From positions 2,108,001-2,172,000 of the forward strand of contig NC_135248.1 in the NCBI RefSeq assembly GCF_947623445.1: a DNA stretch of 64,000 nt, given 5' to 3'. This stretch comes from Clavelina lepadiformis. Lineage: Eukaryota; Chordata; Ascidiacea; Aplousobranchia; Clavelinidae. A model generated the notes under the pieces. That model ran no database searches. It saw only the letters and a program-made list of their open reading frames with translations, and had not been told where the DNA came from. Both the position numbers and the translations under genes were made by a program. The number at the start of each line of letters is the position of its first letter. Within the stretch, counting starts at the first letter, position 1. Positions 1-64,000 of this stretch are shown one piece after another.

Positions 1-140
1 TGACACACCAGTTCAAGCGAGGAAATTATCTGACGTCATTAAGGAAAACGCAAGTCTGATAAACAACTGAATTATAGGATTCTAAATTAAATTCCAAATA
101 TCTTGGAAAACAACTCGTGATTCGTGACGTAATCGTCACA
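1..140. repeat. Terminal direct repeat, left copy (dispersed family)
   Basis: This 140-bp unit begins TGACACACC and ends ATCGTCACA. It is repeated almost perfectly at 1059-1198 in the same orientation, and again, diverged, at 53573-53711. It contains a CRE-type palindrome TGACGTCA at 31-38 and an inverted GTGACG/CGTCAC pair at its right end (about 125-139). The TG...CA ends and the direct repetition around a roughly 900-bp interior suggest a terminal-repeat element. No coding region was recognised inside, so the class is left open. Confidence 0.75.
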
Positions 141-1058
141 TAGCCTTCCTACCCAGAGTAAAGCTTGCCTGAAATGAAATTGAAGGCAACCTTTACTCGA
201 CAAAATTATGTCTTTGATTAAAATATTTATCACAGTCATTAAAACAAGAATTTAGTACAGTACAATGACAGAGCTCGGCAAATATAACAAATATCGATAC
301 ACCGTTTCACTTGAAATACAAAACATGAGACATAAGCTTACAGAAGTGTCGCTTTCCCTTGCGTGTCGAAGGTAAAAAATGAGCGATCACGTCTGCGTGT
401 GTCGTTCCGCGGCTGTAGCAAGCCTTGTTCGCGGTAGTGAGATGCAGTTTGTTGCGATGTCCAGTGGACTTTGTCTTGATGCGTAAAAAAATATATACAA
501 TAGTTTGCTCATGCTCTTGGAGATGTATAACACGTTAGTTAGGCGATCAAAACTTCATCACATCAACCAGGTATCAATGCCATTAGTTCTGTTGTTTCCG
601 AATTAGTTTGGTTGCTGATATTGTAGATGGAATGTCCTGAAAACTTCCTCGTTGACTAGCGTTCGTAGTTGGCTGATCTTGCTGTTGAAACTTGATCATC
701 AAAACTTCATAAATAGCTGGTAACATTCTTTCTCGCTCAATGTGCAACTAACTCAGCAATTTCGAACTTATCAGGGCACCAATTTATGACAAAGAGAAGG
801 ATGATGGTTGAATTGATATCTTGTTTTTCTGCTCACTCGATGAGATGGTTGTCATGTCCCGAACGGTTTGCTTCTGCTGTTTGTTTAATTTCTGTCTATA
901 TAAATTGCTAACTGATAATGTTGCCATTTTTATTTATTATAACACAAAGGTTTTCACCTTCGGGCAAAGCTTACTGAATGTTACATAGCGCTGTAGTAAC
1001 CAGTGAAATCGATCACACGAAAAGGGAAGATTGAAAACATTACATCAGTATTTATATG
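141..1058. other. Interior of the terminal-repeat element, non-coding
   Basis: This is the sequence between the two 140-bp repeats. I see no convincing reading frame. Its right part, from about 790, is also found, diverged, in front of the third copy of the repeat (about 53310-53572). That shared part includes a TATTTATTATAACACAAAGG motif. The interior therefore travels with the repeat. Confidence 0.5.
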
Positions 1059-1198
1059 TGACACACCAGTTCAAGCGAGGAAATTATCTGACGTCATTAA
1101 GGAAAACGCAAGTCTGATAAACAACTGAATTATAGGATTCTAAATTAAATTCCAAATATCTTGGAAAACAACTCGTGATTCGTGACGTAATCGTCACA
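1059..1198. repeat. Terminal direct repeat, right copy
   Basis: This is the second, nearly identical 140-bp unit (see 1-140), with the same CRE-like TGACGTCA and the same GTGACG/CGTCAC end. The high identity of the two copies suggests a fairly recent insertion. The right copy ends about 680 bp before the LTN1 start codon, so its CRE-like sites could affect LTN1, which is speculation. Confidence 0.75.
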
Positions 1199-1878
1199 AT
1201 GGCGAAAAATAAACACAACTTTACATTACAAAATGTAAGAGCGTCCACTAGCGACAAGAAGAATGTCGTTCAACGGCCGCTACAAGTGTACAACATGTGA
1301 TACCAGATCATTAGACCGCATCATTTTATTCTTCTTTTTGTAGCAATTACGGAATTAAGTGACAGTGTTGTAGCTTGATTTTTTGATTTCACACATATAC
1401 TTGGCTGTGGGGTGTGTTTACAACGTTAATTGGTTTATATTTATTTTTTATTTGAGGTTGATCAGAATCAATGAACAGTTTGACAGGTAATTGAGAAATG
1501 AAACTGGTAGCTTTGATAATTGGGTCTAATGCAGAAGTGTACAAGGTGCCTTTGCATATTAGAGCCCAGCTACTAAAATTGTAACATCATCTGATTGTGC
1601 ACTAGACCCGATACTTGCTAATTAAGCGTGCTTTATCGTACACTGTGGTACAATATAGTAAGATTCTGGCAGTGCATATGTACGCAATGTACCTAAATTT
1701 ATATTCTGGTAAACTGTTGGTAAATATATTATTGGGAAATATTCTATTATTGGAAATATTCTAAGGCGGGTCAAAAATAATTTCGTCGTTTTGCTTACAA
1801 TATAACTTTTTGTAAATTGTGTATTTGTTCAGATTAAGCTAAAAGCAACATATAATTGACTGACTCATTTGCAGCGAA
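1199..1878 (+). promoter_or_regulatory. LTN1 upstream region with splice acceptor next to ATG
   Basis: These are about 680 bp without a gene. The region ends in a pyrimidine-rich tract and TTTGCAG (AG at 1873-1874), only four bases before the LTN1 ATG. That leaves a four-base leader after the acceptor, so the mRNA either gains a spliced leader here or a non-coding exon is spliced on from upstream. I cannot identify a TATA box or transcription start with confidence. Confidence 0.45.
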
Positions 1879-4800
1879 ATGGGCAGACAAAAAGGACAAA
1901 GCCAAAGAACAAAGGGCAATGTGCGACCTTCAAACAGTGGCCGTGCTGCGAACAGGTTTTCTGAAAATCAAGGATTTGTCGGATTCAGTTCACTCTCTGG
2001 TGACCTGGGTTATGTTCCTGTGATGAAGTCACTGGAGGAAGACAATGACGTGGCCATTGATGCAGATTTCCGGGTGACTCTGTGCAAACTGTATAAAAAA
2101 GACATCACAACAAAACTCAAAGCGTTAGCAGAGTTTAACGACCTGTGCCAGAGCAAAGATACTAGTGACGTCATCAGCATCCTTCCATATTGGGCAAGAA
2201 TTTACAACAAACTCTCTTTCGATTGTGACAGGAGAATCCGAGAGTCGATCCAAAATGCCGTGCAGAAACTGAGTCAATATGCAGGTAAAGACATTGCACC
2301 TTACCTCAAGGACATAATGGGATGTTGGTGGATTTCCCAGAGTGATTCTTACTCCCCTGCCGCCTCAGCTGCTAGAAGGGCATTTGAAACTGCCTTTCCT
2401 ACCACGGAGAAGCAGCTAAAAGCTATTATATTCTGTCACAAAGAGATACTGCATGCCATTCAAATGAATGTTTTTAGTGCGCCGAAAGTACCTGCGCAAA
2501 ACAAAGATGATTTTGATAAAGAACAGCAGGAGCGGATGATTTCTTCCAGTCTATCTGCTTTAGCATCACTGCTCCAAAACCTGGGTAAAGAACGGATGTC
2601 AAAAAATTCTCCAGAGTCTTTAGATCTCATCATTTCTAATCAAAGGTTTTGGAAGTTTCCTAAGCACAAAGCGCCCATCATACGAGCCGCATTTTACCAA
2701 GTGGTAGTAGCAATGTGTGTGTCGATTCCTGATCAAATCGAGCAGCATCTTCCAACAATATGCAAGTGTGTATTATGCAAACTTGACGACCCAAATCCGA
2801 TATTATGCCGAAGCCTTTGGGATGCCGTTGATGCTTTAATCGATACATTTGAGGACTGGCACTCCCATGTTGATATCAGAAAAGGATTTCTTCCACAACT
2901 TTATAGTGTTTTGAAAGGCGGTTTTCACGGCAACGCTAGAGTTGTTGCCCCACATATGTTGACACTGCTAAGAAACTTTCCTTCTTCCCTTGCAGTCGTA
3001 TCAATTTATCAGGAGATATTTAAGTGTTTGGAAATTGGATTGAATGCCGAAAATGTTCAACGCAGCCAAATTGACACAACTGCTGTCGTCACTGCCATGG
3101 TTGAATGCATCCAGTTTGTAATTTGTCGGTCTGTTGAAACAAGCGACATGCCTGATTGGAATTCCATCGAGCTGGTTCTGCAAAAACTGTTACTTCCACT
3201 GTTAGAGAAATCAGTCAAAGAGCCAGGTATTCATCAGTTTCTTTCTTTATCACTCCATCACCTTGTTGCTCAAACTATTTTGATATTGTCAGAAAAAGCC
3301 AGCCTTGAAACTGCAAAGCAGGATATTTTCATTAAAATATGCGATTCAATATGGAAAGAAATCATGAGAATCGGAAACGTTGTGATAACGAAAGAAGATG
3401 GAATTGATGAGAGAAAGCGAGTCACTGCGTTTGTTAAATTCCTGAACATTGTGAGGGACTCGTCCACATTAACTACCAAGCCCAAAAGGGTAAAGTTTTT
3501 CCAAGCTGGAGCAGAACCTGATGTTTCAAACGATGTCATCTCTGATAAACACAAGGAGTGTGGCAGACCATTTCTCATTGCTAACCTTGAAGACATGTTG
3601 TGTACTTTAACGCAAACCACTCTGATGTTTGACACAAATGTGAAATGGAAGTTGCACCTGCTGTCTCAGATTATGTCTAAGTTTGCTTCACGCAGTTTGT
3701 TTGAAAAGTTTTTCACGTCACCTGCCAATGACTTCTCATCTGAATCAAGATCGGAAGATTATGCTTTGAAGTTTCTTCTGAAACACATTAAACCAATGAT
3801 TAAGGAGGCATGCATTGAAACACAAAGCATTAAGGAAGATGGTTTGATTTTGTCAACTTTGATTTATTCTTGTGTTGAACATTCGGATAATGCCGGTGAG
3901 TTTCTACAAAACTTGTTTGTAGATTTAAATAATGCAAATTCTACCGCACTCTGTGTTTCGCTTGGTCAGTTGCTTATTAATAATGACCAAGAACAAAACC
4001 AAAAGTGGCGCATTTCATGGCTCAGTGGTTGTGAGAGTTCATTTTCGAAATTTCTCCTGTTTCTAGTAAACAGACTCGTTCCAAGTTCTTTTGATAATGA
4101 GTCAGAGGAATGGTTGCTCATATGTAACGCTCTTAAGTTTCACTTTTCATTGGAAGGTGTAAATACTTCATCATCACCAGTTTCAATCCACCCTTGCATC
4201 ATCATGATCGTGCAACGACTGGCTGAATTCTTGGATTCAGATGTTTCTGTGCACAGTGCTTTGAAAATAACAAAAGTAATTTTTTCCACATTAGATCCTT
4301 GTCGTAACTACAGCTTGTTTGTCGCACTGTACAGTGAATTTCGAAATACTTTTTACTTCTTGCATACAATCTGTTGCTCCTTAAGGTCAAAAGAAGCTGA
4401 GCTTGTTTTCAAAAGGACCCTGGATATCTTGATGACCGGTGTCTTGGGTTCATATGAAAGCCAAAACAAAGCATCTCACTTGCTCATGGAAGTTGCAGCT
4501 TTGTTTCTTGAGCATCTTTCAAAAAGCGACGTCGCAGACGAAACACAGGTGGACCTAATATCAAGTGTAATGCAGTGGTACGCGGAAGTGTTTATTCATC
4601 ATGAGGTATCTCAGGAGTTTGTTTCTGACTGGGTAACTGCCTTGCTTCCCACTGAGCTATTGTTCTGTAAATACAGACCTTCGATGGATTCAGATATGTG
4701 GCTTGATACAATGCCCAGGGAAAACGCTTTAACATCGACCGGTTCAAGCAAGTTAAAAGAATCTTCTGAATGTTTAGATTTTCGTAGTATTACGCAGAGA

Positions 4801-7316
4801 TTCTATTCGATTGCAGAAAAATTAGGATCTTTCCTGTTGGTTAATTATCCATCCTTAAAAGAAAACTCAAGATTTTTTACTATTTTTGTTGAAGCTCTTT
4901 TAGCCAACGCACTTTCACAAAATAGTGCAGTTGAGCTTTGTGGGTGGCCTGACCCTGAATTAATATTTACAACACTTGATAAGGTTGTGACCAAGTCCAT
5001 GTCTGATGGTAGAGGATGGCTTGTGTGCTTCCATCAAATCCTCGCCGAGATAGAGTCGCTTAATTTTGAGAAGCGCGATGATTTGCTCATGGCATTTAAT
5101 CTGGAAGAGTCTGTCTTAACTGAGCCTATTGCTCAGACCATTGTGGTTTACATCCAGAAGTGTGCTCAGAAATGTCAGTTGAACATTATTTTGCAATGGG
5201 TTTTACCAAAGTTTCTTGAAAAACAACAACAGCTAGCCGAGAATGAGACAGAAAGAAATATTATCACAAGAATCATGGCTATTTTGATGTCAGTGTTGGA
5301 AGCACTTCATCCAAAGTCTCAAGTTGAAACTTCAATCGGTTATGACATCTTGGTGAAGTTGATTTTCTGGAAGGCAACTAACGGAAACTTGTTTTTATTT
5401 GATTGTGACTTATCAGATGCAGGCAAAGAAATTATTGTGTTTAACACAACCACTGCTCAACTAATTAAAATTGTCATTCAGATTTCACCTTCAACGTTGT
5501 CAAGCGAAATGTGGGATTTTGTTCAGTGCTCTCTTGTGTCGTGGATGGAAAGTGTATGTATGACGTTGGAAAAATCAACGCCTTATCCCCAGGACATATT
5601 GCTATTGCTTCAGTCATCCTGCCAACTCATGATAACATTGTCAGAGTACTTGCGTTCGGAAGCTGCCGTGAACGATCCAACATTGCCGTCATCCCTAACC
5701 ACTGAGTGGTTTGAATTCTTTGAACCTGGAGCCCATGCTACACTTGTCCCGATTTTTATTTGGCTTCATGAAAATCCAAACCTGGATGACAAGCTCCTTG
5801 GTAAGTTGCTGCAATGTTTCTCCACTATTGCTCCTGTTTCTTTGTTGAGTTGCTCTTCCCGTCTTGAGTCATACCTTTTGCCAGACTCCCAATTGGCTAA
5901 TCCCGTCCAAACCTTGTTACATCACCTAGGATACGCTTTGCTGCCGAAAAATCAGAATTACACACAACAAGCTATTTCTTATTCTCTCCTGTCGCGACTA
6001 GCTGGGCAGGTTTTTAAGCTGGAAAATGGAGAGCTTTGTTCTTCCTTTCAACCTCCTCATCATCTGGTGAATGTTTTGAAAGCTGTTTCTGCATCCGTTG
6101 AGGAAGTATGTCATCAGTCGGTGGAAAGATTTCAAGTTCGTTCCAAAGTGAGAAAAGATGTAAGTTCAGAGGAAGAGTCTGTTGATGGACCTGAAGAAGT
6201 TGAAATGATGCAAGACCAAGCTGAAGAGTTTGAAAATGACCAGTTACATTTCCATAACCCTGAGAGTGTGTGTTATCTTCTTGTTTGGAAGTTGCTGATC
6301 TTTTTGACTCATCACATCCCAAGTGAAAAGAGACCGGAATACATGGCAGAGTTAACCGGTGACTCAATCACCTCAATCCAAAACCATCTTCTTCCAACAA
6401 TGCTCCAAATGTTGCCAAAAAATCCAAGGACCAACAAGACAACTATGTTTGACATCAAATTCGATCCTTTAAAAGAAAATTTAAATGAATACTCGTCAGT
6501 TCAGCATCTAGCTTGCTCTCTTTATAAGGACATCTTAATTTCAACACCTGTTATTGTCAGAACCTGGTATGCTTCCCTTAATAAATTAGTCAGCGCGACT
6601 GTTGAGGAGTACACTTCAAAATTTGTCAGTCCGGTCATATGCAAAGAAGAATTAAACATGATATCGCAGTCTAAACCTCCTCCTAGCATGCAGGTATCAC
6701 GCTAACTTTGTGTTCTGAATATGTTTGCCACGAAAGCTAAAATCTTAAATCACATGTTACATGAACTTATTCAGTAAACAATCAAAGAAAACTATCAATA
6801 AGTCATTTTGTTGTTACTTTGATAACTTTTTAACAGTGATCGTCGATTAAAATTGACAATATCGTTGCTCTATTGGTTCAGGTTCGATCTCGATTTGCCA
6901 CCAGGGAAGTAGTCGCTGTTTACGAAGTTGTGGATGCGGAGTTTGAGATATCCATCCAACTTCCACCAAATCATCCCCTGACTCCGGCACAAGTTAACAC
7001 CGTCAAGAGAGTCGGAGTCGCGACTTCGCAGTGGAGGTACTGGATGCTGCAGATGACCATGCTCCTCCAGCATCAGAACGGCACCATTCTCGACGCCTTG
7101 TTGCTATGGAAACAGAAGGTGGACAAGAGACTTGACGGACTCGAAGAGTGCATGATTTGTTTTTCAGTTGTCTATGGCAGCAATGCGCAGTCGCTGCCGA
7201 AACTGCAGTGTAAAACGTGTCGTAAAAGGTATCATCCAGAATGTTTGTACAAATGGTTTGACACAAGTAATCAATCTACTTGTCCGCTGTGCCGGTCTCC
7301 CATGATGTTTAGGTGA
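1879..7316 (+). CDS. LTN1: Listerin, E3 ubiquitin ligase of ribosome quality control
   Basis: Two coding exons, 1879-6693 and 6882-7316, joined at phase 0 (GCATGCAG|GTATCA ... TTGGTTCAG|GTTCGA). The product is about 1749 aa; vertebrate listerin is about 1.77 kb of residues. The N-terminus QRTKGNVRPSNSGRAA and the following DLGYVPV are the conserved listerin start, so this ATG is secure. A long HEAT-like helical body follows, then an acidic stretch around residues 1425-1450. The C-terminus is a C4HC3 RING with C1695, C1698, C1715, C1718, H1723, C1726, C1739 and C1742. In the known pathway listerin binds 60S subunits with stalled nascent chains and ubiquitinates them. It is odd that 92% of the protein lies in one exon, against some 30 exons in vertebrates. 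A polyadenylation signal AATAAA lies at 7371-7376. Confidence 0.95.
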
Positions 7317-7370
7317 TTTTGATTAAAATTTGTTTAATTCTGTTGTGGTTTTCTGAATTGGTGGTGAAAT

Positions 7371-7376
7371 AATAAA
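7371..7376 (+). terminator. LTN1 polyadenylation signal
   Basis: AATAAA lies 55 bp after the LTN1 stop, followed by a GT/T-rich stretch. It falls in the roughly 400-bp gap between the convergent LTN1 and RPS4 genes. Confidence 0.6.
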
Positions 7377-7682
7377 TAATCAGCGTTTTTATTTAAATGC
7401 AGGCTGGTCCATTGTTCGTGATTCCATAATTTGAATATCTTGTGGATATAGCATTTGGTGTTGCCATTGTTCATTGCTCAGTTTACTTTTGTTTTCGCTT
7501 AATTTCTACATACAACTACATTTGCAATACACTGGTGTACCTTGTAATACTTTGCCAAACTAAGTTGTTTTCGTTTCCTTATATGAGACCTGGATTCTGA
7601 CAAATAACGAATAAATAAGCCAGCAGTGAACCATACTAATGTTTCTGCAGCAATTGACCACACTCATTCCATCGATTCAAAT

Positions 7683-7688
7683 TTTATT
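7683..7688 (-). terminator. RPS4 polyadenylation signal
   Basis: TTTATT on the + strand reads AATAAA on the RPS4 strand, 31 bp after the RPS4 stop codon (7719-7721). This gives a very short 3' UTR, as is typical of ribosomal protein genes. Confidence 0.6.
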
Positions 7689-7718
7689 TGTCAGCGCGCA
7701 AGTAACAAAATAGCGCAT

Positions 7719-11382
<3,664 letters not shown>

Positions 11383-14300
11383 CCTGTTTCGGTAGAAAGG
11401 ATCATTTCAGCTCTGAATATCACAGCGTCACCACGCGTGGATTCTATTTCAAGGTATCGAAAATAACGTCATAAAAATCTCATATGAAACGTAATGGCAA
11501 GAAAGCGTTTTGTATGATGTGCTTTATTTTAATCAAAGGTTAAAATAGGAATTTTAAAAAATTTTGTCAACGCAAGTAATATCTAAAGAAAAAATAATAA
11601 AAAGCTGTAAAGTGGTAAAGTGGTAATGTATTCAGGACAGGAAATTGTAAATGCAAGATGATGGCGGTATGCCAGATTATCAGAGAAACAGGACTGGAAT
11701 TTGGATGCCTTGTTGGACGAGAGCCAAGTTTTGGCCAAGTTGCATAATTTCTCGCTATTATTTATTTTAAACTAGATGAAATTGAAACGAACGTTTTGTC
11801 CATTTTGAGTGGTTGACCAAAATAAATGACATTCCGTTAAGGTATACGCAGTTAATATTTGATAAATAGTACTGATATGTCAAATTGCCGAGTGGCAATT
11901 CATATGTCGAAATAATATTTTTTTAAATCGCAGAGCTTAAAATAATGGGCAAAAACGTTACTGCGCTCTGATATTTAAAAACAAATTTTGAACAAAAACA
12001 AATTGGTAGAAATTCCCATGGCTTTAAGATGCAATTGTTGAAAAATGCGTTCATGTGTTTGTGTGTCGGTACAAAAACCTCGAGGTAGGAACAATGCATT
12101 AAAAGAAAGCTAATTTCCATTGTCATAATCTTTAACAACGAACGTTAATATTTTATTTGACTTAATTCCCAACACTTGAAAATTCTTTTGATACACAGAA
12201 GACACAACATCTAGCATACACAAGAATTCCAAATTTAGCACAAGATCGCGTCATTTAATTGTGCGGTTGTCGTGGCACAATGTCTATTTTTGATATTTGA
12301 TCTTTTGTTAAAACTATATAGTGTCACTATAAAGGTAAAAACGCCGGGCTGAACTAGTTCACTAAACCACAAACTGATCCCGAAACAATTTTTGCATCGA
12401 AATGGGGTTAATTACGTCCATAAGGTATCCACAAGCAGATAAATAATTGTAGGATAATCAGACAAGTCAAATATACGGAGCAGTAGACATTCGTATCATT
12501 CTAGTTCAGATTTTACAGTGCCTGATAGTGATTAACTATCGGACTTTTATGGCGGCATGGAAAGCAAAGAGTATGGTTATATCGCGCAAACCTTGTGAGA
12601 GCGCAATAAATGGATAAGCGTCGCCGTTGTTTACTTATACTGGCTAACGCTAAGCGACTACCGATTGGTGGCCGCTTCAACTCGCTGTGCCCTAGGATGT
12701 AGTGATGTGGTTGCAAACTCTGACCGTTAATTGGATAAAGCCCGGACTGCAGAGTATAGCCGTTTCAGCGTGATCTTGGGTGCGCTAAACAACCAAAATT
12801 GGCAAGTGCGGTCAAAATTAGTGTTGATTGCGCCTATATGCCAAACTTTGCGGTCTGGGTTTAAACGTAATTAGAAAACAGGCAGACTCCAGATTGCCAG
12901 AATACCCATTATTGACTCTTATATTATTATTGTTGCCAAAAATCAAATCAATTGATGGTAAAGGCCAAAGGTGGTTGCCCATCATACTAATGCGTTAAAA
13001 GGTTGAAATATCTGTATGTATCGTTTGGTTTAATGAGGTGCAAGTTATCACGGTCTGACAGGCCACCAGCAATTTTGCTCATTTATGAGACTGGAACAGA
13101 CCCAACTAAAAAGTATGGCAGTTTTCAACGAGAACTTGTGCATGCATTGAAGCCTCAATTCTTTGTTTATTTATTATAAATCGGCCTGAAGATAAAACAA
13201 TTAGGGATGCATGTTCAATCGATCATTCAATTTATTTTTCATCAAAAGCGGTACAAAAAATCAAGCCATTTGCTGCTAGCATATATGCCAATGAACGGAA
13301 AATAGTAACAACGCGAAAAAGCTTAAAACGTGCTCAAAAATAATTGAAGGAATAATTGCAGGTAACTACTAGCATGGCTGTTAAATCCATAACCTGAACC
13401 TCGTGCATGCAGGTGCCACGTTATGCTCTGGGTATTTTTAATTTACTCACACTTTCTGGTTTTATTTTTGTTACAGCAAGTTACAACAATGGGGAAAGTG
13501 TGTAATTTGACTTTGACAAATGCCACAGTTATTTATAGAAAGTGAGGAATTACAGAATATTATCGTTACTACCCTGATTTAAGGCATGCCCTATTTCAAT
13601 GGAAAGGATAATAAGTATATCTCATATCGAAAAGTTTGCATTCTACTATCTGACTACTTTGTGCTTTGTTGACTGCTTTGATACATATTTATTGTACTAG
13701 AGATTTTTCCTCTAAAACCGCAAATTGGTATAAATATATATTAAATACATAGCTTTGTGTTTAGCTGTGCCGTTTTTAAACAGACTGTACATGTTAAGTC
13801 AGTCATGTTTTACCAGCAAAAAGGATACAATCAAGGCGTTTTTTCTTAATCATCTATCGTACATGGTCTATCAGCTTATATATACATAACAGAATCAAGT
13901 GTTTTCTTATTTAAAAAAAAACACAGTGAAAAGAAAAACGTTTATGCTAACATAATCATTGACAGGTCAGTAATGATTTTTTGGCTAAATAAGTGTAAGC
14001 TTAAGCCTACAGAATGTAGCAACAACTCGGTTTAGCTTATTACATACTTACAGTATGTAATACATGCATAGTTTTCAACAAATGCGCATGCAATGTTCAT
14101 TTAAATGCATGTGATTATAATAGCCTGCATTCGAAGCGTGATGGTGCTTGGAGCAGATTGGAGGTGTTCAGCTTAAAAAGTACCAGGATTTGCAATTTCC
14201 AAGGGTGCTACCTCATGCGATATTTCCCAAGCCAGTTATGCTTATTTGTGCAAATAAGCGTGTGGAATGATTTACATGTAACTAACACTTTAAACTATTA

Positions 14301-15250
14301 ACTTTAAACTTGCTATTGGTACACTGTGCGAGTATAGGTCTTAAGGTTTTTTGTAGGAAACTACGTAATATCAGTTTTGAAGTAAACTACGTAATATGAA
14401 ACAATGTTTTGCTAAGTGCTAATAAGCAATTTTTGTAAATGAAAGCTGAGGCAAAATTCTAATATCTAGTAGATTTCGCTTAAAAACCCACAGTGGTTCT
14501 ACCTGATTTTCAACTTTTACTAACGCACGAAAATGTCAACAATGCAAAAAAACTTAGTAAAAAAGGTTGGCATACTGATATAGTTTAATTGGTGCATCAT
14601 CACCAAAGCAAACAGAAAAGCAATTTGATTTGTTTGTTAACTCGTCACCACTATACTGTGCTTAAAGTTCTGTTTGCATGAAATACTGAGGTAGTGTAAA
14701 ATTTCTCGTTACAGATGTATTGTGACAAAAAATACTTGTACATTGCTGCATTTCTGGCAATACAGGTTTTGTTGAAAAGAGTAGAATAGTATTATCCTAA
14801 AAGTCATCTGTGTAATAGCATTGATATCCAGTGGGCAAAAGTTAATTACAACAGACATAATCAATTTGCGCATGGCAAGCTGCAATCAATGCAAATGTTT
14901 AAATGGTAAATATAGAAATATTTATATCCTGGCAACGTTTTGGTAACTCTTACACGTTAGCTTTACCACAAGTCTATCAATTCGTGATTTTACAATACTT
15001 AGTGGAGAGGGTGTTGGACCCATAATGAATTTTTGTGGTACATTACTAGTTATTTGTGAGAATATTTTGTATCATTTTAAACTCCTTTGTGCTGCAGATC
15101 ATCGTCCAAGCGTTTTTTTTTAATTATCAGGAATATGTGTTCAACTTTCAGATGAGTTTAATTCATTTATAAAGTGCAATAGTTGAGTGGAACTTTTAAT
15201 GTTATTCTTCAATTTCCTGAAAAAAGAGTGAAGATCGCCAATACATAATA
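11383..15250. other. Intergenic region between divergent RPS4 and kinase genes
   Basis: These are about 3.9 kb without a gene I can support. The RPS4 promoter must lie just after 11382 on the minus strand. A stretch around 13090-13430 is a diverged relative of 24060-24310: both hold GGCAGTTT(T/A)C(A/G)ACGAGAA, then AAGCCTCAATTCT, then GTTTATTTATTA, and later GTGC(A/G)TGCAGGTGCCA. It is thus a dispersed repeat. The rest is AT-rich, with nothing recognised. Confidence 0.5.
13090..13430. repeat. Diverged copy of a dispersed repeat
   Basis: This stretch shares an ordered series of words with 24060-24310 (GGCAGTTT.C.ACGAGAA, AAGCCTCAATTCT.TGTTTATTTATTA, GTGC.TGCAGGTGCCA). The family is unknown, and no terminal inverted repeats or target duplications could be defined. 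Confidence 0.45.
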
Positions 15251-19052
<3,802 letters not shown>

Positions 19053-19303
19053 GAACCTTTAATCGAACTTAGCTTAACTCAGTAACTTGGCTGGTTCCAC
19101 CTAAAATATCTGCTCGATAAAATGAATTAAACTCAACCTCAGACAACTTTAATAATAATAATTTTAAGTTTTTAATAATTTACAATAGTTTAATTGGTCT
19201 CTTAAACTTGAGATAACATAATAAGTTACTAAGCTTCCAATGTATATAATTGTTCATGCAAATAATACGCACACATTATCTAACTTTTCTTATAATCTTA
19301 CAG

Positions 19304-19416
19304 ATATAACGATCCACGATGAGGCTTACGACTCTTCTTCTCCTGCCGTGCAGATTCTTCGTATTTTGTTCTATCACGTTTTACTTGTTGGACATCTTGT
19401 TATACAGGATTCTTAA
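19304..19416 (+). CDS. Possible alternative 3' exon of the GCK-III kinase
   Basis: A good acceptor (TTATAATCTTACAG) leads into 113 nt open in one frame, ending in TAA. A weak internal donor in the preceding exon (GTGCATGATT|GTAAAA) leaves one base, and 1+113 is 38 codons. The kinase tail could therefore switch to one containing DEAYDSSSPAVQ and a hydrophobic stretch, LFYHVLLVGHLV. No family similarity supports it, and the donor is poor. Confidence 0.3.
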
Positions 19417-20948
19417 CAAACTTATTTTGTATCCAGGCCTGTGTTACCCCCACAGATAGCCTAACAAACGATCATGGCGTTCAAATCAACAGATAATAAT
19501 CGTTGGTCAACATATTTGTGTTGAATTTGTTGATGAAACAAAAATTTTAGGTTTGCTGTAACTCTCTTGGTCTGTGTGGTAGTGGTTAGAATAATCCTTT
19601 TTTTGCAAAAGGCTGATCTTATAAAGTCAACACAGAAATCCTAGTAGTACTTCTCTGTGACTAAATGACACATATCGTGCAATTTTTCCTGCCAATTGTG
19701 CCTTTTTCTTTGTGTTTCCTAACTACTGTGCATTGTTGTTCCAACCAAACCACAAATATGTACTTTACCATTATGGTAGGGTAGCAAATGAATTTATTGT
19801 TGTTCTTGATTTGGCTATCACATTCAAACGCAAAGCACCCAACAAAAACATTGCTTACAACGGTTAGGTAACACTTGAGCTTGGTCACCAGTATACCTAT
19901 AAGTGGGCGTTGTGAAATGAATGGATTTTATTGGTTCCAAATTGGGCATGTCTTGGTCCACGTGTCAAAATCAGATTATTCTAAAAATCAGTAATAGAAT
20001 GATGTTTTATGTTAATATGATTTTGAAGAGTTACGCTTTATGTGCCAGATGCCATAAGGAAAATATCATTTTTAACTGAATGGACCATAATTTAAGTTAA
20101 ATTGCACACTTAGTAAAGGGTTGAATTGACTTTCTGCATAGCAAAATGCTAGTCCAAGCACAGACAACCCATCCATGTTGTTAACTTGTGACCTTTTCAA
20201 TGTAATTTTATCTGGCAAATCTATTATAAAATATTGCTTTTCGACGCTTTCATATAAAACTAAGCTGTTTTATTGCAACAAATTTGTTGAAGCATTTTTA
20301 ATTATTATACAGTGCTATGCTGACAATCATTGTCCATAATTGCTAAACCCCGTCTTACGTAAGCAACAAATATATGAAAACTGTGCAAGTTTGTCATGAT
20401 GTGCATCATCCTTGGTAGTCAACATCTGTTGTAAACTGCAAAACTGACATAATATTTTTACTTAAAATAAATTTTGTATCATTAAAAGATCCTTTATTTT
20501 AACACCAAAACACCAATGCTCGTTCGATCTATATGAACAAAACTTCTACTTAACCAAGCAAGTATTATTGCATTTTGCTAATTGCAGCATTGTTTTTGTA
20601 AACTGTTAAGGTAAGGAGTAGTTTAAATACAGTATAATGGGGATAAAACTAAAGTTTAAACCAAACATAAAGGTCTAACAACAAATAAACGTTTTCAGTT
20701 GATGATCTCAACAGCAACAAAACCTAAACATGAAATTATATAACGAAGTTCATCTTTTTCTCAAACCTTGTGCTTGGTTTTTTTCGAAAACATTTATAGA
20801 CACAATGTGCATATGCTGGCAAGTAGAAAATGGAATCTTTGTAAAGTTTGACACTAAACATATAGATAAAATATTGCACTCTCGCCACGCATTGTACCGA
20901 AAGTGTTTTGTACACTGGTCTTTAAAAAAGTGTATGGGGAATGTCTTG
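19417..20948. other. Kinase-GOLT1 intergenic region
   Basis: These are about 1.5 kb between convergent genes. The sequence is AT-rich with no recognisable coding, RNA or repeat structure. Short frames on either strand lack similarity to anything I know. Confidence 0.5.
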
Positions 20949-21847
20949 TCAGACCATCGGGTGTTGGCCTTCCATTTTCTCAGCAAACTGTAAATAATCG
21001 CATTATTTGTTGTAAAGTTGAAATGTGAAGTTTCTGATGAACCCATTCCAAAAAGCGAAACTCACCTTGTTGATGACGGGTATATTTAAAATACTTCCAA
21101 TTACTGGCAATCTTCTTAAAAAGTTAATTATAACTGGGAAAAATCCGCTGCAAAAAACATTCGAGGAAAAGGTAACAATTAGAGTTTACGTACCTTGAAA
21201 AAGTATCAAGATCTGAAACATATTACAGTTTGGCATGATGCCAGGTCGTACCTAAACAGAAGGAAGAATCCATACGCTTCAATTAGCATTCCAATTAACG
21301 GCCAACCTAACAAAACGATTAAAATCCCCGCAAAGAAAAATCCACTTGATTTTACTTTGTGCTTTTGAAAGAAAAAGTTGAATGTTCTCTGAAGGCCAAT
21401 GATGAAGGATAAGCCGCTGATGAACAGAAGCTGTGAAGACGGCAACAATTCACAAGGTTAAAATAAACTAACTATACACTAGGAGTAAATTGTGTTCAAA
21501 ATATTAGATACGGAACTGTTAAAATTAACTCCTGTTAACAGTTAGGTTCGGGTTAGTAAGAGCAAGGGGTGTTAAATGATAACTTCCAAGTTGATTAATA
21601 TTTGACCAACGATAGTTGATTTGATCTTTGCAAAGTCAATTTAAACTTACGTTTCCAAACGCAAGCAGAACCCTGTCAAACAAAAACACCATCCCAAGAA
21701 AGAGAAAAAATGCCCCAAATCCGGTAAGACCAATGCCAATCTCTGCATATAACAAAACATGATAAAATACTTTGCATCTCTGTGTAGTATGTATTTGTAC
21801 AGAGTTTGATTATTTTACTTACTTTGACTATCTGACACTGACAACAT
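20949..21847 (-). CDS. GOLT1: Vesicle transport protein GOT1/GOLT1
   Basis: Five exons on the minus strand: 21823-21847, 21651-21742, 21252-21430, 21066-21147 and 20949-20987. All borders are GT/AG with matching phases, and the product is 138 aa, the same length as human GOLT1B. It starts MLSVSDSQKIGIGLTGFG. Four hydrophobic segments follow: GAFFLFLGMVFLF, LLFISGLSFIIGL, FFFAGILIVLLGWPLIGML and the FFPVIINFL region. The family signature RTFNFFFQKHKVKSSGFF is present. The last exon is only 39 nt and encodes FAEKMEGQHPMV, matching the human FVDKVGESNNMV tail. The family acts in ER-Golgi and Golgi transport as a tetraspan membrane protein. Confidence 0.94.
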
Positions 21848-22429
21848 TGTGGTCAATTGAGATTTCCTATGGCTGGAAGCTGAATCACTCTACTGTACTT
21901 CAAAAATTAGCAGATCTTTGCCAGGAGATTAAACAAGAGGAGTAGATAAACCTATACCATAACACCTGAAAACATTTTTCAAGGATTGCAAGTTATCGTT
22001 TCAGTACTGTACTCGTGATCTTAATTGAAGTCAATGTTACCCTTGTCTTGGCATACTTGACCACTAAAACTGAAATCGCATTTACTAACCAACATGAAAT
22101 ATAGCGTAAACCAGTGCACATACAAACCATCAATCATTAACAATGACAAATTGCAATTCCTGCGTCACTCAGCAGAAAGTATATCTTATCAATGAATGGA
22201 CTTTGAACAGTTACGAAGTGCATGTAACCTATTTTTCTGTTGTTTTCTGTATAATCTTGCCACGAGCATGTGGTGCAATATGAATGCACTGATTGAAGTT
22301 AAGCAAATAAATAATGATTTTATCATTTGAAAATTACGACTTGCATTATGCATGAGTATGATTTTACGTTCTTATTAAAGTGGGCAGTTTGTATTCATTT
22401 ATATACACACACACACATTAGTAACGTTG
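21848..22429. other. GOLT1 promoter side and WDR74 3' flank
   Basis: These are about 580 bp with no gene. The GOLT1 promoter should lie at the low end. A short (AC)n microsatellite sits at about 22404-22416, close to the WDR74 stop codon. Confidence 0.45.
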
Positions 22430-23626
22430 TTAACGTTTTCTTTTCTTGCTGTTCTTAGTGGATGGAAGATGGTCTTTTATTGGTTGATTATTGCTGTTAT
22501 AATTGTCCTGAGATGAATCTGAATCAAGGTCCGAATGACCATCTTCTATTTCATCCATCTTCTTCCACATTTCCTCCTCTTCTTTATTCTGATCTTGATC
22601 TTTACCTTCATCGAGCTTTCTCTTCTGGGAATTATTTGTCACTTTATCCGCTTCAATCGGCCCGTCAGTTGCCAACAAACGATTCAGACGGGATTTTAGG
22701 TAGACTTTGTGCACCACCTTGCTGCTGTTTTCGTGATGGACTCTAAGATGACGGTCGAGGCCACAGGAAAAGAAATAGGGCAATTGAGCGTGGCAAACTA
22801 TATCACGAACACTGCCGGCAAAACCTTTGTAGCTTCGAACAACGTGCTTGAATTTGCGAACATCAAATGATGCTACTTCTCCTCTAGTGTTTCCAACAAT
22901 AACTTGATTAGGTTTACGTTCTGTGACGGCTGCTGCAGTTATTGGATATTCACTGTATTCTGTTTCCAAAACCGGCCTCCTTGCTTGAGATTTAGGATCA
23001 TATATCCGAAGACTATGGGTTCCTGTAGTAGTTAAAACCTTGTCTGAATCAGGGAGAAATTTAATGTTTGTTATCCAGACGGGTATGCGCAATTGAAGCC
23101 AGTCAGGTCTAACATTTTTTGCTTTAAAAATGGGTTCTTTTGCTGAATTTATGTCCCACAACCTAAGCAGATTTTCTTTACCGCCTGTTGCTAGTAAATC
23201 ACTGTTCTGATTAAATGTCATGCATTCCAAATTAGCACCGGCGTTTAAGCTAATACTTGGTTCTTTAGCATCAAAATCCCATAATCTTACATGTCCTGAT
23301 GAAGTCGCAGAAATAAATGCTTTCTCTGTCGTTTGCAGTCCAATTACTGTCTCCTTTTCACTTTCAAATTCTGGTATTTGTTTGTGCAACTCCAAAAAAC
23401 TTTTGGTCTTCATATCAAATTGTCTGATTACCCCATTTTTGTGGGCTGCAAATAGTGATTCTTTCTGTTGATTCTTCCAACACATGCAACAAATTCCTTG
23501 CTCCTTGCCATAATTCTCCTTGTAAAAGTGATTCGTTGCAACCTTCTTGATTAAGTTCACAGATTTAAGCAGGCCAGTCTCTGCTCCGAGCCAAATGTTC
23601 GCAGGATAATCATAATTTTGCTCCAT
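22430..23626 (-). CDS. WDR74: WD repeat protein 74 (ribosome biogenesis)
   Basis: A single coding exon of 398 aa; human WDR74 is 385 aa. The ATG at 23624-23626 opens MEQNYDYPANIWLGAETG, which matches the family start with its WVG.(D/E)TG. An in-frame extension upstream lacks similarity and crosses a good acceptor (TGTGTCCTTAG, eight bases before the ATG). WD-type blades include SGHVRLWDFD, NLLRLWDI, HSLRIYDPK and FFSCGLDRHLRVH. The tail is rich in K/R and acidic residues (KRKLDEGK ... KKRKR), fitting nucleolar targeting. The family, with NVL, acts in pre-60S maturation and links to the exosome cofactor MTR4. The acceptor next to the ATG suggests trans-splicing or a 5' UTR intron. Confidence 0.93.
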   Translation of the reverse strand: MEQNYDYPANIWLGAETGLLKSVNLIKKVATNHFYKENYGKEQGICCMCWKNQQKESLFAAHKNGVIRQFDMKTKSFLELHKQIPEFESEKETVIGLQTTEKAFISATSSGHVRLWDFDAKEPSISLNAGANLECMTFNQNSDLLATGGKENLLRLWDINSAKEPIFKAKNVRPDWLQLRIPVWITNIKFLPDSDKVLTTTGTHSLRIYDPKSQARRPVLETEYSEYPITAAAVTERKPNQVIVGNTRGEVASFDVRKFKHVVRSYKGFAGSVRDIVCHAQLPYFFSCGLDRHLRVHHENSSKVVHKVYLKSRLNRLLATDGPIEADKVTNNSQKRKLDEGKDQDQNKEEEEMWKKMDEIEDGHSDLDSDSSQDNYNSNNQPIKDHLPSTKNSKKRKR

Positions 23627-24059
23627 TCTAGACCCTAAGGACACAGAAAAATACAATTCCAACAAAAAATAAAAGACTGCATTACTAATAATTTTGGCTA
23701 GGCGGCCAACCTGATTACAAACATGGGTCTTTTGCACTTTTTCTTTCCAACGAATAAAGAAGATCTGAATGGGAAGGACCTAGGAGGTAGGCCATGTAAT
23801 AGAAAATTTATGACGTACAGCAATAATTTTTCAATACTTGATATTGGAGTTAAAAAATATAAGAGACCCTAAACTTGTTAGTTTAGTTTTCAAAACGTTT
23901 AGCTACTGTGTTAACTGATAGCTAGCCAAAAATTTCCATCTAAATTGTGGACTTAGTTACCATACTTTGTAACCATTGCTATAGAACAGTGGTCCTTCAA
24001 CTTGTTCAGTTGTTAGAGCCTGGGGGTAACGAACCCAAAACTTTCGTACAAACATCCAC

Positions 24060-24310
24060 AAATCACGATCCACAGGAAAGCATGGCAGTTTACGACGAGA
24101 AATCGTGTGTGCAAAAACATAATTTTGGCATGATGGCGTACACCAAAGCCTCAATTCTGTGTTTATTTATTAGAAGTTGGCGTTCAAACAACCAGATTTT
24201 CTTTGTTTATTTATTATATATATGGGCGTGAAAACAAAACTTTTCGGCATACGCATTGATGAATATCGTGCGTGCAGGTGCCAAACTTTTCACTATGGTC
24301 CACCCACTCC
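24060..24310. repeat. Copy of the dispersed repeat also at 13090-13430
   Basis: It shares ordered words with 13090-13430, notably AAGCCTCAATTCT.TGTTTATTTATTA and GTGC.TGCAGGTGCCA. The class is unknown. Confidence 0.45.
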
Positions 24311-25226
24311 ACCGAGTTGTGAAATGTGTCCTGGGGTCCCATGGGGTTCATTCAAATTCAATTTACGGGCTACTGCCCACTGCGCTGTAGGCCTACTACA
24401 TATCAAGAATCGAGTGGTTAATCTGTTACTGGTTATTTTATAATCGATATGACCATGATAGGCCTGTAGGTCTATATAGTTGTGTAGGCTAGCCTAGTTA
24501 TTGCTGTGCACTTTTATTCATTTAACTGACAGACCAACTTGTCCAACTTACACAAGCTGACGAGCCTACATGCAACGTGCAAATATGCTAAATTCCTGGA
24601 ACATTAGTTTTACCTGATGTTGCCTATTCTATTGATACGATCCATAATTGAAATTGAAAGTGTAGCACCTTCACACACGAGATTCAACAACGTCATATCG
24701 TACCATACCGTGTGTAGCGACGATTGGATGCTTCTTGGTTTGTCGCTGGTTGGCGCCCTCAAGATAAACCCCCTGCACGTGGTACTTTTTCTCACTGCAT
24801 AATCGTTTGCCATTCTCTTTTCCTCTGATTCGTTTTCAACTGGGAATCGCGTTAAGTGTTGAGCTTACAAGGTTATGACTCATTTAATATATGAGCAAGG
24901 TAACATGCCGTTGTAACAGCAGCCTAATGGAGTCAGCAGTCAGATTCACTTTATCGGATAGAGCAACGCAGCAACCATACATTCGCCAAACGTGCACTTC
25001 AACAGAACTTTTTTATCTTCACGTTGATTTATTATAAATAAACAAAAACAACCGGGTTGTTAAGTACACAGAGAGTAAAATAAAAAGACATTCAAAGCAT
25101 GAAACTTTACCGATCGGAATGTACGATATATTAATTAATTATTATTGATCATTAAACAACAGTTGCCAAAAAATTCTGGAACACCCATACATTTTATGAA
25201 TGGTTGTTGACGAACTTGTCAACCCC

Positions 25227-25275
25227 ATCCCCGCCTGTCGCGCGGGATACCGGGGTTCGATTCCCCGACGGGGAG
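25227..25275 (+). pseudogene. Truncated tRNA-Asp copy
   Basis: This is the 3' two thirds of tRNA-Asp, from the D-arm boundary through the anticodon stem, TTCGATTCC loop and acceptor strand. The anticodon region is altered (CTGTCGCGCGG against CTGTCACGCGG). The 18 bases after it (CAATCTTTTCTTTTGTCT) equal those after the intact gene at 29215-29286. The copy therefore arose from genomic DNA including the terminator, not from a mature tRNA. Confidence 0.8.
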
Positions 25276-26116
25276 CAATCTTTTCTTTTGTCTCACTGAA
25301 AAATTGGGAAGGGGTCAGCAAAGTTTGAAATGCTTTCAGCTGTTATTTTTAGCAAGAACATGAAACAGAAAGATGTGAATGGTCGAGACAAGTTTGGTCT
25401 GCTCGTCTGCTCTAGAGTCTAAATCACAGGGCGCCCTCCTGCGTCCTTGTTACTACAGTGGAATAAATCCTCTCCTGTCAATGGGGATATATATTTTTCA
25501 TCTTCAAAGCAGTACGAAGGAAAATTTTCTATAACTTGTCCCGTGCATGCGAATTGTTTAAACGTAGAAGTCTTTGCTGCATTTAAAGTGCATTTGTCCA
25601 CATTAATAGATAAATTAAATTTATCGGAGGTTTTGTGGAACAGTGTGAACGCAAAGAAACCAAAACAACAAAACCTTTGTTTTACAATGTTGTTGTATTC
25701 CTTACGTATAGTGTTGTGTTAATTAAAAGCTTTGTTCTGGCCACATTTGTTACCCGCGTCTTGTAATTATGCCGCCAGCTTCCCTCGTCTTTACTAATTG
25801 TTGAATTCTTGCCGTTTTCCTGATACACACGTTTAGCTACGTCAAGGCAGTTCGGTTTAAAGTGTTGGGTCGCGAATGGTTGTAACCAGTGCCAGCTCGT
25901 TCGTTTTATTGAGTGTCCATTATTAATTAACGCCCTTTTTGTGAATTGTTTTCAAATATATCAACCAACACTGGAGCGTGACTTGGTGTGACGGTTCCTG
26001 CGTTTTACGTAACATTATCAACAAAGTTAGTTTTATTGATCAAAAGCCGATCTTTGATATTCTTTCTAAAGTAGAAAATGAACACGATTTACGAGCTTTG
26101 GATAACCTAATCGTTG

Positions 26117-26196
26117 TCCTTGTGATAGCAATAGTAGCTTAGAAAGCATCCGCGCCTATCACGCGAGAGACCGGGCTTTGATTCTCCGACGAAAAC
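26117..26196 (+). pseudogene. Degenerate tRNA-Asp-like sequence
   Basis: It resembles tRNA-Asp around the anticodon arm and T arm (CCGCGCCTATCACGCGAGAGACCGGGCTTTGATTC, written in pieces: CGCGCCTATCACGCG and GACCGGGCTTTGATTC). The acceptor stem does not pair. It is probably an old tRNA pseudogene or the head of a tRNA-derived SINE. Confidence 0.5.
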
Positions 26197-27378
26197 AAGG
26201 TTTTGCTTTATCATCAGAAGCAAATCACACAATACTAATCATTTTTGGGCCTAAAACTGTCTATTTTCATTTACGATTTGGTTTTAAAAGTTGCAAAGCT
26301 AATTTTTAGCAGCACAGCAACAAGAAAGCTTAACATATTGTTAAATGCACGTCGAACTAGCACGCACTAACTAAAACTAAAAACCTTAAAATTATAAATC
26401 GACTTATATTTTGGTGACAGTTTACATGTATTCATTAAAACGTTTTTACGATTTTATGATACTATGATAACTATGATTGTAATTTATCCCTTGTTGTATG
26501 CTCCTTGGTACGTATTTACTCTTTGAACAAATATTTAAAAGAAAGATGATTAAGCAATGGCGAAAAGGAAACGCAAATACTCTTGTAAATAATTTTTAGT
26601 TTTTTAAAATATGCTTCAAACATCAATTTAGTGTAAGTGTAATGCATTATAGAACAATATGCGAGATAACCGACAACTAAAATTGTTGAATAAAATAAAA
26701 GACAAACGTATTGACACCTACGTATACCACAGATTTCGAATATTAAGTTTATGTTATACAAAATATCTTTGCAAATGTAAAATTTTTATGATAATCGGGG
26801 TATTTTAGAATGATTTCAGAGGTTCGGTTTCGTTTTGGCATTGGAATAGGCCCAATAAAAGCAAGTTGAACCCACACAAAGGTTTGTCTTAAATCAAAAG
26901 AAAGCTTACCATTATTCGATTTGCAGAGTTAAGTCCTTTACGCGTGGGCAACTAATTGATGAAGTTGCGTGTTTTAAATTGTCGTGTTAGAGCTCTGGTT
27001 ATTTTTCAAGTCTAAAACATTCAAACTTAAACGTCAGCTTTCGTGCGTTTTGTGACGCCTTAGTAACCCAGCCTGCCATGCACAAATTTTGTTTTTATTT
27101 TAAAAGCAGAACCAACGGTGCTGCATATTGCGCCTAAATTTCGCCTTGTTTAATCCCGAGTTGATGCCGTGGTGATGTTACTATGCTTAGTTCTTGCAAA
27201 TGGTAAGCTATATGTATAGAAAACTGCCACAAATAGAATTTATCCGTTTACTTTATTATGCACAATTAGCGGATAATTTACGAGAGAACAAAACCGCAAA
27301 AAAAATATAAACAACAAACGTATAAGAACAATAAAGACGTGGAACATTATTAAGAAAGAACGTAAACAAAGGTAAGAC

Positions 27379-27950
27379 TTAAGCCATGACGCAAGCGCCC
27401 AGCATAGAATGACACATTCGACCGTGCTGGGCCCTAACCACTTTCTCCCATAGCGAATTTCCCGAACGACCACACGCTTTCTTGACACCATGGAACACGT
27501 TGAAGTCGGTGGGTTTTCCGAGAGTAATTTTTGCCTGTTGTGATATTTGCGCGTGTGTTTTCCTTGACATTCGGCCACGTCTGCGCTTAGAATCCAGATT
27601 CTCTACATTGTCTGTTTCAAGCGATTCAATCTCGTCTCTTTTTCGTTTTCCACCTGCAGAATATGCTTTGCCCACCTCAACTGGAGAAGGTGTTGGTCTG
27701 GTCAGCCTAGTGTTGGAGAACAGTTGTTGGCTGGTCTCGTCCAAACGCATTACTTCGTTCAGAGTCTGTCAATGAGAAACGTTATAAGCTACAGTAGCTG
27801 TTGAAAATTCATACATGAGGCCGTGTAGCCAACATACCTGAAGATGAAATTTATTTCAAGTTTCGAAGTGTTAACACTTACCATGGCCAAGAGTTGAGAC
27901 AAGTTGTCTTCATTTTCAGATCTAGCTTTACGGCTGCGTTCACAAGACAT
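27379..27950 (-). CDS. Unrecognised small basic, nuclear-type protein
   Basis: Two exons on the minus strand: 27882-27950 (ATGTCTTGTGAACGC..., 23 codons, ending ATG|GTAAGTG) and 27379-27765 (acceptor CATTGACAG). They join at phase 0 to give 151 aa. The junction reads LSQLLAM-TLNEVMRLDET, a plausible amphipathic helix. Two basic clusters, GGKRKRDE and SKRRRGRMSRK, look like nuclear localisation signals, and an acidic stretch separates them. The C-terminus is compact and cysteine/histidine-containing (HGRMCHSMLGACVMA). I do not recognise the family. The clean splice pair and codon pattern argue that it is real. An upstream exon is possible. Confidence 0.55.
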
Positions 27951-29051
27951 ATTTTGAAACCTTTCCTGATGTGATGCAGCGAGACTCTATGAAGCAAAGT
28001 GACAAGTGGTTCTTTAGTTACAAGACATCAGCTTATAAAGCATGCTGGTACAACAAAAAGAAAGAAAAACTGTCTTTGACAAGATTGTAGCGGTTTCGAT
28101 CACAGAATTGAAAAGCAGTTCGTTTGCAGATAATTTGTTATCAACAAAGTTAGTTTTACGCATCAAAGGTTACCTTGTTATTCAAACGGCTCTTTTTGAT
28201 GACCTTATCAAACTAGAAACGAGAAAGACATAATGACTTTTAAAGATAAGAGACAACTTGTTGCATAATCAGGTATGCAGCACTATGCTTTATACTGCAC
28301 TTTGCGACTTGATTGAGCCGCAATCTGAATAATTTTCGTGCTAGTATAAAAAAAGAAAACTGTAGAAAGATCGCGTGGGTATTTGTATCGATATGATAAA
28401 TGTGCGCTTCCAAACATTTAAACTAAACAGCCAACTTACACAAGCGTATATAGGCAAAACCATACAGTTACTTGCTATGTTACAATTCTGCTAATATTAT
28501 GCTACTACTAATGCTAATGCGAACAGTAAGCTACATGGAAATCAGTGACGTGTTTGTCTACAAACTCACAAAAACGCACAAAGAGTTAACGAAGCACTAT
28601 ATGTTAACCCTCTAAACAAATAGACTAATACAGTACGAGAACTGCACTAGCCTACATCAGGACAGAACGACTTGTAAAAATTTTTGTTTACTGAAATGTA
28701 TTATGGTGAAAATATAATTTTAGAATTCTGGCTTAATCCATAGCCTAGTCTACACCTAGCTAAGCGCAGACAAACATTGGATGTCCATCTTTTAGCGTGC
28801 AATTTTGTATTGGACTTCGGTGAACATTACGTGAAATAAAATTGACGCAATTTTGCCAATTAAGTCTAATTAATGTTACAAATATTAATGATGAAAAATA
28901 TTAACTTAATGCAACAAATGCCGACTTAAGCATTGTTCGCAACGTAAATATTCATGGTTAAAGTTTGTGATTTGAGTGTGTTTCGGGAATCATTGGCCTA
29001 TAATAACAGCATTTGTCCGCATATAACCACACAGGCTTGCTTTAATTACAG
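27951..29051. other. Intergenic, nothing recognised
   Basis: About 1.1 kb of AT-rich sequence. A short lysine-rich open frame at 28042-28233 (+) has no similarity I recognise, and no splice context supports it. Confidence 0.45.
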
Positions 29052-30496
29052 AAGTACGAATGCCGGAAACGATTTGCGAACCTAAAAAAGTATATTCGCC
29101 AGGTTTCAAAGCAAGGATGGACTTGTGTCAACGTGTCTTGTTTAAGTCAAATGTCATGGTAAGTTTTTGAACCATATCTATATATTATGTATCTTTTAAG
29201 TGCCGCAGTCGCAGTCCTCGTTAGTATAGTGGTGAGTATCCCCGCCTGTCACGCGGGAGACCGGGGTTCGATTCCCCGACGGGGAGCAATCTTTTCTTTT
29301 GTCTAAAACAAGAAATGTGCATTCGGTACTTCGAAACTTGCCTACCATCGTTAACGGTACCAGGACTTGGCAAAAATTAACCGTCGGTACCGGTATTTCT
29401 TACTGTTTCAGAAAAGTACTTCAATACTTTGTCATTTCTATAACGGTAGCCTATATTTGCCTCTATTGCGACTCGACTAGTGCTCTACAGACTACAGGTG
29501 ACAGCATGTTTCACCTTACTCTTTGCGACTTTATTACGCATTTGTAGATTAGAAAAGAACATAGAACGCTAAAGTTGGCATTTAGATTTACTTAAAATAT
29601 ACTTTTGATAATAATCATACTTTCAAAAAACCTTGACATAGTCACTTGCAAAGTACGAGAACCAAATACCGGCACCGACTAAAGTTTCTTGAAATAAGTA
29701 ATTCGGTTATTCGGAAAAATATATATTCGATACTTTTTTAAAACATACCCATCGTACAGGTGTTACCGGCCTAGGTGGCAGTTTTTAATAACATTAGGCC
29801 TACATCATTTCTTGGAAAAGTGTTTTCTAGTTATTGATTGAAGTTTATGAACTTGTTTTTTGATAACACTTCAACTGTCGTTTGATATTTGGAAACTTGC
29901 TCTGAATAACTTTGTATGAACTAAGTACAGTAGCCGTGTTTTTGTGGTCATGTGATTATTTTTGTGTGATTAGGGGAAAGTATTTTGGCAAAAGCATTAA
30001 CAAAATGTTTTAATTATAGCAAAACCATCTGCTAAGACAATGAACTAACTCAGTTACGATCGAAATAATTTCGTTTGTTCTGACGTTTTGATTTCTAGTA
30101 GTGCTTCACTTTGCTGAAAATTAAAAAAAGGTTTTACGCGATGAAGAACTACAAATCCTTACAGAGTTGTTTATTTGTTTATTAGAGTGCATGCTTCAGC
30201 GATCGGTGTGCGGTGCATTATTATAAAGCGGTTTTTGCTACTCAGCAATTGTGCTTTAACTAAACCTGATTTTGGTGAACTATCTTGTTATCTCAACACT
30301 ACAAAGTAAGATCGATAATGTTTATAAGTTGTCGATGGATAAAAACGAACATTTAAACGATAAAATCCACAGAAAGACACACAACTTGAGGCGGATTAAA
30401 AAATTGTCTTCTATAATATACATACTAGGACGGTACGAGCAAAACAAAGACCTAAAAGGCTTGCGACAAATAAAATCGGACACTTCTACTCCCTAA
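29052..30496 (+). CDS. Candidate two-exon gene with tRNA-Asp in its intron
   Basis: A good acceptor (TTTAATTACAG) precedes 29052. An ATG follows eight bases later at 29060 and opens 33 codons (MPETICEPKKVYSPGFKARM...), ending at a donor ATG|GTAAGTTT (29158). A phase-0 acceptor at 30309-30310 (AAAGTAAG|ATCGAT) could join it to 62 further codons, rich in lysine, ending at 30496 (...[11 protein letters not shown]). The intron would contain the intact tRNA-Asp. The second exon would overlap the last codons of the convergent SDR gene (stop at 30486) by 11 bases. I recognise no family, and the second acceptor is weak, so this is only a candidate. Confidence 0.28.
29215..29286 (+). tRNA. tRNA-Asp (anticodon GTC)
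   Basis: 72 nt forming a full cloverleaf. Acceptor strand TCCTCGT pairs with ACGGGGA plus discriminator G. The anticodon arm CCCGCCTGTCACGCGGG carries GTC, and the T arm contains GGTTCGATTCC. As far as I recall it is identical to the common vertebrate tRNA-Asp. A pol III terminator (TTTTCTTTT) follows within ten bases. It looks functional, unlike the three related relics in the window. Confidence 0.97.
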
Positions 30497-32234
30497 GCAT
30501 TTGCATTTGCTCGGGTGGGATACCTTCTATGCTTCGTCGCCCTTGCGCCGGAGTGTTCAGCGAACTTTCCCCAATGTGTACTGGTGAAATGGTTGGCGTA
30601 CCTCTCTCGATCCACTTCATAGTCATATCATACAGTCGCATTGCCGCCTCGTCGTTGTAGGCATGGCCGGTCAGTCGTTCCTCGGCGCATTTACTTCAAA
30701 ATAAAATTGAAAACTATTAAAATCTTGTCTTGGCTCGTGTAAGTACATTTTACGAGTGAGCAATAACTGACATACAGTAACACCATCTTACTTGAAGTAA
30801 GATCCAGAAACGAGTCTGAGCTCGTGGGCAATTGTGCAGTAAATAGACGTCTGAGCAGCTGCTTTAGGTGGTATGTAGACAGTTCTCTCCATGCAACAGC
30901 AGCAGGATGTAAAAAAACATCTCAAACAACAGGAATATCCATCCTCTTGTTTAACGTGATCAGCAAGGCTCGTTAATGCCATTCCCGGATGCAAGCAATT
31001 ACACGTCACGAGACTTCCTTAAATAGAAAGAACAGTTGCTGCTGTTTCCACTGGAAAACTCTTGTAACTGCTACAAGGCTTGTTATACTGATTTTGTAAA
31101 ACCACCTTGAAGTCTGTTGGCGAGTTCTAGACAGTGGTATATGTTTGCCAGTTTAGTTTGAAAGTACATCTTCAAGGGGGAGTAGTTGTTATCATGCATT
31201 ATATCGTCCCACTTCATTCTACCAAACTTGTGCGCCATTGAAGAAACTATAATTACCCGAGTTGGAGCACATATTGCGCCGGTCCTCTGCAAATGAAAAG
31301 ATGCTAAGATTGAGGTTACCTCAGAAGTCTGAGCTTGAAAGTTACAACCTTTAGCAGATCGAGAAGTAATTCAGTCAGGAGAAAGTGTCCGATGTAGTTG
31401 ACCCCCATTTGCATGTCAAAGCCTTCAACCGTTTTCGATTTGGGGCATCCCATGACAGCTGTTATATGAAATCGGAAAAACATGAAACCTTCACAATAGC
31501 ACATTACGTACATTATTACAGGAAACTGTACGAACTTTCATGCTTCAAAATAAAATACTGCAGCGTCCAAGCCTAAAAAGAGAGCGGTATAGGTTCTGTA
31601 TAAAGATATAGGCCTAATACCGGCATTATTGATGAGCACATCAAGCCGTGGTTCGTTAAATTTTATGTCTCTCGCAAACTCATAGATTGAAGCAAACGAA
31701 GCCAGGTCGAGCCGTCGCACCTCCACAACGGCGTCGGGAACCTCTTGAATTATCTAATATGGTGACAAGCGGAGCCCAAGCTTAATGTAAAGTCTTACTA
31801 CGAAGATAAAATCTTAATTCTGTTATCACCAAAAGTTCACTAACCTTTAACCTGGCTTCCCGCCCTGCGTCAGTTCTACGGCAAGCCATGATCACCCTTG
31901 CTCCCCTACCAGCAAGATCAAGAGCAGTTTCATATCCGATTCCTTGATTTGCTCCAGTGATGATAACAGTTTTACTGTCCATCCTCACGTAACTTTGCAC
32001 CCAACCCCTTGAAGCCGTGGGGGTTCGTTCTGCTACACAAAAAAATGATGTCACGTCAATTAGGAATGGAACCCTGCACCCTACAATTAGGAATGAAACC
32101 CTGCACTAGGAATGGAACCCGGTACCCTGCAGTAAGCAACAGCAGGTTATAACATAGAGTATCACAAAAGCCCGGTAATTAATCGTTTGATAAAGATTTA
32201 AAATATCTCTGCCGCACTCACCATGTACCGACAT
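30486..32234 (-). CDS. RDH-like short-chain dehydrogenase, stand-alone gene 1
   Basis: Seven exons on the minus strand: 32222-32234, 31845-32032, 31621-31753, 31349-31458, 31106-31286, 30792-31017 and 30486-30693. They total 1059 nt, giving 352 aa with all phases consistent. SDR landmarks are the NAD(P) loop [15 protein letters not shown], the VSS serine region and the catalytic YFQTK. The canonical NNAG is NNAA here, made across the exon junction. There is no N-terminal membrane anchor (start [15 protein letters not shown]), unlike vertebrate RDH11-14. A cysteine-rich hydrophobic run, [13 protein letters not shown], replaces the usual C-terminal segment before AAQTSIYC. Substrate is unknown; retinoid or other lipid carbonyls are the family norm. 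It heads a six-module array. Confidence 0.9.
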
Positions 32235-32571
32235 GTTGCTGGTGGGAAGTTTGAACGAAATTAGAACAGAAAAATGCTTCGTTGCAACAAACAAATAATA
32301 ACGACAATGTTAAAATAATATCTTCTTTAACTGCAATCAATCTAGATCAATACTGCAGACGAAACTTACGAAACTAATAACCAAGGCGATGAAAGATCAG
32401 AATTCGGTCAACCTGAAAGTAAAAAACGTTAAATTACACAATAAATACAAAGAGTAAAAAGCTGTAACAAGCGTGAAAAAGTGCTAAAAAAAACTTATCG
32501 CAAAACTTATTGTTGATGAGAATGCCTCTTGTAAGCAAAAACCCTTTCAGCGCAAAACTTGCAGCCCCATT

Positions 32572-32880
32572 CCTTTTATTGTGAGCATTGGAATGTGAGG
32601 TGTTCGGTGATTATAGTTGCGGCGGGGAGGAGAAACGCTTGAAGGGCGTGAGGCAATAAACACTGCGTGGAGAGACCGGAGGTTGCTGCAAAGTAAAGAA
32701 TAAGTAACACAAGTGCTAAGAAAAAACCGGACAAATGAAACAATAAATGCCTAAAGTAAAAATAATAATTACTGAAGCGTGAAAGAAGATGAATGAACCT
32801 TTTAAACACCGGAAGTGAAAAATCAAGTTCAAATGCAATAAAAGCGCCATTTATTAGGTTATTATCACGCAACAATACAT
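32572..32880 (-). promoter_or_regulatory. Shared upstream block of SDR gene 1
   Basis: This is homologous to blocks at 36715-37020, 39929-40170 and 49407-49660, each about 250-350 bp upstream of an SDR first exon. On the gene strand it ends in AATAAAAGGAATGGG, a TATA-like motif placed to start transcription about 300 nt before the ATG. A pyrimidine tract followed by TTTGCAG is also conserved. Promoter function is inferred from position and conservation. Confidence 0.5.
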
Positions 32881-33087
32881 AAACAAAGTGTCTAACCCAT
32901 TGTCTTGCCTATCTTTTATTTACCTTATATGGCTATATATAGCCTGTAAATTACAAGCCATTTTTGGTTGGCGGCGCCCATTTTCAGTAGAACAATCCTC
33001 GGTACCCTAAGTTTCTTTCTTTAACCAGCCTTTGTTTATGCAGTAACTGTCGGCACATAAGTAACTATGTCAGCATATGGCGTATAT

Positions 33088-33536
33088 CAGGGCTTCCCAA
33101 ACTTTTTTGCTCGCGACCCCTTTCAAACTTCTGAAGTTTTCCGCGACCCTTCACGTTTAAATTGATTAGCAGTGCGAAATATACATTAGTCATTAGTGAC
33201 ATTTATTGAGATGCAAAGACCGAATTCAAGCAACCAGAACTCAGAGCCTACTTACTACTTTACAGTTTACACACGTCTAGGCTACTGGAAACAAAAAAGC
33301 ACACACATTTATTTAGTGTGATTGGTGCGATTGCTTTCTGCTACAAAGCAAGTCCAGCCGTGGCTCAATATCTGTTAATGCTGGTCTCAAGGCGGTTTCA
33401 ATGTTGATTAGTCTGGAACGATATTTTTTTTTGATTGTGTTTTGTACTTCGTGTAAAATTGGTATACGCTCTGCGACCCCTGAAGTTCGTTACGCGACCC
33501 CTTGCGGGGTCGCGACCCCCAGTTTGGGAAGCCCTG
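33088..33536. mobile_element. hAT-type non-autonomous DNA transposon (449 bp)
   Basis: Terminal inverted repeats CAGGGCTTCCCAAACT ... AGTTTGGGAAGCCCTG are flanked by a perfect 8-bp target duplication, GCGTATAT (33080-33087 and 33537-33544). The termini and 8-bp duplication are diagnostic of the hAT superfamily. Inside, GCGACCCC(T) motifs recur near both ends, and there is no transposase. The paralogous block at about 37227-37245 has the uninterrupted site ATGGCGTATATCATC, so insertion followed the block duplication or the element is absent from that copy. Confidence 0.95.
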
Positions 33537-35073
33537 GCGTATATCATCACAATAATATCGGTTCCAAAAATAAGTAAAGAATAATTTTAAGAATTATATG
33601 TTGGGGGTTGCAGCTCATATGTGGAACAAAAACAAAAGCAAAACCGGTAGCAAATATCTTTCAGTCCGACGTTTCGGTCGAGACTACAACCAATCTCTAT
33701 GCTTTAGAGAACCAACGATACGTTCCGGTTTGTACAGTAGCTGTATAGTCAGACAGAAAATCATTCGACTCTAATAACTGGAGAAAACTAGACAAGGACA
33801 GTGCCAAGTGTTAAAATAATTAGAGAAAGGTTGAAAACCAATCGCTTGGATCTTGGATCGCCTGTGAAGATTTTTTGGCTAGCATCCCGATACTACTAAA
33901 GGACATTTTCTGTATTTGAAATGCATCTGTTGGCTTATCACGTCATAATAAACATCGATGAGCATTCTCATAACAAGCATGGTTAGACGTGTATGTCCAT
34001 CATGAGACAATTTAATGCTCTTGGGCTCTCTCTTACGGTTGTTATGATTTTAACGGATTTATTTGGACAGATCACTTGGATCTCACCCTAGTAGTAAAAG
34101 GGTGGCGAGTTTGACATTGCTTTCTCTGAATCTTCGATCCCTATTTTTATGGCCCACAATCCATTGTTGACGTCGTATTATACTGCTGACTGTTGCGATT
34201 GGAGTTCGATTCCAAGTTTATATTTTGCTTTCAGAAATACATAAAACGAGCATTTTTTTCTCCTTTCAACGTTATTTGGCTTCCAAATTTACTTAGAAAT
34301 TTGATGTGCTAACAATATTGCGAAGCCTAGTAACTATATATAATTAGCATAATCTATAACATAATTATATTTGTACTCATAAACTTGGTTTTATTTTGAC
34401 AAATTTAGGTTTAACAATTTTTTCATATCAAACTATGATTTTAGTGGTTTCTGGAGTACTTTGTCATACAATGAAGGAAAGAAACGTTTTAACGGTATTC
34501 ATGTGAAACTACCAACTCTTACAGACCTGGGTGTCTAGGTTATTATGTTTCAGTTACCGGAGTGTGCTGCGTATATTGTAAAACATAGATACACGACAAC
34601 CGACAATTAAAGTAATTGAAAAGCAGTTTACATGGTTAATGCTTAACAAACCCTTAACATGAAAAAAATCATCGCAAATTTGAAATTCGTCGATGGACTT
34701 TATATGTTAGGATGCTTTTTGGATTCATAACAACGTATAGAGCCTACACCCAAGTCTATTTTAAACCGAAACGACCATTATGTTTTCAAGCACTCAAAGC
34801 AAAGAAGACTGCTACGTTACAGGTGGAAAGTTTAAAAAAGCCCAAACTTCACTTGGCCTCGCAAACTATGGTTACCGAATGGATTCCCCATACTTCACCA
34901 TAAGTGTACCAGAAAACCAACAGCCGCCTGAAATGTGGGAGTAACATTTTATTTTAAAGTTGTTTGCACATAAAACGAACAGGTAAAACGATGGCAATAA
35001 AAAGTTCTAAGGACCAATTATAAAGCCATAAGTCTTCTTACAAATACTCTGATAAAACGTTAAACCAAACAGA

Positions 35074-36464
35074 TTAAGGTGACACTGTAAGCACCAGTGT
35101 TTGTTCTGACAGAGAACTACACCGAAAAACATCATCAATCCATTCATGCGTCATTAGCCACAGTCTCTTTGCTGCTTCCGCGTTGCTCGCAGGGTTGCTC
35201 AGTCGTTCTTCGGCGCATTTGCTGGAAAACGGAAAACTATAATGTGTAAAGTCCAGGCTAAGTAACAAACGTGTCAAATCTTACTTGAAATATCTTCCGG
35301 AAACTTCTTGCAGTTCCGGAGCAATTGCGCAGTAAATAGATGTCTGTGCGCCCTCTTGTGGCGATATGTGGACTGCGCGGTCCAAGCAACAACAGCAGCA
35401 GGTGAAGAATAATTTAAAAGGACAGGAATATTCTTCTCCTCGAACCAGCCCCGGATTTAAGCAATTGCACGTGACCTTAGAACCTTTTATGGAAAATAAA
35501 ATATTTAGACTGTTTTGGAAACTGCGTTTAACCGTAACCGTAGTTCACCTCTAAGTTGTCTGCTGAGTTCTAGGCAGAAATATACGTTTGCCAGCTTGGT
35601 TTGAAAGTACATGGGCAATGGGGAGTAATCCACGTCGTGCATCATATCATCCCACTTCATTTCACCAAGTTTATGGTCACTCGAGGACACAATAATTATG
35701 CGACTTGGAGCACTTCTCTGCAAGCGCAATGGTAGAACATTTTAATTCCGAGTTCAAAGTAAGATTAGTTTCAATGTTAAGACCTGAAGCAAGTTGATAA
35801 GTTGATCAATTAGAAAAACGTGTCCGATATAGTTGACGCCCATTTGCATGTCAAAGCCTTCAACAGTTTTCGATTTAGGGCAGCCCGTGATAGCTGTAAT
35901 ATGACGAATTTCATAAAGTAGTCGCAAAGCTAAAAAATGTAAAACGCAGTTGCAGTATTCTAGTCTTACCGGCATTATTGATGAGCACATCGATACGAGG
36001 CTCGTTGACGGTTATCTGTCTTGCAAATACATGGATTGATTCAAAAGAAGCCAAATTCAGCTTAATCGCCACCACATTGGCGTCGGGACATTCTTCGAGT
36101 ATCTACACGTTAAAACCATTCGTTGATATTACCATCATGATATTTGCGTATGCGCTATACTTCCAAGAAACTAAATGTCCTGATTTCATGCCAATACCGA
36201 CAGCCTACTTTCGCTTTCGCTTTCTCTCCGTCGTCGGTTTTACGGCTGCCCATGATCACTCTTGCTCCTCTGCGTGCAAGATCAAGAGCAGTTTCAAATC
36301 CGATTCCTTGATCTCCACCGGTGATGACGACTGTTTTACCGTCCATCCTCACATCGGATCGCACCCAACCTCCTGAAGCCGATCTCCGCTGCTCTTCTAA
36401 AAGCAAAAACCATTTAAAGTGATGAGTTTTTTAAGTCTTACCTTCTGCCAAACTCACCAGCCAT
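35074..36464 (-). CDS. RDH-like short-chain dehydrogenase, stand-alone gene 2
   Basis: Seven exons on the minus strand: 36458-36464 (ATGGCTG only), 36209-36396, 35970-36102, 35784-35893, 35549-35717, 35285-35483 and 35074-35221. They total 954 nt, giving 317 aa. The NAD(P) loop TGGDQGIG is at 28-35. A serine patch VSSS at 156-159 precedes catalytic Y183 and K187 (YFQTK). NNAG reads NNAA. The protein begins MAEEQRRSASGGW with no membrane anchor. The C-terminal part has the array's CxC-rich run followed by [16 protein letters not shown]. It is a very close paralogue of the gene at 38284-39674, duplicated with its flanks. An AATAAA lies at 34948-34953 on the gene strand. Confidence 0.92.
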
Positions 36465-38283
36465 GTCGTTAGCAACTCGATTTCTGTGGTTCCACATAAT
36501 AACAAAGAAAATGTAACAAAACAAACCTAAACGACTAAGTTAAAACAATAATTTCTACAACGTTGTGGCAATGCTGCAGACGAAACAGTAAAATTTACAT
36601 CACACTCAAACTTTATCTAATAATTATTGCAAAGCCTGCTACCAAGACGTAGCGAAAATTGACTAGCACCTAGAACCTTCCTTTGCTTCAAGCTTGCAGT
36701 GTTATTTCTTTAATGAGCAATGGAATGTGAGGTGTGAGGTGATTACAATTGTGGCGGGGAGGAGAAACGTCTGAAGGTTGTGAGGCAATAAACACTGCGT
36801 GGAGAGACCGGAGGTTGCTGCAAAGTAAAGAATAAGTAACACAAGTGCTAAGAAAAAACCGGACAAATGAAACAATAAATGCCTAAAGTAAAAATGATAA
36901 TTACAGTAGCGTGAAAGAAGATGAATGAATTTTTTAAGCACCGGAAGTGAAAAATCAAGTTCAAATGCAATGAAAACGTCATTTATTAAGTTATTATCAC
37001 GCAACAATATATAACTAAAGTGTGTAAAAACAAAACAACTTGAGGCCAAGGAAATCCATTGTCTGGCCTACCGTATATTTACCTTATATGGCCATATATA
37101 GCCTGCAAATTTATAACCAATTTTGGTTGGCGGCGCCCATTTTCAGCAGAACAATCCTCGGTACCCTAAGTTTCGTTCCTTAGTCAGCTTTTGTTTATGC
37201 AGTAACTGTCGGCACATAAGTAACTATATCGGCATATGGCGTATATCATCACAATAATATCGGTTCTAAAAATAAGAATAGAATAATTTTAAAAGCGAAA
37301 TGTTGGGGGTTGCAGCTCATATGTGGAACGAAAACAAAAGCAAAACCGGTAGCAAATATCTTTCAGTGCGACGTTTCGGTCGAGACTTCAACCACTCTAT
37401 ATGCACTAGAGAACCAACGATACGTTCAGGTTTGTACAGTAGCTGTACAGTCAGACAGAAAATCATTCGACTCTAATAACTGGAGAAAACTAGACAAGGA
37501 CAGTGCCAAGTGTTAAAATAATTAGAGAAAAGTTGAAAACCAATCGCTTGGATCTTGGATCGCCTGTGAAGATTTTTTGACTAGCATCCCGATACTACTA
37601 AAGGACATTTACTGTATTTGAAATGCATCTGTTCGATTCGAGTTCGGTTGTACGTTTATATTTTGCTTTCAGAAATAAATAACACCAACATTTTTTCACA
37701 TTTCGTCGTCAATTGGATTCTAAATTTATTTAGAAATTTGATATGCTTACAATATTACGAAGCCCAATAACTATATTTAATTAACATACTCGTTAAATAA
37801 ATACATAAATACTGTACTTGTAAACTTGGTTTTGTTTTGACGAATTTAGGGCTCAAAATTTTTTCATATCAAACTAATTGCAATTGTTTCTGGAGTACTT
37901 TGTCATACAATGAAGGAAAGAAATGTTTAACGCGGTGTTCATATGAAACTACCAACTCTTACACAACTGAATTTCTAGGTTGTTATGCTTCAGTTAGCGG
38001 TGTGTGCTGCGTTATACTGTAAAACAGATAGATGCACGACAACAGACAATTAAAATAATTGAAAAGCAGTTTACACCGTTAATGCAAACCCGTAACATTT
38101 AAAGAAAATTAAGTGCACCAGAAAACCAACAGCAGACAGAAATCCAGGAGTAACATTTTATTTTAGAGTTGTTTGCACATAAAACGAACAGATAAAAGCA
38201 TGGCCATAAAAAATTTCTACACACCAACTATAAAGCTATAAGTCTCTTTATAAATACTCTGCTAAAACGTTCAGCTAAGTAGT
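36465..38283. other. SDR intergenic region, right duplicated block
   Basis: About 1.8 kb collinear with 32560-35073 minus the hAT element. It contains the upstream block of gene 2 (36715-37020) and the empty hAT site near 37237. An open frame at 37310-37516 lies in repeat sequence with no splice or homology support. Confidence 0.7.
36715..37020 (-). promoter_or_regulatory. Shared upstream block of SDR gene 2
   Basis: Homologue of 32572-32880, about 250 bp upstream of the gene 2 ATG. The TATA-like motif is degraded here (TTTCTTTAATGAG on the + strand), which may mean a different start site or weaker expression than its paralogues. Confidence 0.45.
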
Positions 38284-39674
38284 TTAAGGTGACTCTCTAA
38301 GCACAGGTATTTGCTCTGACGGAGAGAGTGGAGGACTATCTCGCAAGATATCATCAATCCATTCCTCAGTCATTAGCCACAGTTGCTTCGCTGCTTCCGC
38401 GTTGCTCGCACGGTTGCTCAGTCGTTCCTCGGCGCATTTGCTGGAAAAACGGAAAACTATGACGTGTAAAGTCCAGGCAAAGTAACAATCGTGTCAAATC
38501 TTACTTGAAATATTTTCCGGAAACTTCTTGCAGTTCCGGAGCAATTGCGCAGTAAAGAGATGTCTGTGCGCCCTCTTGTGGCGATATGTGGACTGCGCGG
38601 TCCAAGCAACAACAGCAGCAGGTGAAGAAGCATTTAAAAGGACAGGAATATCCTTCTCCACGAACCAACCCCGGATTTAAACAATTGCACGTGACCTCAG
38701 ATCCTTGTATGGAAAATAAAATATTTAGACACTTTGGGAAATTGCGTTTAACCGTAACCGTAGTTCACCTCTAAGTCTTCTGCTGAGTTCTAGGCAGAAA
38801 TATACGTTTGCCAGCTTGGTTTGAAAGTACATGGGCAGTGGGGAATAATTGACATTATGCATCATATCAGCCCACTTCATTTCACCAAGTTTATGGACAC
38901 TCGAGGACACAATAATTATGCGACTTGGAGCACTTGTCTGCAAGCGCAATGGTAGAATATTTTAATTCCGAGTTCGAAGTAAGATTAGTTTCAATGTTAA
39001 GACCTTCAGCAAGTTGATAAGCAGCTCAATTAGGAGAAAGTGTCCGATATGGTTGACGCCCATTTGCATGTCAAAGCCTTCAACAGTTGTTGACTTAGGG
39101 CAACCCGTGATAGCTGTAACATGACAAATTTCAGTAAGTAGTCGCAAAGCAGAAACTGTAAAATGCAAGCAATTCTAGTTTTACCGGCATTATTGATGAG
39201 TACATCAAGACGAGGCTCGTTGTCGTTAATTCTTCTTGCAAATACATGGATTGACACAAAAGAAGCCAAATTCAGCTTAATCGCCACCACATTGGCGTCG
39301 GGACATTCTTTGAGTATCTACACGTTAAAACCACTTGCGGATATTACCCATCATGATATTTGTGAATGCGCTGTACTTCCAAAAATCTAAATATCCTGGT
39401 TTTATGCCAATGTCGACTGCCTACTTTTGCTTTCGCTTTCTCTCCGTCGTCGGTTTTACGGCTGCCCATGATCACTCTTGCTCCTCTGCGTGCAAGATCA
39501 AGAGCAGTTTCAAAACCGATTCCTTGATCTGCTCCGGTGATGACAACAGTCTTGCCGTCCATCCTCACATCGGATCGCACCCAACCTCCTGAAGCCGTTC
39601 TTTGCTGCTCTTCTAAAGCAAAAACGATTCAGGTGGAGTTTTCTAAAGCACACTCTGCCAAACTCACCAGCCAT
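38284..39674 (-). CDS. RDH-like short-chain dehydrogenase, stand-alone gene 3
   Basis: Seven exons on the minus strand: 39668-39674, 39425-39612, 39185-39317, 39004-39113, 38769-38937, 38505-38703 and 38284-38440. They total 963 nt, giving 320 aa with all phases consistent. It starts [13 protein letters not shown], then TGADQGIG, the NNAA variant of NNAG, VSSS and the catalytic YFQTK. The C-terminal exon is intact ([20 protein letters not shown]...), but its last 20 residues differ from gene 2. Exon sizes equal those of gene 2 except the last. AATAAA on the gene strand lies at 38157-38162. Confidence 0.92.
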
Positions 39675-41643
39675 GTCGTTAGAAACTCGTTTTCTGTAGT
39701 TCCACAAAATAACAAAGAAAAAGGTTTTGATCTGCCAAACTAATCTAAACTACTAAATTAAACAATAATCTCTACAACGTTGTGGCAATGCTGCAGACGA
39801 AACAGTAAATTTTACATCACACTCTTCAACTCATCAACTTTTTTCGAACAGTTAATGCTATAACTTGGCACGAGGGCAAATTGTCTAGCACCTAGGACCT
39901 TCCTTTGCTCCAAACTTGCGGGCCCATTTCTTTTATTACCAGCGATGGAATGTTAGGCGTTCTGTGATTATATAATTGCGGCGGAGGAGGAGAAACGCTT
40001 GAAATGCGTGAGCCAATAAACGCTGTGCGTGGGGAGACTGGAGGGTGCTGCAAAGTAAGGAATAAGTAAAACAAGCGCTAAGAAAAAACTGGACGAATGA
40101 AACAATAAGTGCCTAAAGTGAAAATAATAATCACTGAAACGTGAAAGAAGGAAAATAAAGCTTTTAATACCGGGAAGTATAAATTTTAAACCAAACCAAT
40201 AAATTAGTTATAAAGTTTTCTCACACACTAAAGAAAGTAATTTAAATGATTTGATACACGTTTGGAAATATTATCTTTTTTTAAGTTTTATCATTGTTAT
40301 ATTTTACCCCGATTCTTCCAGAACTTTGCTAATTACACTCTTTGCTAAGTTTTTTGTCGAATCGTTTATTGCATTTTAATGGAAATCTTTTCACACACGA
40401 AGCTGCATATTCATACATTTTGTTTCTTTTGTGAATGTAACCACAGAAATGTATAAACATAAATCAATCATGTCTGGTTTTGAGCAAAAAAGTTAGCCCA
40501 CTCTGCTCGGTAACTACACGAAAAACGTCATTTCCTCTTTGTCACCAGTCTAAAATGTTGAGATAATAACAAGGTTGTTAAAAGTGACATTCGCACTTTG
40601 AAGAATACATATCTTGTTTAGGGACTTTAAGTAACATTTCACATAACATAACTTATAAAAAGGATTTGATTTAATCCAATTTTACTAGAAACGCTTATAC
40701 ATTTTTTTCGTATCTAAGAACCTTTTGGTTAAGTAACTTATATGTTACACTGTCATTCTTTTTACATAAAAACAACACTTGGAAAACATAAAATGTGATT
40801 TTTGGTGTTTTCTACGTACTTGTGTGATGTTGTTCTTAAAACCGTTTAAAACACACTGAAATTGAATCAATAAGTCAATTACCTAAGATTTGATCAAGTA
40901 GACTACCACACTTCTACAACACATAGATGGCAATGGCTAGAACCTGTTTCACACGTGGAGACCTGTGTTGCGTAAAAAAGTTTCTTATGTCACGTCATGT
41001 TTCCAGTTGCTTGTGTTTCTACCTGTTTCAAAATTTGTTCGAAGCGCACGTCAGCGCCCAACGACACTTATTAGTTATTACCAATATTGTTTGGTTAAAC
41101 TTAAACTTGTCTCATTGTTGGACATTACCAATAAGACGCATTATTCCTTGTTTTATTTCTTCTCTTTAATTACATTTTTAGGAAGCAGACAGGGAAGCCT
41201 ACAGGTTATAATTTAGGCCTAGAGAAAAAGTTTTCTAATACTATAATGTGCGTCACTGGCAGTCTGTATGCCTAAATCTAAACTTAAAAATGGTCAACTT
41301 ACAGAACACTGGTACAAGCTTCTAAACATGCTATAAGCTAGGCCTGGATTCGTCTGTAGCAGGCTACCGTGTATGTTTTCTTTCCACAATTGTAATCCAG
41401 TAAGGCTTTGATGGAAAACCAATTATTTAAATTGCCAATGTAGTAGATTTTATTTTAAACTTGTCTGTGCATAACGAACATTTAAAAGCGAAGCACACAT
41501 TAAAAACAGCAATGATAAAATATGAGTGATCAAAATTTGTTTCATTAGAAATGTGTTCTCAATCAGTGTTTGTACAATATAGATAGGTAGCCACAGGCTG
41601 TCATGGTGATGATTGTTATAAAACAAGACGCATTTACTAAGGT
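39675..41643. other. Region between SDR gene 3 and the fused SDR gene
   Basis: About 2 kb. It holds the upstream block of gene 3 (39929-40170), then AT-rich sequence with nothing recognised. An AATAAA for the fused gene lies at 41449-41454 on the minus strand. Confidence 0.5.
39929..40170 (-). promoter_or_regulatory. Shared upstream block of SDR gene 3
   Basis: Homologue of 32572-32880, 36715-37020 and 49407-49660. The gene-strand TATA-like AATAAAAGAAATGGG is retained, about 255 bp upstream of the ATG. This copy is more like the 49407 block than the 36715 block. Confidence 0.5.
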
Positions 41644-44600
41644 TCATATTCTGCTAGTTGTGTGCCCAGAACTTCTCCCTCCTCGAGCGGCAGGATTTTC
41701 AGAGCCTCGCCGAATCCACTTCATGGTCTGCTCCTCCAGCCTGTTTGCGGGCTGGTAGTTGGCGTTTCTGTTTCTCAGGTCCTCATCGGCACATTTGCTG
41801 GAAAATCGTGAAACGTTGTAAGTTGTTGATGGGATCGAATGCCCGGATGATAGTACCGGGCGCAATTACGAAACAATTGTCTTACCTGAAATATCTTCCA
41901 GAAACAGCTTCCAGCTCCGGAGCGATTGCGCAGTAAATAGATGTCTGTGCGCCCTCCTGTGGGGATGCGTAGACTTTGCGTTCCAAGCACAAACAGCAGC
42001 TGGTGAAGATGCAATTAACAGAGCAGGAATGTTTTTTTGCTCGCAGCAAACCCGGGTTTAAGCAATTGCACGTCACATTGGAACCTTGCATGGAAAAGGA
42101 AACAGTTTACGAACAAGCTATTCAGAGAATTTGTATCTTACTACTTATCATATCTTACCGCGAAGTCTGTCGGCTAGTGTTAGACAGTGATATACGTTTG
42201 CCAGTTTAGTTTGTAAGTACATGGTGCAGGGCGAGTAGTTGTGAACATGCATCCAATCTTCTTCCCTCATTCTAGCAAGTTTATGAGCACTAGACGTAAC
42301 AATGACTATGCGACTTGAACCTTCGCCTCTTAAACCGGTTCTCTGTAAATTTCAAGGTTGTAGGATTCCGAAAATGCAAAAAATAAGTAAAATGTTAAGA
42401 CCTTTAACAGGTCGAGAAGTAGTTCAGTTAGGAGAAAGGGTCCGATGTGATTAACGGACATTTGCCTGTCATAGCCATCAACGGTTGTAGACTGCGGGCA
42501 TCCTACAATTTCTGAAATAGGAACTTAAAATATATTTTTGAAGCATTAATAAAGTGAAATAAAAAACGGAGCAGTGTTTGTTAAACTTGAATGAAAAACG
42601 TGTTTGACAGATTTACGGGCATTACACTGTGCTGCGTTTGAAAATTTTTTTTCATAGGTCAAAGATGTTTTAACTGTTTCTGAATCGATTTTTTGCGCTG
42701 AACTCAAAAATGCAACCAGTTTTTTTCAATCAGGTCAAGTTTTTTTTCTATCACATATTTAATTATGCTAGCTTTGGTCGTTATTGTGCACAAAGAAACT
42801 AATTTCTGGGGTAGCTTAATTGGTCATGCATGTTGTCAATTTTCGCAAGATGGTATTTTTATTTGAATGTAAGGTTTTTGCAATGACAGCCATTTTAAAT
42901 ACTACAAAAATATAATGACACAGTTGAAATAAAGGCACTTACAACTAACCAAGAAAGCTTCCTAACACATAAATTTGTTCAACGGCGCTCAACCTAAAAG
43001 TAGAAGTTAATATGTTACATTATAGACACGTAAACACTTAACATCACAAATGTGTTTTAAATGTGAAATACTTGCAAACATCAATGTGTGAAATAAAAAC
43101 GAAGTGTTCAAAATAGCTTAACACAGAAAGCGTTGTGCGGCACATGATGATATTACGACATTAAATGCAATAACAATATAAATACAAATGATTTATGCTG
43201 ACAAAAAGTGTTGCTTCAAAGATTTTCTTCTATGTGTGGTGTTGGGAAGATCTCTTTTTAAGCACCAACAGTAATCTGCAAGCATGTTTACATCCCAGCA
43301 TCCTTGGTACCTTTCTTCCATATGGCGAAGGTCTTGGTGGAATCTCTCTCCCTGTTCTTCGCTGTAGTCACCACAGTTGTCAGGAAAGTAATCTAAATGC
43401 GAACTCAGAAAGTGCATTTTCACAGACATCCGGGCTCCAAGGGATTGAAAACTTTCAAGCAGCTCTTTAACCTGTGCTTCATAATCAGGGATTCTATGCT
43501 TTCCAAGGAAGTTTGAAATTACTGCTCGAAATCCTGTCCATGCTCTTTTTTCTACTGCACTCATGTGTGCAGTAAAACCTTCGTCTTTCATCAGCTCACG
43601 GATCTATAGCCCATCAAAGACTCCTGCTCGTAGCTTCGCTTCAGAGATGCGGGGAAATTTCATTTGTAAGAACTTGAAGGTTGGGCCATCTTTATCAAGT
43701 GCTTTGGTATAGTTTTTCATGAGACCAAGTTTAATGTGGAGAGGTGGCAAAAGAATATTTTGTGGATCAACTAAGTAAGCAAATTTGACATTTTTAAAAC
43801 CAGGTGTAAAACTTGTTCTGGGTAGCCAGCTAATTTGTGTGTAGTGGCGATCATCAGCCCTCGAGTCCCACAGACACAAAAAACATGGATGTTTAGTGTA
43901 ACCGGCCTGTAACCCAAGAAGTATTGAAATCATTTTTAAGTCACCACATATTTTCCATTTGTGTTGGCTATACTGAAGAGATTTCAAAAGGTATTTCATG
44001 TCTTCATAGCATTCAGTGAGCTTCACTGAATGTCCAACAGGAACAGAACCAATCTTATTGCCATTGTGTAGTAATACTACCTTCAAACTCTTTACAGATG
44101 AGTCCAAAAACAATCGCCATTCTGCCGAACTGTATACTATGCCCAAAGCTGATATTAATCCTGAAACATCTTGACATCATCTAGGGAATGGTCTTCGTCA
44201 TAATTGAAATATTTTCTAAACTATTTATCTTCATACCGATACCAGAAATATGTGGTGCATGGAGCTAGCAAGTTGTTCTCACGTAGTCGTGATCCTAGGA
44301 GCTGAGCGGATTCTTTGGTGAGATTTAAATCTCGGGTTAGGTCATTCAGCTCAAGCTGTGTAAGAGGCTTCGGTTGACTTGTACTTTGCTCTGCATCCCA
44401 TGTGTCTTGTTCACTTGCTTTGCTCGCTGCAGATGAACAACACTCCATTTCACTTATTTCTCCAGGTGGTTCTGGAACAGGAATACCAGGGCCATGTGGT
44501 ACTGGTTTCATGGCTGAAGGAACATCAGGGTACTTCACATGTTGTTTGTTCTTCCGGTTTATTCCTAAAATGAAAAAGAACACTTTTACTCTTAAATCAA

Positions 44601-47600
44601 GCAATTAATGAAAATGCCTCCATACAGTGCAAGTATCAGCATACCTTGTAAGTTGGTCATGCAAAAATAACAATCAGTGACATGGTCTTTTCCTTCTCTC
44701 CATATCATAGGAATACCGAAAGGAAGGCTCTTTATTTTCTTTAGGCTCCATAATCTCAAGTTTTCAACGCATGCTCTACAACATATGTGCGGAGCAAATG
44801 CCTTGTCCTGATTGCCTAGTTTTACTCCAAAATACGCATAATATGCTTTTTTAACAAACTGCGTAATTTTTGCTTGGCGACTGCGCAGGGTGACCTTGCC
44901 ACATATGTAACAGAACCTGTCTGGATCATTTTTGCACTTTCTCATTGTACTGTAAAAACAAATCATCTAAACTGCACACTAAACTAGCCTGTAAAAACAA
45001 GTTCAGATGTTTAACTTTTCAAGCACCAGGTGTATTCGTTATGTTCTTCTCATTGTGATGTCACTGAAGTTTCATCAAAACTTAATTCAAAAACTAAATC
45101 ATTTTTATGACACCACAAATCTCAATCGCAAACGCTGAAAGCTGAAGTTGTCAAAAATTTCAAACGCAATTTGCCAAAAAACTAGACCTGATTGAAGAAA
45201 ACGGATAACAGTTTTGGATTCAGCATCAAAAAGTACACTAAGAACCGTCAATACTTTATTAACCTAAAAATTAACGCAGCACAGTGTTATTGATGAGCAC
45301 ATCAAGACGGCGTTCGTTGTTGTTTATTTCTCTTGCAAACTCAAAGACCGACGCCAATGAAGCCAGATCCAATTCTTTCACCAATATATCGGCGTCGGGA
45401 TGCTTCTCGAGCATCTACATGTTAAATAATTGGGTTATTAAACGTCCAGACAAAATTTGTATTTATTTTGAAGCCTAAAACCAACCTTTGACCTGGCTTC
45501 CTCTCCGGCGTCAGTTTTACGACAGGTCATGATCACTCTAGCTCCCCTACCGGCAAGATCAAGAGCTGTTTCATATCCGATTCCTTGGTTTGCTCCGGTG
45601 ATGACAACAGTCTTGCGGTCCACCCTCACATCTGATCGCACCCAACCCCCTGAAGCCGATTGGGGCTTTTGTGCTAAACCAAAATACTCCTACGTCACAA
45701 TTTCATGAGTGGAAGAAGCCTTGTGAAATTATCCCTTACTTACCAGCTAATGGTGTGTACTGTAGTCTACGTGCAAAAGTTGTTAGACAATCCGCCCATA
45801 GACTTCTGGGTGGAGAGCTTGGGAGATTTTCCTGACTGTCTGTGGGAGCAGTTGGTGGCGCACTTTCCGCAACTTGCGCGGTTGGGAGCAAACTTTTTCG
45901 GAGCAATTTTTCCGTCCATTCCATCAGTTTCACTGCATCTTGAACGTTGGCGCTTCTGTTGTTAAGCTTTTCCTCGACGCATTTGCTGGAAAATTACGGG
46001 GGAGTATGACGAGTTTCGGGACAAAAAAATTAAATTGGATCGAAGCATGCACGATAATAAACTGTTGTTCTCGCACAAAATTATTACCGGGTAATATGTC
46101 AGCGGGCAACCATAAAAGCAATAAAAAAATTTCTTATACTTCTCTCACCTGAAATATCCTCCAGACACAGTCTCCAGCTCCGGAGCGATTGCGCAGTAAA
46201 TAGACGTCTGTGCGCCCTCTTGCGGAGATACGTAAACTTTGCGGTCCAAGCACAAACAGCAGCTCGCGAAGACGCAATTAACAGAGCAGGGATAATTTTG
46301 TCCTCGCACCCAACCCGGGTTCACGCAATTAATCGTTACATAAGCTGGCACGGGAAATAAATAAGTTAATGCTTTATGAACTGGCTAATTGGGTACTTCA
46401 CCCCAGCCACGTCTTACTTCTATGTCTGTGGGCGAGTTCTAGACAGTGGTAGACGTTTGCCAGTTTAGTTTGTAAGTACATGGTGCAGGGCGAGTAGTTG
46501 TGGACATGCATTCTATCATCTTCTCTCATTCTACCAAGTTTGTGGGTACTAGACGTCACAATAACAATGCGACTCGTAACTCCTTCCCTTGCTCCAGTTC
46601 TCTGCAAATTTGAAGGTTTTAAGATGGGTGTTTTAGAGTAGGAAACAGATCAACTTGAATGTTAAGACCTTTAGCAAGTCGAGAAGCAGGTCAGTTAGGA
46701 GAAAGTGTCCGATGTGATTGACGGACATTTGCCTGTCATAGCCGTCAACGGTTGTAGACTTCGGGCATCCTACGATTTCTGAAATAGGATATTTTTTAAA
46801 ACATGAAATGACTGAGTAAGCCAGAAAGCAAACGTTGTGTGGCGAAGCAGTCCGAAAATCGAACCTAGCTGTAACAACCTAGGTACATCTATACCGGTAT
46901 TATTGATGAGCACATCAAGGCGGCGTTCGCTGGCGTTTATTTCTCTTGCAACCTTGCGGACAGAGGCCAATGAAGCCAGATCCAATTCTTTCACCAATAT
47001 ATCGGCGTCAGAATGTTTGCGTAGTATCTACATGTTGAAAAAGTAGCGTCTTAAACGTATAATTTTTAAAGACAAATTGTTCTTTATGTTTTTAAGCCTA
47101 AAACCAACCTTTGACCTGGCTTCCTCTCCGGCGTCAGTTCTACGACAGGTTATGATCACTCTTGCTCCCCTACCGGCAAGATCAAGAGCTGTTTCATATC
47201 CGATTCCTTGATCTCCACCGGTGATGACAACAGTTTTACCTTCCACCCTCACGTCGGATCGTACCCAACCTCCTGAAGCCGATCTAGGCTGTTCTTCTAC
47301 ACAAAAGACAGTTCAATAAGCTAGTCTTCTTATCTGAAGCGAACATCCAGGAAAGACAGGTCTTAACAGAATGCAGGCTTGAATGGTCTGTGTCTAGCAA
47401 ATTATGTATGGAAGTTGCTTAAGGTAAACGTAACTGGAACTCTTCGCTCACCAGCAGTCATGCAGCCACTTTGACGTATCCGTAACATATTTGCCCAACA
47501 ATCCGTCAACAAATGTTCTGTTGGAGTACTTGGCGGGCTTTGTCGATTATTATCCACAGTCAAAGTGCTTCCCACACTTTGCTTCCCACACTTTGGTTTA

Positions 47601-49104
47601 ATCGCGAAACTAGTGTTTGCCAGACTAGCGTTTGCCAATCCGGCGCTTGCAAAACTTGGCCGATTTCCTGCGGTTAAAGTGTCTGGCGGATTTTCTCGGA
47701 CCCATCGTTCACTCTTTTCCCACAGTCTTATTGCAGGCTGAGTGTGGCTGTTTTGGTTGAGAATTTCTTCTTCCATGCACTTGCTGAATGAAGGTGAAGT
47801 TAGGCTTGCCGTCAAAACCACACGGCTAACCATGAGCAATGAAAAATTTGTCACGTCTTACCTGAAATATTTTCCAGAAACTCGCTCCAGCTCCGGAGCG
47901 ATTGCGCAGTAAATAGACGTCTGTGCGCCCTCTTGCGGAGATACGTAAACTTTCCGGTCCAAGCACAAACAGCAGCTCGCGAAGAAGCAATTAACAGAGC
48001 AGGAATATCCCCTCCCTCGTACCACACCAGGGTTTACGCAATTAGCCGTTACGTAAGAACCTTAAAAGGAAAATTAACTGTTTGCAAAGTGTGTTTTTTC
48101 CACGCAAGGCAACATCTTACTTTGAAGTCTGGCGTCAAGCCTCAGGCAGTGATAAACGTTTGCCAGCTTGGTTTGAAAGTACATGATTAAAGGCAAGTAG
48201 CTGTTATCATGCATCATATCATCCTCCTTCATTGTACCCAGTTTGTAGGTGCTAGACGAAACAATGATTATGCGACTTGATTCGACGCTTGAACCGGTTT
48301 TCTGTGAAATAAAAGGTTGGAAGATTCGTAGGTTGAAACTCGAACGATTACATTTTAACTTAAGACCTTTAGCAAGTCGAGAAGTAGTTCAGTTAGGAGA
48401 AAGTGCCCGATGTGATTGACGGACATTTGCCTGTCATAGCCATCAACGGTTGTAGACTTCGGGCATGCTACGATTTCTGAAACATGACATTTTAAAAACA
48501 TGAAATGAGTACGAAAACCACTAAGTAAACAGACAATTGACCGTAGCAATGTCAAAACATGTCGTAGTCATCATCGCAGTAGTAATAGGCCTACATGTTT
48601 ACCGGCATTATTGATGAGCACGTCAAGGCGATTTTCATTGTCGTTTATTTCTCTTGCAACCTCACGGACAGAGGCCAATGAAGCCAGATCCAATTCTTTC
48701 ACCAAAACATCGGCGTCTTGATGTTTGCGTAGTATCTGCATGTAAACAAGTAGCGCTTTATTAAACGTGTAATCTTCCGAAGAAAAGTCGTTTCTTAGGT
48801 CTAAAACCAACCTTTGACCTGGCTTCCTCTCCGGCGTCAGTTCTACGACAGGTCATGATCACTCTTGCTCCCCTACCGGCAAGATCAAGAGCTGTTTCAT
48901 ACCCGATTCCTTGATTTGCTCCAGTGATGACGACTGTTTTACTTTCCATCCTCACGTCGGATCGCACCCAACCTCCTGAAGCCGACCTAGGTTGTTCTTC
49001 AAAACAATAGAGGTTGATATAATTCACGGGCTTCGTAGGGCAAGCAGAGAAACTTCCTAATCTAACCATTTGAATTTTTATACTCTCATAAACCTACCTG
49101 CCAT
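41644..49104 (-). CDS. Predicted triple-SDR fusion gene, third domain split by a transposon
   Basis: Module A exons: 49098-49104, 48812-48996, 48603-48735, 48367-48476, 48121-48301, 47862-48060 and linker 47452-47783. Module B: 47109-47296, 46895-47027, 46669-46778, 46418-46601, 46149-46344 and linker 45744-45985. Module C: 45486-45673, 45290-45414 plus 42617-42624 (one 133-nt exon split by a transposon), 42402-42511, 42159-42342, 41886-42084 and 41644-41797. Modules B and C have no ATG in their first exon and no tiny exon 1. Instead each upstream linker ends in a phase-1 donor (GACTGCTG|GTGAGC; TTAGCTG|GTAAGTAAG) before its stop, fitting the next acceptor. The sum is 3168 nt, or 1055 aa. Each module keeps TG.xxGIG, VSS/VTSS and Y(F/L)QTK; NNAG is NNAE or NNTE. 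The split exon should inactivate module C in this allele. Separate operon genes are the alternative. Confidence 0.72.
42625..45286 (-). mobile_element. CACTG-terminated (CMC/EnSpm-like) DNA transposon, 2.66 kb
   Basis: The ends are exact inverted repeats CACTGTGCTGCGTT (42625-42638 and 45273-45286). Subterminal regions also match in inverse (TTCAATCAGGTC(A/T)AGTTTTTT near 42726-42750 and 45180-45205). A TTA duplication flanks it (42622-42624 and 45287-45289). Removing the element and one TTA restores the uninterrupted 133-nt SDR exon. CACTG ends with a 3-bp duplication point to the CMC/EnSpm group; the assignment is inferred. It encodes a transposase-like gene at 43193-44966 on the minus strand. 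The clean ends suggest a recent insertion. Confidence 0.88.
43193..44966 (-). pseudogene. Transposase-like gene of the CACTG element
   Basis: Four minus-strand open segments. 44592-44966 has paired cysteines (CYICGK, HICCRAC, CYFCMTN) of a zinc-binding head. A donor CTTACAAG|GTATGC and an acceptor TTTTAG lead in frame to 44221-44604, with [14 protein letters not shown]. 43604-44146 has [29 protein letters not shown] and [10 protein letters not shown]. 43193-43591 has [20 protein letters not shown] and [10 protein letters not shown]. This architecture is common in uncharacterised proteins of cnidarians and arthropods. CGDL and the C..C...D block recall Tnp2-type CACTA transposases, by inference only. 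The frame is interrupted between segments, so this copy is probably inactive. Confidence 0.7.
47600..47660 (-). repeat. 15-bp in-frame repeats in SDR linker exon
   Basis: Three consecutive 15-bp units (+ strand GTTTGCCAGACTAGC, GTTTGCCAATCCGGC, GCTTGCAAAACTTGG) encode the A-N-(T/A)-S/L rich stretch [17 protein letters not shown] second short duplication (GCTTCCCACACTTTG twice) lies at about 47570-47600. The linker between modules A and B seems to have grown by slippage while staying in frame. Confidence 0.7.
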
Positions 49105-49406
49105 GGAGCTAGTTTTGAAATCGAATGACGAAAGAAAAACTCTTTTTGTAGAAAACTAACAAAAACTAGTATGTTAAAACAACAGCTTCTCGTTGTGGTC
49201 AATGCTGCAGACAAGACCTATTAAAATACTCACAACTTCGTCAACGCTTAAAAACAGCTAAGACATAATAAGTCAAAAACATGATAAATACAAAGCGCAC
49301 AACACTATAGTTTAGCAGCTGCGCTATACCACGTCTTACCATACAGCACAATGCAAAGATACTTAAAAGTTTAACTCGTTCTTTGCCTAAAAGAAGCAGC
49401 CCAATT

Positions 49407-49660
49407 CCTTTTATTACGAGCGATGGAATGTTAGGCGTTCGGTGATTATATAATTGCGACGGAGGAGGAGAAACGCTTGAAATGCGTGAGGCAATAAACG
49501 CTGTGCGTGGGGAGACTGGAGGGTGCTGCAAAGTAAGGAATAAGTAAAACAAGCGCTAAGAAAAAACTGGACAAATGAATCAATAAGCTTTGAAAGTGAA
49601 AATAATAATTACTGAAACATGAAAGAAGGAAAATGAACCTTCTAAGCACCGTTAACGGCA
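49407..49660 (-). promoter_or_regulatory. Shared upstream block of the fused SDR gene
   Basis: Homologue of 32572-32880 and 39929-40170, about 300 bp upstream of the module A ATG. It retains gene-strand AATAAAAGGAATTGGG and the pyrimidine tract before TTTGCAG. No such block lies in front of modules B or C, which fits one transcript starting only here. Confidence 0.5.
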
Positions 49661-49857
49661 GTTTGTTTGCTAGATGTTATACTCTTTGCTTGGAAGTCAT
49701 TTGATGGATAGTTGCCCTATGTTTGTTGATAAATTATATTTTTGGTCGATTGTGTTCAGTTAGACAGAATTGAGCTGCGTTCGAGGACCAAAATAACCAC
49801 CAAAATATAATGCTTGCCGCGGAATCTAGATAACTTTAAAGTTTAAGCTATCTGTTG

Positions 49858-49926
49858 TCCTCATTATATTGGTGACTGTTGAGTATCGCCGCCTATCACG
49901 TGGAAGGCCAGAGGTCGACTTCGACT
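49858..49926 (+). pseudogene. Degenerate tRNA-Asp-like sequence
   Basis: It keeps TCCTCATTATATTGGTGA and GAGTATCGCCGCCTATCACG, recognisably the 5' half and anticodon arm of tRNA-Asp. The T arm (GGTCGACTTCGAC) is decayed. It is not expected to fold as a working tRNA. Confidence 0.6.
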
Positions 49927-50264
49927 TTTTGTTTTGATTTTCGAAACGGGACATAACGCAACTTTTCCTCCTTTCAATGTATTTTTTGTTTCTGAATTAG
50001 CTCATAAAGCGTAGAGCAAGTCCAAAAACAAGTTGTTCTTACATCAAAAAGTAATTGTCTGTAAATATAGCCTACCAGTGAAAGGACCTATACAAATATG
50101 CAATATTTAAGCAAGTAGTTTCCATAAGTAAGTTTCAAAATAGCAAATTTATCGCTTAATTATGTCGAAGATGGCGGTTCTTATTATGTCACAATAAAAA
50201 GAACGATAGCGGTGATGATGACTTGAATCAAGTATGAATAGAATGTTTCGTGTTACAGACAAAT

Positions 50265-50343
50265 AAAGAGCAATAGATAGAATTATAGCGCATTTAAGTG
50301 TACAACAAGAACAACCGCCCTTTTCGTCATAATAGGAGGCCAA
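50265..50343 (-). CDS. Possible isolated exon of a small membrane protein
   Basis: A minus-strand open stretch reads ASYYDEKGGCSCCTLKCAII followed by LSIALYLS, then a possible donor TCT|GTAACA. A CxCC motif placed just before a hydrophobic helix resembles LAPTM-like and related tetraspan proteins. No ATG, acceptor or further exon could be placed, so this may be chance or a relic. Confidence 0.22.
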
Positions 50344-52870
50344 ATTTGAGATACAATTTTGGCTATAAGCTTCAGTAGAATTGTCAAAGCCTTTTTGTCA
50401 TTGGACATGCGGATTAAATTTGGTACTCCCAGTGCCATGCACCAATGACAATAAAATTGTTGAAAATTAACTAATCAGTGGTGAAATCGGTTATTTAGAA
50501 CGCAGCGCTGATCAAAGTGTAACTGTTTATGGTAAAATTTTCAGATCCTGAAACCAGCGGTTTGCCGCAGGAACCAGACCAACTGATTAGACCGGGTAAC
50601 CCGGCTTATTCGCATCTCATATGTTCTGATGGAAGGTGTCTTCGGTAGATTAGTGATATCTTTGCCAGACATCTCTTAAAATGACATAATTTGCTGTAAT
50701 TGTTAATTGTTGTGTTATTTTTTGCGGAAGTCTTATTTGACCGTAATCCCTTGGCGTGCGCTGACAACCTTTATGGTGAAAGGCTTTGTGAGGTTATATC
50801 ATACATAACAAGGGCTACCCGCTAAAACCATCATTTAAGCAGATTTTTCAAAATGTGCATCTATTTTTTAAAAACTTGCTCCAGATCATGGTTCTCACAC
50901 TTTCATAAATTGATCTGTAAATCTATTATCCAGGAGATCGATAGCTTTTATCATGTCATATTTTATCGTGCACCTCGTCTTGAATCTTCTGAATTATATC
51001 GTTGTGCATATTCTTGTTTTGTTACTTTCGCAAACCCAGGTATAGCACATTGTTGTGACCTATCAATTATGTAAACTCATAAAACTATCATCTGATAACA
51101 TCCAGAACGTCTTCATTTGTGGACAGTTCCTAACAAAGCTTTTATAAAAGCCGTTCACAGTTTACATATAGCTCATTGTTTCGAGTTTAGTTTTCGGTTC
51201 TCAAGTTGATTTTCACTCATTTATTTGAGCATTTTTTCTTTCAATGGAGAAGGTGTGTACTTAATTAGATAGCATTAACCACATCATGCCCATGTTCAAA
51301 AGTGTGAGTACTGCCTATGTGTGGCTGCATCTCAGCCACAGCATTTGGCGGCCGATATCAAACAAACCACTAAAGTTATGACGGTCGTTCTTGCCCAGTC
51401 AAAACAAAACATTCATACAATATCTAATAAATTGTTTTTACGCAAAACCTGGCTTTCGTGAAGCTTCCTTTAAAGTAAAGCATGTATTTTTTAAAGATTA
51501 CTTGAATTTGCTGTCTTCGTCACGTGATTGACAAACGTGCAATTTATTTTGCTTACAACTCACTGGCGTCGCGTCTGAATATCCCGCAGAATTCAAAATT
51601 AATCGCTACAGAGATCGAGAAGAGATTTCTTGGGGAACGTTTCAGCAATTTGCTGATGATCGCTACTGAACAATGCAAATGCAAGAGAAAGGGGTAACAA
51701 GGAATCGTTCGCGCCCTTGGGGGGTGGGGATAATTAATCAACCGTATCCTCGCTCCTTCTGTTCAGCTTTACTTCACTTGCGTGATTTGCGATTGGTCCG
51801 CTTTAGAGTCTTTTTGCAATAATCAGGCGAACATATGTATTGGTTTTCCTGTGTTCATATCATGACAACCAGTTTTTGCGCATGATGTAAGTGTTTACGG
51901 TTTGTTTCAATGCACACAATGTGCGGAATTGTATGTTATTAATATCCGTATATGCGGCTTTTGATTCCTTTCATCGTTTTGAATGAGTTTGTTGTACTCG
52001 CGCTTGCTGTACACAACCTGTACGCGGCTTCTTCCCGAAGCATATATAGCGTAGCCCGTAATTTTTGGTAATTTTTCGCCTTCTAATTGACTGATTGCGT
52101 TGTAGTGATGGGAATTTGTGGCATTAGATTTTTAGTCTACGTTTTGGTTTGGCCGAGCAGGCTTTGGCTGGATTAAGTCGCAATACTCTTATATTTACAT
52201 GCAGCCGTGTTACTTTTAGTAAGTTCGTTGTGGCCAACTATCGTACTACGTTGTGAGCCTTATAACGACTCAGCTGGAAATGTCTAAAAACTGGCTGGAG
52301 ACCGTTATCTTGTTTAAATTAATTGGAACGATTGTTTTAATTCTCTGCACAACGACTTGTTAATTAGACCACGTTTTGTTTGAAAGACAATGACGTCATA
52401 TTGTTTTTCAGAAAAGACACCACAGCTCTTTTCAAGTGTTATCTGTGACCTAATTTTATTTTATCCTTATTCCGTGTGTGAAAAAAAGAAAATGTTTTTA
52501 AAAGTGACATCATATATTTCTTTTTTTCTTTAAATGCGCCTTTCCAGGAATTGCAAGAATTCATTTATCTGTTCTACACTGAGGTAACGTCTGTCTTGTT
52601 AAAGAAAATTAAGTGAACACAGTTGTTGCAGATGAGATCAACTTTGCCAAAAAGCAAATAATCAGACAACAACCAGTTCTGTAGGTAAGAATTTTAGCCC
52701 AAACTTTTTTTAAATGTGACGACAATTATCTCATTATCTCGTAAAAGTGTTTGTTCGAAGTTAGACAAAAAAGTCAGACCAGGTCTGGACTTAAGTTTGA
52801 TTTCGTTGAATAAGATGACGTTTGACAACACAACCCTGGATAATTCGATTGAGTGACAACTGATCGGTAA

Positions 52871-53150
52871 ACACAAAAATGCTGTTCGATATTAGATGCA
52901 GAAACTCAATTACGAATCAGTGGAGTAATTGATTGTCCAATTGAGTGGCAGACACGTAGGTTACAATGATTTGTGCAAGTTGAATCATGGTAAAGAATTA
53001 AAAGGAGTAAACACAAAAATGCATTTTATTTACACAGAAACTCAATTACGAATCAATTGAATAAGCACATAATGTTAAGGGACAGATATGTAGAAATGCT
53101 TGTGCAGGTAGAATCAAAGCAAAAAAAGGCGTACATCAAAATATTTTATA
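52871..53150. repeat. Two-unit tandem repeat, 140-bp period
   Basis: Units start at 52871 and 53011 with ACACAAAAATGC. Both contain CAGAAACTCAATTACGAATCA, then an AATTGA(G/A)T stretch, and GTGCA(A/G)GT(T/A)GAATCA. Divergence is substantial. It lies just upstream of the third copy of the 140-bp terminal repeat family and may belong to that element. Confidence 0.7.
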
Positions 53151-53309
53151 AAGATATGTCAACAAAAGAACGTAAAAGACTACATTTTAATTTTTTGTTT
53201 TGTTAGAACTATGACAAAGAAATTATTCGCTTGTGCACTACTTGTGTGAAGTATTACACAATAAACTCATCTGTCATAAAGACCGCGTTTGCTGGCGGTA
53301 ATTGTTAGA

Positions 53310-53711
53310 ATATGAGCGAGGACGATTGATGGTTGATAACTTGTTTTACTTTTGCTTCGATGATATGAGTTTTCATTTCTCAAATTGCGTGACTATGCTG
53401 TTAGTTGCTTGATTCTGTCTATACAAATTACTAAATTATAAAATTCCTATTTTATTTATTATAACACAAAGGCTTTTGCCTTTGGGCAAATCTTGCTGAA
53501 TGTTACATCGCGCTCAGTAACACGTGAAACGGTAAAAAGGGAGATCGTAAACATTACAACAGTATATATATGTGGCACACTAGTTCAATCGAGGAAATTA
53601 TCTGACGTCATTAAGGAAAACTCAAGTCTGGTAAACAACTGAATTACAAGATCCCAAATTAAATTCCAAACATCTCGAAAACAACTCGTGACTCGTGACG
53701 TAATCGTCACA
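53310..53711. repeat. Diverged partial copy of the terminal-repeat element
   Basis: Similar to 790-1198. The 139-bp terminal unit is at 53573-53711, beginning TGGCACACTAG and ending ATCGTCACA, with the CRE-like TGACGTCA retained. No second terminal unit was found nearby, so this is one end of an older insertion. Confidence 0.75.
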
Positions 53712-54175
53712 GAACGACTCGGGCGAGTCACGTTAAAAAGACAATGCAGTACGATATGAAATGATCGCTTTGGTGAATGAAAACAACAGGGATGGCAGTT
53801 AACGTAATTACTTTGCAAACGTTCCACAAACCTGAACTATAACACTGGACAACAGCAAAATTATTCCTCAAATGAAAATAAACTGCCTAGACTAACTTTG
53901 GGACGCTGATTCCAAATCTGAAATCAGAATTGGTCTATCACGTCAGGTTTTCAAGATATGAAAATTCACGAAATTCGGATTTTGCATTGATTGGCACTAT
54001 ATTATAAGGTTCTACAGTACAAGGTATTGTGCAATTTTCTTTCCCAGCGAATTGTTGGTCATATTATGTCACAATGCATGTTATGTAAGATTAACATTGA
54101 CATTATTTTGTAAATGCAATGTTCTATCTTTTCACAATTAATGCATTCTTGAATGTTCTTGGCCATGACTATAGA

Positions 54176-54208
54176 GGGGGGGGGGGGGGGTAGGGGTAGG
54201 GGGGGGAA
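54176..54208 (+). repeat. Poly-G tract
   Basis: A run of about 14 G, a short TAGGGGTA break and a further G run. It abuts the left edge of the transposase fragment at about 54209. It may mark a breakpoint or be a site of sequencing uncertainty. Confidence 0.85.
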
Positions 54209-54968
54209 CATATGTGGAGACCTTAAAGTTGTGTCACTTTTACTCGGATTGCAGTTGGGTTACACCAAGCATATGTGCTTTCTCTGTTTGTGGGACAGTC
54301 GAGACGATGCAAACCACTATGACACAACTGAATGGCCAATGAGAACGGACTACATTGTTGGAAGATATAATGTTAAGTGCCAACCCCTAATTGATCCGAG
54401 CAAAGTGTACTTGCCACCACTTCACATTAAACTGGGCCTGATCAAACAATTTGTGAAGGCAATGGATTTCAATGGAGATGGATTCCTGCATATAAAAGAA
54501 AAATTTGGTGCAATACCAAGTGATGCTAAACTGAGAGCTGGAATATTTGTTGGCCCCCAAATACATGATTTGATCCGTGACCCAGTATTTCCATCCAAGC
54601 TTAATTCAATTGAATTAAAAATTAAAAGCCTGGAATGCATTTGTACAGATTGTACAAAATTTTCTTGGGAAGTACAGGGCAGAAAATTACTCGGAACTAG
54701 TGGACAATTTGCTGGAATCATACCGCGAAATGGGCTGCAGAATGTCGGTTAAACTGCAGTTTCTTCATTCACACTTGGAATTTTTCCCGCCAAACCTGGG
54801 TGATGTGAGCGACGAGCATGGGGAAAGATTTCACCAAGACATCTCTGTGATGGAATCGCGGTATAGAGGTCGATTTAACCCAAACATGATGGGGGACTAC
54901 TGCTGGTTTCTTCAGCGTGAAACTGACACTGAACATACTCGAAAGAGCAAGTGCATAAAGCACTTTTG
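54209..54968 (+). pseudogene. Fragment of a second transposase-like gene
   Basis: Two overlapping plus-strand open segments (to 54752, and 54700-54968) match the middle and end of the transposase at 43193-44146. They contain [77 protein letters not shown]. The head with its zinc-binding cysteines is missing, and a poly-G tract sits at the left edge. No CACTGTGCTGCG terminus was found nearby, though TTTGGATTCAGCA at about 55189 also occurs near the end of the other element. It is a different, older family member. Confidence 0.75.
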
Positions 54969-56032
54969 AGGGAATATAATGTTATTTTTGTCTGATTTAA
55001 TTATCCTGGGTTGTGTTAAATTGTGCAGTATGATAATGCTGTTATTTTCAATAGAAATTACTGGGTTGATTACATGTAATGTTTTGTTCCGCTCAGCCAA
55101 AATTAGCCAAAATCACAGTTATGGGTTGTCGTGAGCATATATCATATCTCAAAAACGTGACGTGTTAGAAAAAATCTAAGACCAGATTTGGATTCAGCAT
55201 TGCAAAATTAGTCTAGGTAAACTTGAAATGAGCGAGGAATAAAAAATAAGTTGTAAATTGTTGTCCAGTGGATAATTGTACCAAACGCCAGACAATTATA
55301 AGTGACCGTTGGTAGAGCAGACAAAAGCCGCCCATTTAGGCTATCACATTTTACAAATAAGCAGCCTCAACGAGAGACGTCAGAATACTTAAAAGATTCT
55401 TGAAGGTAACATATGACTATAGCCGTAGATTTAGAAACAGAACCATTTTCAACACCCTCTATGTACTATAGGTTAGGAACAAAAAAAGAGGCATCAATGT
55501 GTAAAAAATTGCGGAGACAGACACGTTTTGCTGTGACTTTACCAGTTCAACTTGCTTGAAATGTGTTTAGTGGACATGCTAGTTCAGTAGTTGATGCCAG
55601 GAATTATAACCTTAATTTTTTTGTACACTTTTTAGGTTCTTTCGGCTTTGTCACGTTTTGTCGTTCAATAGTGCATGCTAATAACAACTGGCTTTTTCGC
55701 TTTTTCGTCCCCACTGCGCATTTGACAAAGGAAAAATGATTGATTGATTAAAATGCCGGCGTTCACATTCAACGAATGTTGTTGAAATACTGTTTTCAAA
55801 CTTGTTGTAAGTTTAGCAAATGTTGTTCACAGATCTGCCAAGTATTTTATTTTGGATCTTAGACATATTTTGCCTCACCTTTTCATTTTGCATCATTAGT
55901 ATGTTATTGAAAGGGATTTTTTTTAAGTATCGCGTTTTTTGTTTAAAATTAGAAGTGCTTTTAAACTGTATGATTTTTTACTATATTACTTGATACAGAG
56001 TGTTAACATAGGATTACTACCACATTGCAAAA
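54969..56032. other. Intergenic region before the Kelch gene
   Basis: About 1.06 kb. The first 250 bp may be the remaining end of the transposon fragment. The rest is AT-rich and should contain the Kelch-gene promoter. An acceptor-like AACATAG lies about 24 bases before the Kelch ATG. Confidence 0.4.
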
Positions 56033-59000
56033 ATGCTTTCTGACAAATTTAAAACGCTTTGTGACGAAATCACAATAGAAGGAATTGTTTTCAAAAGATA
56101 CCAGGGAAAACGTTTACAGAATCATATCAGCAGGTAAGAATGTCGCTAGCGTAAATAGCGGGAAGAATTATTTTATTAAAATAGTGTTTGAGTTATGTTT
56201 GTGACCTAATGGCTAGTATTAGTAATTTATCAAACTTTTTCTCTTTTATGGACTGGAATTCATTGTTTTCCACATTTGCTTATGAAATAATGTATAACAA
56301 AAACATTTGTATTTATAGAAAACAATTGAATGGCAACTTTAATGATGTCATAATCAAAGTTGAGGACGAATCGTTTTTAGCCAATCGAATGGTTTTGTCT
56401 ACATTTTCGGAATATTTTGAAATAATGTTTGACATCGAGGTAATTTGTTGACGGCTTCAGTCAAAATGCGCATTAAGCGTTTAAATAGAAAGCAGAATGT
56501 AAGGTAAAAGTCTAGACAAGAGTCTACTTATATTTGTCCAACGCACAAGCGTTTGCAAGCTTTGGGCTCATTCAGCAGGTGTACAATACTTTGACATGGA
56601 TGCATACAAGTCACTAGTATTTTAACTTTTTGGTTATTTATTTATATTTTATATGTTTGTTTTCTGTGCAGATGAAAGAAAAACAAAAAAACGAAGTTGA
56701 AATACACAATGTTACAGCAAACACAATGAAACTTATCATTGAGTTCATTTATACTGGACAAATAGAAATAAACAAAAACAATGTTTGTGAACTACACTCA
56801 GCGTCGAATATGATGCAAGTTAATGGTCAGTAATCGGTAGAAATATTTTGTTTGCTAACTTTTGTCAGTCACAAATTTTTAATTATCAAATGCACATTTT
56901 CTGGCGCTGATATTACGTTTTCTTATGTGCAATTGTAAAATAGACATTGAATTGATGTTTTACGGCGAAATAACCTTTTCTTTTTTTGAACCGACCTAAT
57001 GTTTAGTAAGACCGTTACCTATACACGTCTTTATAATGTTTTTTTTTAGCTATAATATTTAACTATACATTTTACTTTGCAGCTGTTACAAAATGTTGCT
57101 TGCGTTTCCTGGCAAAGGCGATTTCCCCAACAACTTGCTTGACCATCTCATATCTGGCTGATTTCTATGGATATGAGCACCTAGAGGATCAAGCCATTGA
57201 TTTCATTGAAAAAAACATCGATGGTATTATCGTTACTAAACACTTCAGGAATCTCTCTAAAGACGATATTCTTCCGCTTTTTAAGAAAACAAAAAGTCGA
57301 GTAAACATCAGCAATTTTTTGTTTATTAATTTTTAAATTTAATTTATTAGTTATTTACATGTCTGGCAAATGTTTTTTTAATAATTATTTTTGATAAACA
57401 AGTTATTATCAATACTTTTACACATAGAGGTTGTAATATTGTACGGGTTTACCGTTTTGACCAATGTGATACCTTGCATTAATTCAAACATATAATCTGA
57501 TATAGCCAAAACATTAATAACGTATTCTAGTGGTTGCATAACCAGATCTCGGAAATTGCTTTATACAAGGCAATAGTGAATTGGACATACTTCGAACTTG
57601 AAAAGAGACGAGGTCACTTTCAATCTTTATTTCAAGCTGTTGAATTGACAACGTTTTCTCTCAGTTATCTCGAGAAGACAGTGTCTCAGGAGGTGAACTG
57701 AACTTGTTTATTTTGTAAACCTTGTTGGGAATATTTTAAGGGTTTTATTAGTCTCGTACGTTCATTATTGCCAACAAATAAGCTTTTGTTTTATAGTCAA
57801 AAATCGTACAATAACTCCTAAAAAATAGATTTTTATAATATTTTGGTTGCAGACCTTGGTTAGAGAAAATTGCGAGTGCCTGAAAGCTTTGGTGGATAGC
57901 ATACTTAAAGTGGCGAGCATTGATCTTATAAGAGGTGGAATTAACATTACAACGCTTTCATGCTGAGTACTTTATATTTATGTGCTTGCGTTTTATAATT
58001 TCAAAACAGCGCATTTCTTGTTTTTCAAATGAAGAATATTAGATATGTATAGGACCCACATTAGACAGTATATATAGATATATTTATGCATTTGTATAAA
58101 AAAATGCCATTAAGCGTATATCTTTTGAAAACCATTATTCTCTTTTACTCACACAGCAAAGGGATCAAGAATATTGAGTGTAGGTGGAACAGAAACATCA
58201 AAAGAAGTTATTGAAATTTTTAACATTTGTTCTGATGAATTCAAGATTTTTCCGGTTGGTTTGGCAATATTACTTTGTTTGCTTTGTTTGAAACAGACGC
58301 TGTGCATTTGAAACAAGTTTTTTAAGTCAAATAATCACCTAAAGCTTTCATGTTTTACAGAATCTGGACATTGCGCATAGTGCGTTGAGTGCAGTTGTGA
58401 TAGGTAACAATATTTACGTCATCGGTGGGGGAGTTCCCAACGAGCTGGGCATGCTTGCTTCGAACAATTTTGTTTCTTGCTTAAATCTGAACAAGGGAGA
58501 TTTGGAGTGGAAAGAGGTTAAACATATGGAGGAGAAGAGATGGGTGACGGGCACAGCTGTGCTTGGTGGTATGACAAATTTTCAATAGTTTCGATCAAGT
58601 TCTGCGTTGCTATATATCACACATATAATGAATTCATTACAACATAGTACTTGTTATAACAGTTGGAGCACGCTTGGTAATCTTGGCTATCTTAGCTTGG
58701 CTATGCTTGCTATGCTATGGCTGTATAACATATGTCTAGGCTAAGCTTCCAGATGGTTACTAATCATTACAAAACGTCACAAACATTAAATTGGTTCAGT
58801 CAAATTATTTTCACGGTCATTGTATATCACACAAAAAATTATCTTTTAAAAGTTTATAGACCTTGTTGTTATTACAGCAGGAATACACTTTGTACTAAAG
58901 TTACGATCAAGGCAGAATCCTTTTGACTTGGTTCAAAACATTCCCCTTCACTTCTCTAAGATGGTTGAACTTGACGTGTTGTAACATTTAACATTTTTTG

Positions 59001-60680
59001 ACACGAATCCATTACATAGCTAACTCAACGTTGCTTAGGAAGGTCAACTTTTACTTTATCGTAATGAATCGCGTTTCAGGTGAAATATACGCGACCGGAG
59101 GTGATGATGATAATATTGATTTCCGATTTTACTTCCCAGCTTTTCATAAATGGCTAAGGTTGTCACCGATGGAAGAAATACGACACGGAAATGTTCTTGT
59201 TGCTTGTGAAGGTATAAGAGTCATGTTTGCAGTAGGAGTCATTTATAAGTAAGAGTCATATATTTGAATAACGTTGGAATACTTCATTACAAGAAAACTT
59301 GAAATATTACTAGATTACAGTGTAAAATGGACAAACTATATACGGTTTTGAAACAATTTATCATTATATACTAATTACTCATGAAACTGTGGATACATTT
59401 GAGTTGATGAGAACGATATCGCCACTAGGAGTACATTAAAGAACTGATTGGCGAATGTTCTGATTTCAATGTATTTTCTTTAACAATGTACATTTGCTTA
59501 TCAGGTTTCTTGTACGCGATCGGTGGATATAACAATGGACTTCACTTGAAGACAGTAGAGCGATATAAACCTAGTGATGACGAATGGAATCAGGTCGCAT
59601 CAATGGCGACGCCAAGGATGTGGTTTGCTTCTGTGGCAATTGGCGATTTTATTTACGTCATAGGTAAATGTCATCAGAACATTTTGTATCAGCGCTACGT
59701 TATTAAATCACTAAATTGCGAACTTCAAACTGTTGTCTAAAGGCTTGAAACTTTATATTTTATATTATTAATATAAAATATATGTCATAATATATATGTT
59801 ATAATTGAACGACCGACGCTTTTGTCATGGTAATAGCGCATGCTTTTAAGCAAACTGTAAGTTTTAAAGACAGTTCCGGCATTAGGCTAACGAAATATGG
59901 TAATCCTAGTCAAAATACCTTGAAAAACACTGTTTTCAGAGATTCTTTATGACTTATATCTTTATATAAGTTCGATGTCTACGACACGAAATGTTTTTTG
60001 ACTTATTCACGAAAGCCCAAATTTAAACTTGTTTGTCTTTGCGCATTTACCCAGATGACAAGTGAGCTCAGTTGCGGCGGTGCGTTTGAGAAACGCTTTC
60101 ACGTCCACGGTTGTAGCCCATGCCGTTGGGTGCCGCACATGAGCAGCCAGAGTTTATGCGCATGAACTTCTTGCCTGGCATGGGGGACGCGGTGTTATAG
60201 GCTTCATAAACTGGAACAACATTTGACCAGTTGAGTTAAATAACCAGGAGGTATATTTTTGACGACACAGCGCATAACGTGAATAACCCTTTTACGCAGG
60301 AGGCAAATCTGAAAGAGGAACAACCGAAAAAAGCGTAGAAAAGTATGATGTAGCTGCAAACAAGTGGACAAGAGTAAAAGACATGAACTATGAGAGACAT
60401 TCTCACTCCGCATGCGTCATGCACGGAAATACCTACGTGGTCGGAGGGTAAGTTGGACACAACTTCAGTGTGTCTAGGCTGCTGTGGAATCAAAATGTTT
60501 CCAATTTGGGAATATTTTAGTCAACTTGAAGGAAATTTGTGGCTTAAATTTTTGTGCAGACTTGGTGCCGATGAAAAAAGTTCAACAACAATTGAATGTT
60601 ACGATCCTGATGATGATAAATGGACAATTGTTGGAGAAACTTCAAAGAAATTATTTAATCATTCTGTCGTTGTTATTTAG
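56033..60680 (+). CDS. BTB-BACK-Kelch protein (KLHL-like) with one frame break
   Basis: Twelve exons: 56033-56133, 56319-56439, 56672-56825, 57083-57300, 57546-57692, 57853-57934, 58157-58255, 58361-58565, 59080-59211, 59505-59663, 60300-60447 and 60560-60680. Exons 1-3 encode the BTB domain (FNDVIIKVEDESFLANRMVL). Exons 4-6 encode BACK (YGYEHLEDQAIDFIEKN). Exons 7-12 encode about five Kelch blades (RILSVGG, NNIYVIGGG, GEIYATGG, FLYAIGGY, TYVVGG). Such proteins are usually substrate adaptors of CUL3 E3 ligases. All splice phases match, but exon 7 has one extra base: the frame before AAACATCAAAAAG and the frame after it both read good Kelch sequence. The total is 1687 nt, one over a multiple of three. 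A recent loss of function, an allele or a base-call error would explain it. Confidence 0.88.
59664..60299. other. Long intron 10 of the Kelch gene
   Basis: 636 bp, longer than most introns here. It is AT-rich at the left, with a GC-richer patch at about 60060-60180. Nothing is recognised in it. Confidence 0.5.
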
Positions 60681-63652
60681 ACTAATTATGTTTTTTGATA
60701 AGAATTGTTAGTAGTTATGTAACCGAATATTCTTGCTTTCGAATGCCAGGGTGCCTTTTTACATTCATGGTGTACCGCGACACCATCAGTAAAACCCAAG
60801 AAATGAACTCATTTTATTGAGCAGGCTTCACGACACAAAACCAAAACCGACCTTCTTAAATCACTTCACAAACGGCTTTTATAGAATACAAAAAAAGGCG
60901 AGGTGCCAAAATATTGATAAGACAAAAGTGCACAAAACGTGAGATAAACAACGGTAATTGCAATTAATCAACTAAAACCAAAACACCGTGAAGTAATCAA
61001 CGCACTAGAGAATTAACCCACCATAAAAACGGTAAAATACAAAATGCTATAAATAACACGTGACATAATTTCGTTACAGTTATTTTTGCGTGTTTGTTCG
61101 CTTTTGTAATAAAATATGTGTGAAAATATGCCAACTTGTTTATGGACTTGCTGCTCACTTTAAAAAGCAAAGTCTGTTAAAACTTCAACAGTAAATAATT
61201 ATTTTTACCAAATAAACTGATGAACTTGTGCAAGTAAATGCACTTTTGTAATAAGGTATCCATGGCAACCTGTGTTGGGCACTGCAGGAGAAGCGGTTAG
61301 TTCAATCTGTTTTGTACTGTAACAAAATGTCATAACCAAAGTTGTATCTATAAGCCTGCGATATTTGGTACCCAGAGGAAGTATCTTGAGTCGGTCGTTT
61401 ATCTGATAGAAAAATTGCAACAATAAGTTTCAGGGTAGTAGCATGATATGGCGTTACACCTCAGACGTAACACATAGATAACATTCCTACCTTGGTTGTA
61501 AACTTCTACCCGTCTTGTCAATTCTCTCGTCTAATGAACAAAATTTATGTGCGCAATAATGGTTCATAAATAGTTTTGTGGCCATTTAACTTTAAGGGCC
61601 TGTAGTACCATTTTGAGCAGTTTTGAAACGGCAACACGGCGATTGTGACGAAGGTCGTAAGCACGCAAGATGTCACTATAGAAAAAGTATAAATGGTTCC
61701 GGTCCAGTGCACATGTGACGTTAATTTGTGATGGTTTGTTGTTGTTATGGCGTTTGCTGAGTGTAGGTCCAGGCTAAAGTTGACATTTTGTGTTGGTTCA
61801 AAATTAAGGCTTTTTGACTACTTTTTTGGAAAAATGTAAGGAAAAAAGTTGTTTAAAAGTTGAAGCATTTGGTGTGAGAATTGCAGATACGAGAATTTGT
61901 TCAAAATACTGCATTAAGTCCTTTTATCCTACATCTCGGTGGATACAAAAATTCAGCTAGGTGACCGGGCTTGTTCAGTAGTAAATGCAAATTGAAAATT
62001 GTAACTTTGCATTGTTTTAGATAGACCTTCGGATGGGCCTACAGCCTCTTAAAGGCGCCGCGCGCGAGACGCCCTAATTATAATGTATTTTGTTGGCCCG
62101 TTCTGTTGTTGGTGGCCATTCTGCTTTCAGTCTTCTTAGTATTACGTTTGGAGTAGCCGCTATTTTGAAACTGTTTTGGTTCGTCGGTGGAACCATGAAT
62201 TGTTCTCAACGGCCCTCTATGTGGTTTTCATATTGGTAACATTGATATCAATCCCTTGGTTACTGATTGGCTTTTTATAGCAGACAGGGTATGGGAGGGA
62301 CGGTCGTAATTTAAGCTTTTAAAGACGTGTATAAACGTGGTGAGTCGTAGGTTTTGCACAGGCCGTTTTACGCCCCAGTACTCGCTGATGCAAGGGGTTT
62401 CGTCTTTTGAAATCACTATTTTGTTTTGGGTTTTTTAGTTTGTGTTGCCAGGTTGGCAATTGACAAGATTTTTGTTGCCATATGTATAGCTGGTTAGTTG
62501 ACTCCATAAGATAAGGTTGTTCTATGTCAGCACAGAAACCGCGTGTGCTGTAGAAAGAGTAATAAAACCAAATTCAAACTTGTATTACCAAAGATTCCTT
62601 TAGAACGCGAAGGTCGAAGGTGAATCAAAATGACCGCGAATCAAAATGTACAGTTGCAAAGTTGAATAGTAAGAAGCAGAAAGATTATCACGTGAAGAAT
62701 ACACGAAGTACGCGTTAATCATGAATGCACGTGAGACAGTCTCGGTGAAAAAGCCTATCAAGAAACATGACGAAGTGACACTAAAGCACAAGAGAATGTG
62801 GCGATGTCACCACAAGATAAGTACTGACCATTGTCTGTACTTCCACCGTTGTTTCCTGGTTGTCATTTGGTTTTCCCTTCAAGCGTTTGATTAATGATAT
62901 CGGGTTTGCCTGATTGGACATAATGAGATTGTTGCGTGTAGTAATTGATTTCCTCTGGTCTTGAATCCTGCCGCAGGAATTTGAATCCGGATTTTACGTT
63001 GATGCCGAGACCTGCCGCATAGACAGCGAGTCTCAGTTTGCCTGATAGGCGACATCTAGTTCCCAACACCTGTCGTGTAGGCAATGATCTTGGGTTTGCT
63101 GATTGGACCTAACTGGGTTTCAAACCCTGCCGTGTAGGTAGTAATTCAGTTCGACTGGTCTTCAATCCTGTCGTGTCGTGTTGTTTTACTCCTCGGCCCT
63201 GACCTGGAACATTATAAAAGTGCTTGCACTTGCCCTAATAACTTAATGATCTTTCGCTTCAGTATATTTTCTACTGCCACAACTTTCGGCAAAAAATAAT
63301 GGACTCATAAAGCTAAAATAGCTACAAAGCACCACTTGCACTGTTATATTAAACGAGGACGAACTGTGTTTATTAGCAGCATATGGGCAGAGAACATGAT
63401 GAATGTCATTAACGTTTAATAATCCAAAATATGGAAAGGTTTACGGAACATGGCAAAAAATTTCACTGGTGGAGGCAGTAGTAAAATTTAAATCAAACAT
63501 ATACCCTGGCAGCACACAGGTCAAATGATCAAGCAGCAAATATTTAAAAAATTCAGCTTTGGAAGCCAGAACGAGAACCGTAACGCTCAGCTGCAAAACA
63601 TGATTTATGACCATTCAAGCACGTTACAACGTGAGCTCCTTCAACTTGGTCA
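60681..63652. other. Intergenic region between Kelch gene and UMPS
   Basis: About 3 kb between convergent genes. No protein or RNA gene is supported. A degenerate tandem repeat lies at 62885-63185. Confidence 0.5.
62885..63185. repeat. Degenerate tandem repeat, about 60-bp unit
   Basis: The words TTTGCCTGATTGG/TTTGCTGATTGG, CCTG(C/T)CG(T/C)(G/A), GTAGG(C/T)A and GTAATT(G/C)A recur several times in the same order. Examples are CCTGTCGTGTAGGCAATGATC and CCTGCCGTGTAGGTAGTAATT. Unit boundaries are blurred. It may be a decayed minisatellite. Confidence 0.55.
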
Positions 63653-63843
63653 TTATGAGCTAACACGCTGCACGTAAGCAGCCCAACCCGCATTTCGGAA
63701 TGCAGTAGCCTCCTGTAAACGATTGGCGCTATCCGTGATGCCTCTTCCGACTATTATGACATCACAACCACGGTTTTTAATGACTTCGTCAGGTGTCAAA
63801 TAGTGTTGACCCATTGCATCTTTGCCAGGTTTCAATTTTACTC
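63653..63843 (-). CDS. UMPS: UMP synthase, last exon (partial gene)
   Basis: The C-terminal exon on the minus strand; the rest of the gene lies beyond the window. The acceptor TTTGAAAG precedes GA GTA AAA, and the exon encodes 63 codons to a stop, reading GVKLKPGKDAMGQHYLTPDE, then GCDVIIVGRGI and FRNAGWAAYVQRVSS. This matches the end of the OMP decarboxylase domain of bifunctional UMPS (GVQLE....LGQQY..P.EVI..RG.DIIIVGRGI). The glycine-rich IIVGRGI loop binds the phosphate of OMP/UMP. The enzyme makes UMP from orotate in de novo pyrimidine synthesis. Confidence 0.93.
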
Positions 63844-64000
63844 CTTTCAAACAAAATACGATTCAGATAAAATTTAATTAATCAAAACTCTTGAAAAAAA
63901 CTGTGGTAATGAGCTTTTTATTACTGTAGAAATAGAAGGCATGGGGTCTGGACTAACTAACATTTCTATTGCACCAGTTTTAAATGACATGCACAAAAAT
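63844..64000 (-). other. UMPS intron, running off the window
   Basis: AT-rich sequence upstream of the last UMPS exon on the minus strand. No further exon is visible before the window ends. Confidence 0.6.

Follow-up and report, generated by a model that had tools for sequence, protein, structure and literature searches.

Tandem RDH14-like SDR modules apparently merged into one transcription unit in Clavelina lepadiformis, with a transposon in the third module of one haplotype

We analysed a 64,000-nucleotide stretch of chromosome 9 (the window) from the light-bulb sea squirt Clavelina lepadiformis (assembly kaClaLepa1.1). Its minus strand carries an apparent triple RDH-like gene, whose 19 exons fall into three modules (A, B and C), together with three stand-alone paralogues, G1 to G3, whose exon layout is the same as that of the modules. 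All splice sites of the triple gene are GT-AG, with the boundary between C exon 2 and an inserted element as the sole exception. The features are listed below, with ^ marking splice points.

49381..49645, minus strand: upstream block, a putative promoter/5' region, 265-nt repeat family D7 (4 copies)
49098..49104, minus strand: module A start exon, ATGGCAG
47452..48996, minus strand: module A exons 2-7 (GT-AG, open frame, match to the annotated protein P0001)
48996-48812, 48735-48603, 48476-48367, minus strand: module A exons 2-4
48301-48121, 48060-47862, 47783-47452, minus strand: module A exons 5-7
47452..47461, minus strand: ATGACTGCTG, last bases of A exon 7, perhaps left over from a start exon of module B (aligned donors)
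47297..47451, minus strand: junction intron from A to B, 155 nt, phase 1, CTG^GTGAGC ... TTGTGTAG^AAGAAC
45744..47296, minus strand: all exons of module B
47296-47109, 47027-46895, 46778-46669, minus strand: module B exons 1-3
46601-46418, 46344-46149, 45985-45744, minus strand: module B exons 4-6
45674..45743, minus strand: junction intron from B to C, 70 nt, phase 1, CTG^GTAAGT ... GGTTTAG^CACAAA
45673-45486, minus strand: module C exon 1
45414-45287, minus strand: module C exon 2, left part, ending with the target-site copy TAA
42625..45286, minus strand: DNA transposon with TIRs, 2,662 bp, CACTGTGCTGCGTT...AACGCAGCACAGTG, TSD TAA, inside C exon 2
45271..45273, minus strand: stop reached in frame within the element, predicting a product of 843 aa that ends ...LINNTVLR
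42617..42624, minus strand: module C exon 2, right part TAATGCCC, followed by the original donor GTAAAT
42511-42402, 42342-42159, 42084-41886, 41797-41644 (stop TGA), minus strand: module C exons 3-6
41449..41454, minus strand: AATAAA, 190 nt past the module C stop
38284..39674, minus strand: stand-alone paralogue G1, 320 aa, sequence equal to annotated P0105, 'retinol dehydrogenase 14-like isoform X1'
35074..36464, minus strand: stand-alone paralogue G2
30486..32234, minus strand: stand-alone paralogue G3, close in sequence to annotated P0106

A first-pass annotation of this DNA had proposed phase-1 introns between the modules, one of 155 nt (donor 47452, acceptor 47296) and one of 70 nt (donor 45744, acceptor 45673), and all of these were found as claimed. 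A single open frame runs from A through B and into C as far as the element, crossing linker 1, an extension of about 82 aa on A exon 7, and linker 2, about 52 aa on the last exon of B. We scored donors in bits against the locus's own 33 donors, with a threshold of 4 bits. At least this score was reached by three GT sites in the last exon of A and two in that of B, and the best-scoring site was in each case the junction donor (6.4 bits in A, 8.3 bits in B). The stand-alone genes were said to have no such donor; indeed, none of their three last exons contains a GT of at least 4 bits, and neither does that of module C. A frame stays open over the length of linker 1 in 2.1% of 9,108 window stretches and in 1.6% of linker shuffles, and over the length of linker 2 in 7.4% of 9,121 stretches and 13.1% of shuffles. 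The two linkers are weakly alike (1.9% of shuffles score as high at the protein level and 11% at the DNA level), and linker 1 also resembles the tail of G1 (0.4% of shuffles).

We then considered the starts of the downstream modules. B and C have no ATG exon, as had been claimed, and tracing the frame of their first exons upstream leads to a stop before any ATG. The corresponding exon of G1 to G3 likewise has none, their ATG sitting in a separate start exon. In both B and C the first Met comes only after the cofactor loop, at residue 125 in B and at residue 49 in C. A search of positions 30000-56000 located copies of the D7 upstream block at 32541, 36673, 39903 and 49381, that is, at module A and all three stand-alone genes, with none at B or C; its restriction to A among the modules thus agrees with the earlier description. 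The downstream modules therefore appear to have neither a start codon nor a promoter of their own, with one caveat: A exon 7 contains an ATG, at 47461, that could act as a start for B alone, provided that the same exon harbours a promoter.

The end of A exon 7, ATGACTGCTG, was compared with the start exon of G1 and G2, ATGGCTG^GTGAGT, and its local-alignment score was reached by 6-8% of shuffles, a weak resemblance. Local alignment of the junction flanks against the 5' regions of A and G1 to G3 gave nothing significant: shuffled sequences scored as high in 6-86% of runs with donor windows, in 17-99% with exon flanks and in 3-99% when junction introns were set against first introns. That the junction donor derives from a start exon captured from the copy behind it is thus a weak suggestion.

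A protein search identified P0001, a 1055-aa 'unnamed protein product' of C. lepadiformis. The three-domain gene is thus already annotated, in another assembly. The P0001 contig (5,270,119 bp) fits no chromosome of the window's assembly, of which 98.62% lies on chromosomes of at least 15.7 Mb; it also carries P0106, which is close to G3 in sequence. P0001 uses both junctions, A to B and B to C, identically. Of the 1051 residues compared between P0001 and the window, 12 differ, none of them among the 82 + 52 linker residues. Protein searches for A, B or C annotated on its own gave, among the matches listed (104 in full, the best 120 of 3,020 and the best 120 of 253), no Clavelina protein other than P0001 above 65% identity to the query; clustering at 90% identity may conceal fragments in P0001's cluster of two members. 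Among the literature titles listed, none concerned the triple gene or a fusion of RDH genes in tunicates. A tandem pair of related genes lies on chromosome 1; one of the two matches P0107, a protein that ends in WIRQKS and has no linker.

The supposed 'long intron' of module C is a transposon. The element ends in CACTG...CAGTG and interrupts the coding exon at a point 8 nt short of that exon's donor. The window copy has a target-site duplication and identical ends, and a TAA/TTA duplication was present at 9 of 10 fetched copies. We take CACTG/A...C/TAGTG termini with a 3-bp target duplication to define a CACTA/EnSpm-type DNA transposon; these features are present in the window copy and in 9 of the 10 fetched copies. 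Three ORFs of the element matched no Pfam family above the cut-off. Copies elsewhere in the genome reach 99.8% identity, and we consider the transposon in module C young.

Behind the element, the original C exon 2 donor is preserved at 42617/42616, giving an exon of 133 nt once the element is removed. P0001 reads NNAQ across the empty site, exactly as the element-free site predicts. The window sequence has no GT at the homologous position of C exon 2. In-frame splicing out of the element was considered and rejected: a single GT, at 45282, lies ahead of the element's stop, and it has a score of -6.9 bits and puts the frame out of register. The earlier statement that all exons sum to 3168 nt did not hold for the window, where that GT yields 3167 nt in a shifted frame; the sum would imply a non-GT boundary, and it fits only an element-free allele such as that of P0001. 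Because the transposon interrupts the third domain, the haplotype in the window cannot encode an intact three-domain chain.

In P0001, the TGxxxGIG, catalytic N, S and YxxxK motifs are intact in all three modules, while the NNAG motif reads NNAE, NNTE and NNAQ. The adh_short family (PF00106) was found in A+B as two stretches. The predicted structure revealed three confident SDR folds connected by disordered linkers, with uncertain relative placement (pTM 0.48). An N-terminal hydrophobic membrane segment is a feature of vertebrate RDH11-14; by eye, it is absent from module A and similarly from G1 to G3. Among A, B and C, dN/dS is 0.29-0.42 and dS is 0.33-0.51, compared with a dS of 0.68-0.88 to G1 to G3. 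Module B, and C apart from the element, contain no stops or frameshifts. The enzyme would presumably act on retinoid-like or other carbonyl substrates.

Each module shares the TGxxxGIG, catalytic N, S and YxxxK motifs with RDH11-14-like classical SDRs such as Clavelina P0105; the triple gene differs from these in its three modules per chain, lack of the N-terminal hydrophobic segment and altered NNAG motif. Malonyl-CoA reductase, a chain of about 1,200 residues, contains several SDR domains. The bifunctional enzymes of Chloroflexus and Roseiflexus (PDB 8hjw, 8hi4) ranked first among fold matches, but these bacterial proteins overlay the whole chain poorly (TM 0.20, rmsd 28 Å) at 14-15% identity, and the Clavelina domains, unlike theirs, are recent near-identical duplicates. 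The multifunctional enzyme type 2 of Candida tropicalis belongs to a different SDR family, has a different function and is fused to a hydratase. This peroxisomal enzyme (PDB 2et6), with tandem SDR domains, ranked second; it too overlays the whole model poorly (TM 0.20, rmsd 22 Å), and only the domain content matches. Multi-SDR chains are therefore already known elsewhere (yeast MFE-2, malonyl-CoA reductase), and the Clavelina case adds a fusion of tandem duplicates in which one allele has been disrupted by a transposon. Among human segmental duplicates, PMC6764479 describes readthrough fusions of adjacent genes, enriched in duplicated DNA; both cases join adjacent genes, whereas in Clavelina the downstream starts and upstream blocks are gone.

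The tight spacing of A, B and C on one strand would also suit an operon as in Ciona, in which a common transcript is cut into separate mRNAs by polyadenylation together with trans-splicing of a leader to 47296 and 45673. In Ciona operons, according to PMC2760879, one gene directly follows the next with no intergenic DNA, and prediction pipelines frequently join such genes in error. A leader at these positions, however, would leave B without a start before residue 125 and C before residue 49, beyond the cofactor loop and with no in-frame ATG upstream, and the strong phase-matched donors just ahead of the A and B stops, missing in the stand-alone genes, also argue against an operon. AATAAA does occur 461 nt past the A stop and 269 nt past the B stop, but these sites are inside the next module (B's second exon and C's first intron). 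Neither the 106 nt from the A stop to the next exon nor the corresponding 63 nt for B contains AATAAA or ATTAAA, whereas four control genes have a poly(A) signal 121-303 nt after the stop. As evidence for fusion this contrast was discarded: it had set short intervals behind A and B against 601 nt downstream of the remaining genes, and it vanished once 600 nt were compared for all genes (+461 for A; +269, +408 and +476 for B). The poly(A) signals favour neither a fused gene nor an operon, and we regard the operon as quite unlikely overall. Also improbable is a mixed arrangement in which A stops near 47404 and B, with C fused behind it, is its own gene starting from ATG 47461 in A's last exon: that exon is open and in frame through the ATG, no upstream-block copy lies ahead of 47461, and the annotated P0001 joins all three modules, even though ATGACTGCTG^GTGAGC resembles the stand-alone start exon and would give an N-terminus closely similar to that of G1 (MTA^EEQPRS vs MA^EEQQRT).

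Fused models of duplicated families are common, as PMC12220653 indicates, and P0001 and the window chain could be chimeric gene models of decaying tandem copies, with B and C as pseudogene modules. Most other apparent multi-SDR proteins that we found look chimeric, and module C is broken in the window haplotype. Apparent tandem RDH proteins of other animals (among P0002-P0025), with at least two RDH-like cofactor motifs per predicted protein, mostly have a Met before the internal domain, like merged genes. In the 16 other multi-SDR proteins with at least two cofactor motifs among the 104 matches, a Met lies within 70 residues upstream of 21 of 23 internal modules, and a hydrophobic stretch precedes 10 of the 23. 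The third module of P0001, in contrast, has neither the Met that such models usually keep nor the hydrophobic stretch. Together with the uninterrupted frames of B and of C save for the element, the dN/dS values and the intact motifs of all three P0001 modules, this makes a chimera of decaying copies very improbable.

We therefore favour, with a probability of about 0.77, the reading that three tandem RDH14-like SDR duplicates were merged into one transcription unit, and that C of the window haplotype was cut by a transposon. At the sequence level, the fused reading of A, B and C appears well supported. Splice phase, missing starts and upstream blocks and the junctions of P0001 all bear out the single three-SDR chain of the first-pass annotation, except that the window haplotype is broken in C. 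The last exons of A and B would have lost their stop and gained a linker of 50-80 residues ending in a phase-1 donor, which would splice to what was once the exon-2 acceptor of the copy that follows, and the downstream copies would have lost promoter and start exon. Because those start exons and upstream blocks are gone, the fusion seems obligatory rather than alternative. The intact allele (1055 aa) would encode three complete SDR domains, each with cofactor and catalytic motifs; the broken allele is predicted either to yield the 843-aa chain, in which the third domain is truncated, or to have its transcript degraded. We infer both the existence of the fused transcript and the fate of the broken allele. 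PMC10884593 lists a poly(A) RNA-seq data set, ERR10908613.

It seems unlikely that the chain functions as an SDR assembly of three covalently joined domains that arose by start-exon capture, with both alleles segregating in C. lepadiformis populations. As framed, this would involve an intramolecular pseudo-dimer plus a third domain pairing between chains, and the segregating three-domain and transposon-truncated alleles would differ in assembly or activity.

Under the fused reading, an RDH-like multi-domain chain in an animal looks like more than a merged gene model, as its downstream parts appear to have lost what they would need for expression on their own. The locus offers a natural experiment, with one three-domain allele and one cut in the third domain by a recent transposon. 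These findings suggest that a missing internal start codon may serve as a simple test that helps to separate real fusions from annotation artefacts.

Three RDH14-like SDR modules on the minus strand, A, B and C, are probably fused into one gene (a probability of roughly three in four), a reading well supported by the sequence. The genes considered are the following.

49104..41644, minus strand: modules A, B and C of the proposed fused gene
38284..39674, minus strand: G1, stand-alone paralogue of the same array
35074..36464, minus strand: G2, stand-alone paralogue
30486..32234, minus strand: G3, stand-alone paralogue

Re-derived boundaries give seven exons (1147 nt) in A, six (1053 nt) in B and six in C, with GT-AG at every splice boundary except at C exon 2. 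The junction introns measure 155 nt (A to B) and 70 nt (B to C), each in phase 1, as the first-pass annotation had claimed. The junction donors score 6.4 and 8.3 bits, respectively, against 3.3-12.1 for ordinary donors, under a small, local matrix built from 33 ordinary donors of the same locus. GT sites of at least 4 bits number three in the last exon of A and two in that of B, the best of each being the junction donor; by this matrix the last exons of C, G1, G2 and G3 contain none, which bears out the claim that the stand-alone genes have no such donor. The extensions ending the last exons of A and B (linkers 1 and 2; 82 and 52 aa) keep the frame open for 247 and 157 nt. Openness like that of linker 1 occurred in 2.1% of 9,108 sampled window stretches and 1.6% of linker shuffles, and that of linker 2 in 7.4% of 9,121 stretches and 13.1% of shuffles.

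Exon 2 of C does not reach the homologous donor in the window and is interrupted by a 2,662-bp element, which starts at 45286 with CACTGTGCTGCGTT, ends with its reverse complement and has a TAA on either side. The insertion point lies within coding sequence, 8 nt before the original donor. The first 87 bases have at least 32 other genomic matches at 96-100%, a lower bound. All ten fetched copies have identical ends and nine carry a TAA/TTA duplication; two of these nine (L014 and L015) have common flanks and may be one insertion, later duplicated. Because nine fetched copies are 97.8-99.8% identical to the window element over their full length, it is a young insertion into a coding exon. The tenth fetched copy (L020, 2,422 bp, G000:C4:470700-474290) has intact ends, no 3-bp target duplication and 96.6-96.7% identity to the window element in two pieces. 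By eye, open frames at 54153-54969 (plus strand) encode protein stretches like those of the element and suggest a diverged relative of its transposon family; DNA comparison of the two gave no match. If the single available GT serves as donor, the exons of the window haplotype sum to 3167 nt, the frame breaks and reading on meets a stop after 843 residues. Without the element, exon 2 is 133 nt and the modules would total 3168 nt, so the earlier sum of 3168 nt holds for the element-free sequence and fails for the window itself.

A protein search with A and B found P0001, a 1055-aa 'unnamed protein product' from a 5,270,119-bp contig. The kaClaLepa1.1 assembly is described as having nine chromosomes of 15.7-28.8 Mb, with 98.62% of 210.1 Mb placed on chromosomes (PMC10884593). 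Since this contig fits no chromosome and exceeds any possible unplaced scaffold, P0001 is from another C. lepadiformis assembly. It contains both junctions (CMTA^EEQPRS and YTPLA^AQKPQ) and reads LINNAQIVG across the element site, matching the element-free prediction. With the four residues at that site excluded, 12 of 1051 compared residues differ from the window translation, none of them in the two linkers. The same contig encodes P0106, a near match of G3; P0105, 'retinol dehydrogenase 14-like isoform X1 [Clavelina lepadiformis]', is G1. An intact three-module allele without the element exists outside the window haplotype.

A serious alternative is an operon of separate genes, with a leader spliced onto B at 47296 and C at 45673, because abutting operon genes are described in Ciona and are wrongly fused there by pipelines (PMC2760879). 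However, a leader joined at either site would leave B and C without a usable start, since stop codons (TGA and TAG) shut their frames within a few codons upstream, no in-frame ATG lies ahead of either first exon back to that stop, and the earliest Met, at residue 125 in B and residue 49 in C, comes after the cofactor loop in each. The claim that B and C lack an ATG before the NAD loop thus stands. G1-G3 likewise have no ATG directly upstream of exon 2, yet they have a separate start exon. D7, a 265-nt upstream block (putative promoter/5' region), occurs in four copies, at A, G1, G2 and G3; among the modules, only A has it, as first proposed. Poly(A) signals do not decide between fusion and separate genes: there is none between the stop of A or B and the next exon, in the control genes the signal lies 121-303 nt past the stop, and AATAAA occurs at +461 after A and +269 after B, both inside the next module. 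This control comparison lowered our confidence in the fusion from 0.80 to 0.77. For B, though not for C, the ATG at 47461 within the last exon of A could serve as a start.

For the proposed fusion, dS (computed without the element, split codon and linkers) is 0.33 for A-B, 0.41 for B-C and 0.51 for A-C, versus 0.68-0.88 to G1-G3, and dN/dS among the modules is 0.29-0.42. The junction donors ATGACTGCTG/GTGAGC and CCATTAGCTG/GTAAGT look like the G1/G2 start exon ATGGCTG/GTGAGT. The start exon of a downstream gene may have been absorbed to become the junction donor; alignment support for this is weak. A short P-S-x-P...DC pattern is common to both linkers (their protein score is reached by 1.9% of shuffles), but linker 1 matches the G1 tail at least as well as it matches linker 2 (0.4% of shuffles). 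At 32890-39830 (minus strand), 63-300-nt blocks around G2, G3 and their flanks (repeat families D10, D12-D19) occur again about 3.2-4.2 kb on at 86-97% identity, pointing to a recent tandem duplication that included both gene and flank.

In P0001 each of the three modules retains TGxxxGIG, the catalytic N and S, and YxxxK, and NNAG reads NNAE (A), NNTE (B) and NNAQ (C). Across the array the NNAG glycine is substituted (by alanine in G1-G3, glutamate in modules A and B, and glutamine in module C of P0001), and a phase-1 intron interrupts the codon for this residue. The AlphaFold2 model of P0001, from a 55-row alignment, has three confident domains (pLDDT ≥90 in 672 of 1055 residues), disordered linkers (308-390 and 688-741) and uncertain packing (pTM 0.48). 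P0001 residues 226-239, their equivalents and G1-G3 show a cysteine-rich loop, with the N-terminal membrane segment absent; this loop is possibly an acylated membrane contact. A hydrophobic stretch occupies this position in Clavelina proteins P0109, P0112 and P0114, and P0107 too is cysteine-rich there. P0107, an annotated protein of 310 aa with a short tail that lacks a linker, matches the second of two related RDH genes in tandem on chromosome 1 (about 8,160,300-8,167,200; G000, L027-L028).

At least two cofactor motifs occur in 17 of the 104 matches of the A+B protein search. Among their internal modules, P0001 excluded, 21 of 23 are preceded by a Met no more than 70 residues away and 10 of 23 by a hydrophobic stretch, which would be expected of merged gene models. 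In P0001 the linker supplies a Met for the second module; the third has none. Its best-ranked single-domain fold match is 3rd5 (TM 0.85 of target). Its best whole-chain matches, malonyl-CoA reductase and C. tropicalis MFE-2, reach TM 0.20 with rmsd 22-28 Å, so the likeness is in multi-SDR content and the arrangement differs. Given these two known examples, a chain with several SDR domains is nothing new as such, and the fused gene is already in databases, unnamed; new are the transposon that disrupts it in the window haplotype, the allele without the element in another assembly and the argument from start codons.
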